Shown: piece by piece, positions 1-64,000 of the stretch
How the letters are laid out: each line of letters starts with the position of its first letter
Numbering within the stretch: the stretch's first letter is position 1
DNA from: Oscillospiraceae bacterium
Lineage (GTDB): Bacteria; Bacillota; Clostridia; Oscillospirales; Ruminococcaceae
Assembly: GCA_009784825.1 (NCBI GenBank)
Contig: WQXO01000001.1
Location: 127,599 to 191,598, forward strand
Direction: 5' to 3'
DNA: 64,000 bases
Translations under genes and position numbers: made by a program
Notes under the pieces: generated by a model
Database searches by the model: none
What the model saw: the letters and a program-made list of their open reading frames with translations, nothing else
What the model was told of the DNA's origin: nothing

Positions 1-1131
1 CTCGATAATCGCCTTAGCTCTTGTAAGCACCCGCTCGTCTATGTCCTCTTCCTTGACTTTACCGCTCAGCCCCGGCATCATCCCGATAATTGAACTAATG
101 TTCCCCATTTTTTCAATCTGCTTATACTGTGTGTACATGTCGTTGAAATCGAACCTGTTCTCCTGCATTTTTTTAAGCAGCTTTTCCTGTTCCTTTTCAT
201 CGAAGCTGTTCTTGGCTTTTTCGATTAAGCTGAGGACATCGCCCATTCCGAGAATTCTCGAAGCCATTCTGTCGGGGTGAAACGGTTCAAGGTCATCAAT
301 TTTTTCCCCCACCCCTGCAAACTTGATTTTCTTTCCGGTGACACCTAAAACCGATAACGCCGCACCACCTCTCGTGTCACCGTCTAACTTAGTCAGGATT
401 ACCCCCGATAACTCAATCCGCTCATTAAATGTCTTCGCCGCATTAACAGCGTCCTGCCCGGTCATGGAATCTATAACCAACAATATTTCATTAGGCGAGG
501 TTGTCTGTTTAATCTGCTCTAACTCGTTCATCAATTCATCGTCAATATGAAGTCGCCCTGCCGTATCAACGATTACTACGTCAAATCCGTTGTCTTTTGC
601 ATGTTTAATGCTTTCCTCGGCGATTTTAACGGGATTGCCCTGCCCCATCTCGAATACTTTTGCACCCGCTTTTTCACCGACTATTTTCAACTGCTCAATT
701 GCGGCGGGGCGGTATACATCACACGCCACAAGGAGGGGTCTGCGGTTCATACCCTTGAGATGCTTTGCTAATTTCGCACAGTGGGTAGTCTTACCTGCAC
801 CCTGCAACCCGCACATCATAATAACACATGGCGGCTTGGCAGGAAACTCTATCCACGAATTACTCTCGCCTAATAATTTAATCATCTCGTCATGAACAAT
901 ATCAATGACCTGCTGACCCGGTGTAAGGCTTTCCATAACTTGTGAGCCGATTGCCCGCTCGGTCACTTTCGCCACAAAGTTCTTGGTTATTTTAAAGTTA
1001 ACGTCAGCTTCAAGGAGTGCGGTTTTCACCTCCCGCATAGCCTCTTTAACGTCTTTCTCGCTTAACTTACCCTTGCCCTTGAGTGTTTTGAACACCCGCC
1101 CTAATTTATCTGACAGTCCCTCAAAAGCCAT
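1..1131 (-). CDS. ffh: Signal recognition particle GTPase Ffh (3' part missing)
   Basis: Read on the minus strand from an ATG at 1131 to the window edge, about 377 codons with no stop, so the C-terminal part of the M domain lies outside. Visible features are the N-domain start MAFEGLSDKLGRVFK, the P-loop GLQGAGKTT, the ACDVYRPAA box, the DTAGR box and TKLDGDTRGGAAL, which are diagnostic of SRP54/Ffh. It binds 4.5S/6S RNA and targets nascent membrane proteins to FtsY and SecYEG. It lies 2 bp after ylxM, the usual Firmicutes arrangement, and should share the promoter at 1521-1549. Family assignment is firm. Confidence 0.97.
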   Translation of the reverse strand, partial: MAFEGLSDKLGRVFKTLKGKGKLSEKDVKEAMREVKTALLEADVNFKITKNFVAKVTERAIGSQVMESLTPGQQVIDIVHDEMIKLLGESNSWIEFPAKPPCVIMMCGLQGAGKTTHCAKLAKHLKGMNRRPLLVACDVYRPAAIEQLKIVGEKAGAKVFEMGQGNPVKIAEESIKHAKDNGFDVVIVDTAGRLHIDDELMNELEQIKQTTSPNEILLVIDSMTGQDAVNAAKTFNERIELSGVILTKLDGDTRGGAALSVLGVTGKKIKFAGVGEKIDDLEPFHPDRMASRILGMGDVLSLIEKAKNSFDEKEQEKLLKKMQENRFDFNDMYTQYKQIEKMGNISSIIGMMPGLSGKVKEEDIDERVLTRAKAIIE

Positions 1132-1133
1132 AA

Positions 1134-1475
1134 TTATATTTTTCCTTTTATCTCAACCATAGTTTCGTCTATCTGTGCAAGAACTGCTCTGTTCGTCATT
1201 TCTGACTGCAAAATCAATCCCTCTAATTTATCAATATCGTCTTGCAAATCCCGAAACTTCCGAATAAGCCCTAACTTTGTTTCAAGCTCGAACAGCTTTT
1301 TTTCCGCCTTGTGGATACAATTAAGGACGCCCTGCCGTGTAATTCCTGTTTCCTGTGATATTTCACCCAAGGAAAAATCGTCCCCATAATACAGCTCAAG
1401 AGTGACACGCTGGCGGTCGGTCAAAAGAGCTCCATAAACATCTAAAAGAATATTAACGCCCAAATTTTTCGCCAT
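1134..1475 (-). CDS. ylxM: YlxM/p13-like HTH protein
   Basis: A 113-residue protein with a sigma-70 region-4-like helix-turn-helix in its N-terminal half (LTDRQRVTLELYYGDDFSLGEI then ETGITRQGVLNCIHKAEKKL), followed by a coiled-coil-like C-terminal tail. Length and sequence fit the YlxM family, which is nearly always immediately upstream of ffh in Firmicutes and is thought to modulate SRP assembly. The ATG at 1475 follows an AGGTGG ribosome-binding site, and the stop lies 2 bp before the ffh start, suggesting coupled translation. Confidence 0.93.
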   Translation of the reverse strand: MAKNLGVNILLDVYGALLTDRQRVTLELYYGDDFSLGEISQETGITRQGVLNCIHKAEKKLFELETKLGLIRKFRDLQDDIDKLEGLILQSEMTNRAVLAQIDETMVEIKGKI

Positions 1476-1520
1476 AATAAACCACCTCTGTCAACTCAAA
1501 TGGATTTACATATTGGGATA

Positions 1521-1549
1521 ATTATACTCAAAAATCGCATGCTTGTCAA
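1521..1549 (-). promoter_or_regulatory. Promoter for ylxM-ffh
   Basis: On the minus strand TTGACA (1544-1549) and TATAAT (1521-1526) are both perfect consensus and separated by 17 bp, about 45 bp upstream of the ylxM ATG. It is back to back with the promoter at 1589-1618. Confidence 0.85.
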
Positions 1550-1588
1550 GTGTTTTTATAAAAATTTTTACAAAAATGCGTAAAACAC

Positions 1589-1618
1589 TTGACATAAATC
1601 TCATATATGTTGTATAAT
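1589..1618 (+). promoter_or_regulatory. Promoter for the zinc-ribbon membrane protein genes
   Basis: Perfect TTGACA (1589-1594) and TATAAT (1613-1618) with an 18-bp spacer, about 50 bp before the ATG at 1667, which is preceded by AAGGAAGG. Confidence 0.85.
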
Positions 1619-1666
1619 CATTCCATATAAGACAAGGCTATTATAATAATAAGGAAGGTTTTTAAC

Positions 1667-2065
1667 ATGGGAACTTGTACAAAATGCGGAGCACAAATCG
1701 CTGAAGGGCAGACACTGTGTGCAGCGTGTGCGTCGGCAGCACCGGTCAATGAAAGCGACATAACTCATCTGTTTGATGCGGCAGAAATTGAGGCGAACAA
1801 AACTAATGCGATATTATGTTACCTATTATGGTACATAGGCACAATAATCGTTATGTGTGGTTCGTCAAAGGAATCGAAGCTTGCTAAGTTCTATGCTAAC
1901 TATGGTTTAATTCTCGGCTTGGCGTATGTTATTTTATTCTGGACGGGTGTTGTTCCTATAGTTGTAACAGTATTTATGATTCTTGGAATCGTGGATGCGG
2001 TGAACGGCAGAGTAAAGAAATTGCCGCTTATCGGCAACTTGAAAATCATCAAGTGGGACGAATAA
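1667..2065 (+). CDS. Zinc-ribbon / DUF4870-like membrane protein
   Basis: A 132-residue protein beginning with a four-cysteine zinc ribbon (CTKCGA...CAACAS, residues 4-21) and ending in a three-helix membrane region like the DUF4870/Tic20-like family (AILCYLLWYIG, NYGLILGLAYVILFW and an NGRVKKLPLIG tail). No enzymatic motif is visible and the role is unknown. The following gene (2112-2582) has the same architecture and the same tail, so the two are a tandem duplication. It has its own strong promoter. Confidence 0.75.
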   Translation: MGTCTKCGAQIAEGQTLCAACASAAPVNESDITHLFDAAEIEANKTNAILCYLLWYIGTIIVMCGSSKESKLAKFYANYGLILGLAYVILFWTGVVPIVVTVFMILGIVDAVNGRVKKLPLIGNLKIIKWDE

Positions 2066-2111
2066 TTTAGCGACATCTGCTACTTAACTGTAAAAGGGGC
2101 GTTTGTTAATA

Positions 2112-2582
2112 GTGTTTTGTAAAAAATGCGGAAAGCAGCTTTCCTCTGATGAAACGTTTTGTACCGGTTGCGGCTCACCTGTGACAGGAAGCCCGAACAC
2201 GGACAACAGCTTTAATAATACTATTAACGAATTTATGGACACGCCGGACAGCACATCGGAGTTTGACCGCTATGATATTGAGGACAATAAAATCATGGCA
2301 ATCCTCTCCTATATTTGGATTTTGTTTCTTATTCCGTTGCTTGTTGCTCCCCAGTCAAGGTTCGCACGGTATCACGCTAATCAAGGGTTGATTCTGTTTA
2401 TATTCTCGTGTATCGGTTCGGTAGCAAGCATGGTTTTCGCAAGTTTTGCTTATATCGGGACAGTGGTTTCTATTGCAATCGGACTTTTCACACTTGTGTT
2501 AATGGTTGCAGGAATAGTTAATGCATACAACGGAAAAGCGAAAGAACTGCCGCTCATAGGAAAGTTCAAGATACTGAATTAA
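2112..2582 (+). CDS. Zinc-ribbon / DUF4870-like membrane protein (second copy)
   Basis: A 156-residue paralogue of the preceding gene: a four-cysteine ribbon (CKKCGK...CTGCGS), an acidic linker of about 40 residues, then membrane helices around [15 protein letters not shown] and [17 protein letters not shown] and the tail [17 protein letters not shown] chose the GTG at 2112 because the Shine-Dalgarno-like AAAGGGGCG at 2094-2101 sits at a proper distance from it, while the in-frame TTG at 2103 is too close. Function unknown; probably cotranscribed with 1667-2065. Confidence 0.72.
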
Positions 2583-2591
2583 ACAAAAATG

Positions 2592-2656
2592 TAGGGTGCG
2601 ATGCCCACATCGCACCGAAAAGACAACCACGGGGCGATGTAGGCATCGCCCCCTAC
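2592..2656. repeat. Double palindromic mini-element with GTAGGG ends
   Basis: Two hairpins in tandem between the DUF4870-like gene and guaB: TGCGATG/CATCGCA and GGGGCGATG/CATCGCCCC, bracketed by GTAGGG on the left and CCCTAC on the right. It matches the style of the other palindromic elements in this window. It ends about 16 bp before the guaB ribosome-binding site. Confidence 0.7.
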
Positions 2657-2689
2657 TTGTATAAAGAAAAAGAAAAGGAGAGTAAAATT

Positions 2690-4198
2690 ATGGCTAACAT
2701 CTTTCCCGAACCCTCATACACCTTTGGGGAGTATCTAATCGTACCCGGCTATTCTTCAAAAGAGTGTATTCCTCAAAACGTATCCTTAAAAACCCCCGCA
2801 GTTAAGTTTAAGAGGGGTGAAACCCCCGCAATAACCCTTAATATTCCGCTTGTTTCCGCAATTATGCAATCGGTTTCCGACGATAAAATGGCGGTTGCGT
2901 TAGCAAGGGAGGGCGGGATTTCGTTTATTTTCGCTTCCCAAAGTATAAAAAACGAGGCAGAAATGGTAGCCCGTGCAAAGGGTTATAAGGCGGGATATGT
3001 ACAAAGCGATTCTAATTTACGTCCCGACATGACACTTGCCGACGTGTTAAGGCTGAAAGAGCAGACAGGGCATTCCACAATGGCGGTAACAGAGGATGGT
3101 ACTTGCGATTCAAAACTGCTGGGAATGGTAACAGGGCGTGACTATCGTGTTTCGAGAATGTCAAGGGACACACAAGTGCATACATTTATGACCCCGTTCA
3201 ACGAATTAGTAACCGCTCCCGCAGACACTACTCTTTCGCAAGCCAACGACATAATCTGGGACGAGAAGCTGAATGCATTACCTATAATTGATGAAAACCA
3301 AAGATTAAAATACTTCGTGTTCCGCAAAGACTATGAGCAGCACCAAGAAAACAAGGACGAGCTTCTCGATGCAAACAAGAGATACATGGTGGGAGCGGGT
3401 ATAAACACACGGGATTATTCCGAGCGTGTCCCCGAATTAGTAAAAGCCGGTGCGGATATGCTTTGTATCGACAGTTCGGAGGGGCATACCGAGTGGCAGA
3501 AAATCACGATTGACTGGATTCGCTCCCGTTACGGAGAAAGCGTAAAAGTCGGTGCAGGGAATGTCGTTGATAAAGAGGGGTTTCGCTATTTAGCGGAAAA
3601 CGGTGCAGACTTTATAAAAGTGGGCATAGGCGGTGGTGCAATCTGCATAACCCGTGAACAGAAGGGTATAGGCAGGGGGCAAGCGACCTCGCTTATAGAA
3701 GTCTGTAAAGAGCGTGACGCATATTATGAAGAAACGGGAATTTATATCCCCATATGCTCCGACGGCGGAATTGTCCGTGATTATCATATGATACTGGCAT
3801 TGGCGATGGGTGCGGACTTCATAATGCTCGGCAGATACTTCGCAAGGTTTGACGAGTCCCCGACAAACAAGTTGATGATAAACGGCTCATATGTCAAGGA
3901 ATACTGGGGTGAGGGTAGCAACCGTGCCCGTAACTGGCAGAGATACGATATGGGCGGCGATGGCGGCTTATCGTTTGAGGAGGGGGTTGACAGTTATGTA
4001 CCCTATGCCGGGCCTCTCAAGTATAACGTGATGAATTCGTTAGCGAAGGTTCGCTCAACAATGTGCAACTGCGGGTGCTTAACCGTTGCAGACCTGCATA
4101 AAGACGCCAAGCTGACCCGTGTTTCTTCAACGAGTATAGTCGAGGGCGGAGCCCATGATGTTATATTAAAGGAAAGCAGAGCAGGAAGAGTGGAGTAA
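2690..4198 (+). CDS. guaB: IMP dehydrogenase, trichomonad-like long form
   Basis: IMP dehydrogenase oxidises IMP to XMP, the committed step of GMP synthesis. The 502-residue protein has the (beta/alpha)8 barrel with an inserted CBS pair (about residues 95-220), the catalytic-cysteine loop [19 protein letters not shown], the phosphate-site motif CSDGGIV and the flap region [15 protein letters not shown]. From memory, this loop, the flap, the MCNCG segment and the [11 protein letters not shown] end resemble the Tritrichomonas foetus enzyme (about 503 aa) more than the usual Bacillus-type GuaB. The ATG at 2690 follows AAAAGGAGAG; an in-frame TTG at 2657 lacks a site and lies against the repeat element. 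Confidence 0.95.
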
Positions 4199-4202
4199 TT
4201 TT

Positions 4203-4237
4203 AAAGACCGATTCGATTTTTTCGAGTCGGTCTTTCT
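4203..4237 (+). terminator. Rho-independent terminator of guaB
   Basis: A 14-bp stem, AAAGACCGATTCGA against TCGAGTCGGTCTTT with one G-U pair, followed by a T-rich stretch, starting 4 bp after the guaB stop. Confidence 0.85.
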
Positions 4238-4278
4238 ATTAAGTTGTCTTACAACACCCACCCTTTTATGGAGTTTTT

Positions 4279-5463
4279 ATGAAAAAAATCGCAAATTTAT
4301 TTATAATAGCTATATTATTAACTTCGTGTAATTTGAAAGATAATTATAATTACGAAAGAGAAGCATTTCCGATAGAGGATATTATTGAGTTTAATTCCTA
4401 TATTATTGACATTTCTAAAACACACTATAATTACAGTAGTGGCATTATAGAACATCCTGAAACAGAAATCATGTATTTTATCTCTGGCGTTGATAACGAT
4501 TTAAATGTATTTATTTCTAAGGTTGTAGAACATCACAGTTATGAGAATATAGAGTATGCCGAAATTGGTATTTATAATATTAATAATGACGAGTACAAAG
4601 CGTTACTTAAAGGAGATGTCATAGGGCAAGGTTTTGGTGTTTTATATGTTGACGATAAATATATAGTTTATATAGAGAGCTTTGACTATCAAATGTGGTA
4701 TAATTATTCATTTAATCTATACATTAGGGAAACAGGGGAAAGCATTAAATTTTTTGAGCCGTCTATACAGCCGGAAAGCGGATTTGTATATAAACGCTTT
4801 GCAAATAACCCTGTTATTATAGATGATGTAATATACTTCGATGATTTTTATGGTTTCGGCAAGGATTTTTCAGATTATTACTCCAGAATATATTCCTATG
4901 ATATTGTTACTAAGGAAATTGAAATTGTTTTTGAAAATGCAGAAAACCCCATGATATATAAAGGCGATTTGGCGTTTATTTATAAAAGCAAAGAAATAGC
5001 GGTATTCCGAGATGATTATATTGCTGAAATGATTGATTTAGAGCAATATGATTTATACGATTCAGTTCAATGGATTGATTGTCAAGAAGATAAAATCGTA
5101 TATGCAGAATGGGTTATGGTTGTGGAAGAAGATAATGAATATGCGACCGGTTCAAAGCTGTCATATATTCAACACGGAAACAAATATGTATTTTTAGAAC
5201 CTATTGCCCACTCTTTATATCTCGGGCAGTTTGCAATAAAAGGTAATTATGCTGTTTGGAGGGTAAACGGGCATGACAGTGTTCCGATTTTTTATGATTT
5301 CAAAGCAGATAGATTTATAGTCATAAATGAAGCAAAAGAGGGCATATATGCTTGCTATTTAACTGAAAACCACATTGTTTTTATATCATCTTCATCATAT
5401 GAAAGCGGAAACAAGGACAATTTTGAATATATTGTAGTGGATAGAATAGGGTTGGTAGAGTAA
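4279..5463 (+). CDS. Lipoprotein of unknown function
   Basis: A 394-residue protein with a lipoprotein signal (KKIANLFIIAILLTSC, lipobox LTSC, predicted lipidated Cys16). The mature part has repeated short hydrophobic and aromatic strands such as VDDKYIVYIESF, IDDVIYFDDFYG and IKGNYAVWRVNG, which suggest a beta-propeller-like extracellular fold, but no named family is recognised. The gene is visibly richer in A+T than guaB and the trp genes, which may indicate recent acquisition. It has a GGAG ribosome-binding site and ends just before the hairpin at 5479. Function not assignable. Confidence 0.7.
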   Translation: MKKIANLFIIAILLTSCNLKDNYNYEREAFPIEDIIEFNSYIIDISKTHYNYSSGIIEHPETEIMYFISGVDNDLNVFISKVVEHHSYENIEYAEIGIYNINNDEYKALLKGDVIGQGFGVLYVDDKYIVYIESFDYQMWYNYSFNLYIRETGESIKFFEPSIQPESGFVYKRFANNPVIIDDVIYFDDFYGFGKDFSDYYSRIYSYDIVTKEIEIVFENAENPMIYKGDLAFIYKSKEIAVFRDDYIAEMIDLEQYDLYDSVQWIDCQEDKIVYAEWVMVVEEDNEYATGSKLSYIQHGNKYVFLEPIAHSLYLGQFAIKGNYAVWRVNGHDSVPIFYDFKADRFIVINEAKEGIYACYLTENHIVFISSSSYESGNKDNFEYIVVDRIGLVE

Positions 5464-5478
5464 CAGGAGCATAAATCA

Positions 5479-5511
5479 AAAACGGGTGTTAAACACCCGT
5501 TTTTTATTTTC
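5479..5511. terminator. Bidirectional terminator between convergent genes
   Basis: Stem AACGGGTGTT/AACACCCGTT flanked by A-rich and T-rich runs on both sides. It can end the lipoprotein transcript (plus) and the glycosidase-like gene (minus), whose last codons overlap its right edge. Confidence 0.85.
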
Positions 5512-8077
5512 TTATTACAATCATCAAAACAACCCTCGCACCGATTATCACTGCCGGAACAAAAGCCAATACCCACCAAAAATTCCTGTTATTTTCGGGA
5601 TAATCCGGAGGAGGATCGGGTATTGTCGGAACAATTTCGGGTTGGTTTATCGTTTCTGCAAGGGTGAACAATTCTGCCTGCCCGCTTGTTGTTTCAACCG
5701 GTATAGGTTCTGTTACGCCTTGACTTGTTTCAACAGACATTTCATTAGGTTCAGTAATCAATTCCTCGGTTTGAATTGTCTCGGGAGTAGGAGCAGTAAT
5801 TACAGTAGGGCGGGAAGTCCCTACATGGACATTATCAATACATAAAAACGCATCATTCAAACGAGCGGTCAAGGTCAGCATAAAAGCGTTAGCGTTTGAC
5901 GGGGTTTTAACCTCAATCACCGTTCTGTGCCACTCAGAATCCGCCTTTCCGAAGACTTGAGAAAACATCGTGCCTGTCTGTGTCCACCTGCCGTCGCTTA
6001 TATGAAAATCCACGTCAAGTTTCACACTGTCGGCAACGCTTGATTTCGACCATACGGTTATGAAATAAGTAGTATTCGGTTTTATCCCATAGACCATCTG
6101 CTCTGCCTTAGCTCCTGTTTTGGGCAAAACAAGGTAATTATATTCCGGAGTATCACTGATTATTTCTGAAAAAGCCCTTGTTTGCCCCGTGAACCATGCA
6201 GAGGTTTCTTTTTTTGATTTCACCGTAGCCTCGGCTAACACTTGTTTAAGCTCTGCTTCCCATAGCTCGCTTAAGGGCTTCCACAAATCTGTTTGGTACA
6301 GGTGCTTCTTTTCTCCGCCGAACATACCGAATGCGTTCCCCACCGCATAGTATGATATACCCTGTGCCCCTCCCTCAACGGAACGGTATATCATTTCGCT
6401 TATGTCATCGACTGTGGGAAACCAGCCGTTCCCCCATTCAAATGTTTGCAAAATCGGGTAAACGGGTTTGTTATATTTCACAGCCTCTCTTGCGGTATCA
6501 ATGCCGATTGAAACCAATTGCAAATTCTGCCCGCCCGCTCTGGTATACACAACTATACCGAGCATATCACACATCTTCCCCGATGTCCCGAAATCACTGC
6601 GGGTATTCTCGGCTAAAAATACGGGATTATTGTCATCTATATCACGTATAATCCGATAAGATTCGATTAACCAATCCTCCAATTCCTCTCTCATGAAGTT
6701 CTGGTGCGGCTCGTCCATGATATAATAGGCGAATACGGCGGGATGGTCTTTAACAGCGGTCACGATTTCCTTTGTATGGGCAATATTCCTCGGATGCCCG
6801 GGAGGGAGCATACCTTTCCCGCAGGAAAGCCGCCCCCGATAAAGGGAAATCATACATTTTAAGCCGAGGGCATCTAACTCGTCTAACTGCTTTAAAATAG
6901 TGGAAACCGCTCCCACATCTGTGGTGACTGCCACGTTTATTCCTATTTCGGCAAGTCCGGGATAATTTCCGCCACCGTGTTCCCCGGCGTTAGACGACCA
7001 CGCACTGTAAGCGATAACGGGAGCGAACGGCTTACCGTCAACCATATACACACCGTCCTTGGTTAGTTTTTTCGGGCGGGGGTATTTGAAAATCCTTTGC
7101 GTATAGTTATAGGTATTCCCGCCGCTTTTTACAGTTGCGGTTAATATATATTCTTTCTTTTCCTTGAGCGGGGTAATATCGTAATTGTACGATTGCATGG
7201 AGGAGGTCATGGCATTATTAAGCGATTGCACCACAACGGTATTACCGTCCGTGATTTTCAAATCGACGGTTGTCGAGGAAGGGAACGTCCCGTAATAACT
7301 GTTAAATTTTATTGTTGCTGTTCCCGTATTATTGTCGGAATAATGGAATATATCGTCGGTATCAAGGGCAAAACGGTCAGGGGCGGTTATTACATACATT
7401 GAAACATCGTCAATGTATACCGTTCCGGAGGGGCAGGCGACTATAAGCTGCAGCCACAGCTTTCCTGCGGCGTGATTGGGTGTGAAATTGAGGAGATACT
7501 GTGTCCACACGCCTGCTTCGGGAGAAGTCCCCCCCGACAAGAATGCGTGATGTTCGCTTAAACTCTCTCCGCCGAGCCAGTGGAAATTGTTGCCCGGTCT
7601 CCCGTACCCTACCCTTACACGAACATTGCTCCCTGCGTCAACTGCGGCTTTGTCCATATAAACCCACATAGAAAGCTGGTATTCCGCTGAAGGTGCAATA
7701 TTGTTAATATACTGAGTCAAAGTCCCGTTAGAACTGTTGCTACCCGTTAATTTGGCAGACCAGTTCCCGTTTCTTGAAAAAGTATTGTCCCTTGTAAAAT
7801 TACCGACAACCTCCCACACGGGATAACTGAATTTAGCTTCCTCGAATCCACCGTTGACAATCATATCAACTGCTCCGGCGGCAGGCTCACGAGCGGCAAC
7901 CTCAAGATAGGCGTCGCCCGACAGCGACCACTTTAACGGATAGCCTCGCCCCATTCTCTCAAAGTCACCATTGATAAGTAAATTTTTCTCTGATGAAACA
8001 GCTTTTACCGTAAGAGGGTTAAACACCGATAAAAACACTGCGACCAAGGTAATTGTTGTTATAGTTTTTTTAAGCAT
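5504..8077 (-). CDS. Membrane-anchored glycosidase-like surface protein with two CBM-like domains
   Basis: An 857-residue secreted protein. The start at 8077 (LKKTITTITLVAVFLSVF signal) is chosen because it follows GGTGGGG and lies 1 nt after the response-regulator stop. Order: signal; CBM4/9-like jelly-roll pieces beginning NLLINGDFE and MIVNGGFEE; an Ig-like linker; a TIM-barrel domain (about residues 330-600) containing KPFAPVIAYSAWSS and YYIMDEPHQNF, whose Glu is a candidate catalytic acid; a second CBM-like domain; a Thr/Glu/Pro stalk; and a C-terminal membrane helix (WWVLAFVPAVIIGARVVLMIVI). It resembles beta-galactosidase or cellulase-clan hydrolases but no GH family is certain. It is coupled to the two-component genes, so expression probably follows that system. 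A palindromic GTAGGG/CCCTAC element lies in frame at about 5809-5826. Confidence 0.75.
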   Translation of the reverse strand: MLKKTITTITLVAVFLSVFNPLTVKAVSSEKNLLINGDFERMGRGYPLKWSLSGDAYLEVAAREPAAGAVDMIVNGGFEEAKFSYPVWEVVGNFTRDNTFSRNGNWSAKLTGSNSSNGTLTQYINNIAPSAEYQLSMWVYMDKAAVDAGSNVRVRVGYGRPGNNFHWLGGESLSEHHAFLSGGTSPEAGVWTQYLLNFTPNHAAGKLWLQLIVACPSGTVYIDDVSMYVITAPDRFALDTDDIFHYSDNNTGTATIKFNSYYGTFPSSTTVDLKITDGNTVVVQSLNNAMTSSMQSYNYDITPLKEKKEYILTATVKSGGNTYNYTQRIFKYPRPKKLTKDGVYMVDGKPFAPVIAYSAWSSNAGEHGGGNYPGLAEIGINVAVTTDVGAVSTILKQLDELDALGLKCMISLYRGRLSCGKGMLPPGHPRNIAHTKEIVTAVKDHPAVFAYYIMDEPHQNFMREELEDWLIESYRIIRDIDDNNPVFLAENTRSDFGTSGKMCDMLGIVVYTRAGGQNLQLVSIGIDTAREAVKYNKPVYPILQTFEWGNGWFPTVDDISEMIYRSVEGGAQGISYYAVGNAFGMFGGEKKHLYQTDLWKPLSELWEAELKQVLAEATVKSKKETSAWFTGQTRAFSEIISDTPEYNYLVLPKTGAKAEQMVYGIKPNTTYFITVWSKSSVADSVKLDVDFHISDGRWTQTGTMFSQVFGKADSEWHRTVIEVKTPSNANAFMLTLTARLNDAFLCIDNVHVGTSRPTVITAPTPETIQTEELITEPNEMSVETSQGVTEPIPVETTSGQAELFTLAETINQPEIVPTIPDPPPDYPENNRNFWWVLAFVPAVIIGARVVLMIVIRK

Positions 8078-8078
8078 T

Positions 8079-8687
8079 TCACCCCACCGAATTTCTCCAA
8101 TAATACACTGCCAACTGCGTCCTGTCACGAAGCTCCAGCTTTTCCAAAATAACGCTCACCGCATTACGAACAGTCCCCGGAGACAAGAACAGCTTTGCCG
8201 CAATTTCACCGTTGGATAAACCTGTAGCCACCAATGCTAAAACCTCATTCTCTCTTTCGGTCAGTATGTCAAATATAACCGCCTCGGGTTTCTTAGCAGA
8301 CAGGTTTACCCCTTTATCGAACACCATTGCACCCTTTTCCACCGCACGAATCCTCTCAATTATTCCGTCGGCGGGTGTGCTTTTTAAAAGATACCCCTCC
8401 GCCCCCGCATTAATGGCAGAGGTTATATACCCGTCATCGGTGAACGTCGTCAGCATAACTATTTTCACCTCGGGGAACGCTTCTTTTATTTTACGGGTGG
8501 CTTCCACACCGTCACATACCGGCATACGAATGTCCATGAGGATTATGTCGGGTAATTCCTCACGGCATTTTACAAATGCGTCCTCCCCGTCAGCGGCAGT
8601 CCGAGCTGTCCAGCCGTCAGTGGTTTCCAGCATAAGTTTAAGGCTGTCACGGATAAGTCCGTCATCGTCAACTATCAAAAGCTTCAT
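8079..8687 (-). CDS. NarL/LuxR-type response regulator
   Basis: A 202-residue response regulator. The receiver domain (about 1-120) has the acidic pair DDD near the N-terminus, the phospho-acceptor Asp in LMDIRMP and the TT/K switch (MLTTFTD, LLKST). The C-terminal LuxR-type HTH contains LTERENEVLALVATGLSNGEIA and TVRNAVSVILEKL. It overlaps the 3' end of the kinase gene by 20 bp and lies 1 nt before the glycosidase-like gene, so all three are translationally coupled. Likely targets are its own operon and perhaps the upstream exporter; that is inference. Confidence 0.95.
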   Translation of the reverse strand: MKLLIVDDDGLIRDSLKLMLETTDGWTARTAADGEDAFVKCREELPDIILMDIRMPVCDGVEATRKIKEAFPEVKIVMLTTFTDDGYITSAINAGAEGYLLKSTPADGIIERIRAVEKGAMVFDKGVNLSAKKPEAVIFDILTERENEVLALVATGLSNGEIAAKLFLSPGTVRNAVSVILEKLELRDRTQLAVYYWRNSVG

Positions 8688-9651
8688 GTAACCCTCCTTG
8701 CTTCGGTAACACGTTTATTATTTGAAATCCGCTCTCGGTATTAAACGACAGCGTCCCTCCCGCCCTGCGTACCCGCTCCTTCATTCCTGTCAGCCCCATT
8801 CCGTAATGCATATTTTTATTAACAGATTTCCCGTTGTCTGTAACAGTCATTCGTATATAATCGGCGTTCCCGTTTAATTTAACATCGACTTTTGTAGCGG
8901 AGGAATGTTTCGCAACATTAGTAAGTGCCTCTTTCAAATTAACAACAAGCAGCTCCCACACGTTCACATTATTCAAATCACCCGACGCCACGAGAACAGC
9001 CGTGCAAAACCCGAACGACCCGCATAACTCTTCTAATGTTTCCATACTGTAAGAGCTTTCTTTAACCTCGGCAGGTTTAAGATTATGTACGGTTTCTCTG
9101 AGGTTTTCTGACGCTTGCTCAAGCCGCTCTGCCGTTTGTTTTAATAATTCACCCGCACGTTCATCACCTTTCTCATAAAGCATAACTGCTGTTCTGAGTG
9201 CAATCAACGTCCCGGATATTTCGTGACCGACATGGTCGTGAATGTCCTGTGCAATTCTTGCACGCTCGGTTAATTCTGCAACACGAGCGGCGTTCCGGCT
9301 GTCTAAGACGGCAGCTTCACGCTTTTTTTCTAATCTTAATAACTCGGCACGGTTTTGATTTTCGTTTTGAATAAGCTCGGTTTCCCACTCACGCCATTTA
9401 TTCTCCAAGAAGCTGATTACCGCCAACCACAAACCGAGAAGTGCGGGAAACCAAAGAAAGGCATACACAACACATATAATTGCTTCGGTTATTATTAACC
9501 ATGAATACGGTTTAAAGCGGTATCTTGCCGCCGACAACGCTGTTAATAAAAGCATGAACACAACGCCGAGAAGGGGACTGTCGGTCAGTCCCCATACGAT
9601 TATTAACATAACTCCCGCCGCAATTCGGGCGAACACAGCATAACGGTTCAT
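8668..9651 (-). CDS. Sensor histidine kinase, HisKA_3 (DesK/LiaS-type)
   Basis: A 327-residue kinase with about four N-terminal membrane segments in the first 95 residues, almost no extracytoplasmic loop, a coiled-coil linker, the HisKA_3 dimerisation domain (RIAQDIHDHVGHEISG, phospho-acceptor His in DIHDH) and an HATPase domain (ALTNVAKHSS, TDNGK, GMGLTGMKERV). The ATG at 9651 preceded by GGTGAT is preferred over an upstream TTG at 9669. Partner of the response regulator at 8079-8687. Kinases of this type often sense membrane or antibiotic stress and sit beside ABC-2 exporters, as here. Confidence 0.93.
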   Translation of the reverse strand: MNRYAVFARIAAGVMLIIVWGLTDSPLLGVVFMLLLTALSAARYRFKPYSWLIITEAIICVVYAFLWFPALLGLWLAVISFLENKWREWETELIQNENQNRAELLRLEKKREAAVLDSRNAARVAELTERARIAQDIHDHVGHEISGTLIALRTAVMLYEKGDERAGELLKQTAERLEQASENLRETVHNLKPAEVKESSYSMETLEELCGSFGFCTAVLVASGDLNNVNVWELLVVNLKEALTNVAKHSSATKVDVKLNGNADYIRMTVTDNGKSVNKNMHYGMGLTGMKERVRRAGGTLSFNTESGFQIINVLPKQGGLHEAFDS

Positions 9652-9665
9652 GAAATCACCAATTA

Positions 9666-10040
9666 TCAATTATGCGTAACAATAAAATCAAGAATTTCTT
9701 CCTCATTGATTGAACCGGCGGCAACTCCCCAACCCAGTTTAATGAGTTCGTCGTCGTTACAGTTCAGTTTTATTTTATTAAGTTCAAGAAAAGCAAGCAT
9801 TGAATGTATACCTGCCCGCTTATTTCCGTCAATGAAAGGGTGATTGTTGATGATTCCAAACGCTAATCGAGCCGCCTTACTTTCAATTGTCGGAAAACAT
9901 TGAAAGCCGCCAAATGTTGAAAAGGGTGTAGCAAGTGCACTTTCAAGTAATCCCATATCTCGAACGCCATACGAACCGCCACTGTATTCCACCATAATTT
10001 CGTGTAGGGCAATTACTTGTTCGACAGTGAGCTTCTTCAT
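9666..10040 (-). CDS. doc: Doc-type Fic domain toxin
   Basis: A 124-residue death-on-curing family protein with the Fic core HPFIDGNKRAG and the Doc-type N-terminus LTVEQVIALHEIMVEYSGG. Known Doc toxins phosphorylate EF-Tu. The motif is intact (His, Asp, Asn, Lys, Arg present). It overlaps the antitoxin gene by 4 bp and ends about 15 bp before the histidine kinase start. Toxicity and substrate are inferred from family. Confidence 0.92.
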   Translation of the reverse strand: MKKLTVEQVIALHEIMVEYSGGSYGVRDMGLLESALATPFSTFGGFQCFPTIESKAARLAFGIINNHPFIDGNKRAGIHSMLAFLELNKIKLNCNDDELIKLGWGVAAGSINEEEILDFIVTHN

Positions 10041-10279
10041 TTAGCAAGCTCCTTAAATGCTTCAATGTGTCGTTCAATTATTGCTTTACCAATTTCCATA
10101 ACTGTTGCATCATCTGCATATTCAATATCTTGAAATTGACTGTATTCCATGATGACGTATCTTGGTGTGTCATTCTTCATAATAACAGCCGCTCCGTTTT
10201 TATCAACAATTTGGGTAACACGTGAGAAATCCTGATTTATTTCAGTTATTGATATTGAATTATTTGTATCTATTTGCAT
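10037..10279 (-). CDS. phd: Phd/YefM-type antitoxin
   Basis: An 80-residue protein with the Phd/YefM N-terminal fold (SITEINQDFSRVTQIVDKNGAAVIMKN, then RYVIMEYSQFQ). In this family the N-terminus binds the operator and the C-terminal helix (AIIERHIEAFKELAK here) neutralises the toxin. The ATG follows AGAGGAGGTAATGA. A dedicated promoter lies at 10304-10332. Confidence 0.92.
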   Translation of the reverse strand: MQIDTNNSISITEINQDFSRVTQIVDKNGAAVIMKNDTPRYVIMEYSQFQDIEYADDATVMEIGKAIIERHIEAFKELAK

Positions 10280-10303
10280 TTCATTACCTCCTCTATCACC
10301 TCA

Positions 10304-10332
10304 ACTATACCATAATAATTGTTAATTGTCAA
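10304..10332 (-). promoter_or_regulatory. Promoter of the phd-doc pair
   Basis: Minus-strand TTGACA (10327-10332) and TATAGT (10304-10309) are 17 bp apart. The -35 hexamer overlaps the stop codon of the upstream permease gene and lies in an AATTGACAATTAACAATTAT-type repeat that also occurs elsewhere in the window. This promoter allows independent transcription of the toxin-antitoxin pair, and probably the two-component genes, inside a co-directional cluster. Confidence 0.7.
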
Positions 10333-11429
10333 TTGTCATCCTCCATTTTCTGTATACTCTTCCACCCGCCCAATAATATCGCCACAATCGTGAACCCTGT
10401 CAAAAACAACACCGACATTCCGAATCCCTCAAAGGAAATGTCCTGAACACCGCCTATTCCCCGAACCAACCAATACCCGGGTGAAAAATATGCCGCCTTT
10501 TGCATATACTCGGGAACCAAATCAAGTGGCCAGAACACACCACCGAGCATACTGAATATAACCGCTGTCATTGTCACGATTACAGAGCCGGCACCCAAAT
10601 CCTTCGCCATCGATAATATCGCAAGAACAAGGCATACCGAAAACAGGTTGAATAAGCTCAATAATAAAAACAACAGGAACATATTCGGAACAACCCCCAA
10701 CAGCACGATAACAACAAGCATAAGTGCCGCTACAGAAATCTCCGTCGCCGTGAACGCCGCCAAAGCACTCGAAATCAAATGCTTCCTCGGAGAAGCGGGA
10801 ATCACTCCCAAGCGGTCAGGCATTCCTCTTTTTTTATCGTCGGTCAGTGTCTTAGAAACGAAATAAGCTGTATATATTGCAACAAATCCGAAGAAACCGA
10901 ACCAGAATGTTATCAACCCCCAGTCACTGCTTTTAGGAGCGGTTGTGACCGTTAACTCGGAGGTCTTTACCCATTCGGAGAGAATTGTTTCATCGTCGCT
11001 CCCGAGAAGCATTAACGAACGGGTGATACTTTCTGCATAGGCTGTGCCAATCTCCGACACATCGGTAATTGTGAGGGAATAACCCTCTAAAACAGGGGTA
11101 TTGCCTTGTGTAATATCTGCACCGTAACCGTCAGGAATAAGCAGAATCCACGGCACAGTCTGCTCGGTCAACGTAGAATTAATATCGATTTGAGCAATTT
11201 CTAAAACTATAAACCGTGCTTCTAATTTTTCAATTAATACTTTAGACAAAGACGAATTATCCAAATCCACTATCCCGAAAGGAAGAGTGTTGGCTAAAGG
11301 GTCAGCAACTTCATCATCACTTATGGAAACGCTGATTAACACTAAGAATATCACAGGAAACAAAAACATAAAAAACCAGTTAAACGGGATTTTGAATATT
11401 CTTTTTAAAGTATTTGTATAAACCGTCAT
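10329..11429 (-). CDS. ABC-2 type exporter permease (second)
   Basis: A 366-residue permease of the ABC2_membrane_3/NatB type: one N-terminal helix (WFFMFLFPVIFLVLISVSI), a large extracytoplasmic domain of about 140 residues, then five to six helices including GLITFWFGFFGFVAIYTAYFV and VIVTMTAVIFSMLGGVFWPL. The ATG at 11429 follows AAGGAGG and overlaps the stop of the upstream permease as ATGA. With the genes at 11426 and 12529 it forms a three-subunit exporter for an unknown amphiphilic or peptide substrate. Confidence 0.9.
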   Translation of the reverse strand: MTVYTNTLKRIFKIPFNWFFMFLFPVIFLVLISVSISDDEVADPLANTLPFGIVDLDNSSLSKVLIEKLEARFIVLEIAQIDINSTLTEQTVPWILLIPDGYGADITQGNTPVLEGYSLTITDVSEIGTAYAESITRSLMLLGSDDETILSEWVKTSELTVTTAPKSSDWGLITFWFGFFGFVAIYTAYFVSKTLTDDKKRGMPDRLGVIPASPRKHLISSALAAFTATEISVAALMLVVIVLLGVVPNMFLLFLLLSLFNLFSVCLVLAILSMAKDLGAGSVIVTMTAVIFSMLGGVFWPLDLVPEYMQKAAYFSPGYWLVRGIGGVQDISFEGFGMSVLFLTGFTIVAILLGGWKSIQKMEDDN

Positions 11430-12529
11430 GCCAATTTCCTCCTTCCGACAAAGAACGCTAAAACAAAGAATACGATTGCAAGTGCGAACAGCAGTGCCAA
11501 AGAGAACATCATTCTGCCCTCGTTTCCCCCGAAGATTGCACCGAATATCACGGTATGAGCTAATGCGTTCGGGGCATATGCCAAGACTTTGTCTGCCGCT
11601 CCTCCGAATGATATTTTTGCATAACCTCCCGAAACGAACGTGGTTATAAAAAATGTGGCTTGTATAATAGCTACGGGAGGCCCCGGATTGTTAAATAATA
11701 GGATTAAAAATATACATAACGCCTGCGATAATAAGACAACTGCGAAAAGTGTAACAAGCACCAGCGGAATTCTCTCACCCCAATATACCCCATAAACCAA
11801 TGCCGTAAACACGAACGTAATCATTCCTTGTAAAAAGCTGGTTAATGTGGAAGCCGCAACTAAACCGCAGATTAATGTCGATTTAGAAACCGGAGCCGTC
11901 ATAATTCTTCTTCCCGTGTCGCTTATTAGACTTTTGTTAAACAATTCTAACCCGTTCATTCCTGCAAGGAGCATAATATAAACAAGCATTGTCACCGCAT
12001 AATAATCCATTGCATTAGGCACACGATTCCCCAACGGAACAGCGTCAACAGCAAATTCAGAATTAATCGCTCTGAACACCTCGAACGGATTTGCACCGTT
12101 TGCGATTGCAATTTCCGCCGCCGCAGAAACTTGAATATAACTGTCGATGACCGCTAAAACTACCGATGTTCCGACGCTTGAAACGCTGGATTTAATAATT
12201 GAAATTTCTCCATTTTTTTCAAAAATCGCAACACATATATCGTTGTCTGTGACACTCTGAACAGCCTGTGCCTCATCGGTAATTTCAATGTCTAAAAAGC
12301 GGGAAATATCTTCTGTTTTCAAGAACTCTGCGAACATGCTTTCCTCATTATCGGTGACATACATTATATGGAGCGGTTCAAAATCCAACACAGGGGTAAT
12401 ATAGGAGGATAGGGCATTTCCTAATATAAGAATAAACACAATCGGGAAACAAATGATAACACTAACGGTAAGAGGGTTACGCCATAAATATTTGAACCCC
12501 ATAAAAAACACAGCCAAGAATTGTTTCAT
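11426..12529 (-). CDS. ABC-2 type exporter permease (first)
   Basis: A 367-residue ABC-2 permease with the same topology as its partner: an N-terminal helix (LTVSVIICFPIVFILILGNAL), an external domain of about 150 residues and a C-terminal bundle of helices ending FALAIVFFVLAFFVGRRKLA. It follows the ATPase gene directly (1-bp overlap at 12529) and is coupled to the second permease by a 4-bp overlap. The two permeases probably form a heterodimer. Confidence 0.9.
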   Translation of the reverse strand: MKQFLAVFFMGFKYLWRNPLTVSVIICFPIVFILILGNALSSYITPVLDFEPLHIMYVTDNEESMFAEFLKTEDISRFLDIEITDEAQAVQSVTDNDICVAIFEKNGEISIIKSSVSSVGTSVVLAVIDSYIQVSAAAEIAIANGANPFEVFRAINSEFAVDAVPLGNRVPNAMDYYAVTMLVYIMLLAGMNGLELFNKSLISDTGRRIMTAPVSKSTLICGLVAASTLTSFLQGMITFVFTALVYGVYWGERIPLVLVTLFAVVLLSQALCIFLILLFNNPGPPVAIIQATFFITTFVSGGYAKISFGGAADKVLAYAPNALAHTVIFGAIFGGNEGRMMFSLALLFALAIVFFVLAFFVGRRKLA

Positions 12530-13464
12530 TATGCGTCACCGTCCCTTAGTTTTTTACCGGTCAATGACAGGAACGCATCTTCCAAGGTCGGACGATTAGC
12601 AGAAACACCAAGAATTATAAAAGGAGTTGCCACCTCTAAAATCCGTGCCAAGTTTTGTGAATCGGATTTGCTGATTATAGTTAAATTTCTTCCGTCAACA
12701 TCGCAGGATTTAACCCCCTGGATTTTCTTTATGTTTTCGGGCAACGACGGGGAGGGCTCTTTAACCTCAAGATAAATCACTTCCTCGAATATTACAGAAC
12801 GGGTGATTTCTTCAACACTTCCGTCAGCGATGACGTTTCCTGAGTCCATAATACAAACCCGCGAGCAGACTTTCTCGATTTCCTCCATATAATGTGATGT
12901 GTATAAAACCGTTGTACCTTTTTTGTTAATGTCGACTACAAAATCAAGTATATGGTTGCGTGATTGCGGGTCAATCCCCACAGTCGGTTCGTCTAATATC
13001 AACAGCTCAGGCTTATGGATAACCGCACACCCTATGTTAAGTCGCCGTTTCATCCCCCCCGAGAACTTCTTGGGGGCTTTTTTCGCAACATCGGTCAGCC
13101 CTAAAATTTCGAGGGTTTCATCGACACGGGTTTTTAACTCAGCTCCTTTTATGCCGTATAACTTCCCGAAGAACTCTAAGTTATCTCTTGCAGACAATGT
13201 TTCATACAATGCCAAATCCTGCGGAACTACGCCGAGCCGTTTTTTAATATCGGCAGCGTTTTCTTTCATGGGGCTGTCGAACAGCATAACCTCACCCGAA
13301 TCTGCTCCGGTTAATCCCGTCAGCACCCGAATGGCAGTAGTTTTCCCTGCACCGTTAGGGCCGAGCAGTCCTATTGATTCCCCTTGATTAACCGACAGAT
13401 TTAAATGGTCAAGTGCAGTGTGGGATTGATAGCGTTTTACAATATCCTTCATTGATACAATCAT
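12529..13464 (-). CDS. ABC transporter ATP-binding protein (CcmA/DrrA type)
   Basis: A 311-residue ATPase with Walker A GPNGAGKTTA, Q-loop VPQDLALYE, signature FSGGMKRRLNIG, Walker B LLILDEPTVGID and H-loop TSHYMEE. The C-terminal extension of about 90 residues is typical of DrrA-like exporters. The ATG at 13464 follows AAGGAG. It is first in the minus-strand cluster that runs on through both permeases, phd-doc and the two-component genes. Confidence 0.94.
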   Translation of the reverse strand: MIVSMKDIVKRYQSHTALDHLNLSVNQGESIGLLGPNGAGKTTAIRVLTGLTGADSGEVMLFDSPMKENAADIKKRLGVVPQDLALYETLSARDNLEFFGKLYGIKGAELKTRVDETLEILGLTDVAKKAPKKFSGGMKRRLNIGCAVIHKPELLILDEPTVGIDPQSRNHILDFVVDINKKGTTVLYTSHYMEEIEKVCSRVCIMDSGNVIADGSVEEITRSVIFEEVIYLEVKEPSPSLPENIKKIQGVKSCDVDGRNLTIISKSDSQNLARILEVATPFIILGVSANRPTLEDAFLSLTGKKLRDGDA

Positions 13465-13578
13465 GATAATTCTCCTTATTGGTAATTTATGTTATGCCAC
13501 CATTATATCAAACACCTTGAACTCTTAATAGTAACACAAGGCATGACTTTCATGTGACATTTGTCACAATCTTGTATC

Positions 13579-13607
13579 TTGCATAATCCCCGATAATATG
13601 CTACAAT
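13579..13607 (+). promoter_or_regulatory. Candidate promoter for the tethered sigma factor gene
   Basis: TTGCAT (13579-13584) and TACAAT (13602-13607) with a 17-bp spacer in the 226-bp divergent region. The predicted leader is about 77 nt and ends in AGAGGGGG before the ATG at 13691. Confidence 0.55.
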
Positions 13608-13690
13608 TTTACATAACAAAAAATATTTTTAAAAATATAAAACCACAACCATTTTTTAACAGTCCTTATGAATAGAGGGGGAACAAAACA

Positions 13691-15379
13691 ATGAACCAAA
13701 AAATTACTCAAGCGGTAACTGCCTTACAAAACGGTGACCACAAAGCCTTTGAAACACTCTACAAGGAATTCTCACAGTCTGCTTACTTCCTTGCGTTGAA
13801 GCTGATGAAGAACCCTCAGGAAGCCGAGGATGTAACACAAGAGGTGTTTATTAAGGTGTTTCAGAAAATTGGGGAACTCAAAGACCCTATGGCGTTCCCC
13901 GCATGGTTCAAACGAATAACTGTTAACCAATGCACCGATATGCTGAAGAAAAACAATGTTTTGACTATCTCAGCCGAAGAAGAAACCGAGTTAGATTTTC
14001 TTGAAGAAACCGACATCGAATTAATCCCCGATAAATCGCTTGACAATGCAGAAACGGCACGGTTAATCGTTGAAATAATAGACAGGCTCCCACCCCCTCA
14101 AAAGGTCTGCGTGTACTATTATTATTACGAACAATTGAGCGTTAATGACATTGCGGAAAGCTTATCGGTGGGTAAGAACACCATTAAGACCCGCCTATCA
14201 TTAGCGAGGGAAAAAATCGGAAAGGAGCTGAAAAAATTGGAAGAAAAAGAGGGGATTAAGTTATACTCAATCGCACCGTTTGTAATCCCTGCTCTTCTGA
14301 GAACGATGCAGGAAACCGAAGTCCCCGCACATTTGTTAACCAATATTACTGCTGAAATCGGCATATTATCTGCGACTGCGGCAACAGTAACAACCACCGC
14401 TGTTATGACGTTCAAAACAAAAGTATTAATAGCGGCAGGGAGTGTGGCAGTGACAGGTACAGTTATAGCGGGAATTGTAATCGGTAATACAGGTGATGAT
14501 TTTCAGGACGTTTATGTTCCGAGCGAGATAACTACAGCTGTGACTGATACAATTATAACCACAGAATATGAGCCGCCGCAAACAACAACAATCGTTACAA
14601 CAACCGAACCTGAACCATTGCAAACAGAACCGGAGCAGTCCGAACCGGAGGAAACAACCGCCGCAACAACGGCAGCTACCACGACAGCAACAACAACTGC
14701 TGCAACAACCGTGGCTACTACAGCGGCAACGACTGCCGCAACAACCACGGCTGCTACAACGGCAACAACGACTGTAACAACAGCACCTCAGGTCATAACC
14801 GAGCCTCCCACGCTCTCACTGTCTATAGGCGATATAATCCAGTTAGGCGGTCATGACTGGCGAGTGATTGACATTCAAAACGGCAGAGCGTTAATTATAA
14901 GTGAGAGAGTTATTACAACACGGCAGTATCATTCTGACAGGCGAGTTGATGTAACATGGGAGAACAGCGACATTCGTGCATGGTTGAACGGCGAATTCTA
15001 CAATAATACATTTTCAGCGGCAGAAAAAAATATGATAGCCCAAACAAGAGTAGAAAACATGAATAACCAGTGGCACGGTACATCGGGCGGGAACGCAACA
15101 ACCGACAGAGTGTTTCTGCTGAGTTTAGAGGAAGTTGTGAGATATTTCGGGGACAGCGGACAGTTGAACACTCGGAGCAGCTCACCTATAAATGACGAGT
15201 TTAATTCGGCTCGTACTGCCACCTTTGACGGAAGAAACAGATGGTGGTGGGTTCGTTCACCCGGGAACGGGAGCAATCGTGCTGCGAACATTAACAATAA
15301 CGGTTTCATTGATGTAAGCGGCGACCATGTAGACAACAACAACGGCGGAATCCGCCCTGCTTTATGGCTGATTCTGTGA
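13691..15379 (+). CDS. ECF sigma factor fused to an extracytoplasmic DUF6273-like domain
   Basis: A 562-residue fusion. Residues 1-175 are a complete ECF sigma factor: region 2 (NPQEAEDVTQEVFIKVFQKI, FPAWFKRITVNQC) and region 4 (RLPPPQKVCVYYYYYEQLS, NTIKTRLSLAREKI). Residues 180-240 contain a mildly hydrophobic segment (IAPFVIPALLRTM). A membrane helix follows at about 240-262 (VLIAAGSVAVTGTVIAGIVIG), then a Thr/Ala-rich stalk of about 110 residues and a domain of about 185 residues (IGDIIQLGGHDWRVIDIQNG ... WWWVRSPGN ... GGIRPALW) like DUF6273. Lysines before the helix favour an N-in, C-out topology. The next gene is a subtilisin with the same C-terminal domain. A sigma factor held at the membrane and freed by proteolysis is a plausible but untested model. 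Confidence 0.88.
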   Translation: MNQKITQAVTALQNGDHKAFETLYKEFSQSAYFLALKLMKNPQEAEDVTQEVFIKVFQKIGELKDPMAFPAWFKRITVNQCTDMLKKNNVLTISAEEETELDFLEETDIELIPDKSLDNAETARLIVEIIDRLPPPQKVCVYYYYYEQLSVNDIAESLSVGKNTIKTRLSLAREKIGKELKKLEEKEGIKLYSIAPFVIPALLRTMQETEVPAHLLTNITAEIGILSATAATVTTTAVMTFKTKVLIAAGSVAVTGTVIAGIVIGNTGDDFQDVYVPSEITTAVTDTIITTEYEPPQTTTIVTTTEPEPLQTEPEQSEPEETTAATTAATTTATTTAATTVATTAATTAATTTAATTATTTVTTAPQVITEPPTLSLSIGDIIQLGGHDWRVIDIQNGRALIISERVITTRQYHSDRRVDVTWENSDIRAWLNGEFYNNTFSAAEKNMIAQTRVENMNNQWHGTSGGNATTDRVFLLSLEEVVRYFGDSGQLNTRSSSPINDEFNSARTATFDGRNRWWWVRSPGNGSNRAANINNNGFIDVSGDHVDNNNGGIRPALWLIL

Positions 15380-15401
15380 TGAATTAAAATGAGGTAACAT
15401 T

Positions 15402-17441
15402 ATGAAAAAACGGATAACACTATTAATTGCATCAGCATTGGTAACTGTTTTCACAAGCAGTATGCTGTTAACGAATACAGAACCCGCAATTATGCTTGCA
15501 GATAATACACAACCATACATAACCGAGGCAACACAGGTTCAACCGTTTACAGAGCCTCAATTATTTGCAATGGCGGAAGAACAGGACGAACAAGAAATCG
15601 ATTACAGCATTAAACGCATAATCGTCAACACGGAAATTGAAAACATCGAAAGCATGGAGCTGGACGGGCTAATATCTGCAACTGTTTTCAACGACACCGC
15701 TTATTTACTGGAATTCTACAGCGAGGATGATGCTCAAGTCGCAAATGAAAGGTTTGTTGAGGCTGATATTTTCAGTGAAGTCGACATCATAGTAAAAGCC
15801 GAAAGCGACGGCATAGTATACGCCGACAATTTCAAAAGCTGGGGTGTTTCTGCAACGGGCATGGATGATTATCAAAACTACTTAAAACTCGGTAATAACC
15901 TGCCTACAATAATAGTCGCCGTCCTTGACACAGGGGTTGACTCGTCACACCCCATGCTTAACGGGCGAGTGGTTAGCGGCTGGAACTTTGTAAACAAAAA
16001 CTCCAACGCCACTGACAGGCACGGACACGGCACACACGTGGCTGGAACTATAGCCGAAAGCACACTCAGTAATGTTAAGATTATGCCTGTAAAAGTGTTA
16101 AACGATAATGGTGCCGGTTATTCGTCGGACGTGATTTCGGGAATTCGCTGGGCAGCCGATAACGGTGCTAAGGTTATCAATCTCAGCCTTGGCGGTTTTG
16201 GAAGACTCCAATCAACCCGTGACGCAATACTGTATGCGAACAGCAAAGGCTGTGTAGTTGTTGTATCCGCAGGGAACGACAACAGCGACGCCTCAAATTA
16301 TGACCCTGCGTGGGTTCCCGAGGCTATCACAGTTGCCGCCCATAATATACGCAACCAAAGAGCGAGTTTTTCAAATTACGGAAACGTGATTGATTTATCT
16401 GCCCCCGGAGTAGACATTACATCGGGTGTCCCCGGGAACAACTACAGAACTTGGTCGGGAACGTCAATGAGTGCCCCCCATATTTCTGCCGCAGTCGCTT
16501 TATTAATGAGCGATTCACAGTATAACAATCTGCACCCCGATGCTATTCAGGACAAGATAAAGGAAGCAACAGATGATTTAGGTGCACCGGGGTTCGATAT
16601 ATACTACGGTCACGGCGGGTTAAATGTAAAAAAACTGATTCCCGAATCCAACCCTCCTGTTACCGAGCCAAACCCACCGGTAACTGAACCCCAACCTCCT
16701 GTCAGCGAGCCGAACCCACCGGTAACTGAACCCAAACCTCCCGTCAGTGAGCCGAACCCACCGGTAACTGAACCCAAGCCTCCCGTTAGTGAGCCGAACC
16801 CACCGGTGACTGAACCCAAGCCTCCTGTCAGTGAACCGAAACCGCCTGTCACCGAACCCGTTCCTCCTCCTCTACCAACACTCAGAATAGGCGATATAAT
16901 TCAATTAGGCGGGTATGACTGGCGAGTGATTGACATTCAAAACGGCAGAGCGTTAGTTATAAGTGAGAGAGTTATTACAACACGGCAATATCACTCTAAC
17001 AGAAAAGACGATGTAACATGGGAGAACAGCGACATTCGTGCATGGCTGAACGGCGAATTCTACAACAATACATTCACAGCGGCAGAAAAAACACTGATAG
17101 CTCAAACAAGAATAGATAATGCAAATAACCAATGGTTTGGTACATCGGGCGGAAACGCAACAACCGACAGAGTGTTTCTGTTGAGTTTAGAGGAAGTTGT
17201 AAAATACTTTGGTGACAGCGGACAGTTATACACTAAAAAAAGCTCACCTATAAACGACGCATACAATTCGGCACGCACCGCTACCTTTGACGGGAAGAAC
17301 AGATGGTGGTGGGTTCGTTCGCCCGGTAACGCTACAAATAATGCTGCGAACATTAATAATAACGGTTTCATTGATGTAAGCGGCGACCATGTTGACAACA
17401 ACAACGGCGGAATCCGCCCTGCTTTATGGATAACTCTGTAA
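15402..17441 (+). CDS. Secreted subtilisin-like protease (S8) with DUF6273-like C-terminal domain
   Basis: A 679-residue secreted serine protease. A signal peptide (RITLLIASALVTVFTSSML) is followed by a propeptide-like region (about 60-140), then the S8 catalytic domain with Asp in VAVLDTGVDSSHP, His in RHGHGTHVAGT, oxyanion Asn in VVSAGNDN and Ser in SGTSMSAPHIS, all intact. Then comes a Pro-rich stalk of PPVTEP/PPVSEP repeats and a DUF6273-like domain almost identical to that of the sigma fusion upstream, at DNA level as well. It starts 22 bp after the sigma gene and is probably cotranscribed. Its natural target is unknown; the shared domain suggests a functional link to the sigma fusion. 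Confidence 0.94.
   Translation: MKKRITLLIASALVTVFTSSMLLTNTEPAIMLADNTQPYITEATQVQPFTEPQLFAMAEEQDEQEIDYSIKRIIVNTEIENIESMELDGLISATVFNDTAYLLEFYSEDDAQVANERFVEADIFSEVDIIVKAESDGIVYADNFKSWGVSATGMDDYQNYLKLGNNLPTIIVAVLDTGVDSSHPMLNGRVVSGWNFVNKNSNATDRHGHGTHVAGTIAESTLSNVKIMPVKVLNDNGAGYSSDVISGIRWAADNGAKVINLSLGGFGRLQSTRDAILYANSKGCVVVVSAGNDNSDASNYDPAWVPEAITVAAHNIRNQRASFSNYGNVIDLSAPGVDITSGVPGNNYRTWSGTSMSAPHISAAVALLMSDSQYNNLHPDAIQDKIKEATDDLGAPGFDIYYGHGGLNVKKLIPESNPPVTEPNPPVTEPQPPVSEPNPPVTEPKPPVSEPNPPVTEPKPPVSEPNPPVTEPKPPVSEPKPPVTEPVPPPLPTLRIGDIIQLGGYDWRVIDIQNGRALVISERVITTRQYHSNRKDDVTWENSDIRAWLNGEFYNNTFTAAEKTLIAQTRIDNANNQWFGTSGGNATTDRVFLLSLEEVVKYFGDSGQLYTKKSSPINDAYNSARTATFDGKNRWWWVRSPGNATNNAANINNNGFIDVSGDHVDNNNGGIRPALWITL
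16651..16866 (+). repeat. Pro-rich stalk repeat inside the subtilisin gene
   Basis: A tandem series of 18- and 36-bp units encoding alternating PPVTEP and PPVSEP hexapeptides, about eleven hexads. The long open frame on the opposite strand (GGFGSLTGG pattern) is only its antisense image. Confidence 0.9.
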
Positions 17442-17455
17442 AAGGAAACACGATT

Positions 17456-18319
17456 ATGAAACACCTGATATTATTAGTTATATTATCGCTTGTTTTAATG
17501 GTTACTGCTTGTTCCGGTAACGACACGGAACAAGCAGTAACAACAACCGAGCAGACAGAGCCATCCGTCATTACAGAAACAACAACATCGCCTCCGAAAA
17601 CTACAAGTGGGCGGACAGAGTCGTCCGCCCCTACAGAAGAACCAACAGAAAAAACCGAAGAACCGCCGGAATTGCCGGAAACAACCGCCGAAACAACGGC
17701 AACGGTTACAACAACGGCAACGACGACTGTCGCAACAACGCAACCGCCCCCACCGACTGCGACAAATCCGAATGACATTGCTGTTACTTCCGTTCTTTTC
17801 CCAACACATGAAGCGTCGTTAAAATTAGGCGTATCGAACATTTCACAGACGGCTGTTATATTACCCTATAATGCAAGCGTAAAAACTGTAACATGGAAGT
17901 CAAGTAATACAAATGTTGCGACCATTGACGGTTCGGGCTATATTTCGGCTAATGCAGTAGGGACAACCACGATTACAGCAACAAGCAACAATGGATTAAC
18001 CGCAAGCTATACTTTAATAATATACGACCCCAACGCACCGTTTGACCCGCAACCGTATGTTGATTATGCAATTTGGTATGGTGAATCTATCGGTTTGAGA
18101 TGTGGACAAAAATACGTCGGTGACGGTGGAGATAATCCAATAGAGAACGCCTCTTGGGATGCACCTTTAAGTCTTTTTGGCGGTCTATCAAAGGAAATTA
18201 TGGAAAGTAGTATAAGGGGGCGTTGTGAGCAGATTAAACGTGAAAATCACAAGTCTTTCTTTCCATATGCTGAAAAGCAAGAAAACGGCACTTATAAACT
18301 GCATATCTTTTACGCTTAA
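17456..18319 (+). CDS. Lipoprotein with Thr-rich stalk and Big2-like Ig domain
   Basis: A 287-residue lipoprotein (lipobox VTAC, signal KHLILLVILSLVLMVTAC). The start at 17456 follows AAAGGAA; an upstream in-frame ATG lies inside the end of the protease gene. A Thr/Glu/Pro stalk of about 80 residues is shared with the next three genes. Residues about 100-190 form a bacterial Ig-like (Big2) domain with TVTWKSSNTNVATIDGSGYI and VGTTTITATSNNG. The last 85 residues are unassigned. A palindromic element encodes part of the stalk (17609-17630). First of four leader-sharing lipoproteins behind the protease. Confidence 0.85.
   Translation: MKHLILLVILSLVLMVTACSGNDTEQAVTTTEQTEPSVITETTTSPPKTTSGRTESSAPTEEPTEKTEEPPELPETTAETTATVTTTATTTVATTQPPPPTATNPNDIAVTSVLFPTHEASLKLGVSNISQTAVILPYNASVKTVTWKSSNTNVATIDGSGYISANAVGTTTITATSNNGLTASYTLIIYDPNAPFDPQPYVDYAIWYGESIGLRCGQKYVGDGGDNPIENASWDAPLSLFGGLSKEIMESSIRGRCEQIKRENHKSFFPYAEKQENGTYKLHIFYA
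17609..17630. repeat. In-frame palindromic element, lipoprotein 1
   Basis: Arms GGGCGGAC and GTCCGCCC around AGAGTC, followed by CTAC. It encodes part of the stalk GRTESSAPTEE. Confidence 0.8.
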
Positions 18320-18360
18320 TGATTATAACATGGTTTTAGCAATCTCGAAAGGAGCAGAAC

Positions 18361-19548
18361 ATGAAAAAATATATCCCCTTCGTCCTTGCTTTGTTTATAA
18401 TCACCTTCACCGCTTGTAACAAGGACGATTTGCCGATTACTACCGAAACGACAACCGAGAAGACAGAGCCGTCTACCATTACAGAAACAACAACATCGCC
18501 TCCGAAAACTACAATCGGGCGGACAGAGTCGTCCGCCCCTACAGCAGAACCGGAGGAAACACAAGAAGAAGAACCTCCCGAATTGCCGGAAACAACCGCC
18601 GAAACAACAGTAACGGTTACAACAACGGTAACGACTACTACTGCAACAACGCAACCGCCCCCTCCGACAGAACCGCTGAGTTCGGTTGTCAATGCACGGG
18701 GGAACACGGTAGGCAACCTAAACAACAGCGGCGGAGCGGCAATGCAGGGAGATTGGATTTATTACCGTAACGGTGAGGACGGGTGGACTCTTTATAAAGT
18801 AAAAATCGACGGCACGGGTAAACAGGAACTTACAAACGATAATACATCACATATAAATGTTGTCGGCGATTGGGTTTATTACATTAACCGAAACAATATG
18901 CACACAGAAGCACCGATATACAAAGTCCGAATCGACGGCACAGGCAGACAAAAATTCCATGAAGATGATGTTTCAAGCATGAGTGTAGTCGGGGATTGGA
19001 TTTATTACAGCTTGGTCAGTGGAAGCAGCTGGAACATCTATAAAATCAGAACTGACGGTACAGGCAGGCAAAAGCTGAACGACGACGATTCATGGTATCC
19101 GACAGTGGTTGACGGCTGGATTTATTATATAAATGCTATTGACATTTCAGGAACAATTTATAAAATTAAAACCGATGGCACAGGCAGGCAAAAAGTAAAT
19201 GACGACATTTCATTTGATATTAATGTAGTAGGTGATTGGATTTATTACCGTAACAGCGACGACAATGGCAGATTGTATAAAATCAAAACCGACGGCACAG
19301 AAAAACAGAGGTTGAACTATAGTGTTTCGTCGGCTGTTAATGTAGTTGGTGACTGGATTTATTATATCGGGAACGGGCAGATGATTCATAAAATTAAGAC
19401 CGACGGCACAGAAAATCAAGTTGTGGTAAATTGCACGGCATTTACAATTAATATTGTAAGTGATTGGATATATTTTCAAAACAAAGATGACAATTATGTG
19501 CTGTATAGAGTTAAAACCGATGGTACAGGTTTAATGGCGGTCAATTAA
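18361..19548 (+). CDS. Lipoprotein with DUF5050-like WIYY repeats
   Basis: A 395-residue lipoprotein (lipobox FTAC; ribosome-binding site AAAGGAGC). After the common Thr-rich stalk it has about eight repeats of 35-40 residues built around GDWIYYRN and LYKIKTDGTGRQKLN, typical of DUF5050-like beta-propellers. Such domains bind ligands at the cell surface; no catalytic site is visible. The first roughly 100 codons are nearly identical in DNA to those of the genes at 19563 and 20309. Confidence 0.88.
   Translation: MKKYIPFVLALFIITFTACNKDDLPITTETTTEKTEPSTITETTTSPPKTTIGRTESSAPTAEPEETQEEEPPELPETTAETTVTVTTTVTTTTATTQPPPPTEPLSSVVNARGNTVGNLNNSGGAAMQGDWIYYRNGEDGWTLYKVKIDGTGKQELTNDNTSHINVVGDWVYYINRNNMHTEAPIYKVRIDGTGRQKFHEDDVSSMSVVGDWIYYSLVSGSSWNIYKIRTDGTGRQKLNDDDSWYPTVVDGWIYYINAIDISGTIYKIKTDGTGRQKVNDDISFDINVVGDWIYYRNSDDNGRLYKIKTDGTEKQRLNYSVSSAVNVVGDWIYYIGNGQMIHKIKTDGTENQVVVNCTAFTINIVSDWIYFQNKDDNYVLYRVKTDGTGLMAVN
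18517..18538. repeat. In-frame palindromic element, lipoprotein 2
   Basis: Same arms GGGCGGAC/GTCCGCCC and AGAGTC loop as in the previous gene, at the equivalent codon position. Confidence 0.8.
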
Positions 19549-19562
19549 ATAAGGAGCATACC

Positions 19563-20288
19563 ATGAAAAATCTAATCCCCCTCGTCCTTGCTTTCCTCAC
19601 GCTCACCCTCACCGCCTGTAACAAGGACGATTTGCCGATTACTACCGAAACGACAACCGAGAAGACAGAGCCGTCTACCATTACAGAAACAACAACATCA
19701 CCTCCGAAAACTACAAGTGGGCGGACAGAGTCGTCCGCCCCTACAGCAGAACCTGAGCCGACGACAGAAATTACTGAAGAACCTCCCGAATTGCCGGAAA
19801 CAACCATAGAAACTACAACAACCGTAACGACTACTGTCGCAACAACGACACTACCCGAAACGACAACGGTGACTACAACCACAACAGTTACCGAGCCGCC
19901 TGTCATTGATTTTGAACGAGAAGTTTTTCGACTTTTCAATGTAGAACGTGCCGCTAATGGTATACCACCTTTGGAGTGGCACGATGAACTTGCCGCAGTA
20001 GCACGTACACACAGCCACGATATGTGGATACGAGAGTTTTTCAGCCATACTTGTCCATCGGGTTTAGACAGCCAAGACCGTATAGAAAATGCGGGACTTC
20101 AATTCGGCATACAATGGGGTTCAAACGAAAACATCGCTACCGGTTCGTCCCCCGAAGACGTTGTAAATAGATGGATGAATTCAACGGGGCATAGAAACGC
20201 TATTCTAAATCCACAACACATTTATGTGGGTGTGGGTCAATCTTGGGGGCTGTGGACAGCAAATTTTATTTTTGTGATGCGAGCTTAA
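19563..20288 (+). CDS. Lipoprotein with CAP/SCP (cysteine-rich secretory protein) domain
   Basis: A 241-residue lipoprotein (lipobox LTAC; site AAGGAGC). After the shared stalk (to about residue 115) comes a CAP domain: VFRLFNVERAANGIPPLEWH, RTHSHDM, FFSHTCPSG, NIATGSSPEDVVNRWMNSTG and HRNAILNPQHIYVGVG. The two CAP-signature histidines and the acidic residues are present. Bacterial CAP proteins of this YkwD-like type are surface proteins of largely unknown activity. Third of the four-lipoprotein set. Confidence 0.92.
   Translation: MKNLIPLVLAFLTLTLTACNKDDLPITTETTTEKTEPSTITETTTSPPKTTSGRTESSAPTAEPEPTTEITEEPPELPETTIETTTTVTTTVATTTLPETTTVTTTTTVTEPPVIDFEREVFRLFNVERAANGIPPLEWHDELAAVARTHSHDMWIREFFSHTCPSGLDSQDRIENAGLQFGIQWGSNENIATGSSPEDVVNRWMNSTGHRNAILNPQHIYVGVGQSWGLWTANFIFVMRA
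19719..19740. repeat. In-frame palindromic element, lipoprotein 3
   Basis: Arms GGGCGGAC/GTCCGCCC with loop AGAGTC at the same codon position as in the neighbouring lipoprotein genes. Confidence 0.8.
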
Positions 20289-20308
20289 ACTAACTAAAGG
20301 AGCAGAAT

Positions 20309-21754
20309 ATGAAAAAATATATCCCCCTCGTCCTTGCTTTCCTTATAATCACCCTCACCGCCTGTAACAAAGACGATTTGCCGATTACTACCGAAACAAC
20401 AACCGAGCAGACAGAGCCGTCTGCTCCTATTGAAACAACAACGTCGCCGCCGAAAACTACAAGTGGGCGGACAGAGTCGTCCGCCACTACAGCAGGACCT
20501 GAGCCGACGACAGAAATTACTGAAGAGCCTCCCGAATTGCTGGAAGTAACCGCCGAAACAACAGTAACGGTTACAACAACGGCAGTTACAACGTCGCCTC
20601 CTCCTGTAGTAGCTGCTCCTGCCGCTAATATAAAGGAACTCATCAATGCTACTCCGCTTACCCCAATGGCAACACAAAATAAAGAAATGGACGCCAAAAT
20701 CAACCAAATTATCGGAACCGGCGGCAGTGCTTACGATAAAGTGGTAAGGGGTTATGACTGGCTTATCAGAAACGTGACCTATGTCGAGGGCGGAATAGGT
20801 ATGATGGTCAGCGATGTTTATTTACCTAACAGCCACCCCGATTATTACGGGGAATACGGTAATTTCCATACAGGTTATTTATTGTGGAGCTATCCCGCAT
20901 TAATTCAAAACAAAGGGGTCTGTGATAACTTTTCGACAGCGTTTGTGTTAATGGCACGGTCAATCGGTTTAGAGGCGTATGCCTACACAGGACAGGTCAA
21001 AAGCAAGAGCGGCGGTTACAGAGGACACACATGGGCAGGTATAGTGTTAAACGGCACGGTTTATATTTTCGACCCGCAGGTAGAGCAGAACAACCTCGGT
21101 GCAAACAGTGTTATAAACTATTCATATTTCGGTAAAACAGCCTCACAAATGTCATCGACTTATATTTGGGATGCCGTGTCGGGGTATTCTGCGATATTCG
21201 GTGAGGCGAGCTTAATAAACCATTATATAAGCAGAGCAAGCAAATGGGATTATGTTGTCAGCAGTGTTGCCGATATTGAGCAGTTAATTAATACTAAACC
21301 CGTTAACATGAGCCAAGGAGGGAGGTTAATCCTCACAGGATTATTACCAAAAAAAGAAGTTGACGCAGTGCTTAATAAGTATTATGACATTCCCGTCCCG
21401 TCGAACACTTTTTCTGAATCTGTTCTGAAAGCGGTCTGCGACACCCTGCTTGAATATAGATTGATTGAAATTGAGTATGGTGAAGGGTGCATTGCCGTAA
21501 TTCATAAAAAGCCGGTTAATCCCGACCTCAAGCCGTCAGACCTAACAGCGGCAACCGTATATTTCGAGTTGAAAAAAACCGATAATATGTTCGGCAACAC
21601 CCCCGGCACAGTAAATTTCGGAACAAGTCACGCTTTCGGGTGGAGCTTCCACGACAAAACAACGGGGCACATATATTACATGTACAACGGAAACGAGCGG
21701 GAAATTTATAACAAAATTATCAACACGCACCCCGCCTACCAACCCACTTCTTAA
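20309..21754 (+). CDS. Lipoprotein with transglutaminase-like domain
   Basis: A 481-residue lipoprotein (lipobox LTAC; site AAAGGAGC). After the shared stalk, residues about 130-290 form a transglutaminase-like (cysteine protease fold) domain with the triad Cys in NKGVCDNFSTAF, His in YRGHTWAGIVL and Asp in YIFDPQVEQ, all intact. A C-terminal region of about 190 residues ends in HAFGWSFHDKTTGHIYYMYN and is unassigned. Extracellular transglutaminase-fold proteins act on peptides or cell-wall material. Last gene of the tethered-sigma/protease/lipoprotein cluster. Confidence 0.9.
   Translation: MKKYIPLVLAFLIITLTACNKDDLPITTETTTEQTEPSAPIETTTSPPKTTSGRTESSATTAGPEPTTEITEEPPELLEVTAETTVTVTTTAVTTSPPPVVAAPAANIKELINATPLTPMATQNKEMDAKINQIIGTGGSAYDKVVRGYDWLIRNVTYVEGGIGMMVSDVYLPNSHPDYYGEYGNFHTGYLLWSYPALIQNKGVCDNFSTAFVLMARSIGLEAYAYTGQVKSKSGGYRGHTWAGIVLNGTVYIFDPQVEQNNLGANSVINYSYFGKTASQMSSTYIWDAVSGYSAIFGEASLINHYISRASKWDYVVSSVADIEQLINTKPVNMSQGGRLILTGLLPKKEVDAVLNKYYDIPVPSNTFSESVLKAVCDTLLEYRLIEIEYGEGCIAVIHKKPVNPDLKPSDLTAATVYFELKKTDNMFGNTPGTVNFGTSHAFGWSFHDKTTGHIYYMYNGNEREIYNKIINTHPAYQPTS
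20405..20426. repeat. In-frame palindromic element, lipoprotein 4, first copy
   Basis: Arms GAGCAGAC and GTCTGCTC around AGAGCC. The three sister genes carry decayed versions of this copy at the same place (arms no longer match). Confidence 0.75.
20465..20486. repeat. In-frame palindromic element, lipoprotein 4, second copy
   Basis: Arms GGGCGGAC and GTCCGCCA around AGAGTC, with one terminal mismatch. Same position as in the other three lipoprotein genes. Confidence 0.75.
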
Positions 21755-21794
21755 CAATAATGTTAAAACCCATAAAAAAAGCACCCCTTAAGGG

Positions 21795-21823
21795 TTGACA
21801 AAAGTATTTCTATGTGATATAAT
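21795..21823 (+). promoter_or_regulatory. Promoter of tRNA-Tyr and the GNAT gene
   Basis: Perfect TTGACA (21795-21800) and TATAAT (21818-21823), spacer 17 bp. Between it and the tRNA lies an AT-rich stretch of ATTAATTGTTAATTGACA type (21833-21870), a motif repeated elsewhere in the window. Confidence 0.85.
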
Positions 21824-21874
21824 GACCTTTGTTCAATTAATCATCATTAATTATTAATTGTTAATTGACAAAGG

Positions 21875-21956
<82 letters not shown>

Positions 21957-21958
21957 TT

Positions 21959-22786
21959 ATGAAAAATATACTGCACAACCTATACTGCCGTTGTTTTCCG
22001 GATTATCCCACAACGGCGGAAATTTTTTATGACCTGCTTGACCCGCAAACAGCCCACACTGTTTATGCATACGAGGGCGGGGAGGTCATAGGTTATTCTA
22101 TGCTTCGTGACAACTGCATAAAACTGCTTATCGTTGAACCCGAGCATAGGGGGAAGGGTCACGGAAGTGCGTTATTAAAACAATCCGAGGATTATATAAA
22201 AAACGCAGGACATTCTGAAATCATTCTCGGCGGCACAGGCGACAGAATGTTTCAGGGAGTGCCGTGCGACACCGATAACAACGCCGTTGAGTTTTTTAAG
22301 AAGCGTGGTTACTATGCCGAATGGACAAGTTTTAACATGACCCTGCCGCTCGAAAAATTCGACATTTCAAAATTAGATATAACACCACCTAACGGCATAA
22401 CATTCCGATTTGCAACCGCCGAGGACAAGCCTCAATTATTAAAAGCCGTAGAAGACGCAGATGACGGCTGGCTCGAATTATTCGAGGAATTAGAAGCCCC
22501 TGTCATGCTTGCGGTAGAGGGTCATGAGATAATGGGTTTCCAAATTGTATCAACCGACGACTTCAGATTTACATATAACGATTGTATAATCGGGTGCGTC
22601 GGAGTTGTTCAAAAAGCCCGCAATCGGGGAATAGGATTGGCTATGGTTGTTGAGGGTGTCGATTGGTTAAAAAAACAAGGCTGTAAATCCATAGAACTGC
22701 TGTATACCTATGATGAATTGGTCAAATGGTACGGAAAAATTGGGTTTATTGTAAATTCAAAACAATGGATGGGCGAAAAACAATAA
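21959..22786 (+). CDS. Tandem GNAT N-acetyltransferase
   Basis: A 275-residue protein with two GNAT folds. The first (about 20-110) has the acetyl-CoA loop VEPEHRGKGHGSALL; the second (about 130-270) has VVQKARNRGIGLAM. Substrate unknown; tandem GNATs of this type are often annotated as aminoglycoside or amino-acid N-acetyltransferases. The ATG lies 2 nt after the tRNA-Tyr 3' end with no Shine-Dalgarno upstream except tRNA sequence, so it is probably translated from a processed, leaderless mRNA. Confidence 0.88.
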   Translation: MKNILHNLYCRCFPDYPTTAEIFYDLLDPQTAHTVYAYEGGEVIGYSMLRDNCIKLLIVEPEHRGKGHGSALLKQSEDYIKNAGHSEIILGGTGDRMFQGVPCDTDNNAVEFFKKRGYYAEWTSFNMTLPLEKFDISKLDITPPNGITFRFATAEDKPQLLKAVEDADDGWLELFEELEAPVMLAVEGHEIMGFQIVSTDDFRFTYNDCIIGCVGVVQKARNRGIGLAMVVEGVDWLKKQGCKSIELLYTYDELVKWYGKIGFIVNSKQWMGEKQ

Positions 22787-22826
22787 AAACGGGGTGTAGT
22801 TTATAATAAACCACACCCGTTTTATT
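22787..22826. terminator. Bidirectional terminator after the GNAT gene
   Basis: Stem ACGGGGTG..TAGTTTA against TAAACCACACCCGT with TAA as loop, A-run on the left and T-rich on the right; it sits between the convergent GNAT and M23 genes. Confidence 0.85.
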
Positions 22827-22834
22827 TATTTTTA

Positions 22835-24382
22835 TTAACCTAAATAATCCATCGGATTAAGTTTCTCTCCGTTGAAAATTATTTCAAAGTGTAAATGCGG
22901 ACCTATAGAGTGACCGGTGCTTCCCACATCCGCAATATGCTGCCCTGCTACTACCTCATCGCCCTCGCTTACATAAAGCTCATTACAATGTGCATATAAA
23001 GTGCTGTAGCCGTCACCGTGGTCTATAATAATCATATGCCCGTAACCGCCATTGTCATATTCCGCAGTGACTACCGTTCCGCCTACCGCCGCAAATATCG
23101 GTGAACCTAAATCTGCCTCAATATCAACCCCGTAGTGGAAGCTGCCGTTATTGTAGCCGTAACCGACAGAAAAGATTCCGTCAGACACAGGGAACATAAA
23201 TTTGTAGGAAGAAGGAGGAACATTAGAATCGCTTATCAAAGGAAGTACTTTTTCAATTAACACAAACTCGTTCCCGTTGATGATTACCGCTGCAATACCG
23301 CTTGTATCAAAGCCCTCTATAAACGCTATACTTTTGAAATATTGACACTTGCCGCTATTGTCAACCTCTGTTGAATATCCGTGACCATGTGTTAAATAAT
23401 CCTCGGGCATATAAGGGCTCACTGTCCCTGTTGACCCGTCGTAGAATTTTATTTCAATTCTTGTATTAAAATTCTGAATGCTTTTTTCATCTAAGTCAGA
23501 AAAATGGAAATTAATCGAATGCTTTGACAGTTTAACACTGTTTAAGATAACGGCATTTCCGCCGATATAAAGAGTTTCATTAATCTCGGTTACTTCAAAT
23601 TCAACAGGGTCATAATCTGCCGTGAATGTTGCAGAAAACTCGCCCCCTAAAACCGTGAAAAAATGCTCCTCCTTGAATTGTATAATCCCTGTTTCAGCAT
23701 AGAGAGAATCCTGCATAAGCCGCTCTTCATCTAAAACTTTAATATCTTTTAAAACTATTCTGATGGTTTCACCCACTATCACGTTATAGGGGTCACTGAT
23801 AACGAATTCGAGATACAGCCTGCCGTCTTTTACATATTGATGCTGTGAGGTCATAGCAACCCCCGGATACTTTTCCTCGTCGTCACGCTGTTCGAGAATG
23901 ACACGCTGCTCTTGCATAAACAGCATATACGATGAATAATAGTATTCGTTTTCGTCAAAAACAAATCCGTTTTTTCCGATTAGCTCAACCGTCGCATACA
24001 TAAAGTTCTCGTCACCGTATAACTCAAACATTCTCACATCTAAATGAAAAGTGTTAGTTTTAATATCGAAAAACATTCCCGGTTGATGTTCGGCGGAATG
24101 TGTCGTTGTTTCAATCGGTTCTTGCGGTGATGATTCAAAAGAAGCGGTAGTTTCAGAAAACGGTTCAACAGGGTCATGCTGAAGTGCGTTGAATGCGATA
24201 ACGCTTCCCACTGCCAACACAACAGCCGCCGCCGCTAACGGTATAAGCCCCCTCAAAGGCGACCGCATTTTAATCGGCTCGGCTTGGACAGGTGTATTAA
24301 GTGTTCTGTCGAGTATTTTATCGAGTGTTTTATCGGTGGGCGTAATTGAGTCAAACGCCGCTGTTAATTCTTTCTTGTCCAT
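22835..24382 (-). CDS. Anti-sigma-like membrane protein with M23 peptidase domain
   Basis: A 515-residue protein. The start at 24382 follows GGAGAATAATT and overlaps the sigma gene by 32 bp. The short cytoplasmic N-terminus (KKELTAAFDSITPTDKTLDKIL) and one membrane helix (LIPLAAAAVVLAVGSVIAF, about 50-68) resemble ECF anti-sigma factors. A beta-rich extracellular region of about 300 residues with DUF4179-like character follows. The C-terminus is an M23/LytM domain with FHYGVDIEADLG, GYGHMIIIDHGDG and GPHLHFEI, containing the zinc ligands. Probably restrains the sigma factor at 24351 and senses or cleaves peptidoglycan; the pairing is inferred from overlap and topology. Confidence 0.85.
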   Translation of the reverse strand: MDKKELTAAFDSITPTDKTLDKILDRTLNTPVQAEPIKMRSPLRGLIPLAAAAVVLAVGSVIAFNALQHDPVEPFSETTASFESSPQEPIETTTHSAEHQPGMFFDIKTNTFHLDVRMFELYGDENFMYATVELIGKNGFVFDENEYYYSSYMLFMQEQRVILEQRDDEEKYPGVAMTSQHQYVKDGRLYLEFVISDPYNVIVGETIRIVLKDIKVLDEERLMQDSLYAETGIIQFKEEHFFTVLGGEFSATFTADYDPVEFEVTEINETLYIGGNAVILNSVKLSKHSINFHFSDLDEKSIQNFNTRIEIKFYDGSTGTVSPYMPEDYLTHGHGYSTEVDNSGKCQYFKSIAFIEGFDTSGIAAVIINGNEFVLIEKVLPLISDSNVPPSSYKFMFPVSDGIFSVGYGYNNGSFHYGVDIEADLGSPIFAAVGGTVVTAEYDNGGYGHMIIIDHGDGYSTLYAHCNELYVSEGDEVVAGQHIADVGSTGHSIGPHLHFEIIFNGEKLNPMDYLG

Positions 24383-24842
24383 AATTATTCTCCAATTCAA
24401 GTTTTAATAGTTTTCTCCCTCTGTGCATAATTCCTCGGATTGTCACCTCAGGTTTACCGAGCATTTTCGCAATTTCGGCAGTTTTATACCCCTCATAATA
24501 AAAAAGGTATATAGGGATTTTATACTTTTCGGGCAAAGCCAAAACCTGCTCCAGTGTATCGTCGACAGCGTTTTCATGATAAGCTAATGTATCGGGAATT
24601 TCGACCCGCTTCGCCCACGCCGATTTCAACGAATCCTTACACGTGTTTGAGGCGGTTCGGATTAGCCATGCCTTTTCATGTTCCTCGCTCTCGAACCCGA
24701 CAACACTGTTCATCAGCTTCACGAATGTGTTGTGGGTCATATCCTCTGCATCGTGGGCATTCTTCATAAACATATAGCAGATACGATAAATCATTTGAGA
24801 ATTGCGGGAATATATCTCGGCGACTTCCTGCTTACTTCGCAT
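24351..24842 (-). CDS. ECF RNA polymerase sigma factor
   Basis: A 163-residue ECF sigma factor with region 2 (KNAHDAEDMTHNTFVKLMNS, KAWLIRTASNTCKD) and region 4 (LALPEKYKIPIYLFYYEGY, TAEIAKMLGKPEVTIRGIMHRGRKLL). It precedes and overlaps the membrane protein with the M23 domain, the usual order for sigma and anti-sigma. A candidate autoregulatory promoter lies at 24877-24905. Confidence 0.95.
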   Translation of the reverse strand: MRSKQEVAEIYSRNSQMIYRICYMFMKNAHDAEDMTHNTFVKLMNSVVGFESEEHEKAWLIRTASNTCKDSLKSAWAKRVEIPDTLAYHENAVDDTLEQVLALPEKYKIPIYLFYYEGYKTAEIAKMLGKPEVTIRGIMHRGRKLLKLELENNYGQERINSGV

Positions 24843-24876
24843 AGGTTTCCCCTTTCTTTTGTAACCGGTTATATGT

Positions 24877-24905
24877 AATACGATTGGGTGATACGAAATG
24901 TTTGA
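24877..24905 (-). promoter_or_regulatory. Candidate ECF-type autoregulatory promoter
   Basis: On the minus strand TCAAAC (24900-24905), 17-bp spacer, CGTATT (24877-24882), resembling the TGAAAC-N16-CGTATA type used by SigW/SigM-like factors. It lies about 35 bp upstream of the sigma gene ATG. Match judged by eye. Confidence 0.4.
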
Positions 24906-24920
24906 TAGTTACATAATTTT

Positions 24921-24940
24921 TCCCCCGATTTTTCGGGGGA
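24921..24940. other. Short GC hairpin between sigma and NYN genes
   Basis: TCCCCCGA against TCGGGGGA with loop TTTT. The T-run lies on the wrong side for termination of the minus-strand NYN gene, so it may be a weak terminator or an mRNA end stabiliser. Confidence 0.5.
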
Positions 24941-24946
24941 ATAGTT

Positions 24947-25585
24947 CTATCCTGTTTTCTGTGCGAAAAACCGCGACTTAATATTTCTGTAAATCTCCAC
25001 ACCTTTTTTCTGCCCGAACGTCTTAACCGTGCTTATGTATAACTCATGCGAAGACTTAGAATCAGACAGCAGCTTTTCCACCTTTTCATCAATGTCGCTT
25101 GAATTTTCAACAATTACAGCCACTTGAACTTCGGGGGCTTTCTCTATTTTTTCTACTTTTTCAATCTTTTCTGCTTTTTCGATTTTCTCCGGTTTTTTCC
25201 CCTCACTCGCAAGCATAATCCTCACAGTTGCGAACCGCTTAATATCGGGCTTCACATCAATACAGCCGGACTCCCAAAAATCCATAACAAAGTCGAACCC
25301 GTTGTCCTTGCTGATTAAATAGAATTCTGCATTTTCGCCGTGCTTGCTGATTAAATAACCCAAGAACGACGACAGCTGGAAATCCAAAGCATTGCGTCCG
25401 CCCCGCCTTATTTTGAAGTATCTCAGCCTCGCTTTACAGAACATCAATTTATGTAACAGCTCAAACGTCACCGAATCGGCATTGGCACTGTAAAATATTA
25501 CCACCTCGTCATTGTCGGTCAGGCTGTCAACCCCTGCCATTCCCTCCGAGTGGACGTTTTCAAAATCTATTAAAAATATCCTCAT
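24947..25585 (-). CDS. NYN/PIN-like domain protein
   Basis: A 212-residue protein whose first 125 residues look like an NYN/PIN-like nuclease: the early acidic strand FLIDFENVHSEG, LTDNDEVVIFYSANAD, GRNALDFQLSSFLGYL and LISKDNGFDFVMDFW supply the conserved Asp residues. A charged EKIEKAEKIEKVEKIEK linker and a helical C-terminal tail of about 50 residues follow, perhaps a partner-binding module. Substrate RNA unknown. ATG preceded by CGGAGG; promoter at 25616-25644. Confidence 0.8.
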   Translation of the reverse strand: MRIFLIDFENVHSEGMAGVDSLTDNDEVVIFYSANADSVTFELLHKLMFCKARLRYFKIRRGGRNALDFQLSSFLGYLISKHGENAEFYLISKDNGFDFVMDFWESGCIDVKPDIKRFATVRIMLASEGKKPEKIEKAEKIEKVEKIEKAPEVQVAVIVENSSDIDEKVEKLLSDSKSSHELYISTVKTFGQKKGVEIYRNIKSRFFAQKTG

Positions 25586-25615
25586 AATCGTCCTCCGTTA
25601 AACAAAATATACGAT

Positions 25616-25644
25616 ATTATAACACACATTTGCATTAAATGCAA
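25616..25644 (-). promoter_or_regulatory. Promoter of the NYN gene, with overlapping palindrome
   Basis: Minus-strand TTGCAT (25639-25644) and TATAAT (25616-25621), spacer 17 bp. The -35 lies in the 15-bp palindrome TTGCATT-A-AATGCAA (25630-25644), a possible operator shared with the divergent coat genes. Confidence 0.55.
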
Positions 25645-25695
25645 TGTTTCGGGGAATTATATTATTACCAATTTTTAAAACAGGAGGAATGTCGC

Positions 25696-25875
25696 ATGAC
25701 ACCTAAAGAACTATTATACCTTGAAGACTCGCTGGGAATGGAACAGCAGCTTCACATCAAATGCACCGATTATTCCGGAAAAATCCAGAACCCCGGATTA
25801 AAAAACATCTGCTCACAAATGGCACAACAGCACAAAACCCATTTCGACAACCTGATGAGCCACTTGCATTCTTAA
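25696..25875 (+). CDS. Small spore-coat (CotF-like) protein
   Basis: A 59-residue protein (TPKELLYLEDSLGMEQQLHIKC...GLKNICSQMAQQHKTHFDNLMSHL), a helical hairpin resembling half of a CotF domain. The ATG at 25696 follows AGGAGG. It lies 19 bp upstream of a clear CotF-family gene and is probably cotranscribed. No sporulation-sigma promoter could be identified with confidence. Confidence 0.7.
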   Translation: MTPKELLYLEDSLGMEQQLHIKCTDYSGKIQNPGLKNICSQMAQQHKTHFDNLMSHLHS

Positions 25876-25894
25876 ACAATAAAGGAGATTAACT

Positions 25895-26152
25895 ATGAAA
25901 CAAATGACTGATAGAGAATATATGGAAGATTTACTCATGACCAGCAAAACCTTAAACGGAATGTACCACTATGCAACCACCGAAGCGTCCACCGAACCGC
26001 TACGCAGGCAGTTTAAGTGCAACCATTCCGACACCATTGAAATGCAGCACAACATTTATGTGGCAATGCAGCAAAACGGTTGGTATCCGCAGGCAAAAGC
26101 GGAAGCGACACAAATCAACCAAGTTAAAACAAAATATCAGGCGAGCATGTAA
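25895..26152 (+). CDS. CotF-family spore coat protein
   Basis: An 85-residue protein with the CotF signature (TDREYMEDLLMTSKTLNGMYHYATTEAS and IYVAMQQNGWYPQAKAEATQINQVKTKY). CotF-like proteins are coat components in endospore formers, which suggests that the organism sporulates. Site AAAGGAG. Followed by a strong hairpin. Confidence 0.88.
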   Translation: MKQMTDREYMEDLLMTSKTLNGMYHYATTEASTEPLRRQFKCNHSDTIEMQHNIYVAMQQNGWYPQAKAEATQINQVKTKYQASM

Positions 26153-26157
26153 ACCCC

Positions 26158-26190
26158 AAGAGGAATTAAAGCACAGCTTTAATTCCTCTT
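26158..26190. terminator. Terminator between coat genes and trpA
   Basis: A perfect 15-bp stem AAGAGGAATTAAAGC/GCTTTAATTCCTCTT with loop ACA. The trpA stop codon lies inside the left arm, so the same hairpin serves the end of the trp operon on the minus strand. Confidence 0.75.
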
Positions 26191-26933
26191 ACATATTCAT
26201 AAATATACTGTCCTGCGTCCTCGCCATGTTCGGCGATTATGCGAACAATCGCACTCCCCACAATCACGCCGTCCGCAACACTCGCAAACTTCGCCGCCTG
26301 TTCCTGCGTGCTTATGCCGAAGCCGATTGCAACAGGTATGTCACTTGTTTTACGAATTTCTCGCACAATTGTTTCAATATCGGTTTCAATTTCACTACGC
26401 ACCCCTGTCACCCCCATTGAAGAAACAACATATAAAAAGCCTCTGCTTTCTCGTGAAATCATCTCAATGCGTTCCTTTGAAGTCGGTGCAATCAGCGATA
26501 TTAAATCCACACCATATTTTTCTGCAACCTCTCCAACCTCCCGACTTTCCTCGAAAGGCAGGTCGGGGATTATTATGCCGTCCACCCCGGAAGACCTGCA
26601 CTGCTCAAAAAAGTTTTGGTATCCCATATGATAAACGGGGTTTAAATAAGTAAGCAGCACCAAAGGAATCTCACTTTTTTCTCTAACCTTGCGAACCAAC
26701 CCGAATATTTTATGAACCGTCGTCCCCGAATTTAACGCACGAATATTCGCCGCTTGAATGACCTCCCCCTCGGCAATCGGGTCAGAAAAAGGGATTCCTA
26801 TTTCAATTATATCTGCACCCGCCCGTTCCATTTCTAATATAAACTCTACGGATTTGTCTACACCCGGGTCTCCACCTGTGATAAAACCTATGAAAGTTTT
26901 TTGATTTTTAAATGCATTATTTATTCTACTCAT
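26166..26933 (-). CDS. trpA: Tryptophan synthase alpha subunit
   Basis: A 255-residue TrpA that cleaves indole-3-glycerol phosphate to indole and glyceraldehyde 3-phosphate in complex with TrpB. The catalytic Glu is in [16 protein letters not shown] and the Asp in [20 protein letters not shown] and VGSAIVR form the phosphate site. Last gene of the operon, overlapping trpB by 8 bp. Confidence 0.97.
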
Positions 26934-28107
26934 TTATTTTCACCCCCCGATAATTTGCGATTGCCGAAACGTCCTTATCACCTCGCCCCGACAGGCAGAC
27001 AATCACAGAATCGCTCCTGTCGAATTCCTTCGCAATTTTCATTAAATGTGCGATTGCGTGTGCCGATTCTATCGCACAAATTATCCCTTCTGTCCTCGCT
27101 AAATACTCAAAAGCACCCACCGCTTCCTCATCAGTAACGGGGACATATTCTGCCCGCCCAATATCGTTTAAATAAGCGTGCTCAGGACCAATTCCCGGAT
27201 AATCTAAACCGGCAGATATGGAATACACCTCTGCAATTTGCCCGAACTCATCTTGACAGAAATAGGTTTTCATTCCGTGGAATATACCTTTCTCGCCTTT
27301 TGCAATGGTTGCGGCATGTTCAAGAGTATCAATGCCTTTTCCCGCCGCCTCAGTTCCGATTAACCGAACGTCCTTGTCGTCAGCGAAACAACGGAACATT
27401 CCCACAGCGTTGCTTCCACCGCCCACACAAGCGATTACTGCCTTAGGGAGTTTTCCCTCGACTTCTAAAATCTGCTCCCTTGCTTCCTTACTGATTATAC
27501 TTTGGAAATCACCCACCATTCCCGGAAACGGGTGCGGCCCCACAACAGAACCTAATACATAATGTGTATCATGAACCCGCTTAGTCCATTCACGCATGGT
27601 TTCATTAACAGCGTCTTTCAACGTCATTGTGCCGCTTGTAACGGCGTGAACCTTAGCACCGAGCATTTCCATTCTGAACACGTTTAACGCCTGTCTTTCG
27701 GTGTCGGTTTTCCCCATGAAAATCTCACACTCCAACCCCAATAAAGCCGCCGCAGTAGCCGTAGCAACCCCATGCTGACCCGCTCCTGTTTCTGCGATTA
27801 CACGGGTCTTACCGAGTTTTTTCGTTAACAGACACTGCCCCAACACGTTATTGATTTTGTGCGAACCGGTATGGTTCAAATCCTCACGCTTTAGGTAAAT
27901 TTTTGCCCCACCCAAATCCCTTGTCATCTTCTCAGCATAATATAACAGTGACGGTCTGCCCGCATATTCTTTTAATAATTTATCGAATTCTTTATTAAAT
28001 TCGTCATCGTTTTTATAAAATTCATACGCTTTTTCAAGTGCGTGAATTTCGTTCATCAACGTCTCGGGAATATACTGTCCGCCGTATTCTCCAAATCTCC
28101 CTTTCAT
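26926..28107 (-). CDS. trpB: Tryptophan synthase beta subunit
   Basis: A 393-residue PLP enzyme that condenses indole and serine to tryptophan. The lysine motif [13 protein letters not shown], the phosphate-binding GGGSNAVG and the AETGAGQHG loop are intact. The ATG at 28107 follows AGAGGAGG and overlaps the trpF stop as ATGA; a longer frame beginning at 28134 would run into a palindromic element and is unlikely. Confidence 0.97.
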
Positions 28108-28703
28108 AATGCCTCCTCTTGTGCGGGCGAACACAGTTCGCCCCTACATATTTTTACAATTTCTGTTATTTTCTCACGGTTTTTCACGCCGTCGGTTTCT
28201 GCTCCCCCGCTTAAGTCAATACAATATGAATTAACTTTCACAGCCTCATGAATGTTATCTAAGTTTATACCACCCGCCAAGAAAAACGGCTTCGGCACCT
28301 TAGGAATTCCCGACCAATCGAAAGTCTTTCCGCTCCCCGCACCACTGTCGAAAAGGAAATAATCGGCGTTAATAACGCTGTTGCAATCCCCTCCGGGCAG
28401 AATTGTTTTAATAACAGGAATGCCTTTCAGCTTCTTGATATACTCGAAATTTTCCTCGCCGTGTAATTGTGCAACATCAATAACACCTGCTCCATATAAA
28501 TATTTTATATCGCTTATGTCCGCATTAACAAATACACCGACAGATTTTATACGTGGGTCAAGCTTTTTCTTGAATTCACGAGCGGTTTGATTATTAATCT
28601 GCCGCCGACTTTCAGCGAACACGAAACCTACATAATCGGGCAACGCTTCATTAACATAATCAATGTCACATGGGTTAAACACCCCGCATATTTTTATTTT
28701 CAT
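28104..28703 (-). CDS. trpF: Phosphoribosylanthranilate isomerase
   Basis: A 199-residue TrpF with catalytic Cys in KIKICG, LHGEE, the [12 protein letters not shown] loop and [16 protein letters not shown] phosphate motifs. The last ten or so residues ([12 protein letters not shown]) are encoded by a palindromic element and lie beyond the normal end of the family. Overlaps trpC by 4 bp. Confidence 0.96.
28125..28147. repeat. Palindromic element at the trpF 3' end
   Basis: Perfect arms GGGCGAAC/GTTCGCCC around ACA, followed by CTAC. It encodes the C-terminal tail of TrpF and lies just upstream of the trpB ribosome-binding site. Confidence 0.8.
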
Positions 28704-29467
28704 AATCCTCGCAACCCATTTAAAACTTGTTGTTTATCATTAGCACGCATAAGCGTCTCCCCGATTAACACAGCGTCAACATCGCCTAATTTCAGAATAT
28801 CCTCTCGTGTTTCAATGCCGCTCTCCGCAACATAAAGTACATTATCGGGAACGAATTCACGCAGACGAGCAGTAGTTTCTACATTAACCTCAAAGGTTTT
28901 TAAATCACGATTGTTCACGCCGATTATTCTTGCCCCTGCCTCTAAAGCGGAATTAATCTGCTCCTCATTGCGAGTTTCCACCAATGCACACAGCCCCAAA
29001 CCGTCACAGATTTTTATAAATCTTTTAAGTGTGTTTGTGTCCAATAATTCAGCGATTAATAAAACAGCAGAAGCGTTGATGTGTGCCGCCTCATATATTT
29101 GATACTCGTCAATGGTGAAATCCTTGCGTAAAAGCGGAATATCACGGCTAATCGCTCTTGATATTTCATACAAAATCTCATCACTTCCGAGGAAAAAATC
29201 AGGCTCGGTTAATACCGAAATTGCATTAGCCCCCGCTTCAACATAATCATGAGCAATATCAATATAGGGGAACTTTTCAGCAATCACACCCTTAGACGGT
29301 GACGCTTTCTTAACCTCACAAATGAACGACAGCCCCGGTTTTTTAATCGCCTTTTCAAAAGCGAACGCCTCATAAACAACAGGGTTAAGATTTTTCAAAG
29401 GAAGCTTCTCTTTTTGACACCCGACACGCACCCGTGTTTTTTCAACAATTTTATCAAGAATTGTCAT
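28700..29467 (-). CDS. trpC: Indole-3-glycerol phosphate synthase
   Basis: A 255-residue TrpC barrel with CEVKKASPSKGVIAE, LTEPDFFLGSDE, LRKDFTIDEYQI, GVNNRDLKTFEV and VAESGIETREDI, including the catalytic Lys and Glu residues. Overlaps trpD by 14 bp. Confidence 0.97.
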   Translation of the reverse strand: MTILDKIVEKTRVRVGCQKEKLPLKNLNPVVYEAFAFEKAIKKPGLSFICEVKKASPSKGVIAEKFPYIDIAHDYVEAGANAISVLTEPDFFLGSDEILYEISRAISRDIPLLRKDFTIDEYQIYEAAHINASAVLLIAELLDTNTLKRFIKICDGLGLCALVETRNEEQINSALEAGARIIGVNNRDLKTFEVNVETTARLREFVPDNVLYVAESGIETREDILKLGDVDAVLIGETLMRANDKQQVLNGLRGL

Positions 29468-30482
29468 GGCTTGCCCCCGAATGTTTTATAAATTTTTCCA
29501 ATTGCTCCAACGCCTTTCCGGAGTCTATAATATCTCTCGCAATATCGACACCCTCCTGCAAGCTCACCTCAGGTTTTGCAACGTGGATTGCCGCCGCCGA
29601 ATTGAGTATTACCGCATCTTTTTTCGCACCACCCCCACCGCTTAATATCTCACGGGTAATCGCCGCATTTTCTTGTGGGTTTCCGCCGATTAAATCGCTT
29701 TTGTCACATCTCTTTAACCCAAACTGCTCAGGTGTAATGACATAGGGTTTTAAAAACCCGTCCCTCACTTCGCAAACGCTTGTTTCCGCACTCATGGAAA
29801 TCTCGTCAAGCCCGTCCCGCCCATAGACTACTAATGCGTGCTGAACCCCTAAATTCGCTAACACCTTCGCCATTGGTTCAACCATATCCTCCTCATAAAC
29901 ACCGAGCAGTTCTTTATTAGCACCCGCAGGGTTCACTAAAGGTCCTAATATATTAAAAATCGTGCGAATGCCGAGTTCTTTTCTGACAGGTGCAACATAT
30001 TTCATCGCAATGTGATAGTTCTGTGCGAACAAGAAACATATGTTAATTTCCTCAAGCATCTTTAAGCTTTTATCGGGAGTGGCGATTATATTTACCCCGA
30101 GAGCTTCAAGAACATCTGCCGCCCCGCATTTGCTGGAAGCCGCTCTGTTACCGTGCTTGGCAACGGGAATTCCTGCCGCACTTGTCACGATTGCCGAGGT
30201 TGTGGAAATGTTGAAGCTGTTAGAATTATCACCGCCCGTACCGACAATTTCCAAAACGTCCATGTTGTGCAAAAGCCGAACACAATGGCTACGCATACCC
30301 GCCGCAGAACCGGTAATTTCATCAATAGTTTCGCCTTTCACCGCCATTGAAGTCAGATACGCCGCCATTTGAATCTGGCTCGCCTGCCCCGACATAATCT
30401 CGTTCATCACTTCCTTAGCCTCATCATAAGAAAGGTTTTCTTTCCTTGCAGCTTTTATAATCGCTTCTTTAATCATTGTCAA
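29454..30482 (-). CDS. trpD: Anthranilate phosphoribosyltransferase
   Basis: A 342-residue TrpD transferring phosphoribosyl from PRPP to anthranilate: GTGGDNSNSFNIST, KHGNRAASSKCGAADVLEALG and RTIFNILGPLVNP are intact. It is the stand-alone form without an amidotransferase half and overlaps trpE by 14 bp, leaving no room for trpG. Confidence 0.97.
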   Translation of the reverse strand: MTMIKEAIIKAARKENLSYDEAKEVMNEIMSGQASQIQMAAYLTSMAVKGETIDEITGSAAGMRSHCVRLLHNMDVLEIVGTGGDNSNSFNISTTSAIVTSAAGIPVAKHGNRAASSKCGAADVLEALGVNIIATPDKSLKMLEEINICFLFAQNYHIAMKYVAPVRKELGIRTIFNILGPLVNPAGANKELLGVYEEDMVEPMAKVLANLGVQHALVVYGRDGLDEISMSAETSVCEVRDGFLKPYVITPEQFGLKRCDKSDLIGGNPQENAAITREILSGGGGAKKDAVILNSAAAIHVAKPEVSLQEGVDIARDIIDSGKALEQLEKFIKHSGASHDNS

Positions 30483-31743
30483 TCCCTCCGTTTGAAATAT
30501 TTAATGCAGTAATAACCGCCTGTGCTTTATTTACACATTCCGTGTATTCGTTTTGTGGAACGCTTTGTGCGACTACGCCCGCCCCCGAACGGACATAAAC
30601 CTTGTTATCTTTCTTGAACGCCAATCTTATGGAAATGCAGAAATCCATATCCCCCGTGAAGCTGATATACCCGATTGCTCCCCCATAAATCCCTCTTTTG
30701 TTTTTCTCAAGTTCACTAATAATTTCAAGAGCTTTTTCTCTGGGTGCACCCGACAAAGTTCCCGCCGGAAGAACCGCATTAATCGCCTCGGCGAAGGTTA
30801 TATTTTCCCGAATTCTGCCTGTTACCGCCGAGGTCAGGTGCATAACATGGGAATACTTTTTCACCGCCATATAATCCTCGACCTTAACAGAACCCGATAT
30901 ACTTATTTTGTTCAAATCCGCTTTACCCAATTCAACCAACATATCATGCTCGGTTATTTCTTTCGGGTCAGATAAAAGTTCCTGTTCTATATCGCTGTCT
31001 TCCTCGTCGGTTAACCCTCTCGGACGAGTTCCGCCAATCGGGAAAGTGCGTAACAAACCATCGGTTAATTTCAAAAGCGTTTCCGGCGAAGCTCCCACAA
31101 TCTCCAAATCGTTATCCTCAAAGCAAAACATATACGGTGACGGATTAATCGTCCTCAAAACCCTATAGGCATCGAACAAACTGCCGCATGCATCTGCCTC
31201 GTTTAAGTTGGAAAGAACTACTTGTTCAACTTCGCCGTTATTGATATACTCCTGCGTTTTTTCAACAATGCGGCAAAATTCATTTTCAGAGAACATTTTT
31301 TTAAACGGTGAAAGCAGTTTTAATTCGGGAATAACTGCGGGCTTCCCAATTGTAATAATCTGCTGCATTTCGTCTAAATCTGCATTGGTTTTCGCCATTA
31401 AAACGATTTTCTGTTTCAGATTATCAAAGGCAATAATTTTGTCAAACAGCATTAACTTGAATTCTTTTTCATAGGTGAAATACCCTGCCAATCCACCCAT
31501 AAACGGAGGAAGTCCATCGACCTTCGGCGTGTAATACTCGGCGATAATTTGCTCAACACGTTCAATATCAGAATCAATTTCCATAGTCGGGTTATACCCC
31601 AAAAAAGTATACCGCCCCCATTTTTCGTTGTTCTCGACACTTTCAAAAATGAAGCATTGCCTGCTGACATTTTTCAATTTCCGCATAACCTCAATCGGCG
31701 TAACCATATCCGAATAAATCTCACGGAATACCGGTTTATACAT
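30469..31743 (-). CDS. trpE: Anthranilate synthase component I
   Basis: A 424-residue TrpE, somewhat shorter than the usual size of about 490. The chorismate-binding half is complete (PSPYMFCFEDNDLEIVGASPETL, FPIGGTRPRG, LPAGTLSGAPREKALEII, YGGAIGYISFTGDMDFCISIR). The N-terminal regulatory part (FIFESVEN, GRYTFLGY) is short. First gene of trpEDCFBA; ATG preceded by AAGGAGGG and a Trp T-box leader. Confidence 0.95.
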   Translation of the reverse strand: MYKPVFREIYSDMVTPIEVMRKLKNVSRQCFIFESVENNEKWGRYTFLGYNPTMEIDSDIERVEQIIAEYYTPKVDGLPPFMGGLAGYFTYEKEFKLMLFDKIIAFDNLKQKIVLMAKTNADLDEMQQIITIGKPAVIPELKLLSPFKKMFSENEFCRIVEKTQEYINNGEVEQVVLSNLNEADACGSLFDAYRVLRTINPSPYMFCFEDNDLEIVGASPETLLKLTDGLLRTFPIGGTRPRGLTDEEDSDIEQELLSDPKEITEHDMLVELGKADLNKISISGSVKVEDYMAVKKYSHVMHLTSAVTGRIRENITFAEAINAVLPAGTLSGAPREKALEIISELEKNKRGIYGGAIGYISFTGDMDFCISIRLAFKKDNKVYVRSGAGVVAQSVPQNEYTECVNKAQAVITALNISNGGIDND

Positions 31744-31774
31744 ATATCCCTCCTTGTACTATTCAAACAAACCA

Positions 31775-32129
31775 AACAAAAAAGCCCCCAACATTTTGAG
31801 TACATCGCAAATGCGAACCACAAAACGCCAAGGACGGAAAATGCACAATTTCCGCGGTGCCACCTTGATTCGGGGAAAAATCCCCGCTCTTTTACCGAAT
31901 ACGCTCCTGTGCTTTTAAGCACCGACACGTTTCTCACGATTAACGCTCGTACACGTCATGGAATACTCGGAGGTTATCTCCTTTGACCATGCCCTCAGCG
32001 GGCCATTTAAAGGTCTTATGACTTAAAAGTCTTGTGACCTACGCAAACTGCTACTGACCGGCTCCCACCATTCCGGCTCGCTCTACAGGCAACGAATGCT
32101 TTTATTTCCGCTTCATCGGTTTATCAATT
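31775..32129 (-). promoter_or_regulatory. Tryptophan T-box riboswitch leader of trpE
   Basis: The minus-strand leader contains a T-box stem I (GGTGGGAGCC distal motif), specifier AAA-TGG-CCCGCTGAG with the Trp codon TGG at 32003-32005, and the T-box AAGGTGGCACCGCGGA (near 31852-31875), whose TGGC can pair with a G73-CCA tRNA end. The antiterminator pairs CAAGG with CCTTG; the same CCTTGGCGTTTTG can instead pair with CAAAATGTTGGGGG to give a terminator followed by six Ts (around 31778-31783). Uncharged tRNA-Trp should therefore allow read-through into trpE. Confidence 0.93.
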
Positions 32130-32135
32130 ACTATC

Positions 32136-32164
32136 AGTATACACAGACACGGCAGATTTGTCAA
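32136..32164 (-). promoter_or_regulatory. Promoter of the trp operon
   Basis: Minus-strand TTGACA (32159-32164) and TATACT (32136-32141), spacer 17 bp, just upstream of the T-box leader. Confidence 0.85.
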
Positions 32165-32191
32165 TAGTTTTTGCAAAAAAATATTTTTTAC

Positions 32192-32220
32192 TTGACAGCG
32201 TTATAAAAATATGTTATATT
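32192..32220 (+). promoter_or_regulatory. Promoter of tRNA-Ser genes
   Basis: TTGACA (32192-32197) and TATATT (32215-32220), spacer 17 bp, ending 15 bp before tRNA-Ser(TGA). It is back to back with the trp promoter. Confidence 0.85.
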
Positions 32221-32235
32221 ATATTGTACTTAAGT

Positions 32236-32321
32236 GGAGGCGTACCGAAGTGGTCATAACGGGGCGGTCTTGAAAACCGTTTGGGGGCAACCCCACGGAG
32301 GTTCGAATCCTCTCGCCTCCG
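32236..32321 (+). tRNA. tRNA-Ser (TGA)
   Basis: Acceptor GGAGGCG/CGCCTCC, discriminator G, anticodon loop CTTGAAA (anticodon TGA, 32271-32273), class II long variable arm (GGGGGCAACCCC), T-loop GGTTCGAATCC. CCA not encoded. Confidence 0.96.
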
Positions 32322-32470
32322 GTTTTTATAGAGGAGGCGAATGGCCTCACGGTTTTTATAGAGGAGGCGAATGGCCTCACGGTTTTTATAGAGGAGGCGA
32401 TTGGCCTCACGGTTTTTATAGAGGAGGCGAATGGCCTCACGGTTTTTATAAACGAGGCGGGTGTCTCATT
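32321..32470. repeat. Five-copy 30-bp tandem array at the tRNA-Ser(TGA) 3' end
   Basis: Copies start at 32321, 32351, 32381, 32411 and 32441. The first four differ at one base; the fifth is degenerate. Each unit holds GGTTTTTATA and the small hairpin GAGGC-N5-GCCTC. The unit also pairs with the tRNA end: TCGCCTCC at the 3' end of the tRNA is complementary to GGAGGCGA in the first unit. No spacers separate the units, so it is not a CRISPR array. Confidence 0.95.
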
Positions 32471-32493
32471 TAATATAAATCGGCAACTGCTAT

Positions 32494-32580
32494 GGAGGAT
32501 TACCCAAGTGGTGAAGGGGCCCCCCTGCTAAGGGGGTAGGTCGTGAAAGCGGCGCGAGGGTTCAAATCCCTTGTCCTCCG
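32494..32580 (+). tRNA. tRNA-Ser (GCT)
   Basis: Acceptor GGAGGAT/GTCCTCC (one T-G pair), discriminator G, anticodon loop CTGCTAA on a CCCCC/GGGGG stem (anticodon GCT, 32527-32529), long variable arm and T-loop GGTTCAAATCC. CCA not encoded. Its last 9 bases begin a direct repeat copied at 34589. Confidence 0.96.
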
Positions 32581-32650
32581 TAATGCATTTCCCCACCCAA
32601 ACAACGCACCCCCCCTTAACCTTTATAGGTTAGGGGGTTGTTGTATGGGG
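32572..32650. repeat. Left direct repeat (att-like), tRNA-Ser end plus terminator
   Basis: Starts with TGTCCTCCG of the tRNA 3' end, continues TAATGCATTTCCCCACCC and ends with a CCCCC-TAACC/GGTTAGGGGG terminator hairpin (32611-32637) followed by TTGTTG. About 77 bp are repeated at 34589-34666 with few differences. Confidence 0.85.
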
Positions 32651-32700
32651 TGTAAGTGATATGTATATGTTATAACAGTGACAGAGTGTTGTCAAGGTTA

Positions 32701-32737
32701 AGGCTAACAGGTGAAATATCCTGTTAGCCTTTGTTTT
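32701..32737 (+). terminator. Terminator hairpin downstream of the tRNA-Ser region
   Basis: A perfect 11-bp stem AGGCTAACAGG/CCTGTTAGCCT with an 8-nt loop followed by TTGTTTT. The T-tract fits plus-strand termination; it may also bound the minus-strand XRE gene. Confidence 0.8.
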
Positions 32738-32751
32738 ATAATCCTCATTAG

Positions 32752-32994
32752 TCAATCAAACATTAGCAGTTTATACGGGTCAACATCTAATGTTTCTGCT
32801 ATTTTAAAAAGGGTGCGTAGGGAAATAGGTTTATAGCACCCTGCTGCCTCAATTTGTGAATAGTAAGATACCGATATTTTCAGCTTTTCTGAAAATGTTT
32901 CCTGCGTATACCCTTGAAGTTTCCTATAATACGCTATTTTTAGCCCTACTTTACGAAATGTACTTTCATATTCTTTGTTTTTCAAAAAAATCAC
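32752..32994 (-). CDS. XRE-family HTH regulator
   Basis: An 80-residue single-domain XRE/Cro-type repressor: VGLKIAYYRKLQGYTQETFSEKLKISVSYYSQIE is the HTH, with ISLRTLFKIAETLDVDPYKLL as the second half. The GTG at 32994 is the farthest start; a TTG at 32985, better spaced from AAGGG, is possible. It faces away from two unknown genes and probably controls their promoter through the palindrome at 33051-33071. All three lie between the direct repeats. Confidence 0.88.
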   Translation of the reverse strand: MIFLKNKEYESTFRKVGLKIAYYRKLQGYTQETFSEKLKISVSYYSQIEAAGCYKPISLRTLFKIAETLDVDPYKLLMFD

Positions 32995-33013
32995 CCTTTT
33001 TAATTATAATTGC

Positions 33014-33071
33014 TTGACAAGTAAAATAAAACTATGTATAATGTGTATGTATACTACTGAACAGGTAGTAT
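33014..33071 (+). promoter_or_regulatory. Promoter and candidate operator of the tRNA-Ser block genes
   Basis: TTGACA (33014-33019) and TATAAT (33037-33042), spacer 17 bp, both perfect. Directly downstream, over the expected transcription start, lies the inverted repeat ATACTAC-N7-GTAGTAT (33051-33071), a typical size for an XRE-family operator. Confidence 0.75.
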
Positions 33072-33112
33072 TTGTTTGACTTAATTTGATACTTAAAGGG
33101 GGAATATAACCG

Positions 33113-33805
33113 ATGCCAAGCAAAAAAGCCGAAAGCAACGACAGCAAGCCCAATTTTGTAAAACTTGGAGATGTGCGTATAAAACTGAGCAATATAAAGA
33201 ATTATGGTATAAACTCACAGGATTTTATAAGATTTGGTGATATATTAGAAAAATCAAGTAATATAGATAAATACGGCAGTTCATCCATAGTCATTGATGT
33301 CAGAAAAGTCCATATAAATCTTAAAATGGATGGTTTAGCTGGTTTATTTGGTAACACAGAGTTTGTAGATACGGGTGAACGAGTTGTTGGAGACGGCGAT
33401 TATGGTGGAAAACTTGTTCGCAATTCTAAGGGTGTCTTAACAGAAGTAGGATATGAATATACATCACTTGGGCACAAAGTCGGTATATTTAGCAAGAGTG
33501 ATGTTTATGAAAAAGAATATACATACAAGTATATAAAAACGTGTTCGGGTAATCTTCATGTTTTTCTTCAAGAAGATGAAGATATAATCGAGGGGTTAGA
33601 TAAAGTGTTTGGCAAAGCTCATGATATAAAAATGAAAAAGAACAATGTTTTTATTCATTTTTCTGAAAACGAGTTTATAGAAGAAAATCATGAATATCTC
33701 TATATTACTACTTATCAAAACGATAACTACGAGTTTTTACAGTTTGAAATTGATTTCGACATTCGTAAAAAATGTGATGATTTAGACAAGTGGCTGACTG
33801 AATGA
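33113..33805 (+). CDS. Unknown protein A of the tRNA-Ser block
   Basis: A 230-residue soluble protein not matched to any family I know. No signal peptide or membrane helix. The N-terminus is charged (PSKKAESNDSKPNFVKLG); then come beta-rich stretches with VIDVRKVHINLKMDGLAGLFG, a Gly-rich turn (VVGDGDYGGKLV) and KEYTYKYIKTCSGNLHVFLQEDEDI. The C-terminal half is acidic and aromatic. The gene is richer in A+T than the flanking chromosome. Starts after AAAGGGGG under the strong promoter at 33014. Only the HTH gene and 33893-34477 accompany it. Confidence 0.7.
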   Translation: MPSKKAESNDSKPNFVKLGDVRIKLSNIKNYGINSQDFIRFGDILEKSSNIDKYGSSSIVIDVRKVHINLKMDGLAGLFGNTEFVDTGERVVGDGDYGGKLVRNSKGVLTEVGYEYTSLGHKVGIFSKSDVYEKEYTYKYIKTCSGNLHVFLQEDEDIIEGLDKVFGKAHDIKMKKNNVFIHFSENEFIEENHEYLYITTYQNDNYEFLQFEIDFDIRKKCDDLDKWLTE

Positions 33806-33892
33806 AAATAGCAACCGGATTTAAGCAATTGGTTAAAACGCATTAAGAAAATGGGGACGTAGCCATTTAAAAAAGCGAGAAAGGGTAAAATC

Positions 33893-34477
33893 ATGCCGAA
33901 AACAACAACATTAGCAAAATTAGAGTCCGATTACAGCAAACCTAAAGAAAACGACAAAGTTGAAGCAAAGAAAAAAAGCGAAAACAATGGCAGTGTAAAG
34001 AAAACAGCCAAAAGCCTTTCCTCCTCTACAAATGACAAAACAACATTCACAGTGGATTTAAATTGTACTTTCTCTGATATGAAAAATATTGGGAAAATAC
34101 AAAATCTCCCCGACCCCAGAATCAAGAAAGAAATCAAAGAATCGATTCCTGGTTTTATTACCATGTTTACTGTTTCAGAAAAAGAAATAACTGCAAAATT
34201 CTTATCAGACTATGTGTTTAATTTATTTCGCAATTCCAAAATAAAAGAAATGAAAGAAAAACTTAAAAGTCTGTCATTTTCCTCGGATGAGGAAAGAAAC
34301 CAGTACAAAGAGAATGAAGTAAAACTCATTTTCGACACTCTCAATTCCATTCTTCAGGGATTAACTGAAAGAGAGATTAATGATTCGGATTTTGAAAAGG
34401 ATTCATTTGTTCCTGTCATTCAAAGAGCTTCGGAGATGTACGCTGAGAAAGTTATGGAATACATTGAAGAAAACTGA
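33893..34477 (+). CDS. Unknown protein B of the tRNA-Ser block
   Basis: A 194-residue Lys/Glu/Ser-rich soluble protein of unknown family. Residues 1-50 look disordered (KPKENDKVEAKKKSENNGSV). The rest is largely helical with a possible coiled coil (IKEMKEKLKSLSFSSDEERNQYKENEVKLIFDTLNSILQ) and ends ASEMYAEKVMEYIEEN. The start follows GCGAGAAAGGG. Like protein A it begins MP with a Lys-rich tail, so the two may interact. No catalytic motif seen; a structural or regulatory role, or a small defence or satellite function, cannot be told apart. Confidence 0.68.
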   Translation: MPKTTTLAKLESDYSKPKENDKVEAKKKSENNGSVKKTAKSLSSSTNDKTTFTVDLNCTFSDMKNIGKIQNLPDPRIKKEIKESIPGFITMFTVSEKEITAKFLSDYVFNLFRNSKIKEMKEKLKSLSFSSDEERNQYKENEVKLIFDTLNSILQGLTEREINDSDFEKDSFVPVIQRASEMYAEKVMEYIEEN

Positions 34478-34588
34478 CACGATATTAATACTTAACCCCA
34501 CGACAAGGCACACCGCAATCCCATTACCCATTCCTAAACTAACGGAATCCCGTGAGGTTTACCCGTGTGGATTTCTTGCAGGTACGAA

Positions 34589-34666
34589 TGTCCTCCGTAA
34601 TGCATTTCCCCACCCGAACAACGCAACACCCCCTTAACCGTATAGGTTAGGGGGTTATTGTGTGGG
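34589..34666. repeat. Right direct repeat (att-like)
   Basis: Repeats TGTCCTCCG of the tRNA-Ser(GCT) end, TAATGCATTTCCCCACCC and the CCCCC-TTAACC/GGTTAGGGGG terminator hairpin. The sequence just upstream of it is not tRNA-like, so only the very end of the tRNA is duplicated. Confidence 0.85.
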
Positions 34667-34673
34667 AATAAGC

Positions 34674-34702
34674 TTTACAAGCGGGCTTATGTGTGGTATA
34701 AT
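34674..34702 (+). promoter_or_regulatory. Promoter of the ECF S-component gene
   Basis: TTTACA (34674-34679) and TATAAT (34697-34702), spacer 17 bp, directly after the right direct repeat. Confidence 0.75.
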
Positions 34703-34735
34703 AAAAGTAATTTAACAAAAAGAGGGTTACACTTA

Positions 34736-35251
34736 ATGAACAGAACAATCAAATTAACAATTGTAACAGCACTTTTTACAGCATTAGTAACGGTATTTAC
34801 GTTCTTTGTGAAAATCCCTATAGCGAACGGATATATTCATGTAGGCGACAGTATAGTTTATCTTGCCGCTTGTATTCTTCCTTTCCCCTATGCTCTCATA
34901 GCCGCAGGGATAGGCGGTGCTTTTGCGGACACATTCGGCGGCTACGTTATTTATATAATTCCAACACTGATAATAAAGGCTTTAATTACACTGCCATACA
35001 ATTCAAAAAGCGAGAAAATACTCACCAAAAGAAACGCATTGATGGTTATTCCCGCAGGTTTAATAACTGTTGTCGGTTACTTTATCACCGCTTTTTTATT
35101 TTTTGGGTGGGCGGGTGCTGTTGTGGGTTTAATCGGTGATGTCATTCAAGCGGCGGGAAGTGCAGTATTGTTTATTGTGTTTGCAACCGCCCTTGACAGA
35201 GTGAAATTTAAGCGCGATTTATTTAACAAAGCATTTTTAATTGATATATAA
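34736..35251 (+). CDS. ECF transporter S component (substrate-binding membrane protein)
   Basis: A 171-residue membrane protein with five to six helices: VTALFTALVTVFTFFVKI, GDSIVYLAACILPFPYALIA, IIPTLIIKALITLP, LMVIPAGLITVVGYFITAF and VVGLIGDVIQAAGSAVLF. The spacing IPIANGYIHVGDSIVYLAA is typical of ECF S components that bind vitamins or their precursors. It would pair with an EcfAA'T module elsewhere. Ligand not predictable. ATG at 34736 preceded by AGAGGG. Confidence 0.82.
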   Translation: MNRTIKLTIVTALFTALVTVFTFFVKIPIANGYIHVGDSIVYLAACILPFPYALIAAGIGGAFADTFGGYVIYIIPTLIIKALITLPYNSKSEKILTKRNALMVIPAGLITVVGYFITAFLFFGWAGAVVGLIGDVIQAAGSAVLFIVFATALDRVKFKRDLFNKAFLIDI

Positions 35252-35273
35252 CAAAAACGGTTCATTTCACCCT

Positions 35274-35309
35274 CCCCCCTTACCCTCTACAGGTTAGGGG
35301 GTTGTTGTT
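35274..35309 (+). terminator. Terminator after the ECF S component
   Basis: Stem CCCCCCTTACCC..GGTTAGGGGG followed by TTGTTGTTT. It is the third copy of the hairpin found in both direct repeats at 32611 and 34630, here without the tRNA part. Confidence 0.8.
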
Positions 35310-35338
35310 TGACAAAGGGCGGGCGGGTGTGGTATGAT
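35309..35338 (+). promoter_or_regulatory. Promoter of the 174-aa membrane protein gene
   Basis: TTGACA (35309-35314) and TATGAT (35333-35338), spacer 18 bp, immediately following the terminator. Confidence 0.7.
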
Positions 35339-35375
35339 GAATAAAAAAAGATTAAAAGAACTACAGGGGTGAATT

Positions 35376-35900
35376 ATGGAAGATTACAGGGATTACGAAT
35401 TAAGCGAAATTGAATATAATGAGCTTTTGAAACAATACAAAAAATTCAACAATATTTTTAAAATAGTTTTTATAGTTACTATTGTTGTCGGGGTTATTTT
35501 TATTCTGCCAATGCTGTTGATATTGATGTTTACCATCGCCGAAATTTGGCTTCTTCCCGCCGCTTTGATAACTTTAGCTTTGTTAATCGGTATTCCGTTA
35601 ATCGGGAAAAAGGTGCTTTTATATTATTACAACGCTTTAAAGGAGGGTAGGTTTAAAGCCAAGCTTTCGCACCTTACCAAAAAGGAAAAGGTCAAAACAA
35701 GGTGCACTGACGGCGGGACGGATACGACTTATTATTTCTACTGCTGTAACGGTGAATTGAAGTTGCTTTGTTCTTATCCTTCGCATTTCAATGCCGCTTC
35801 AGAGGGCGACGAAATACTTATTATCGAATTTGACGACGCAAAGCGTGCAAGTGCCGGATTTTCCTTAACGCAGCTACGCAAAGAAGCGGGTTTCAGATAG
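35376..35900 (+). CDS. Small membrane protein of unknown function
   Basis: A 174-residue protein with an acidic helical N-terminus (EDYRDYELSEIEYNELLKQYKK), two adjacent membrane helices (IVFIVTIVVGVIFILPMLLILMF and WLLPAALITLALLIGIPLIG) and a cytoplasmic C-terminal domain with paired cysteines (TRCTDGGTDTTYYFYCCNG). Similar short proteins occur in Clostridia without known role. Site AGGGGTG. Confidence 0.7.
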   Translation: MEDYRDYELSEIEYNELLKQYKKFNNIFKIVFIVTIVVGVIFILPMLLILMFTIAEIWLLPAALITLALLIGIPLIGKKVLLYYYNALKEGRFKAKLSHLTKKEKVKTRCTDGGTDTTYYFYCCNGELKLLCSYPSHFNAASEGDEILIIEFDDAKRASAGFSLTQLRKEAGFR

Positions 35901-35920
35901 TCTAAACCGATTGAACACGT

Positions 35921-35950
35921 TTGACAATCGGGGTTCACATATGCTATAAT
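35921..35950 (+). promoter_or_regulatory. Promoter of the HD-GYP gene
   Basis: TTGACA (35921-35926) and TATAAT (35945-35950), spacer 18 bp. It sets the expected transcription start near 35957 and limits the possible start codons of the next gene. Confidence 0.8.
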
Positions 35951-35984
35951 ACTAAAAACCAATTCAAACAAAAAGGGGGCGGAC

Positions 35985-37136
35985 ATTATAAAAATCAGCA
36001 GACATTCATTAATATTCGGGCTTTCATATGCCTTAGACATTGCGAGCAAAAACAACCTGTCACACTCAAAAAGCGTGGCATATTTATCCGTCATGCTTGG
36101 CAGAGAAATCGGTTTAGACAAAACCACCATAATGGAGCTTTATTATGCCGCACTTCTGCACGACATTGCGTTGAGTAATTCCTATCAAATGCTGCAGCAT
36201 TGCGTAGACGGCGAGAAAATGCTGAAAAAACTGCCGTTGCCGGAATCAATCGCAAAAAACGTGTTGCACCATCACGAGTTTTATAACGGCACAGGGTTGT
36301 TTAAGTTAGCGGGGGATGAAATCCCTAAACCCTCCCAAATCATCTGTTTTTCGAGTGCTTTTGACGATATGTTCGGGAAAATGACGGAAGCATTCAACCA
36401 CAATCTATTTTTAAAAGTAAACAATTGGCGTGAAAACGTGAAAGAATTATTCTCGGCAGAAATCATGGAAGTGTTTGATAATCTCATCAAGCGTGAATCC
36501 TTTTTGCTTGATTATTTTAATCAAGAAACCAAGCACATGTTATCTAAAAAACTTGTGATAGACGATGATGTATATTTCTGCTGTGAGGATGTGGAAAAAT
36601 TCGCTCTATGTTTCGCAGACATTATCGACCAAAAAAGCCCGTTCACGTTTACTCATTCTCACGGAATTGCCGCCCTTGCCCGAAAAGCCTCAGCACACTT
36701 GGGCTACGACACCGAAACACAGAATAAAATGTATGTAGCGGGGCTTCTCCATGATATAGGCAAGTTAGATGTGTCGGTTGATATTCTGCATAAAAACGGC
36801 AGACTCGACCCTGACGAACGCTTTGAAATCAACAAACATACTTATTACAGCCGAAAGATTTTAGAGCAGATTGACGGGTTCGAGGAAATAACAGACTACG
36901 CCGCAAACCATCACGAAAAGCTTGACGGCACAGGTTATCCGTATCGCATTCACGGTGAAAAACTGAGCGAACTCGAAAGAGTTATGTCGATATGTGACGT
37001 ATACCAAGCCTTGACCGAGGAACGCCCGTACAGAGAAAACCTGCCAAGTGAAAAAGTATGGGCAATCATAGACGATATGTGCGAGAGGCAGCATTTAGAC
37101 AAAGCATTAGTCGAAAAGCTGAAGCAGGTATTCTGA
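35985..37136 (+). CDS. Tandem HD domain / HD-GYP phosphodiesterase, ATT start
   Basis: About 383 residues if started at the ATT at 35985, which sits after GGGGGCGGAC. The reading frame from there (ISRHSLIFGLSYALDIASKNN) looks native, and the nearest standard start, GTG at 36075, would delete 30 residues and leave a 118-nt leader. The N-terminal HD-like half has LYYAALLHDIALSN and LHHHEFYNGTG; the C-terminal half is a full HD-GYP domain (AGLLHDIGKLDV, HTYYSRKIL, NHHEKLDGTGYP). HD-GYP proteins hydrolyse cyclic di-GMP or related nucleotides. Own promoter. Confidence 0.85.
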   Translation: MIKISRHSLIFGLSYALDIASKNNLSHSKSVAYLSVMLGREIGLDKTTIMELYYAALLHDIALSNSYQMLQHCVDGEKMLKKLPLPESIAKNVLHHHEFYNGTGLFKLAGDEIPKPSQIICFSSAFDDMFGKMTEAFNHNLFLKVNNWRENVKELFSAEIMEVFDNLIKRESFLLDYFNQETKHMLSKKLVIDDDVYFCCEDVEKFALCFADIIDQKSPFTFTHSHGIAALARKASAHLGYDTETQNKMYVAGLLHDIGKLDVSVDILHKNGRLDPDERFEINKHTYYSRKILEQIDGFEEITDYAANHHEKLDGTGYPYRIHGEKLSELERVMSICDVYQALTEERPYRENLPSEKVWAIIDDMCERQHLDKALVEKLKQVF

Positions 37137-37141
37137 TTACA

Positions 37142-37170
37142 TTGACATATTTAATTAATTTTGTTATAAT
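37142..37170 (+). promoter_or_regulatory. Promoter of the hybrid kinase gene
   Basis: TTGACA (37142-37147) and TATAAT (37165-37170), both perfect, spacer 17 bp. Confidence 0.85.
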
Positions 37171-37216
37171 GATTTAATACTTAGTGACAGATAATTTGCG
37201 AGAGGGCTTGACAAAC

Positions 37217-40200
37217 ATGAAACTGTTGAAAAAATCAAAATCCATCCCCCTGATAATAATATTGACAATTGTATCAATTTTACTTACAATGCTTTCCGGC
37301 TGTGCGTTTAACAAACCAATAGAACGCCCGAACATGACCTCGACCCCATTCAACTCGTTTCGTGATATTCCCGACATAACAGCGGAGGAAATCGCTCAAA
37401 TTGAAGAACTGCAAAGGCTATACGAATCTTTTTCCTTCGGAATGATGCCCTCCACCGAATTGTTTATTAAGTCAAACGGCGAAATGAGCGGATATTCCGC
37501 ATTATTCTGCGGATGGCTGAGCGAGCTTTTCGGCATTGATTTTATCCCCGAAATCCATTCAGCGTTTGAAATCATGAGAAGAATAGACGCCTACGAGATT
37601 GATTTTACAGGGAACATGATGGCTACCCCCGAACGTCTTCTGCGATACCACATAACCGATACCATAGCCGAACGTCAGTTTGTGACAATGCGAATAACAG
37701 GCTCTTCCGACTTCAACAAGATTTTAGCGGAACGCCCGTTAAGGTTTATATTCATGGAAAACACTCCTGTTGAAGACTTTGTTGCCACCGTCACCGACCG
37801 AAGCACATACGAGGCAACATGGGTCACAGATTACCCAACGGTATACGAAATGCTCAAAAACGATGAAGCCGATGCCTTTATCGGTGCGAGTATTCTTGAC
37901 GCATTTTTCATTCAATATGAAGATATAGTTATTGAGGAATATTTCCCGTTGCTTTTTAACCCCGTGTCAATGGCAACGGCGAATGACGAATTCAAACCGA
38001 TTATTTCAGTTATTAACAAGGCACTCAGAAACGGTGCATTGCCTTATTTAAGCCACCTTTATTCCTTAGGCGAACAGGAATACAGACTGCATAAAATTGA
38101 CCAAATGCTCACCGATGAGGAGCGTGCCTTTATCGCACAGAATCCTACTATTTCAATTGCGGCATTTAACGTAAACTACCCGCTGAGTTTTTACAATCAC
38201 CGTGAAAACGAATGGCAGGGAATTTATTTTGACCTGCTTAACGAAGTGTCAGAGCTGACGGGATTAGTCTTTGAAGTAGCCCACGATGAAACCGCCAGCT
38301 TCCCCGTATTATTGCAATTACTTGAAAGCGGTGAAGCACGTGCAATCCCCTCACTGTCCTACACGAAAGAGCGTGAGGAGTTTTATGTCTGGTCAGATTA
38401 CGTAATAATTGACGAGCAGGCGGCACTTATATCGAAAGAGGATTTTCCGAAAATCACAATTAATGAAATATTCCACGTGCGGGTGGGTGTTGCCCGCAAC
38501 ACAAGCCACGCAAACATGTTCCGTGACTGGTTTCCCAATCACACCCAAATCATCGAGTTTGAGGGTGTAGACCAAGCGTTAGAAGCCTTAAAAAACGATG
38601 AAATCGACATGGTTATGACAGGTTCAAACCGTGTATTGCACTTAACCCACTTCCAAGAATTGCCCGGCTATAAGGTGAACAGGGCATTCGGTGAACCCGT
38701 TGACACAAAGATTGCATTCCGCAGGGAAGATGTTGTGTTGCAATCAATTGTCGACAAAGTGTTCAAAACCATTGACATTGATAAAATCTCAACAGGGTGG
38801 ACACACAGAACATACGATTACCGCACAAAAATAATCGAAGCACAGCAACCATTGTTAATGGGCTCGATTGTTCTTTTGTCGGTGGTCTTTTTCCTTATTG
38901 TTGTTGTCCTTGCGATAAAAGTCAGCGAAGGCAAACGGCTCAAAAAATCAGTTGAAGAAAAGACAAGTCAGATAGAGGAATCGAAAGAAGCCATGCGTAT
39001 AGCACTCAACACCGCAGAGGACGCTAACAGGATTAAATCTGTCTTTTTAGCAAACATGAGCCACGAAATCAGAACCCCCATGAACAGCATAATCGGTTTC
39101 TCGGAGCTTGCGTTAGACGACAGCCTTTCTGAAAAAACCGCACAATACATTATAAGCATAACCGAAAATGCAAAATGGCTGTTGAATATTATTAATGATA
39201 TATTAGACAGTGCAAAAATCGAGTCGGGGAAAATAGCACTTGAGCATATCCCGTTTGACCTGCAAGACGTGATTACGCAATGCCAATCAGCGATTTTGCC
39301 GAGGGTCAAAGAAAAAGGGATTACTTTATTTTGTTATGCCGAGCCGTTAGAGAGCAAACAATTATTAGGCGACCCCGTGCGATTGCGTCAGGTGTTTATG
39401 AACCTGCTGTCAAATGCGGTGAAATTCACAAACTCGGGAATTGTTAAATTGTTAGTTTCCGTAACAACCTCCGACGAAAACCAAGCAAAGATGAAGTTTG
39501 AAATTAAAGACAGCGGAATAGGAATGAACCAAGAGCAGATAGCGGGAATTTTTGAACCCTTTACCCAAGCTGACGACAGTGTAACACGGCGGTTCGGTGG
39601 CACGGGATTGGGTCTGCCGATTGCAAAAAACATCATTGAAATAATGGGCGGCACACTTACCGTGGAAAGCATACCCGGAATAGGCAGTAATTTCAGCTTT
39701 GAATTGACGTTTGATTTAATTGATGTTGACGATATTTCATCACCGATAAAAACTATTCTGAACGACATTCAAAAACCCAATTTCAGCGGCGAGGTTTTAG
39801 TTTGCGAAGACAACAATATGAACCAGCAGGTCATCTGCGAACACTTAGAGCGTGTCGGTTTAATAACCACAGTAGCACACGACGGGAAAACGGGTGTAGA
39901 CATTGTAAGGGAACGCATGGAAAACAACCAAGCTCCGTTTGATTTAATCCTCATGGACATTCATATGCCGGTAATGGACGGTTTGGAAGCCGCCGCAAAA
40001 ATCGAAGAAATGGGAATAAAAACACCCATAGTAGCTTTAACCGCAAACATAATGTCACGTGATTTAGAGCTTTATGAAACCAGCGGAATGCGTGACTATA
40101 TCGGAAAACCATTCACCTCACAGGAGCTGTGGAGATGCCTGATTAAATACTTTGCAATAACACAAGTCACCGAAATTGACAAAGCCGAGCAACTAACAGA

Positions 40201-40717
40201 AGACGAACAACTGTTAAAGAAAATGCAGGTTCATTTTGTCAGAAACAACCAAGATATATTTACTAATATAAGGCAAGCACTCGACAACGGTGACAATAAA
40301 ACCGCACACAGAATTGCACACACTTTAAAGAGCAATGCAGCTCAAATAAATGAAGAAAAACTGAAAAAAGCTGCAGCAGAAATGGAGAACATTCTCACAA
40401 ACAGCGAAATTTCACCCCCGGAACAAGCGTTAATTTCTCTTGAAGCCGAGTTGAAATCGGTTCTCAATAAGTACGCCCCTTTATTAGATGAGTTTAACTC
40501 ACGTGAAGTGGTGCAAATCACAGACACGGCGGCAATTCTCGAAATTCTCGAAAGGTTAGAGCCCCTGTTAATTTCACGAAACCCCGAATGTGAGAACCTG
40601 CTTGAAGAAATCCGTTCAATCCCGAACGGCGAAGAATTAGTCGGTTTTATCGAAAACTTCAACTTCAAGAAAGCACACAAGGAACTGTTAAAAATCAAAG
40701 AAAAGCTTTTTGCGTAA
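37217..40717 (+). CDS. Hybrid sensor kinase with two SBP domains, receiver and HPt
   Basis: About 1166 residues. The ATG at 37217 follows AGAGGG; the GTG at 37184 would be almost at the transcription start. Order: signal/lipoprotein-like segment (SILLTMLSGC), two periplasmic-binding-type SBP_bac_3 domains (about 45-275 and 300-525), a membrane helix (LLSVVFFLIVVVLAIKV), HisKA (FLANMSHEIRTPMNSIIGFS), HATPase (RLRQVFMNLLSNAVKFTNSG, DSGIGM, RRFGGTGLGL), receiver (LMDIHMPVMDG, IGKPF) and HPt (HRIAHTLKSNAAQI). BvgS-type phosphorelay architecture; it probably senses amino acids or similar small ligands. No partner regulator lies next to it. Confidence 0.93.
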   Translation: MKLLKKSKSIPLIIILTIVSILLTMLSGCAFNKPIERPNMTSTPFNSFRDIPDITAEEIAQIEELQRLYESFSFGMMPSTELFIKSNGEMSGYSALFCGWLSELFGIDFIPEIHSAFEIMRRIDAYEIDFTGNMMATPERLLRYHITDTIAERQFVTMRITGSSDFNKILAERPLRFIFMENTPVEDFVATVTDRSTYEATWVTDYPTVYEMLKNDEADAFIGASILDAFFIQYEDIVIEEYFPLLFNPVSMATANDEFKPIISVINKALRNGALPYLSHLYSLGEQEYRLHKIDQMLTDEERAFIAQNPTISIAAFNVNYPLSFYNHRENEWQGIYFDLLNEVSELTGLVFEVAHDETASFPVLLQLLESGEARAIPSLSYTKEREEFYVWSDYVIIDEQAALISKEDFPKITINEIFHVRVGVARNTSHANMFRDWFPNHTQIIEFEGVDQALEALKNDEIDMVMTGSNRVLHLTHFQELPGYKVNRAFGEPVDTKIAFRREDVVLQSIVDKVFKTIDIDKISTGWTHRTYDYRTKIIEAQQPLLMGSIVLLSVVFFLIVVVLAIKVSEGKRLKKSVEEKTSQIEESKEAMRIALNTAEDANRIKSVFLANMSHEIRTPMNSIIGFSELALDDSLSEKTAQYIISITENAKWLLNIINDILDSAKIESGKIALEHIPFDLQDVITQCQSAILPRVKEKGITLFCYAEPLESKQLLGDPVRLRQVFMNLLSNAVKFTNSGIVKLLVSVTTSDENQAKMKFEIKDSGIGMNQEQIAGIFEPFTQADDSVTRRFGGTGLGLPIAKNIIEIMGGTLTVESIPGIGSNFSFELTFDLIDVDDISSPIKTILNDIQKPNFSGEVLVCEDNNMNQQVICEHLERVGLITTVAHDGKTGVDIVRERMENNQAPFDLILMDIHMPVMDGLEAAAKIEEMGIKTPIVALTANIMSRDLELYETSGMRDYIGKPFTSQELWRCLIKYFAITQVTEIDKAEQLTEDEQLLKKMQVHFVRNNQDIFTNIRQALDNGDNKTAHRIAHTLKSNAAQINEEKLKKAAAEMENILTNSEISPPEQALISLEAELKSVLNKYAPLLDEFNSREVVQITDTAAILEILERLEPLLISRNPECENLLEEIRSIPNGEELVGFIENFNFKKAHKELLKIKEKLFA

Positions 40718-40753
40718 ATTTCAAAACAGCAAGAATAAAACAAGCAAAACAAG

Positions 40754-40845
40754 CATATCATTCAACAGTAGCCGGGTCGCCCCGGCGGGCATGCCGCCGC
40801 TTCAGCGGCGGGTGTTCTATTGCGAAAGAAAGGTTGAATGATATG
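40754..40845. repeat. GC-rich palindromic insert inside a long inverted repeat
   Basis: Outer arms CATATCATTCAA (40754-40765) and TTGAATGATATG (40834-40845) bracket two GC-rich hairpins, GCCGGG/CCCGGC and CCGCCGC/GCGGCGG. The right outer arm includes the ATG of the deacetylase gene and its spacer, so the hairpin could mask its start. Confidence 0.75.
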
Positions 40846-42066
40846 TTTGTTTACACAGTAACAAAAAAACGAGCGATAAGGTACGGATTAATAATCTTAG
40901 CCGTAATCGTGGGAATTATAATAGGAATAACTGCAATCCTCACCGCCATCAATTCCGGTGCAGAGGAACGCAAGGTACCCATTTACAGTGTGGAGCGACA
41001 GGACAATAAAATCGCCCTCACGTTTGACTGTGCATGGGGAAACTCCAACACTGACGAACTTCTCGCTGTTTTAGCGAAAGAAAACATCCGTGCGACATTT
41101 TTCGTCACGGGTGAATTCTGCGACAAATACCCCGAGGACGTTTTGAAAATCTTCAAGGCGGGTCACGAAATCCAGAACCATTCTGACCGCCACCCGCACA
41201 TCGACGGAATAAACATCAACGATTTAATTCTCGATACTAAGGAATGTTCCCGTAAAATCCGAATGATAACAGGCACAGCCCCCACTTTATACCGTGCCCC
41301 CTACGGTGAATACGATAACACGGCACTATTCACAATTGAGGGAATGGGGTATAAGTATGTTCAATGGGACGTTGACAGCATTGACTGGCAAGACCCCGAC
41401 GCAAAAACAATCGTCAACAGGGTTGTGAAAGGTACAAAATCCGGTTCAATTCTGCTGTTCCATAATGATTTGGCGAACACTACCGAAGCCCTGCCGGAGG
41501 TCATATCAAAGCTGAAAGAAAAAGGTTTTGAATTCGTCCCCGTATCCGAATTAATCTACCATAATAACTATCGTATTGACAATGCGGGCAGGCAGATTTT
41601 CGAGGGAAGCGGTAACTCCTCAGCGTTCATTCACACGGGCGGGAATGCGACAGTTGCCTCGGCAATGGAGTTAATGCTGTATAATCTTACACTTGATGAA
41701 ATCAAATCGTTGGAGGACGGGTTAAACCCACAAGTCGCCATGAAGCTTTCGGGAATTCTCACAGACGAGCAGATTAACGCAATAACCTCATTAAGCGACG
41801 ATGAACTGAAAGCGGCATGGGGTGCATTAATGGAGGCAAAGCTCACACAAGGCACCGCCGATGATTTACAATTGATTGACCAAGAAAACGAAGAGGGCGG
41901 CATTGGTATCACACCCATTTTCGATGAATTAGACAAAACAGTAATCGAGGGATTTATCAGCGAACAAAACGAGAACAACGAATTCGATTTGGAAAAAATT
42001 GCAGAGGTGGCGGCCGCCGCAGGATATGAACTGCCCATAGCGGTTGACGAATTCGCAAAACCGTAA
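40843..42066 (+). CDS. Membrane-anchored polysaccharide deacetylase (CE4)
   Basis: A 407-residue protein with one N-terminal helix (YGLIILAVIVGIIIGITAILTAI) and a NodB/CE4 domain like PdaA/PdaB of spore formers: IALTFDCAWGNSN (metal Asp), HEIQNHSDRHPHID, APTLYRAPYGEYD and GSILLFHNDL. It probably deacetylates peptidoglycan or chitin-like polymers. The C-terminal extension of about 150 acidic residues is unassigned. Starts at the ATG at 40843 preceded by AAAGG. Confidence 0.93.
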   Translation: MFVYTVTKKRAIRYGLIILAVIVGIIIGITAILTAINSGAEERKVPIYSVERQDNKIALTFDCAWGNSNTDELLAVLAKENIRATFFVTGEFCDKYPEDVLKIFKAGHEIQNHSDRHPHIDGININDLILDTKECSRKIRMITGTAPTLYRAPYGEYDNTALFTIEGMGYKYVQWDVDSIDWQDPDAKTIVNRVVKGTKSGSILLFHNDLANTTEALPEVISKLKEKGFEFVPVSELIYHNNYRIDNAGRQIFEGSGNSSAFIHTGGNATVASAMELMLYNLTLDEIKSLEDGLNPQVAMKLSGILTDEQINAITSLSDDELKAAWGALMEAKLTQGTADDLQLIDQENEEGGIGITPIFDELDKTVIEGFISEQNENNEFDLEKIAEVAAAAGYELPIAVDEFAKP

Positions 42067-42086
42067 AACTTTTCTCCGATAAATAG

Positions 42087-42133
42087 AAAAACACCTTGCC
42101 CGAGTTAGAATTAATTCGGGTTCGGTGTTTTAT
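42087..42133. terminator. Terminator after the deacetylase gene
   Basis: Imperfect hairpin AAAACACC...CCCGA with TCGGG...GGTGTTTT and a T-rich tail, between convergent genes. Confidence 0.75.
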
Positions 42134-42154
42134 TTATGATAATTCCCCTATGTG

Positions 42155-42198
42155 TGAGGGTTTCCCTTTCTGCGGAAAGGGGTGCCCGTAGGGCGGGG
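42155..42198. repeat. Palindromic mini-element near the 3' end of the GGDEF/EAL gene
   Basis: Short palindromic stretches CCCTTTC-N4-GAAAGGGG and GCCCGTAGGGC sit just downstream of the minus-strand stop. The GTAGGGCGGG piece recalls the element inside the glycosidase-like gene at about 5809. Confidence 0.5.
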
Positions 42199-42202
42199 TG
42201 GT

Positions 42203-44767
42203 TCAGCATGTCACTTTTTCAGAATTAGCAAACTTAACAAACTCACCCTCGCTCATTGCCTTAGCGTAGAGGTGTCCCTGATAATGGTCAACGTCGCTGA
42301 TATAATCCAACTGGTCTTCCGACTCAATTTCCTTAACACAAACAAAAACACCGCTTTCCTTTGCCAACTTCAGCAATGTATTGGTGTGCATTTTATCGAA
42401 CTCGTCATAAACCCCGGTAAACACGGTAATCTCCGCTTTAACGGCAGAAATCCCCGAATGCCGAATTAACGACGGAACGCTGTAATGTGAGCCTATGTTA
42501 TCTATTATTACAGAAACACCTAACTTCCTCAGCTCACCGAGAGCGGAGATAAATCGGTTATAATTCGCCGCAATAACCTGCTCGGAAAACTCGACAGCGA
42601 GTGCTTCGGCGGGCAACCCGCTTTCACTTATTGCTTTTTTAACCATAACCTCAATCGCACAGGTTGACAAAGCACGGGAGGTGGCGTTAACGCTTACAAT
42701 AAATTCAGGGTTATATTCAGCACGCATTTTTTTACAAAATTCGCAGGCTTTCTTTAAAATCCATTTATCTATGGCAATATCAAGCCCCATATTTTCCGCT
42801 AAATGTATCAGCCTTGACGACGGGAACGAGTCCTTCCCCGCCAAAGAAACAAGTGCCTCACAAGCGAGAATTTCACGGTTTTTCGAGCAGAACACCGGCT
42901 GGAACTTAACAGTCAGCCCCTCCATATTATTCTCGACTGCGTTACGTAAAAGCTGTGCGAAGCGATAATCGTCGGCGGTTGGCAGCTCAAACTCCCGTGC
43001 GAAGAACGCATATGTATTCGCACCAAACTCCCTTGCCTTATACATGGACATGTTCGCCGTTCTGAAAAGCTCATCAACAGTATCGCCGAATTCCGGATAA
43101 AGGGCAACACCCGCACTAATTTCAAGGAAGTGTTCACTGCCGTCATGCTCCCAGGGAAGCCGCAGCCGTTCTTTCATAGCCTCACAAAAATCTCTCGCCC
43201 CCGAAGCGTCAATATCCCTTAACAAAACCATAAACACATTATCGGAAAAGCGATAAATCTCAGCACAATACCCCTCGAAATTGGACATAAACTCGAGGGC
43301 GTTTTTAATTAACGCATCGGTACAGCTATGCCCCAAAAGATGATTAAGGGTTTTGATATTCGTGATTTTGAACGCAATCAACGCCCCCGATTTATCCGTT
43401 CTGAGAGTAGCCTTCAGGTCTTCGCTCAGGGCGGTTCGATTTTTAATTTTCAAAACTGAATCATGATACGCCATATAACGCAGGCTCTCGGTTTTCTCCT
43501 CTAAAGCCTCGCTGTCCTTGCACCGCATGAGAATGGTTGCAATAATCTGCGAAACACTTCTCAATATCCTTTTTTCAGAATGGGTCAAAACGTGTTCAAC
43601 GTCATTAATCTCATAAATAATAATCCCGTATTTCTTACCGTCCCCCGTTAAGTTAGAAGCAATGTACGAGGTGAAAGAATGGTCTAAAACAACATGCTTG
43701 GGATTGTTTGAGAAATAGGTTTCATAATCGCTGAGCTCCTCCATCAGCTTCGGATAATCTACATAGAAAAATTCGTTCAACCCGATATAATTTTCCTCAT
43801 CGCCCACCCACTCATATCTCAGCTTATACTTTTCCTTTTCGGGGAAATCCTCATAAACGACAATCCTGTCTAATTTCATATACTCGCCGGTCAAATTAAC
43901 GACACTGCGGAGCGTTTCCATGGAGTTGCGTTCCTTAAGAACCATCGCATAAATATTATTCAGCAGAATCTGCTGTTCTGCGTTCTCGCTTAATTTTTTA
44001 TTGGCACGCTCAGAATTAATCGTCTCGTTAAAAAGCATAATATAAGCGTTCGCCATTTTCCCGACAACCCCCGCTAACAGAGCGTGGGTGTCGCTGTGTT
44101 TTTCGACAACACCCTCCTCATCGGAGGCGATGACCCAGCTTGCCGAAAGGGTTCGGTGAACTCGTATATCCGCTTGCCTTACAAACTTGTGTTTTTTCAC
44201 ATCGAACCCCGGCTGTGTCAGGTCGGCAGAGCATATGAACTTTCCATGCTCGTCGAATATAGCGGAATACAAACCCTCGGCATTAGCCAAAGGCTCTTGA
44301 ATTTTGCCGAGATATACCTTGTCGATAATTTCAGTGAAAGACGTTGCGGCTTCCCCTGCGAACCGTGCAGCATTTTTTTCCTTAAATTCTTTGAAAGCGG
44401 GGTCGTCCTCCTCGCTTTTTACAAACTCGGAAACATCTAAAATAACCCCCGACAGGAACGACACCGATTTACGCATTCGCTTTTCCTTATGTAAATCACA
44501 ACAAACGAGATACCATTTATCGCCGTTCGGCAGAAAGCGGCAGCGAATCCGCAAAGTCCCGGAATCCTGTGCCGCAATATTATCAACCTCAGAAATAAGA
44601 GCGGGCAAATCCTCCGGCAGAATAAAATCCGCAAGACTTAGGACAACGCTCTTTTTTTCGGACAAACCCGTCACAGTGACAGGCAGGTTTTTTTGAAAAT
44701 CTATACGAATTCTGATACATTGATTTTGATATAAAGCATTGAAAAACTCTTTTGTGCCGAGTGCCAT
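42203..44767 (-). CDS. Degenerate GGDEF-EAL protein with PAS/GAF-like sensor part
   Basis: An 854-residue cytoplasmic protein: PAS-like region (about 1-110), GAF-like region (about 260-410), GGDEF domain (about 425-590) and EAL domain (about 600-850). The GGDEF signature has become SDNVF (RFSDNVFMVLL), and the EAL domain has EALVSL without the usual Arg, NIGSHYS instead of DFGTGYS and weak metal sites. Both enzymatic activities are probably lost; a cyclic-di-GMP receptor or scaffold role is more likely. Start follows GGAGG; promoter at 44797-44825. Confidence 0.85.
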   Translation of the reverse strand: MALGTKEFFNALYQNQCIRIRIDFQKNLPVTVTGLSEKKSVVLSLADFILPEDLPALISEVDNIAAQDSGTLRIRCRFLPNGDKWYLVCCDLHKEKRMRKSVSFLSGVILDVSEFVKSEEDDPAFKEFKEKNAARFAGEAATSFTEIIDKVYLGKIQEPLANAEGLYSAIFDEHGKFICSADLTQPGFDVKKHKFVRQADIRVHRTLSASWVIASDEEGVVEKHSDTHALLAGVVGKMANAYIMLFNETINSERANKKLSENAEQQILLNNIYAMVLKERNSMETLRSVVNLTGEYMKLDRIVVYEDFPEKEKYKLRYEWVGDEENYIGLNEFFYVDYPKLMEELSDYETYFSNNPKHVVLDHSFTSYIASNLTGDGKKYGIIIYEINDVEHVLTHSEKRILRSVSQIIATILMRCKDSEALEEKTESLRYMAYHDSVLKIKNRTALSEDLKATLRTDKSGALIAFKITNIKTLNHLLGHSCTDALIKNALEFMSNFEGYCAEIYRFSDNVFMVLLRDIDASGARDFCEAMKERLRLPWEHDGSEHFLEISAGVALYPEFGDTVDELFRTANMSMYKAREFGANTYAFFAREFELPTADDYRFAQLLRNAVENNMEGLTVKFQPVFCSKNREILACEALVSLAGKDSFPSSRLIHLAENMGLDIAIDKWILKKACEFCKKMRAEYNPEFIVSVNATSRALSTCAIEVMVKKAISESGLPAEALAVEFSEQVIAANYNRFISALGELRKLGVSVIIDNIGSHYSVPSLIRHSGISAVKAEITVFTGVYDEFDKMHTNTLLKLAKESGVFVCVKEIESEDQLDYISDVDHYQGHLYAKAMSEGEFVKFANSEKVTC

Positions 44768-44796
44768 ACAAAACCTCCACGCTAATAATTTATAAC

Positions 44797-44825
44797 ATTA
44801 TAACATAAGTTTTTAAATAAATCAA
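44797..44825 (-). promoter_or_regulatory. Promoter of the GGDEF/EAL-like gene
   Basis: Minus-strand TTGATT (44820-44825) and TATAAT (44797-44802), spacer 17 bp. Confidence 0.7.
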
Positions 44826-44858
44826 CTCTTTTTGTAAAAAATAACAAAAACTTCATAT

Positions 44859-44887
44859 TTGCTTTTTTATAAAATATATGTTATAAT
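44859..44887 (+). promoter_or_regulatory. Promoter of the 44928-50446 gene series
   Basis: TTGCTT (44859-44864) and TATAAT (44882-44887), spacer 17 bp. Confidence 0.65.
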
Positions 44888-44927
44888 ATGGAATTACAAG
44901 AAAACGAAACCGAAAGGGGGTGGGGCG

Positions 44928-45743
44928 ATGTTAAAGTTTATAGGGGAACAGTGTCCGGTATGCGACGAAAGGTTTGTCGAAAAATCTGATGTTGTGGTCT
45001 GTCCCGATTGCGGAACGCCTCATCACCGTTCCTGCTATGCCGAAACCAATAAATGTGCCATGCTCTCCCGCCACGAAAGCGACTACGAGTTCAAGAGCAG
45101 CATTGTCAATATAGTGACTGCGTTAGACGCAATTGAAGTAGGGGACGTACACTTGGACGTCCCGCCTGCTCCCCTACCCGAAGAAGAAAACAAAGAAGAA
45201 AAAGACATATTCGGAGTAAGCGGGGAGGAGCTTTCTGTATATATGGAAATCCCCAAGGACAGTTATGCCTACAAAAAGAAAATCGAGGAAATCAAACCCA
45301 TAAGCATAAACATATTTGCGGGACTGTTTGCACCGTTTTACCAGTTTTATAAGGGGATGAGGCTGTTCGGGTTTCTTCTGCTTGCACCGATGTTTTTGGT
45401 TTATTCCCCCGAAATGTTTCTGCAGTTTGAAATTGAACAACCCCACCGAATTCTGATGTCCCTATTCGGCACACCGGAAAACGCCGAAACCTTTGCGAGC
45501 TTTTTCACAACAGGGGTATCCGTTTTGTTAATTCTTTTCAACGATTATATATACGTGTGGTTTTGTGCAAACAAAATCAAGAAAATCCGTGCCGCATATC
45601 CCGAAGGCGGAAGCGAATATATGGAGGTTCTCCGTTCCGGAAAAAAACGAGGATTTTTCAAAGCTATTGTTGATGTCACAGCGACAAGCCTGCTGTTAGG
45701 TATTGCGGTATATATGCTTGCCTTCGTATTTTCGGGAGGTTAA
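44928..45743 (+). CDS. Prokaryotic RING-like / DUF2628-like membrane protein
   Basis: A 271-residue protein. The N-terminus is a Cys/His-rich Prok-RING or zinc-ribbon module (CPVCDERF...CPDCGTPHHRSCY). An acidic linker follows, part of it encoded by a palindromic element, then membrane helices (FGFLLLAPMFLVYSPEMFLQF, VSVLLILFNDYIYVWFCANKIK, ATSLLLGIAVYMLAFVFSG) like DUF2628. The ATG at 44928 follows AAAGGGGG. It lies 5 bp before a GT-C-like membrane protein and may be part of its assembly or regulation; role unknown. Confidence 0.8.
   Translation: MLKFIGEQCPVCDERFVEKSDVVVCPDCGTPHHRSCYAETNKCAMLSRHESDYEFKSSIVNIVTALDAIEVGDVHLDVPPAPLPEEENKEEKDIFGVSGEELSVYMEIPKDSYAYKKKIEEIKPISINIFAGLFAPFYQFYKGMRLFGFLLLAPMFLVYSPEMFLQFEIEQPHRILMSLFGTPENAETFASFFTTGVSVLLILFNDYIYVWFCANKIKKIRAAYPEGGSEYMEVLRSGKKRGFFKAIVDVTATSLLLGIAVYMLAFVFSGG
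45138..45177. repeat. In-frame palindromic element in the RING-like gene
   Basis: Outer arms GTAGGGGA/TCCCCTAC and inner arms GGACGT/ACGTCC. It encodes VGDVHLDVPPAPLP in the linker between the zinc module and the membrane part. Confidence 0.8.
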
Positions 45744-45748
45744 GTGAA

Positions 45749-47521
45749 ATGGCAGTAAGTAAAAAACTTGACACAATTTTTCTGAAAATCGGCGACAAAG
45801 GCTTCGAGTTTCTGATATTCATTATATTCCTCACAATCCATTCGATATTCGCTTTTCATATGGAGGTTTTGTCCATCGAACCGAACGAATTTGCAACAGC
45901 GGCATGGACAGCTAAACTCGCAGGCAACGGGTTTGACGGCATTGTATCCGCAATGGACAGTTATTACGGATGGGTGGGAGCGGTTCTCTACGTACCGGTT
46001 ATGCTGCTTATCAGAAACCCCTTAGCACAATACACAGCAATGTTAATTATCAACGGAATCCTCGCTTCCTTGATTCCGGTAATCGCCTACAAAATTTCGA
46101 TAAGGCTCGGTGTAACAAAAGCGTGGCAGCGTATTTTAGTGTCATGTATCTGCGGAATATACCCTGCCGTATTCGCCCACACGAAATTCATCTGGAACGA
46201 AACATTCACCATCATATTCCCGTGGCTGATTGCGTTAATATTGTTGTCGGTTTCCGACCCGAAAAGCAAAGCGGGCAGGCACATTCTTTCGGTAACACTT
46301 GCATTGGTTATGGTAGTATCGGTTTTCGCCCACGAACGAATGATTTCCATAGTTGCGGCAGCCCTGATTATAATTATTTTCACCCGTGTTTACTATAAAA
46401 AGAAAACCGTAACATTCAGCACATTTATCCCGTCATTACTAATATTCTCGATTGTTTTTTTCAGAATGACGATTGACATGATTACCCTGCTTCGAGGGAA
46501 CACCGACGGAATACAAAACACACCGCTTAATTTTTTCACGGCACTGTCACCCCTGTTTACCGGCAATTCCGAAGCGTGGCAAAACCTACTGAGAACAACA
46601 GTCGGTCATATGTACTACTACACTGCCGCAACATGGGGCTTAGGCGTATTAGGGCTGTGCCTGTTTATCGGTTTAATTAAAGAAAAAAAGCATTACAAAT
46701 TTTTGATGTTTTCCGCATATGCGTACCTGTCTGTTTTGCTCAGCGGTGCAGTAAGCGTGCTGTATAAATTCAACGACATTAACGCATCAGACAATCAGGA
46801 AACACTTATTTTCGGGAGATACATTGACAGCGTTATCCCACTGATATTAATGTCGGTAATCTGTTATATTTTCCTGCACCAAATCGACTTGAAAAAACTG
46901 CTCCTCACCTCAGTAATGCTCGGAGGAATATTCACCGCCTTCTTCTTATTAAGTGCGAGGCTGACAGTCAACGCAGGTCAGGTTAATATCACCCACATTC
47001 TCGGACTTCACCCTATACGTATTGGCGGGGAAATCCACTCCCAAATCACAATGGACGGGTTATTTTTAACCGTGTCGTCGGTGTTTAGTTTAATGGCGTT
47101 GTTTATTGTATTCGTCTGCTGTACTAAGGAAAAACAGCGTATTCGCATTATGTCGCTGTCTATAGCAACAATCTCACTGTATGCGGGAATGTACACGGCG
47201 TTAATCTACCTCCCTGTAACCGCACGCCAAGCTCACGAAGACAATTCAATCGTTTATGAAGTATCCGAATTCATTTACAATTCTGATGACGCACCCCCCG
47301 TAATCGCACTTAACGTATCGTTTTCGACTGCATCACTCCTGCAATTTCTAAACCAAAATGCCGCCGTAATTCTTGAAGAGGATTATACAAGCCTCCCCGA
47401 AAACTGCTTCGTAATATCCACCGAAGAGTTAGACGAATTGGAATTAGGCAGGACAGATTTATATATCGTCTACGCCATAGGTGAAAAAGCGATTATGTTC
47501 GCAGAATCACAGCGGGAATAG
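45749..47521 (+). CDS. Polytopic membrane protein, GT-C glycosyltransferase-like
   Basis: A 590-residue protein with about twelve membrane helices. An early external loop contains EPNEFATAAW, in the position where GT-C transferases carry their acidic catalytic motif, and the pattern of helices (ILASLIPVIAYKISIRLG, IYPAVFAHTKFIWNE) resembles the PMT/ArnT group. The soluble C-terminal tail is short. It may transfer a sugar to a surface polymer or protein; exact family uncertain. Confidence 0.7.
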   Translation: MAVSKKLDTIFLKIGDKGFEFLIFIIFLTIHSIFAFHMEVLSIEPNEFATAAWTAKLAGNGFDGIVSAMDSYYGWVGAVLYVPVMLLIRNPLAQYTAMLIINGILASLIPVIAYKISIRLGVTKAWQRILVSCICGIYPAVFAHTKFIWNETFTIIFPWLIALILLSVSDPKSKAGRHILSVTLALVMVVSVFAHERMISIVAAALIIIIFTRVYYKKKTVTFSTFIPSLLIFSIVFFRMTIDMITLLRGNTDGIQNTPLNFFTALSPLFTGNSEAWQNLLRTTVGHMYYYTAATWGLGVLGLCLFIGLIKEKKHYKFLMFSAYAYLSVLLSGAVSVLYKFNDINASDNQETLIFGRYIDSVIPLILMSVICYIFLHQIDLKKLLLTSVMLGGIFTAFFLLSARLTVNAGQVNITHILGLHPIRIGGEIHSQITMDGLFLTVSSVFSLMALFIVFVCCTKEKQRIRIMSLSIATISLYAGMYTALIYLPVTARQAHEDNSIVYEVSEFIYNSDDAPPVIALNVSFSTASLLQFLNQNAAVILEEDYTSLPENCFVISTEELDELELGRTDLYIVYAIGEKAIMFAESQRE

Positions 47522-47539
47522 TATAAAGAGTAATAAAAA

Positions 47540-48184
47540 ATGAACTATGAAATTTTTGAAATCGGTGAACAAAATAAAATAAAGCTGTTCATTTCAAAGG
47601 AACACCGCTTTGGAACAGATTCGCTCCTCCTCGGTGAATTTACCGGAAATGTAAAAAACAAAACCGTGTGTGACTTATGCACAGGCTGCGGAATAATCCC
47701 GATAATTCTGCACAATGCTAAAAAAATCTACGCTGTCGAAATTCAAGAGGAAGCTATTGAATTATTAACAAAAACAAAACAAGAAAACAATCTTAATATA
47801 AAAATAATCAAGGGGGACTTACGCAATATTCCTGATTTAGAAATCCCCCGTGAAAGCGTAGATATTGTGACCGCCAACCCCCCTTACTACACACTCAACA
47901 GCGGGCATGAACGCAGTAGCGCCGCACAAAAATCCGCAAGGTATGACAGCACCTGTACCATTGAAGACGTGGTGAATTCCTCAGCGTATTTGCTGAAATT
48001 CGGCGGCGAATTAAAAATGTGCATGACATCAGAACGCCTCACCGATGTTGTATCCGTCATGCGAAGTTACAAAATCGAACCCAAGGAAATTACGTTCATT
48101 TCGGGGAAAAACAACAAAGCAAGATTATTTTTAATAAGCGGGAAAAAAGGTGCAGGGGTAGGTGTAACAATCACATGGAAATAG
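47540..48184 (+). CDS. trmN: tRNA1(Val) adenine-N6 methyltransferase-like protein (TrmN6/YfiC)
   Basis: A 214-residue Rossmann methyltransferase with KEHRFGTDSLLLGEF, the SAM loop DLCTGCGIIPIIL and catalytic TANPPYY, the pattern of TrmN6-type enzymes that methylate A37 of tRNA-Val. It overlaps rsmI by 10 bp, a common pairing in Firmicutes. Confidence 0.9.
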   Translation: MNYEIFEIGEQNKIKLFISKEHRFGTDSLLLGEFTGNVKNKTVCDLCTGCGIIPIILHNAKKIYAVEIQEEAIELLTKTKQENNLNIKIIKGDLRNIPDLEIPRESVDIVTANPPYYTLNSGHERSSAAQKSARYDSTCTIEDVVNSSAYLLKFGGELKMCMTSERLTDVVSVMRSYKIEPKEITFISGKNNKARLFLISGKKGAGVGVTITWK

Positions 48185-49032
48185 AAAAAGGAGCGTTATA
48201 TGTCGTAGCCACTCCGATTGGCAACCTCGGTGACATTTCCGAAAGAGCAAGGGAAACACTCAAGAATGTTGACTTTATTGCGGCAGAGGACACTCGTGTC
48301 ACCGGAATTCTTTTAAAAAAATTCGACATAAAAAACAAGCAGATTTCCTACCACGAGCATAACATTGTTGAAAGAAGCACAAACATCATTTCCCGATTAG
48401 AAAAGGGCGAAAGCTGTGCAATTGTCAGCGATGCGGGAACTCCCTGCATATCCGACCCCGGGGAAGAACTCATTAGCTTATGTGTCCAAAAGCAAATCCC
48501 GATTTATGTAATCCCGGGAGCCTGTGCATTAATTTCTGCATTAGCAATATCGGGACTTAATACCAAAAGATTTTGTTTTGAGGGGTTTTTAAGCGTAACA
48601 AAAAAACAACGCATAACAAGGTTAAACTCCCTCAAAAACATTGAGCAAACGCTTATATTTTACGAAGCCCCGCATAAACTTAAAACCACACTAAATGATT
48701 TATATGAAGTATTGGGAAACAGAAAAATCGCAGTCTGCCGTGAACTTACCAAAATTTATGAAGAGGTAATACGGGGTTCAATTTTCGAGATAATACAAAT
48801 ATATGAAGACAAGAATCCCAAGGGTGAATTCGTTCTCGTCGTTGAGGGTATGACCGCAAACGACGCACATCATAACATCACATTAACCGAAGCCGCCCAA
48901 TCCGCCATAGAGCTTCACGAAACGGGAGAATCACTATCGGCGGCGGCAAAAACCGTATCGGCACAAACAGGCTTGAGGAAATCGGAGATTTACCGAGAGG
49001 CTGTTGAAATATTATCAAAAAAGGAGAAATGA
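48175..49032 (+). CDS. rsmI: 16S rRNA C1402 2'-O-methyltransferase
   Basis: A 285-residue RsmI with ALYVVATPIGNLGDISERA, AAEDTRVTGILLKKF, VSDAGTPCISDPGEELI, FYEAPHKLKTTL and REKTK-like CRELTKIYEEVIRG motifs, all typical of the tetrapyrrole-methylase fold family. The ATG at 48175 lies inside the end of trmN. Confidence 0.96.
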   Translation: MEIEKGALYVVATPIGNLGDISERARETLKNVDFIAAEDTRVTGILLKKFDIKNKQISYHEHNIVERSTNIISRLEKGESCAIVSDAGTPCISDPGEELISLCVQKQIPIYVIPGACALISALAISGLNTKRFCFEGFLSVTKKQRITRLNSLKNIEQTLIFYEAPHKLKTTLNDLYEVLGNRKIAVCRELTKIYEEVIRGSIFEIIQIYEDKNPKGEFVLVVEGMTANDAHHNITLTEAAQSAIELHETGESLSAAAKTVSAQTGLRKSEIYREAVEILSKKEK

Positions 49033-49033
49033 C

Positions 49034-49189
49034 ATGTCACGACTCAAAAAACACAAAAAATGGTTAATCCCGGTAAGCTCCGCAATTCTCGTAATAATTG
49101 CGGCGGCGGTATTCCTGCTGTTCAAAATCGGACAACAAAGTGCAAACTTGCAAAAATGGAAGGACTATGACGATTACGGCTGGAGTTGA
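49034..49189 (+). CDS. Small single-span membrane protein
   Basis: A 51-residue protein with a basic N-terminus (SRLKKHKKW), one membrane helix (LIPVSSAILVIIAAAVFLLF) and a short tail ending DYDDYGWS. It has AAGGAG 7 nt before the ATG and starts just after rsmI. Function unknown. Confidence 0.65.
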   Translation: MSRLKKHKKWLIPVSSAILVIIAAAVFLLFKIGQQSANLQKWKDYDDYGWS

Positions 49190-49195
49190 ACAGTT

Positions 49196-49222
49196 TACAG
49201 TTGATAATTGATAGTTGACAGT
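49196..49222. repeat. AT-rich short repeat tract
   Basis: CAGTTGATAATTGATAGTTGACAG-type tract, built from TTGA-N-AATTGA units like those at 10318-10336 and 21833-21870. Here it fills the gap between two genes and carries TTGACA, but no clear -10 follows. Confidence 0.5.
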
Positions 49223-49234
49223 TACGGAGTTTTA

Positions 49235-50446
49235 ATGTTAAAACGTGTAATAATAATAGTTGCGGCTGTCCTGCTGATATGCGGGGGGCTTTGGTTCGTG
49301 CTGTATATGAGCGGGGTCAACTCGTTCAGTGAGCTTATGGACAATCTGCTCAACTATAACTCTCTCACCCCTGCCGTATCCCCTGTCACGGTTAATGTAT
49401 ACGAGATTACGAATGAAGACGATGTTGAGTTCAAGAACATTTTAGTCGGTGAACTCGAAACCGCCCTAAGGCAATACTTCATAACATATAATCAAATATT
49501 GGGGGAACTCTCGGACAACACTGCCGGATTTGCAGCGTTATACGAGCATAATTCCCCTGACCGTGCGATTGACGTTCTTATGTTAGAACGTGTTTTGCAA
49601 TCACGCAAAACCGCAATCAACCCATTAACATTTCCAACCTGTGACATAGGGCTAAAACTAATCTCAGCGGTATATGCGGACAGCTCATTAGTAGAAATTC
49701 GTGTGCAGGAATGTTTTGCCGCAGTGTTTGATGGTTATGAGGACAATTTAAGCTCATATGCGGGGGTGGAGCATTTTTTCCTGTTTGACAAAAGCTCGGG
49801 CAAATGGCTTATCAAACGCCACGAAAGCAACTCGGCTTTCTCGCTTTATATCAATGCAGAATTAAATAAGCTGATTGTTTCAGAGGGGTTCACCCGCACA
49901 CAGTTAGACACCGCATCAATAGCCGTATACGTCTACAGATTACAAGCAATACTTGACCGAGGAATATACTATTATCCCGCCGAACAAAAAAAATCGGCAA
50001 TGTTTCCTTATGACCGTGAAAAAGCATTAGAACACGCTTTTCTTTACACCGAAAGGGAGAATGTGAAACGAAGCCGAGAGTTCACTGTTTACGAATACAA
50101 CTCGACTAACTTCACATCACAGTGTCTTTATGCGGGCGAGCTTCCGATGGACTCGATTTGGAGCAGGGACAAAAACGCATGGATTAACGCCGCCGCTTTC
50201 TACGATTATATTTCCTCAGACACCGCAAAAATCATTGCGGGAATATGCGGAATAAACAACGGCGAAATCGGTGACATTATCCAATTTGCAGACGGTGGCG
50301 GACAAGCGGTATACAGTGCATTAATCACAGCGGTTTACAACAACGAATATCTCATCACCGCAAACAGCGAGGATTATATAAACTTCCCGTTGTTAGCGAC
50401 AGGATTTGATATAATAAGAACAATAAAGATATACGGGTATAACTGA
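49235..50446 (+). CDS. Membrane-anchored protein of unknown function
   Basis: A 403-residue protein with one N-terminal helix (RVIIIVAAVLLICGGLWFVLYM) and a large extracytoplasmic part containing mixed alpha/beta stretches (VEHFFLFDKSSGKWLIKRHESNS, FTVYEYNSTNF, LPMDSIWSRDKNAWINAAAFYDYIS). No family recognised. Starts after ACGGAG and touches galU at a TGATG junction. Confidence 0.75.
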   Translation: MLKRVIIIVAAVLLICGGLWFVLYMSGVNSFSELMDNLLNYNSLTPAVSPVTVNVYEITNEDDVEFKNILVGELETALRQYFITYNQILGELSDNTAGFAALYEHNSPDRAIDVLMLERVLQSRKTAINPLTFPTCDIGLKLISAVYADSSLVEIRVQECFAAVFDGYEDNLSSYAGVEHFFLFDKSSGKWLIKRHESNSAFSLYINAELNKLIVSEGFTRTQLDTASIAVYVYRLQAILDRGIYYYPAEQKKSAMFPYDREKALEHAFLYTERENVKRSREFTVYEYNSTNFTSQCLYAGELPMDSIWSRDKNAWINAAAFYDYISSDTAKIIAGICGINNGEIGDIIQFADGGGQAVYSALITAVYNNEYLITANSEDYINFPLLATGFDIIRTIKIYGYN

Positions 50447-51324
50447 TGAAAAAAGCGATAATTTTAGCGGCAGGGTTAGGAACACGGGTTCTCCCCGCCA
50501 CAAAAGCCATTCCGAAAGAAATGCTCACAATTGTTGACAAACCCGCAATTCAATACATTGTGGAGGAGGTTGCGAGCAGCGGGATTGAGGATATAATGAT
50601 TATTCTCAGCCGGGGTAAGTCTGCTATTCAGGACCATTTTGACCGTGCCCCGGAATTAGAAACAGCATTATTAAATTCCGGAAAAACCGAGCTGCATAAA
50701 CAGGTTATCGACATTTCTAAATTAGCGAATATAACCTACATTCGCCAGCACGAAATGCGAGGAACGGGTCATGCGGTATTATGTGCCGAACGCTTCACAG
50801 GGAGTGAACCCTTCGTAGTTATTTACGGTGACGATGTTATATTAGGACAAGACCCCGCAACGGCACAAGTCTGCCGAGCGTATGACGAATTCGGACTCGG
50901 CTCGGTTGCAATAAAGGAATGCCCCGACGAATTGGTGATGAAATACAGTTCATTAAAAGTCGAGAACATTAAAGAAAACGTATACGCTGTTTCCGACATG
51001 ATTGAAAAACCGAAAAAGCAGGAAATATTTTCCAACTTTTCTATTCTCGGCAGATGTGTTCTCCCCGCCGAAATTTACGGAATTCTGAAAGACACAAAGC
51101 CCGGTGCGGGTGGCGAAATTCAACTGACCGATGCCATGAAAGTCTTAGCGAGGACAAAAGGAATGACAGGGGTAGACTTCACGGGAACAAGGTATGACAT
51201 GGGGAATAAGTTAGGAATTCTTCAAGCGATTGTCGAAACAGGGCTTAACCATGAGGAAATCGGCGACGATTTCAAAAAATATTTAAAAGAGTTGAAATTA
51301 AGCAATAATATTGTTGACAATTAG
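50446..51324 (+). CDS. galU: UTP-glucose-1-phosphate uridylyltransferase
   Basis: A 292-residue GalU forming UDP-glucose for glycolipids and surface polymers. Motifs: AAGLGTRVLPATKAIPKEML, VDKPAIQYIVEEV, EMRGTGHAV, VIYGDDVI and FTGTRYDMGNKLG. Start overlaps the upstream stop. Confidence 0.97.
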   Translation: MKKAIILAAGLGTRVLPATKAIPKEMLTIVDKPAIQYIVEEVASSGIEDIMIILSRGKSAIQDHFDRAPELETALLNSGKTELHKQVIDISKLANITYIRQHEMRGTGHAVLCAERFTGSEPFVVIYGDDVILGQDPATAQVCRAYDEFGLGSVAIKECPDELVMKYSSLKVENIKENVYAVSDMIEKPKKQEIFSNFSILGRCVLPAEIYGILKDTKPGAGGEIQLTDAMKVLARTKGMTGVDFTGTRYDMGNKLGILQAIVETGLNHEEIGDDFKKYLKELKLSNNIVDN

Positions 51325-51342
51325 GATATTCTGCGGTAAAAT
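51314..51342 (+). promoter_or_regulatory. Promoter of the PASTA pseudokinase gene
   Basis: TTGACA (51314-51319) and TAAAAT (51337-51342), spacer 17 bp, overlapping the galU stop. The next gene's ATG is only 7 nt beyond the -10, near the expected +1. Confidence 0.6.
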
Positions 51343-51348
51343 ATTCAT

Positions 51349-53193
51349 ATGAAGAGAGAAACAAACCTTTGCATGAGCTGTATGACCGAGAAGACTTCCA
51401 CGGGTGACTGCGAGCATTGCGGGTGGAGCGACAAGGGCGTTTATTTAAAGTCTTATCTTGAGCCGAAAACACTCATAGCCGACAGATACATAGTGGGCAA
51501 GCTAATCTCCTATAACGGGGAAGCCGCACTATACATGGGATACGATACCCTTACCGAGTCGAAGGTCACGGTTAAGGAATACATGCCCGACGCTTTTTGC
51601 ACACGGGACAAGGGTGTTTTAACCATAACAGTTAATTCAAATAATCTGCCTTTATACAAAACCTATCTGTCGGAATTTTTAGAGCTTAACCGTTCGTTGC
51701 AAAGTCTTGCGGCAAGTGCGGGAATTCAACGGGTACTCGACGTTTTCTCCGAGAACAACACGGCATACGCTATATACGAATATATAACCGGCATAAGCAT
51801 GAAATCGTATTTGCAGAACTTCGGCGGCTCATTATCGTGGGAACAAATAAAAGAATTATTCCCCCCGCTGTTCACCGCCCTCGGAATTGTAAACAGTGCA
51901 GGCATAGTCCACAGAGGATTAAGCCCGCAGACGGTATATGTCAACGAAAAGTTGGAAATCCGTTTAATCGGTTTCGCCATTTCTGCGGCGAGGACACACG
52001 GCTCGGAAATAAATAACGAGGTTTTCTCGGGTTATGCCGCACCGGAGTTATACAACATGTCAGAAAGGCAGGGGAGCTGGACAGATATATACGGACTGTC
52101 CGCACTTTTGTACAGAGCGTTGACGGGTATAACCCCGCAGGACGCTCCCGGACGACTGCTCAACGACACCTTAGCCGAACCTAAACTAATCAACCGTGAC
52201 ATTCCCGTTAATATATCCGATGCGTTAATGAAAGGGTTAGAGTTAACCCCCGACAAGCGTGTCAAATCCGTCAACGAGTTTGTGGGGCGGCTGTTCAGCG
52301 TTTCCGACTCAAGGGAGTTAGGGTTAGACCAATTAAGGGCAGAGCCCACCCAATTAATTGCACACTTACTTGAACCCGACGAACCCGATGAATACGAAGA
52401 TTATGACATGGCAGACCCCCCTAAAAAATCGAACAAGGCGACCTCCTCCCGAAAAAAGAAAAAAGAACAAATCAGGAAAATCAAGGGTATAATCGTGGCA
52501 TCGTCCATCTCGCTTATTGTCTTGTTTTTCACGATACTGATAATGGTTGCAGTCAACAACCCCGAATGGTTTGAGGAGCGGTTCAACCGCCCCCCCGAAG
52601 AAACCACAGAAGCCACCACAACACGTGCCCCCACATATGTGGACATTCCCGAAACAACAAACGCAGCTGATGAAGCGTTGTATGAAGTCCCGAATTTCGT
52701 CGGAACAAAATACATGGGCGGAATGGAGGACAGGTATGAAATCGGGGGAATCCGATTAATCACAATAAAAGTCGAGCGTGAATATCACGAAACCGCCCCC
52801 GAAAACGAAATCTTCCACCAAAGCATATCAGCGGGCGAAAGCGTACCCTACACAACTGAGGTGATTTTGAAAGTCAGTCTCGGACCTGCGGAAATTCTGC
52901 TCCCCGATTATGCGGGAATGATGGTTGAGGTTTATATAACCCTGCTTAAATCAATGGGGGTTAAGGAAGCAAACATTGAGGTTGTCGAAACCGAGAGCTT
53001 CATTCTCCCCGAAGGCATGGTTGACGGTTGCAATTTTAATGTCGGTACTAAGGTTAAAACAGGGGCAACCCCCGACAATATCATTATATTCCGAGCTGTA
53101 CCCCCACCGCCTCCTCCCCCGACCGAGGCTACAACGACAGCTACAGAACCTACCCCCACAACCGAAGAAACCACCGATGATGAACCGCAATAA
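51349..53193 (+). CDS. Membrane pseudokinase with zinc ribbon and PASTA-like domains
   Basis: A 614-residue protein. Four N-terminal cysteines (CMSC...CEHC) form a zinc ribbon; the kinase-like domain (about 35-325) keeps VKEYMP and HRGLSPQTVYVN but the catalytic HRD Asp is Gly and DFG is replaced by IGF, so phosphotransfer is unlikely. Then come a helix (IIVASSISLIVLFFTILIMV), two PASTA-like domains (YEVPNFVGTKYM, ILLPDYAGMMVEVY) and a Pro/Thr tail. It probably senses muropeptide and acts as a scaffold. No Shine-Dalgarno; the AUG seems to lie at the transcription start. The end overlaps ispD. Confidence 0.88.
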   Translation: MKRETNLCMSCMTEKTSTGDCEHCGWSDKGVYLKSYLEPKTLIADRYIVGKLISYNGEAALYMGYDTLTESKVTVKEYMPDAFCTRDKGVLTITVNSNNLPLYKTYLSEFLELNRSLQSLAASAGIQRVLDVFSENNTAYAIYEYITGISMKSYLQNFGGSLSWEQIKELFPPLFTALGIVNSAGIVHRGLSPQTVYVNEKLEIRLIGFAISAARTHGSEINNEVFSGYAAPELYNMSERQGSWTDIYGLSALLYRALTGITPQDAPGRLLNDTLAEPKLINRDIPVNISDALMKGLELTPDKRVKSVNEFVGRLFSVSDSRELGLDQLRAEPTQLIAHLLEPDEPDEYEDYDMADPPKKSNKATSSRKKKKEQIRKIKGIIVASSISLIVLFFTILIMVAVNNPEWFEERFNRPPEETTEATTTRAPTYVDIPETTNAADEALYEVPNFVGTKYMGGMEDRYEIGGIRLITIKVEREYHETAPENEIFHQSISAGESVPYTTEVILKVSLGPAEILLPDYAGMMVEVYITLLKSMGVKEANIEVVETESFILPEGMVDGCNFNVGTKVKTGATPDNIIIFRAVPPPPPPPTEATTTATEPTPTTEETTDDEPQ

Positions 53194-53851
53194 AGTAACC
53201 GCCGTAATAGCGGCAGGCGGAAGCTCAACGAGAATGGGCTTCGACAAAATGTTCGCCGAGCTTAACAACAAACCGATATTGTTGTATTCGCTTAAGGCGT
53301 TTCAAGCGGCAGAGCTTATTGACGAAATCATAGTCGTTGGTAACAATACCGAAAAAATATCGGCGTTATGTAAAGAACACGGCATAACAAAACTAATAGC
53401 AATCGTTTCCGGCGGTGAGGACAGGAGTGCCTCCGTCCGTAACGGAGTAAACGCCATAACACGTGAAAGCGGTTTAGTCGCCGTTCATGACGGTGCCCGC
53501 CCGCTTATTACAGCGGAATTAATTAACAAGGTTATTGAAACAGCAATTCAGCATAAAGCGGCAATCCCGGTTATCCCGGTTAAGGACACGATTAAAACAG
53601 TCGCCGACGGTTTTATAACCGCCACCCCCGACAGAAACACAATGTTTTCAGCACAAACACCGCAAGCGTTCGATTTGCAATTATACAGGCGTACTACATT
53701 AACTTCAGCCACCGACGACAGTGCGTTAATTGAACAACTCGGCGTAAAGGTAAAAACCGTTCAAGGGGACATACGCAACATTAAAATCACAACCCCGGAA
53801 GATATAAAAGTAGCCGAGAGCCTTAGCTCACAAGCCTGGGAGGAAATATGA
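53177..53851 (+). CDS. ispD: 2-C-methyl-D-erythritol 4-phosphate cytidylyltransferase
   Basis: A 224-residue IspD of the MEP isoprenoid pathway: AAGGSSTRMGFDKMFAEL, GGEDRSASVRNG, VHDGARPLIT and TDDSALIEQLG. The start is one of two adjacent ATGs (53177 or 53180) inside the end of the pseudokinase gene. It overlaps remA by 4 bp. Confidence 0.95.
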   Translation: MMNRNKVTAVIAAGGSSTRMGFDKMFAELNNKPILLYSLKAFQAAELIDEIIVVGNNTEKISALCKEHGITKLIAIVSGGEDRSASVRNGVNAITRESGLVAVHDGARPLITAELINKVIETAIQHKAAIPVIPVKDTIKTVADGFITATPDRNTMFSAQTPQAFDLQLYRRTTLTSATDDSALIEQLGVKVKTVQGDIRNIKITTPEDIKVAESLSSQAWEEI

Positions 53852-54063
53852 AACTTACAGATATAGGATATGGCAACTCGATAAACGCAGGGAGAATTAT
53901 CGCCGCAGTTTCGGCAGACGCTGCCCCCGTAAAAAGAATGATTACAGCCGCACGGGAGAAGAATTTGTTAGTCGATGCGTCCTGCGGCAAAAAAACAAAA
54001 ACAGTTTATATAATGGATTCAGGGCATATAGTTTTATCCGCAAAAGGAGAAAAGCATGAATAA
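53848..54063 (+). CDS. remA: RemA-like regulator (DUF370)
   Basis: A 71-residue DUF370 protein (IGYGNSINAGRIIAAVSADAAPVKRMI, LVDASCGKKTKTVYIMDSGHIVLSA). RemA activates extracellular-matrix genes in Bacillus by DNA binding. It lies directly upstream of gmk, the conserved Firmicutes neighbour pair; overlap 8 bp. Confidence 0.95.
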   Translation: MKLTDIGYGNSINAGRIIAAVSADAAPVKRMITAAREKNLLVDASCGKKTKTVYIMDSGHIVLSAKGEKHE

Positions 54064-54625
54064 AGGAATGTTGATTGTTGTTTCTGCACCTGCAGGTTGC
54101 GGAAAGGACACGATTATCGAAAAGCTGTTTGAAACAAAAAATGAAATCTGCTATTCCGTGTCGGCGACAACCCGTGAAATCCGTGACGGCGAGGAAGAAG
54201 GCAAGCACTATTTCTTTAAAACACGGGAGCAGTTCGAGCAAATGATTGCAGACGGTGATTTTTTAGAATACGCTGACTACTGCGGCAACTATTACGGGAC
54301 ACCCAAAGCAGCGGTAACAAACGCCCTCGAAAGCGGGAAAGACATTTTGTTGAAAATCGAAATCGAGGGTGCGGCGAACATAAAATCGCTTTATCCTGAC
54401 AGCGTTTCTATTTTCATCAGCCCCCCCTCGATTGACGAGTTACGCAGGCGGCTTGAAAAGCGTGGCACCGAGGACAAAAACACAATAGAACTTCGCATAG
54501 AAATTGCCCGCCGTGAAATCGCATTATTCTCCGGATATGACTATAACATTATCAACGACTGCTTAGGCAGTGCAGTAAACCAATTAATAGAAATAATACA
54601 TAAAGAAAAACAAAAACGGATATAA
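54056..54625 (+). CDS. gmk: Guanylate kinase
   Basis: A 189-residue GMP kinase with VSATTREIRDGEEEGKHYFF, LEYADYCGNYYGTPK and RRRLEKRGTED. The P-loop is APAGCGKDTI, with Asp where most Gmk have Gly before Thr. Together with guaB it serves GTP supply. Confidence 0.96.
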   Translation: MNKGMLIVVSAPAGCGKDTIIEKLFETKNEICYSVSATTREIRDGEEEGKHYFFKTREQFEQMIADGDFLEYADYCGNYYGTPKAAVTNALESGKDILLKIEIEGAANIKSLYPDSVSIFISPPSIDELRRRLEKRGTEDKNTIELRIEIARREIALFSGYDYNIINDCLGSAVNQLIEIIHKEKQKRI

Positions 54626-54634
54626 GGCACGAAA

Positions 54635-56929
54635 ATGGAAGAAGAAAAACGAATTAACTCATTAACAGCGTTAGTGGCGGTCGAAAGGGCTTTGTACTCC
54701 TTTGACCGCCTTTACAGCTATGTAATCCCGCACGAATTAATCGGCATTGTCGAAAAAGGCAAACGGGTGCTTGCACCTTTTGGGAGGGGTGCAAAAAAAA
54801 TAACAGGTTTGGTCATGGACATTAAGCAGACCGAGTTTGAAGCAGGTTCACTTAAAACAATCAGTGAAGTTCTTGACAGCGAGGTTTATCTGAACACCGA
54901 AATGCTTTCCTTAGTGCATTGGTTAAAGGAGAACACCTTTTGCACATATTACGATGCGGTTAAATGCATATTACCTCCGGTTTTACGCAATCCCGAAAAC
55001 GCAGAAAAACGCTTAACCGGAAAAACCGAACGCATAGTAAAACTATCGAATGATGACCTCCCCAATGATTTAGATTTGACCCCGAAACAAAAAAGCGTAA
55101 TCTCTGTTTTAGAAAACAATTCCGCAAGCATAAAGGAGCTGTGTTATATCTGCTCTGTAACGCCTGCGGTCATTACTAATTTAATAAAAAAAGGCATACT
55201 CGAGGAATACAGACAACCCGTCGCCCAAACCTCGGATGAACTAATCCCCGAACGTGACGTTTCCGACATAGAACTATCTGACGTTCAAAAACAAGCGTTC
55301 GACGGGTTACATAAGCTTATGAATTCACCCGACCCGAAATGTGCATTGCTCAGAGGAATTACAGGAAGCGGGAAAACCTCGGTATTTATTAAACTAATCG
55401 GTGAAGCCTTGGACAAAGGGAAAAACGCCATAGTCTTAGTGCCGGAAATCTCCCTAACCCCGCAAACCATTGCAATTTTCAAAGGTTACTTCGGGGACAA
55501 TGCGGCAGTAATCCATTCGGGGCTGTCGATGACCCAGCGAACCGATGAATACAAACGCATAAGAAACGGTTCAGCGAGGATAGTCGTAGGGACAAGGAGT
55601 GCAATCTTCGCCCCGATTGACAACATCGGGATTATCGTAATTGACGAGGAGGGGGAGCATACCTATAAATCAGAACGCTCACCCCGGTATCATGCGAGGG
55701 ATATTGCAAAACAAAGGTGCTTCAAGCATAATTCGTTGCTGCTGCTTTCCTCTGCAACCCCGTCAATGGACAGCTATCGAAAATCGCAAATCGGGAAATA
55801 TTCGCTGTTTGAATTAACCGAGCGTTATTCCGGAAACGCATTACCCGACGTTCATATAATCGACATGAAAATCGAGGCGGCGATGGGCAACCACTCGAAC
55901 TTCAGCGAGGCACTTGCCGCAGAAATACGGCACAACTTACAAATCGGCGAACAATCATTAATTCTGCTCAACCGCCGAGGGTATTACACATACGTCTGCT
56001 GTATTGTCTGCGGGGAGGTTTCTATGTGCCCGAACTGCATGGTACCATTAACTTGCCACATATCTGGAGGAACTTCCGCCGCAGGCGGCATGCGAACACA
56101 GGCATCTGTGTGTCATTACTGTGGTTTAATCAGAAGCTATCTGCACAGTTGCCCGAAATGCATGAGCCGCTTTATCAAACAAAGCGGCACAGGCACACAA
56201 CGAATAGAGGACGAATTGCAGGAGCTTTTCCCCGAAGCGAGGATTTTAAGAATGGACGCTGACACAACCATGACTAAGGGAGCGTATGAGCGTGGTTTCT
56301 CGGCATACGGTAATCGGGAATACGATATAATGGTTGGCACACAAATGATTGCAAAAGGGTTAGACTTTTCAAACGTCACATTAGTCGGTGTGTTATTAAT
56401 CGATAAATCACTCTACGCAGGCGACTACTTGGGATACGAGCGGACGTTCTCGCTTATCACACAGGTAGTCGGGCGTTCGGGGCGGGGCGAAAAAAAAGGA
56501 CGTGCATTTTTACAAACCTACACACCCGAGCATTACGTATTAAAGTTAGCGGCAAGACAGGATTATCGAGGTTTCTACGAGGAAGAGGCGGCGATTAGGG
56601 AAACCATGCTGTTCCCGCCGTTTTGCGACTTGTGCGTGGTTGAAACCATGTCAGTCTCAGAAAAAAGTGCGGAAAACGCCGCCCACACTTTTATAGATAT
56701 ATTAGCAGAACAATTAAAAAAAGAAAAAACACGACTGCCCATACGTGTCTTAGGCCCCGTGAAAAGCGGTGTCGGGAATATAAACAGCAAGTTCAGATAC
56801 AGAATAATCGTTAAATGTAAAAACACAGCGGCGTTCAGAAAAGTCATGAGCGATTCCTTAACCGCCGCACTTTCCGATAAATCAGACAAGGGATTTGGGT
56901 TTTGCGGAGTCAGTGTATGGTTTGAATAG
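54635..56929 (+). CDS. priA: Primosomal replication helicase PriA
   Basis: A 764-residue PriA that restarts stalled forks. N-terminal DNA-binding region, Walker A GITGSGKTS, DEEG box (IVIDEEGEHTYKS), SATPSMDS motif, zinc cluster (CCIVCG...CPNC...CHYCG...CPKC), GTGTQRIEDELQELFP, GTQMIAKGLDFSNV and VVGRSGRGEKKG. Between CPNCMVPLTCH and CHYCG there is an extra stretch of about 10 residues (SAAGGMRTQAS) encoded by a palindromic element. Confidence 0.96.
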   Translation: MEEEKRINSLTALVAVERALYSFDRLYSYVIPHELIGIVEKGKRVLAPFGRGAKKITGLVMDIKQTEFEAGSLKTISEVLDSEVYLNTEMLSLVHWLKENTFCTYYDAVKCILPPVLRNPENAEKRLTGKTERIVKLSNDDLPNDLDLTPKQKSVISVLENNSASIKELCYICSVTPAVITNLIKKGILEEYRQPVAQTSDELIPERDVSDIELSDVQKQAFDGLHKLMNSPDPKCALLRGITGSGKTSVFIKLIGEALDKGKNAIVLVPEISLTPQTIAIFKGYFGDNAAVIHSGLSMTQRTDEYKRIRNGSARIVVGTRSAIFAPIDNIGIIVIDEEGEHTYKSERSPRYHARDIAKQRCFKHNSLLLLSSATPSMDSYRKSQIGKYSLFELTERYSGNALPDVHIIDMKIEAAMGNHSNFSEALAAEIRHNLQIGEQSLILLNRRGYYTYVCCIVCGEVSMCPNCMVPLTCHISGGTSAAGGMRTQASVCHYCGLIRSYLHSCPKCMSRFIKQSGTGTQRIEDELQELFPEARILRMDADTTMTKGAYERGFSAYGNREYDIMVGTQMIAKGLDFSNVTLVGVLLIDKSLYAGDYLGYERTFSLITQVVGRSGRGEKKGRAFLQTYTPEHYVLKLAARQDYRGFYEEEAAIRETMLFPPFCDLCVVETMSVSEKSAENAAHTFIDILAEQLKKEKTRLPIRVLGPVKSGVGNINSKFRYRIIVKCKNTAAFRKVMSDSLTAALSDKSDKGFGFCGVSVWFE
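56076..56111. repeat. In-frame palindromic element in the priA zinc cluster
   Basis: Two hairpins, CCGCC-GCA-GGCGG and ACACAG-GCAT-CTGTGT, in frame between two zinc-binding half sites. The GGCGGCATGC part recalls GCATGCCGCC of the element at 40754-40845. Confidence 0.7.
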
Positions 56930-56941
56930 TTCTTTTATGTC

Positions 56942-58498
56942 TTACGTCTTAATATTTCCCCAGTTTTTTAACTCGGCGAAATCATCCTCGTCCCAAGGTG
57001 AATTGATTGTAAACACAACTGTGCCGTCGCTTTTTAACCCTACGATATTTCGAAAAAGTAAAGCAACCCCAACAATGTCCTGCCATTCAAAATCGGAAAA
57101 CATTTCCGTATCACCATATGTACCGCCATAAGAAACAATAACCGTACCGTCCCTTTTAACACCGACCATGTCCCTCCCGGTAACTAAGGTGACGGTTTTT
57201 ATATTGCTCCAATTCTTTATATCGTCGCACCAGGGTGAGGCATAATCACGGTCATGCTCCCATATATTTTCACCCGTCGTAACGATGCTCCCGTCAGATT
57301 TTATACCGATTGTGAAGAAATCGGCAGCAGCGATTGAAACAATATCAGTCCACCCGGAGGTCAAGTGTTCCCCTCGTGATTCATTACCGAATACCTCGAC
57401 AGTGCCGTCGGCTTTTAGTGCAACCACATGATGCATACCCGCCGTAATCATAATAACATCTCGTGCTTTAATGATTTTCTCATCATAACCATATCTGTCA
57501 CCAACTATTAAAACATCGCCGTTTCGTGTAATCCCGAACGAGTTAAACCAACCCGCATGGATTGCAATAATATCTTTCCAGCTTGCGACATTACACTGCC
57601 CGAAAGAACCCCCGCCCATCGCCAAAACCGTCCCGTCGGATTTTAAGCCCAGCACATGGTCAACCCCCACAGAAACCGAAACAATATCACTCCACCCCGA
57701 AAGGTCAAGGTCATCACCGTAGGTGTATACCGTTCCGTCATTTTTCACTGCAACAACCCAGTTATTGTTGCTCGAAATTGTTTGGTGGGTTACATATTCG
57801 CTGTAATCGTTATTGCGAACTTCCTGTGGTTGTGTCGTCTGAACCGTTTCGGAAGCCTCTGAAACTTTGGGAGGCACATCTGTATCGTCGGTTTTCACAG
57901 TTGTTTTAATCGCAGGGCGGTCATCGTCATAAGGGTCATAATTGCCGTTGTTGTTATTAATGTTATAAGCCAAAAACATAATAAACACAGGAACTAACGC
58001 CGCCGCTACAACTATAGCGGGGGCGAAATTTTTAATAGGTATTCTGCGGGGCTTACTGTTGAGGAACTTTTTAACCAAGCGTTCGATTGAAGCGTCGAAA
58101 TATTCGTTGCTGTTAGAATTAACACCGTTTTGCAAGGGCAATTCCGAAATATCCTCGGGCAGATTATCCCCCCACTCAAACCCCCTCAGCATAAACGGCA
58201 CGACGTTTCTCTTAAATTTAAAAGCGTGTGCCAATTCCATGCGAACCCAGTCGTCCTCGTTTACGCAACGGTCAAGACAGCCCTTAGAAAGAACAACAAT
58301 AACGTCCTTGCACTTTTCAATCACGGACAAAAGCTGTGTATTAAATGTACCCGAGTTAAGGCTTTCCACATCAAGGAAAACGCTGTAGCCTTTTGCGGTT
58401 AAGCGGTCATGCAAAAGGATTGCCATGCTTTCGCCGCCGTCACGCCGATACGAAATGAAAACATCATAACTCGCTTCATAATCAACCGTTTTTTTCAT
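56942..58498 (-). CDS. TIR domain protein with membrane helix and RCC1-like propeller
   Basis: A 518-residue protein. The start at 58498 follows CGGAG and lies 4 bp after the LRR gene. The N-terminal TIR domain (about 8-145) has YDVFISYRRDGG, YSVFLDVESLNSGTF, VIVVLSKGCLDRC and DDWVRMELAHAF, whose Glu is the candidate NADase residue. A membrane helix (APAIVVAAALVPVFIMFLAY) and an Asp/Thr linker follow, then six or so RCC1-like repeats (HVLGLKSDGTVLAMGG, HHVVALKADGTVEVFGN, NIVGLKSDGTVVF). The TIR side is probably cytoplasmic and the propeller outside. Reported bacterial TIRs act in NAD-depleting defence or host-directed roles; which applies here is open. Confidence 0.9.
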   Translation of the reverse strand: MKKTVDYEASYDVFISYRRDGGESMAILLHDRLTAKGYSVFLDVESLNSGTFNTQLLSVIEKCKDVIVVLSKGCLDRCVNEDDWVRMELAHAFKFKRNVVPFMLRGFEWGDNLPEDISELPLQNGVNSNSNEYFDASIERLVKKFLNSKPRRIPIKNFAPAIVVAAALVPVFIMFLAYNINNNNGNYDPYDDDRPAIKTTVKTDDTDVPPKVSEASETVQTTQPQEVRNNDYSEYVTHQTISSNNNWVVAVKNDGTVYTYGDDLDLSGWSDIVSVSVGVDHVLGLKSDGTVLAMGGGSFGQCNVASWKDIIAIHAGWFNSFGITRNGDVLIVGDRYGYDEKIIKARDVIMITAGMHHVVALKADGTVEVFGNESRGEHLTSGWTDIVSIAAADFFTIGIKSDGSIVTTGENIWEHDRDYASPWCDDIKNWSNIKTVTLVTGRDMVGVKRDGTVIVSYGGTYGDTEMFSDFEWQDIVGVALLFRNIVGLKSDGTVVFTINSPWDEDDFAELKNWGNIKT

Positions 58499-58502
58499 AT
58501 GT

Positions 58503-60011
58503 TTACTCCGAATATTCGATTCTTGTATGACTTGGGAAAGCCTCACTGTCAATCGTTATATCTGCTTTCCTGCAACCGACAAAAGCCACCTCTAACGCCG
58601 CACATTCCCCGAAAGCACTCTTCTCGATTTTCTTCACACTTCTGGGAATTTCAATCTCCGTGAGGTTCTTGCACCCGTGGAACGTCCCTCCGCCGATGAG
58701 TGAAATATTATCCGACAGCATAACACTTGATATATTTTCACAGCCGTTCCACGCATTCCACGCAATCTCGGTGACACTGTCGGGGAGGTTGACTGCCATG
58801 AGTCTTTCACACCCCTCGAAAGCTCCCCACCCCACCGAAGTCACGCCATCGGGAATGACGACAGTCACTAACTTTGCACAATTCTTGAACGTGTTACTTT
58901 TTATATCGGTTATCCGCCCCGGAACAATTATGTTTTTAAGGCTGATACATTCCTCAAAAGCCCCCTCGCCGATATTGGTAATGCTGAAAGGCAGGGTGAA
59001 CCCGGTTAAGTTTATACAGCCCTTGAACTCTGCCTCGCCGATATGGGTCAATCCGTCGGGCAGGTTAAGGGTCTTGATTTTCCTCGCATTCATAAAAGCG
59101 TATTTCCCCAACGCTTTAACTGAACCCATAACGGTATATTCTTCATCGAGCTTGCCCTGCGGATAAGCAATAAGCACAGTTTTATCTTTGTTGAAAAGCA
59201 CGCCGTTCTCTGAGGAATATACCTCATTCGCAGGCTGGACGTTTATGGCTTTGAGGTTGGTGCAATTGTAAAAAGCGTTCTCGCCGATTTTGGTGACACC
59301 TGCAGGAATAGTAATACTTTTTAAATTCGTACAATCCTTAAAAGCATAATTCCCGATTTCCTTTAACCCGTTAGGCAATGACAATGCAGGAAGTGCAGCA
59401 CATCCCGAAAAGGCATAGTCGCCGATTTGCTTCGCACCGATGGGCAGCTGAATACTTTTGAAGCTCCTGCACCCGCTGAAAGCGTATTCCCCGATATATT
59501 CGATTGACTCGGTTAAGTTGACTCCGAGCAAATCCGAGCAGTCGGTAAAGGTATATTTCTCGACCCCGGGCAGACCGTCCGGGAAATCGAAGCTCTTCAA
59601 ACTTTTACAACCCTTGAAAGCGTAAGGGCCCAACCATTTTAACCCCGAGCCGACGGATATTTTAGCTAATTTAATGCAGTTTTCAAAAGCATAACTGCTG
59701 ATGAATTTAATCCCCGAGGGCAGTATAACATTAACAAGGCTTTTACAATTTTTGAAAGCACTGTCGCCGATTTCGGTAATACCCTCCCCCATAACAATTG
59801 AGGAAAGGTTGGAACACCCCTCGAAAGCTCTGCCGCCGATTGACCGAACGCTGGTTGGCAGGTTAATGTCCAAAAGCCCCGTACACCCCTCGAAAGCGGC
59901 ATCACATATTTCCCTCACAGAATAGGGAATGTTGACGCTGGTCAGGTTTCTCATGTCCCTGAACTCGCCTGAATGAATCTGCTCCATTCCGTAGGTAATG
60001 TCTTTATGCAT
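58503..60011 (-). CDS. BspA-type leucine-rich repeat protein, apparently cytoplasmic
   Basis: A 502-residue protein made of about twenty LRR_5 repeats of 23 residues (FEGCTGLLDINLPTSVRSIGGRAFEGCSNLSSI pattern) from residue 20 to the end. There is no signal peptide, membrane helix or anchor, unlike typical secreted BspA proteins; an internal VYSSENGVLFNKDKTVLIAYPQG spacer is typical of the family. ATG at 60011 follows AAAAGGAG. It lies between a HipA-like kinase and a TIR protein with gaps of 18 and 4 bp. Confidence 0.93.
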   Translation of the reverse strand: MHKDITYGMEQIHSGEFRDMRNLTSVNIPYSVREICDAAFEGCTGLLDINLPTSVRSIGGRAFEGCSNLSSIVMGEGITEIGDSAFKNCKSLVNVILPSGIKFISSYAFENCIKLAKISVGSGLKWLGPYAFKGCKSLKSFDFPDGLPGVEKYTFTDCSDLLGVNLTESIEYIGEYAFSGCRSFKSIQLPIGAKQIGDYAFSGCAALPALSLPNGLKEIGNYAFKDCTNLKSITIPAGVTKIGENAFYNCTNLKAINVQPANEVYSSENGVLFNKDKTVLIAYPQGKLDEEYTVMGSVKALGKYAFMNARKIKTLNLPDGLTHIGEAEFKGCINLTGFTLPFSITNIGEGAFEECISLKNIIVPGRITDIKSNTFKNCAKLVTVVIPDGVTSVGWGAFEGCERLMAVNLPDSVTEIAWNAWNGCENISSVMLSDNISLIGGGTFHGCKNLTEIEIPRSVKKIEKSAFGECAALEVAFVGCRKADITIDSEAFPSHTRIEYSE

Positions 60012-60029
60012 AGGCGGCTCCTTTTAATT

Positions 60030-61184
60030 TTATTGAGATTGTATATGATGTTCCAATGCTTTAATTCTGTTTAAAAACGCGTCACAAATTATTTCGGCTC
60101 GTTCATTATCAATATAAGATGAAGCAGATAATATTTCAAAAAACTTGTTTTCAATACCGCTGAGGGCTGATAAATCAAGCCAAGAAAAATCGGTCACGAG
60201 CTTGATTTGCTCTTCATGGGTTTGGCAAAACGGCTGGCTTTTGTGATTTTCCTGCGACAGAATATTGCTTGTCAATTCTTTGTTACAAAAAGACGAGCCG
60301 CTGTCGAAATTGGGAGCAAACCCGAGCCATTCAAGAGTTTCGGCATTTCTGATCGCTCCGAAATTGCTTAAATGTCGGTCATCATTCATTATCAAATAAT
60401 CGGCGGTCAGCATTTTGTCGAGATTATGCTTTGCATTAGGAATGTTTAAGTTTTCGCAGCATTTTAAATAATGGTTGTATAACTTATTGGTGTCATCAAT
60501 TTTTTCCGTATTGTGTATATGGAACGCACTTACCAATTCCGTTTTAGAATTAACGAAGCTTTCACAAACGCTGTAAGGGCGGTTTTTTTCAAAAATCACA
60601 GAATAATCGACGCAGGGTATATTTAAACGCCGCATGACCTCCGAAGCCATGACTTCGTTAAAGGGCTGCTGAAAAAAGGGGTCACTGCCACCTTTTATCA
60701 GGCAACGCCTGCCGTTAATAATCTGCCATTTTTTCTGTAACAAACCATCCGAGGTGTTATTCGGCGACACAAAATTAATCGTTTTATCTTTAATAACATT
60801 GCCGAATAACGCATTACCTACATCCTCAGAAAAGTCATTTTCAAAAAAATTAACATCCTCCCAATTTAAAGAGTTTTCCTTAGGATTTATCCAATATTGG
60901 TCAGACAACGACAGCCCGTAACACATTGTTATCAATTTATCGGCAGAAGAAACTCCCATGTTTTGCAATGCCGCTCGAATATTATGCCTGCTTGCAGGTA
61001 TGGCACGCCCGCTGAACCAATCGTTTATATCTTCTATATCGGGTTTGCCTGTTTTATTAAGGCTTATACCGACAGGCAAGTGTTCGGGGTTAAACAATGT
61101 AACTATATCGGTAATTACCGAAGTTCCCTTGGCAATTTCTAATTCGGCGACCATGTTTTTTTTGTGCATTAAGGTATATAACAC
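60030..61184 (-). CDS. HipA-like kinase domain protein
   Basis: A 384-residue protein. The C-terminal two thirds resemble HipA_C/CtkA-type Ser/Thr kinases: CLIKGGSDPFFQQPFNEVMASEVMRRL, LTADYLIMNDDRHLSNFG (catalytic NDDRHxxN) and PNFDSGSSF (metal Asp), all intact. The first 130 residues resemble phage-type HipA N-lobes. No HipB-like antitoxin lies next to it. GTG at 61184 follows GAGG. Separated by 18 bp from the LRR gene and 31 bp from the reductase, so part of one transcript unit. Confidence 0.85.
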   Translation of the reverse strand: MLYTLMHKKNMVAELEIAKGTSVITDIVTLFNPEHLPVGISLNKTGKPDIEDINDWFSGRAIPASRHNIRAALQNMGVSSADKLITMCYGLSLSDQYWINPKENSLNWEDVNFFENDFSEDVGNALFGNVIKDKTINFVSPNNTSDGLLQKKWQIINGRRCLIKGGSDPFFQQPFNEVMASEVMRRLNIPCVDYSVIFEKNRPYSVCESFVNSKTELVSAFHIHNTEKIDDTNKLYNHYLKCCENLNIPNAKHNLDKMLTADYLIMNDDRHLSNFGAIRNAETLEWLGFAPNFDSGSSFCNKELTSNILSQENHKSQPFCQTHEEQIKLVTDFSWLDLSALSGIENKFFEILSASSYIDNERAEIICDAFLNRIKALEHHIQSQ

Positions 61185-61215
61185 TGCAGAAACCTCATTC
61201 AGTTATTTCTTCTAC

Positions 61216-62355
61216 TTACTCCCAATCCTTTATAATCGGGTTCAATATATTCTGTGCGTCGATTAAATCCTCACGAATGCTGATTTTCTGCGAGCATCTT
61301 TTCTCACACACCCCACAATAAGTACAGCTGACGGGTTTTTTCTCCTTGGGAAAAGTGAACCATTCCCATTTAACCGCTTCACGATTGTTATAAACGCTGT
61401 AATCGTTCCAGATTTTGAAAACCCTCGAAATGCTCACACCGTTCGGGCAGGGCTGGCAGTAGTTACAATATGTACATTGGTTGTTGACTAATTTATTCCG
61501 CTCGACCTTGATTATCTCGATAATGCTTTTCTCGTCCTCGTTCAACGGCGTGTAGCTACTGAGGGTTTCGATATTGTCCCTTAACTGGTCCATGTTGTTC
61601 ATGCCGCTTAATATTATTTTAACTTGGGGGAATCCCGCAACCCACCTCAACGCCCACGAGGAAGCGGTGGCAATGGGGTTTATATCAACAAGCATTTGGT
61701 TCAAATCAGCGGGAAGATTAGACAAAGAGCCGCCCTTGACAGGTTCCATAACGAATAAAGGCACACCCAATTTCTCGCACAGGTCATGTGCCTTAATACC
61801 GCCATGCTCGTCGTCAGCGTCCATATAATTAAATTGAATCATGCAGCAGTCCCACTCGCGATAGGTGAGAATCTGCTCAAAAACCTCATAATTATCATGG
61901 AACGAAAACCCGAAGTTTCTGATAATCCCGGATTTTTTTAATTCGTCGCACCACTCTAAAATCCCAAGCTCCTTCATTTTTGCCCAGTCATGCCGGTTTA
62001 AAGCCTGAAGCAGATAAAAGTCGAGATATTCGGTTTTCAGCCTTTGCATTTGCTCGTCGAAAATGCTCTTGGCTTCAGCTAACGAATGGATTTCCCACGA
62101 CGGTAATTTGGTGGTTAAATAAAAGCTGTCACGAGGGTATTCGGAAAGCACATCACCGAGAAATGCCTCGCTGTGTCCGTTATGGTAAACGCAGGAGGTG
62201 TCGAAATAGTTAACACCGTTTTCGATTGCGTAATTAATCATTTCGGTGGCAATGTCATAGTTGACTGTGCCGTTCATATTAAGCGGCATTCTCATGCACC
62301 CGAACCCTAATAAAGAGGGAGCGGTATCTGTTTTCCCGAGTGCCCTGTATAACAT
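61216..62355 (-). CDS. Aldo/keto reductase with ferredoxin-like C-terminus
   Basis: A 379-residue AKR with catalytic Asp and Tyr in NYFDTSCVYHNG, Lys in LTTKLP, His/Asn in the LLQALNRHDW region, and a C-terminal pair of [4Fe-4S] motifs (CTYCNYCQPCPNG and CTYCGVCEKRC). This fused form is common in anaerobes; the substrate is unknown. ATG preceded by AAGGAGGGG. Confidence 0.93.
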   Translation of the reverse strand: MLYRALGKTDTAPSLLGFGCMRMPLNMNGTVNYDIATEMINYAIENGVNYFDTSCVYHNGHSEAFLGDVLSEYPRDSFYLTTKLPSWEIHSLAEAKSIFDEQMQRLKTEYLDFYLLQALNRHDWAKMKELGILEWCDELKKSGIIRNFGFSFHDNYEVFEQILTYREWDCCMIQFNYMDADDEHGGIKAHDLCEKLGVPLFVMEPVKGGSLSNLPADLNQMLVDINPIATASSWALRWVAGFPQVKIILSGMNNMDQLRDNIETLSSYTPLNEDEKSIIEIIKVERNKLVNNQCTYCNYCQPCPNGVSISRVFKIWNDYSVYNNREAVKWEWFTFPKEKKPVSCTYCGVCEKRCSQKISIREDLIDAQNILNPIIKDWE

Positions 62356-62394
62356 AACTCCCCTCCTTAACTATTATTAATCAATCAACACCGC

Positions 62395-64000
62395 TTACAA
62401 CCCTAACTCACTCACTGCATTTTCTCTCATTTTATACTTCTGGATTTTCCCGCTTGCCGTGAGCGGGAAACTATCCACAAACAAAACATAACTCGGAACC
62501 TTATGCCTTGCGAGATTTTCATTCACATACGCCTTAATCCCTGCCTCGTCTGCCACTGCGTTATCTTTGAGAATAACAAACGCACAGACCTCCTCGCCGT
62601 GTTTGACCGACGGAACGGCAACCACTGCCACGTCTTTAACTGCGGGATGTGTATAAATAAAATCCTCGATTTCTTTCGGGAAAAGGTTCTCACCGCCTCG
62701 GATAATCATGTCCTTTATCCGCCCGGTAATCTTATAATTCCCGTCTGGTATACGAATAGCCACATCACCGGTATGAAGCCAGCCGTCCTCGTCAATCGCC
62801 GCCTCGGTTGCCTCGGGCATTTTATAATACCCTTTCATTATATTATACCCTCTCGCACAAAGCTCCCCCGGAGCGTTATCGGGTAAGTCTTTACCGGTTT
62901 CCGGGTCAACGATTTTTACTTCAACCCCCGGCATTGGACTGCCCACGGTACTCACACGAGTGTCCACACTGTCGGTGGTGCTGCTCATGGTAATGGCGGG
63001 GCTTGCCTCGGTTTGCCCGTAGGTAATGCAAATTTCCTTCATGTTCATTTTATTCAGAACATCCTCCATTACCTTAACAGGACAGGGTGAACCCGCCATA
63101 ATCCCGGTACGCAGTGTCGAATAATCGTATTTGTCGAAATCCCTATGCTCCAAAATCCCGATGAACATTGTGGGAACACCGTGAACCGCTGTACATCTTT
63201 CATACTCGACAACGTGCATAACCTTCATAGGAGTATACCACAACAAAGGCAGCATGGTACTGCCGTGGGTGACACACGCCATAATCGCCAGCACCATTCC
63301 GAAGCAGTGGAAAAACGGCACAGGAATACACAGCTTATCATTCTCGGTGAACTTCATGCACTCACCGATTGAGAAACCGTTGTTGACTATGTTGTTGTGG
63401 GTCAGCATAACACCTTTAGGGAATCCGGTAGTCCCCGAGGTATACTGCATGTTGATTACATCATCAGGGGAAAGACTTGCCTTCCTCGCTTTATAATCAC
63501 CCGAGGATACCAACCCCTTAAAGGATTCTATGTCGTTCCAGTGGAACATACCTCTGTAGTGGTTGTCGAAGGAAACCACCATTCTCAGCTTCGGATAAGC
63601 CTCAAAAACCGGCTTTTCCGAGAACAACGCATCTCTTTTATTAAAATCCTTGTCCCCCAATTCGGGGCAGATTGAATAAATGATTTTCTCACAGTCAATG
63701 TCCTTTAACCCGTCACACACGAACAAGGCTTTGCTGTCTGACTGCTCTAACTGGAACTTCAACTCATGGGATTTATAGTTGGTGTTGACCGTTACAAGAA
63801 CCACACCGATTTTCGCAGTTGCGAACATCAGAATTAACCACTGCGGATAATTCGTCGCCCAAACTGCGGCATGGTCACCTTTTTTAAGCCCCATACCCAT
63901 AAGCCCCTTTGCGACACGGTCAACCTTGTTATTGAACTCGTACCACGTTTTGTCGAACTCCATCTCGATATATTTAACCGCCTTGTGCGTCGGGAATTTC
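62395..64000 (-). CDS. AMP-dependent acyl-CoA synthetase (5' part missing)
   Basis: At least 535 residues; the frame stays open through the window edge (KFPTHKAVKYIEME), so the N-terminus is outside and an internal ATG at 63963 is not the start. Adenylate-forming motifs: MQYTSGTTGFPKGVMLTHNN, TYGQTEASP, GELCARGYNIMKGYY, DGWLHTGDVA, GRIKDMIIRGGENLFP and the SGKIQKYKMRE Lys. Closest to FadD-like medium/long-chain or AMP-dependent CoA ligases. Convergent neighbours absent; the reductase follows downstream. Confidence 0.95.
   Translation of the reverse strand, partial: KFPTHKAVKYIEMEFDKTWYEFNNKVDRVAKGLMGMGLKKGDHAAVWATNYPQWLILMFATAKIGVVLVTVNTNYKSHELKFQLEQSDSKALFVCDGLKDIDCEKIIYSICPELGDKDFNKRDALFSEKPVFEAYPKLRMVVSFDNHYRGMFHWNDIESFKGLVSSGDYKARKASLSPDDVINMQYTSGTTGFPKGVMLTHNNIVNNGFSIGECMKFTENDKLCIPVPFFHCFGMVLAIMACVTHGSTMLPLLWYTPMKVMHVVEYERCTAVHGVPTMFIGILEHRDFDKYDYSTLRTGIMAGSPCPVKVMEDVLNKMNMKEICITYGQTEASPAITMSSTTDSVDTRVSTVGSPMPGVEVKIVDPETGKDLPDNAPGELCARGYNIMKGYYKMPEATEAAIDEDGWLHTGDVAIRIPDGNYKITGRIKDMIIRGGENLFPKEIEDFIYTHPAVKDVAVVAVPSVKHGEEVCAFVILKDNAVADEAGIKAYVNENLARHKVPSYVLFVDSFPLTASGKIQKYKMRENAVSELGL

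Follow-up and report, generated by a model that had tools for sequence, protein, structure and literature searches.

A little-described family of one-chain ECF sigma factor receptors in Clostridia, plausibly released by intramembrane proteolysis

The window, a stretch of 64,000 nucleotides, encodes a complete ECF-type sigma factor that continues, within the same polypeptide, into a membrane helix and an outer domain. Its family, which consists of Clostridia proteins and has been little described so far, pairs a common inner half with a wide range of outer domains. We give a probability of roughly 0.6 to the reading that these proteins form a family of one-chain sigma receptors, residing mainly in this bacterium's order, in which a tethered sigma factor is released by intramembrane proteolysis. 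ECF control usually takes two proteins; here, the cell can probably read outside signals with no inhibitor encoded apart from the sigma factor. A single chain that serves as sensor, tether and sigma factor, with the outer domain free to vary, would link an external ligand to a promoter in a simple way in gut-type Clostridia. No account of such a family in Clostridia was found in the open PMC literature searched, and the family may already bear a number among the published ECF groups.

The fusion gene (13691..15379; this and all other window features given here lie on the + strand) starts with ATG and encodes 562 amino acids, as delineated by the list of open reading frames, Pfam and hydrophobicity. 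Sigma-70 region 2 occupies residues 23-89 (13757..13957; PF04542, Sigma70_r2, 4.6e-13), and region 4, with the recognition-helix motif NTIKTRL, residues 125-176 (14063..14218; PF08281, Sigma70_r4_2, 4.9e-11). Both regions exceed the Pfam cut-off in a single chain of ECF type, and TIGR02937 scores 98 bits, its cut-off being 42.9. They are followed by the conserved juxtamembrane segment GIKLYSIAPFVIPALLRTMQETEVPAHLLTNITAE (14252..14356), made up of a K-L-[Y/H] box and the hydrophobic stretch after it, and by one transmembrane helix, LIAAGSVAVTGTVIAGIVI (14426..14482), the single hydrophobic segment above threshold (residues 246-264). Lysines before the helix and aspartates after it indicate an N-in, C-out orientation. 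By composition, the following segment is a Thr-rich extracytoplasmic stalk (14483..14818; Thr makes up 42% of residues 280-376), and the chain ends in a DUF6273 domain (14819..15376; residues 397-560, 7e-33, covering positions 1-170 of the 172 in the PF19789 model). The first-pass annotation had read a sigma factor, a helix, a Thr-rich stalk and DUF6273 in one frame, and precisely this arrangement is present.

It had also described the sigma factor as its own tether, with no separate anti-sigma gene next to it. The neighbours are indeed a divergent ABC transporter ATPase gene (assigned by sequence) upstream and an S8 protease gene downstream; among 20 ordinary ECF loci examined in this genome, 15 are followed directly by a gene whose product is predicted to have exactly one helix, the pattern that an anti-sigma factor would show. 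Sequence features across the family lend further support to the self-tether: charge-based topology predicts N-in for 42 of 45 fusion homologues, the zinc-type anti-sigma motif H-x3-C-x2-C was found in none of the 45 proteins when sought in residues 151-360, and no anti-sigma Pfam family was matched in the 41 proteins scanned.

The sigma/stalk junction had been named as a possible assembly error. This is ruled out, because the same architecture occurs on other contigs of the genome and in other genomes. More broadly, an artefact of assembly or frame has a negligible probability, given complete frames, a duplicated outer domain under purifying selection, and recurrence across many genomes (40 fusions carry both sigma regions, 37 of them in genomes of this bacterium's order). 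The window's genome alone holds four sigma fusions, together with four tandem proteins that retain sigma region 4 only. Outer domains in the family comprise lectin (Lectin_C), LRR, BspA repeats, Big_2, CAP, lipase and DUF6273; the three sister fusions in this genome carry domains other than DUF6273. Among the long ECF frames in the list for the order that matched only as far as the sigma part (G165, G179, G372, G287 and G335 are examples), the survey took in one, G270 (L212), which had no predicted helix.

In a tree built from the sigma part only, on 180 columns ending ahead of the box, one group with an SH-aLRT of 90 took in 44 rows with the label fused and five with the label simple; sampling for this tree favoured box-bearing sequences, since the search profile contained the box, and long branches were flagged. 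The fused label required 2 changes on the tree versus 38 on average in shuffles, none of 500 being as low. Behind region 4, a strict box of the K-L-[Y/H] type was present in 35 of 40 fusions (of the remaining five, two lacked the box and three the anchor) as opposed to 1 of 66 ordinary ECFs, a count that leaves out 36 more of the 102 that had no anchor. A looser pattern gave 36/40 and 3/66. In several fusions, such as L053, L064 and L194, long low-complexity stretches separate the box from the helix.

The helices are rich in Gly and Ala, with 8.0 such residues of 19 on average versus 4.1 in 42 single-helix controls. Anti-sigma-like helices reach 6.6 of 19, so the richness is partly common to both, and for this reason, as well as the non-independence of homologues, the p-value of the excess is overstated. 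A GG pair is found in 31 of 45 fusion helices and 1 of 15 anti-sigma-like helices. It is tempting to suppose that the conserved inner cassette, composed of the ECF sigma domain, the K-L-[Y/H] box and the Gly/Ala helix, arose once in the order and serves as a plug-in transducer, such that almost any outer domain attached to it would gain a self-amplifying transcriptional output, while the four region-4-only proteins would be pseudo-sigma receptors modulating RNA polymerase or the full fusions through the same cassette. We hold this extension tentatively, at somewhat less than even odds.

One-chain tethering of a sigma factor is not new in principle, with IutY, ECF52 and pro-sigmaK as precedents. 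The N-terminal pro-sequence of pro-sigmaK is short, and the protein is not known to have an outer sensor domain; the fusions differ in possessing one. This Firmicute precursor is reported to be activated by the site-2 protease SpoIVFB (PMC10202637). IutY of Pseudomonas putida (ECF243) is closer to the fusions in layout, since it places a cytosolic ECF sigma domain, a membrane segment and an outer regulatory domain on one polypeptide; according to PMC5411451, it combines sigma and anti-sigma domains in one chain and is activated by regulated intramembrane proteolysis, two proteases, Prc and RseP, freeing the sigma domain. However, IutY is a Gram-negative protein whose periplasmic anti-sigma domain is of the cell-surface-signalling type and is tied to an outer-membrane (TonB) receptor, whereas the outer domains of the window's family come from other, varied families, and the gene neighbours in the window are an ABC transporter gene and a protease gene. 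The cell-surface-signalling anti-sigma domain was not found by Pfam at E <= 0.001 in the 41 proteins scanned.

The fusions resemble ECF52 and the groups ECF48 and ECF53 in joining an ECF domain to a membrane helix, and for ECF52 (SCO4117 of Streptomyces) release by proteolysis has been proposed (PMC5826349; PMC8999054). In these reports, all three groups come from Actinobacteria and contain a zinc-finger domain, and ECF52 itself has a Pro-rich region and a carbohydrate-binding outer module. The fusions depart from them in lacking the zinc motif in the stretch tested, in bearing the K-L-[Y/H] box in its place, and in the number of outer-domain families; some do have a helix with Lectin_C or DUF6273 outside, while others carry unrelated outer domains. 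The RsgI/sigma-I system of Clostridium thermocellum, described as nine paralogous sensors for different substrates that undergo regulated intramembrane proteolysis through RseP (PMC12203970), offers a parallel in that several paralogous sensors share one Clostridia genome. Yet the anti-sigma factor RsgI is a protein of its own and is destroyed, whereas the fusions hold sensor and sigma factor in one chain, the released part being the proposed product.

Release of the window's sigma factor by intramembrane proteolysis is plausible, because the genome contains an M50 site-2-type protease gene and the helices are rich in Gly and Ala. The tether would keep the sigma factor inhibited or out of reach of RNA polymerase until binding or damage of the outer domain led some protease to shed the ectodomain, after which an RseP-type site-2 protease would cut the helix. 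Once freed, the sigma factor would drive transcription of the gene that encodes it, of its sister fusions and of the genes for secreted proteins that follow in the same direction. The tag xAA is reported to mark site-2-cut RsgI for ClpXP (PMC12203970), and it is common in the helices here, so that degradation might quickly follow the release of a sigma factor. Depletion of this degron, expected if the released sigma factor must survive, was not seen: in windows of 23 residues, 39 of 45 fusion helices have xAA, and in 19 residues, 12 of 15 anti-sigma-like helices do.

A different scenario dispenses with proteolysis: a ligand would alter the juxtamembrane box or the dimer state, and the sigma factor would work from the membrane, much as ToxR or CadC do. 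Sigma factors must engage and then leave RNA polymerase, a demand that speaks against permanent anchoring, even if the long low-complexity stretches between box and helix in some fusions could give the needed reach. One-chain membrane regulators are described as widespread, ToxR and CadC being cases of one-component, membrane-bound transcription control (PMC10269533), but these are DNA-binding regulators and the fusions are sigma factors; the word "sigma" was not found in the main text of that survey. Moreover, the tethered sigma factors IutY and pro-sigmaK, both of which have been put to the test, are reported to be freed by proteolysis. The helix composition and the M50 gene also point against the scenario, though not decisively, and we regard it as unlikely while keeping it in play. 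Because the fusion family comes with a predicted promoter, a candidate enzyme for release and natural points of truncation, it allows a direct test of whether a tether is by itself enough to silence a sigma factor.

The gene behind the fusion (15402..17441), separated from it by 22 nt, starts with ATG and encodes an S8 subtilisin of 679 amino acids with a signal-peptide-like start, a catalytic domain (15909-16616; Peptidase_S8 at residues 170-405, 3.4e-56), a Pro-rich linker and a DUF6273 domain of its own (16881..17438, from Pfam and DNA comparison; residues 514-678, 1.4e-34 by Pfam). It carries the S8 motifs VLDTGVD, HGHGTHVAG, GTSMSAP and SAGND, which we take to be the catalytic triad and the oxyanion Asn. 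Judged from its sequence, the protease is intact and apparently secreted. The near-identical domain that had been noticed on this neighbour is borne out: the two DUF6273 coding sequences are 87% identical over 553 bases. Of 186 codons compared, 131 are identical, 30 differ synonymously and 25 non-synonymously, and dN is 0.080 against a dS of 0.449; the pair is thus a diverged duplication under purifying selection and not an assembly duplicate.

The further proposal, that the protease activates the fusion under guidance of the shared domain, did not find support. In such a scheme, the subtilisin would be the site-1 protease, recruited through DUF6273 by a common ligand or by contact between the domains. 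The proximity of the two genes, the conservation of the paired domains by selection and the fact that this is the only S8 match found in the genome would all suit it. However, the survey, in which S8 was the only family sought as a site-1 candidate, showed no conserved partnership: an S8 gene lies near a sigma fusion at 1 of 41 loci, and S8 is joined to DUF6273 in this genome alone of the 71 in the genus. Elsewhere in the genus, the three S8 proteins examined lack DUF6273 and have no sigma fusion within flanks of about 1.5 kb. An S8 protease as general partner of the fusions was rejected on these grounds. The sister fusions with other outer domains argue in the same direction, as do three other fusions that adjoin genes with the same outer domain as the fusion, since those neighbours match no peptidase family. 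Finally, sharing of DUF6273 is not specific to the pair, because several lipoprotein-like proteins of this genome also bear it. We therefore find a site-1 role for this subtilisin quite improbable.

The protease looks more like an output of the operon than a dedicated site-1 protease. Four genes for lipoprotein-like proteins follow it, probably in the same operon as judged from spacing only: one with a Thr-rich stalk and Big_2 (17456..18319), one with DUF5050 (18361..19548), one with a CAP domain (19563..20288) and one with a transglutaminase-like domain (20309..21754). DUF5050 recurs in the outer part of one region-4-only protein. Across the family, 12 of 25 co-directional genes downstream of a fusion begin like a signal peptide, versus 35 of 159 control pairs (p = 0.008). 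Under release by proteolysis, the S8 protease and the four lipoproteins would be the outputs in the window, and the DUF6273 domains of sensor and protease would bind the same surface ligand, directing sensor and output to one target.

A C-type-lectin-like fold has been reported in DUF6273-containing phage proteins, and diversity-generating retroelements are known to target DUF6273 (PMC10743442). Such targeting was rejected for the window, given that dN is well below dS between the copies and that the genome has no match to reverse transcriptase (PF00078, RVT_1). A DNA search of the genome with DUF6273 returned the protease copy as the sole near-identical one, other matches being at 68-78%. Viral contigs gave no match when scanned with a single DUF6273 domain and 31 loci when scanned with a DUF6273 alignment; 16 of these loci were taken into an alignment (A5) that, in a sequence search of the PDB, had one convincing match, a chain named IgA protease (9qa6).

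ECF sigma factors recognize promoters of the AAC/CGTC type, often including their own. Upstream of the fusion gene lies a candidate ECF-type promoter (13634..13669) composed of AATATAAAACC, 17 nt and GTCCTTAT, and ending 21 nt before the ATG. Similar sites, first noticed by eye in six cases, precede the three other fusions of the genome and several relatives, with an apparent subclade consensus of AAAACC-N17-GTCTTWAT. The rule [AG]ACC-N17-G[TC]C[TC] within 150 bp holds for 7 of 10 subclade members and, among the remaining fusion and region-4-only genes, for 1 of 36. Of the three failures, L246 and L247 retain the -35 half with its 17-nt spacing and have ATC instead of GTC, and L064 has no clear -35. 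In the other subclades, a common promoter was not established. A matrix of eight sites, including the four of this genome, placed its four fusion genes on top of a scan covering 23% of the genome (21.2-27.1, the next score being 16.4 and the shuffle maximum 16.7; 505,503 bases). When the matrix was built from the four sites of other genomes only, the genome's own sites ranked first, joint second and fourth, an unrelated site (L293) tying with that of the window and the fourth own site (L053) falling outside the top 14.

The promoter shared by the subclade suggests a working, self-activating sigma factor. This bears on the idea that the sigma part has become an adaptor or decoy, for which the region-4-only relatives, with PDEVGER in place of the usual recognition helix and no region 2, might be quoted. 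Set against it are the kept promoter, regions 2 and 4 above Pfam cut-offs in all 37 fusions scanned, and the usual recognition-helix pattern ([NGST][TA][VI]K-type) in 35 of 40, and we deem such a loss of function very improbable. Between the divergent ABC gene and the fusion there is also a perfect palindrome of the CRP/FNR type, TGTGA-N6-TCACA (13553..13568); it is the single match in 64 kb, where 0.07 would be expected on average, and 6 of 100 shuffles contained one.

By its sequence, the window protein is an ECF sigma factor held in one chain with an outer domain: the gene at 13691-15379 (forward strand) encodes 562 aa comprising sigma-70 regions 2 and 4, one membrane helix at residues 246-264, a Thr-rich stalk and DUF6273. 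It is followed by an S8 protease gene (15402-17441, 679 aa), whose product has a start resembling a signal peptide and then the intact S8 domain, a linker rich in Pro and DUF6273. This agrees with the two-gene description in the first-pass annotation. Its remark that no separate anti-sigma gene is adjacent holds as well, the neighbours of the fusion being a divergent ABC transporter gene on the 5' side and the protease. The DUF6273 coding regions of the two genes share 87% DNA identity, and their dN of 0.080 and dS of 0.449 show the signature of a diverged copy kept under purifying selection. Downstream of the protease lie four co-directional lipoprotein-like genes (17456-21754) with Big_2, DUF5050, CAP and transglutaminase domains. 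Their Thr-rich stalks are alike in all four and the signal peptide is nearly the same in three, so that they look as if domains were swapped behind a single secretion and stalk cassette.

Searching the source genome with region 4 turned up long frames besides ordinary ECFs, and four of its proteins are full fusions: the window copy, a tandem pair on contig 9 with a C-type lectin (PF00059, 1e-14) and an LRR outer domain, respectively, and one on contig 5 with an LRR outer domain. At the family level, 7 of 119 genomes gave a match at E <= 1e-40, all ten matches being frames of 354-1122 aa. In the order, among the matches listed, a stop-free match reaching the membrane part of the profile was present in at least 20 of 295 genomes (frames of 333-1303 aa; a lower bound, with at most eight candidates scored per genome); genome G237 adds a match with one in-frame stop. 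At 1e-50, such a fusion was found in at least 19 of the 295 genomes of the order versus 3 of 398 in the phylum search (own genome counted in, at most six candidates scored per genome), a contrast that is partly bias because the profile was built mainly from order members. Within the window's genus, fusions are uncommon: at a threshold of 1e-15, a region-4-plus-box profile matched 3 of the 48 genus members searched. Besides the source genome these were two genomes, each carrying a fusion with both sigma regions; the fusion of one of them, L249, is identical across 602 residues to L064, a contig of Oscillospiraceae bacterium isolate Th196P3bin104. The protein set under comparison totalled 45: 40 fusions with both sigma regions, four region-4-only proteins and L205, whose frame is interrupted by a stop. 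Genomes of the order supplied 37 of the 40, and named contigs the other three (L064, L066, L068); L066, L184 and L201 run off the contig end, and L206 is interrupted by N. L205 (578-1084 and 1120-2190) is a fusion of the same family with a stop between regions 2 and 4, either real or an assembly error.

Behind region 4, the fusions carry a box, E-x3-G-[IVT]-[KR]-L-[YH]-x3-P, and then hydrophobic residues. Of the 40 fusions, 35 have the strict core of the box, [KRTP]-L-[YHFW] at most 24 residues behind region 4, as against 1 of 66 ordinary ECFs from the tree set (102 less 36 in which the anchor failed); among the fusions, L186 and L201 lack it, and the anchor failed in L194, L203 and L204. In 42 of 45 proteins the charges on either side of the helix agree with a sigma part in the cytoplasm; they are contrary in one and equal in two. 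Gly and Ala make up 8.0 of 19 helix residues in the fusions versus 4.1 in single-helix proteins of the same loci (n = 42), with 6.6 in anti-sigma-like helices (n = 16, of which 15 are different and one was entered twice), while GG occurs in the helix of 31/45 fusion-set proteins versus 1/15 anti-sigma-like ones. A quick-method tree of 146 rows, computed from the 180 sigma columns alone, placed all 44 fused-labelled rows within a single group of 49 (SH-aLRT 90), and the fused label required 2 changes versus a shuffle average of 38. The five simple rows in this group are L065, L172, L011, L015 and L024. The first two may be truncated fusions, since L065 stops soon behind the box and L172 has an in-frame stop; the other three are long-branched ECFs of the source genome. 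Because sampling favoured box-bearing sequences, other origins of fusions elsewhere are possible.

For the ordinary ECF loci of the source genome, we considered 20 of 30 fetched, fusions and two other sigma types being excluded. In 15 of the 20, the gene directly behind encodes exactly one predicted helix, which is the usual anti-sigma arrangement. The exceptions comprise L015 (two predicted helices), L020 (an unrelated frame), L004 (zero helices by the threshold used, though the start looks alike), and L011 and L019, behind which no anti-sigma candidate was found. The window itself holds such a locus (22835-24842, reverse strand), where an anti-sigma-like protein with a single helix comes after the ordinary ECF gene; the outer part of that protein has an M23 peptidase domain, and the sensor itself therefore bears a cell-wall enzyme domain.

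The outer parts of the fusion set are diverse. A Pfam scan covering 41 of the 45 proteins (all but L203-L206) recovered DUF6273, Lectin_C, LRR_4/LRR_8, BspA-type LRR_5, DUF5050, Big_2, CAP, Cu_amine_oxidN1, WG repeats and class 3 lipase, and many outer parts matched no Pfam family. The lipase domain belongs to a fusion (L201:1-3591) with a second predicted helix near its C-terminus. An outer-part-like stretch recurs on an adjoining gene in 4 of 40 fusion loci, a figure without a chance control: the S8-DUF6273 gene of the window (87% identity), a copper-amine-oxidase N-domain protein at L179 (52% over 67 aa), a protein with BspA repeats at L207 (45% over 146 aa) and a CAP protein at L209 (27% over 112 aa). 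A crude home-made predictor called signal-peptide-like starts in 12 of 25 downstream neighbours (co-directional, within 300 bp) versus 35 of 159 control pairs (p = 0.008). Given these shared stretches and this excess, the recurrent theme may be that a sigma receptor is encoded next to a protein that is secreted or on the surface, at times sharing its outer domain. A protease in that position is an exception. The pairing with the subtilisin, which had been proposed as the releasing enzyme, does not recur: an S8 gene lies near a fusion in 1 of 41 loci (including L212, where there is no fusion), and no other protein among 71 genus genomes combined S8 and DUF6273 in one match. Three other S8 proteins of the genus (L261, L276, L289) have different ends, and their fetched flanks are free of sigma fusions. 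At L064, from the same genus, proteins with TIR-type regions stand on both sides of the fusion (6843-7871 and 3927-4889; Pfam-confirmed for the downstream one only), and the downstream protein begins with a fragment resembling a sigma N-terminus (TVEAARKGDSEAFETLYNGHAQ).

Upstream of the fusions, a shared pattern was spotted by eye in six genes. Formulated as [AG]ACC-N17-G[TC]C[TC] within 150 bp upstream, it was present in 7 of 10 genes of the window's subclade versus 1 of 36 other fusion or region-4-only genes (46 upstream stretches; L201, whose start is missing, was left out). L179 satisfies the rule though outside the set in which the pattern was spotted, and in the subclade members L246 and L247 the -35 half and the 17-nt gap are intact, with ATC replacing GTC. 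AAC at -35 and CGTC at -10 are the typical shape of an ECF promoter. When a matrix from eight sites, four of them own, was run over 505,503 bases (23% of the source genome), the top four sites were those of the own fusion genes (21.2-27.1), the next scored 16.4, and the best in one shuffled control 16.7; the four sites end 21-41 nt ahead of the start codon. A second matrix, trained only on four sites from other genomes and allowing spacings of 15-19, ranked the lectin fusion of contig 9 first, the window site joint second (tied with the unrelated site L293) and the LRR fusion of contig 9 fourth; the site of L053, another own fusion, was not among its top 14 listed, and no good upstream site was found for L179 or L064. 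This shared candidate promoter is the best evidence for self-activation: it suggests that the subclade fusions work as sigma factors that switch on their own genes, and that the window fusion drives the operon behind it. Sister fusions may also cross-activate one another.

On contig 2 (L051:6309-12771), a tandem array encodes four proteins with region 4 only, followed by a similar hydrophobic juxtamembrane segment and a helix; their outer domains are DUF6273 (two), DUF5050 or no known domain. Where 35 of the 40 fusions have a usual recognition-helix pattern, these proteins read PDEVGER, and the rule detected no promoter of the fusion type upstream of them. For these reasons, they probably lack sigma factor activity. 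When 79 other genomes were searched with the profile of these proteins (E <= 1e-15), all matches were fusions that have region 2 as well as region 4.

The concept of an ECF that tethers itself and carries an outer sensor is already known: it was tested in IutY and has been proposed for ECF52/48/53 (PMC8999054; PMC5826349). ECF52 membership of the window protein is ruled out because there is no zinc finger (H-x3-C-x2-C was absent from residues 151-360 of all 45 proteins), and IutY-type membership was ruled out by our tests. Relative to the literature compared, which stopped short of the full ECF classification, the new elements are the lineage and the box standing where an anti-sigma domain would be. 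Also new by this comparison are how widely the outer domains vary, with several paralogues to a genome, the offshoots that keep region 4 only, and the promoter that fusions have in common.

The loci demonstrate a one-chain architecture, a single tree group, variable outer domains and no anti-sigma neighbour, along with a promoter sequence common to the subclade and an M50 protease gene in the genome. The latter lies on contig C18 (PF02163, 2.3e-59) and encodes HExxH and LDG motifs; from these and its length we take it to be RseP-type. A second, weaker match above the cut-off is on C2 (3.3e-9). In the mechanism that we propose, the sigma part would be silenced through tethering and/or the box, a trigger would act at the outer domain, some protease would shed the ectodomain, and a site-2 protease would then cut the helix and release the sigma part. 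IutY offers a precedent for such release: its sigma domain is freed by Prc and RseP, and truncation is enough to activate it (PMC5411451). In another system, xAA sequences mark site-2-cut RsgI for ClpXP (PMC12203970). They are about equally common in fusion helices (39/45) and anti-sigma-like helices (12/15), a frequency that speaks against an easy release story; it may mean a short pulse of released sigma.

DUF6273 has 17 matches in the source genome, some frames reading lipoprotein-like and others not. Published AlphaFold models give DUF6273-containing phage proteins a C-type-lectin-like fold (PMC10743442), and the domain is also named at the N-terminus of an IgA protease from a gut bacterium (PMC12402451). 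PDB chain 9qa6, also named IgA protease, matches the DUF6273 profile at 5.6e-08; the two may or may not be the same protein.

The stretch separating the ABC transporter genes from the window fusion holds the perfect palindrome TGTGACATTTGTCACA (13553-13568; mean expectation 0.07 in the window), which is of CRP/FNR type. Finally, the order contains another long ECF architecture of about 1050 aa (L212:5384-8545); L212 has no predicted helix, and a DUF3108-like match is all that follows its sigma part. Similar frames of 1049-1064 aa occur in G218, G258, G271 and G314.
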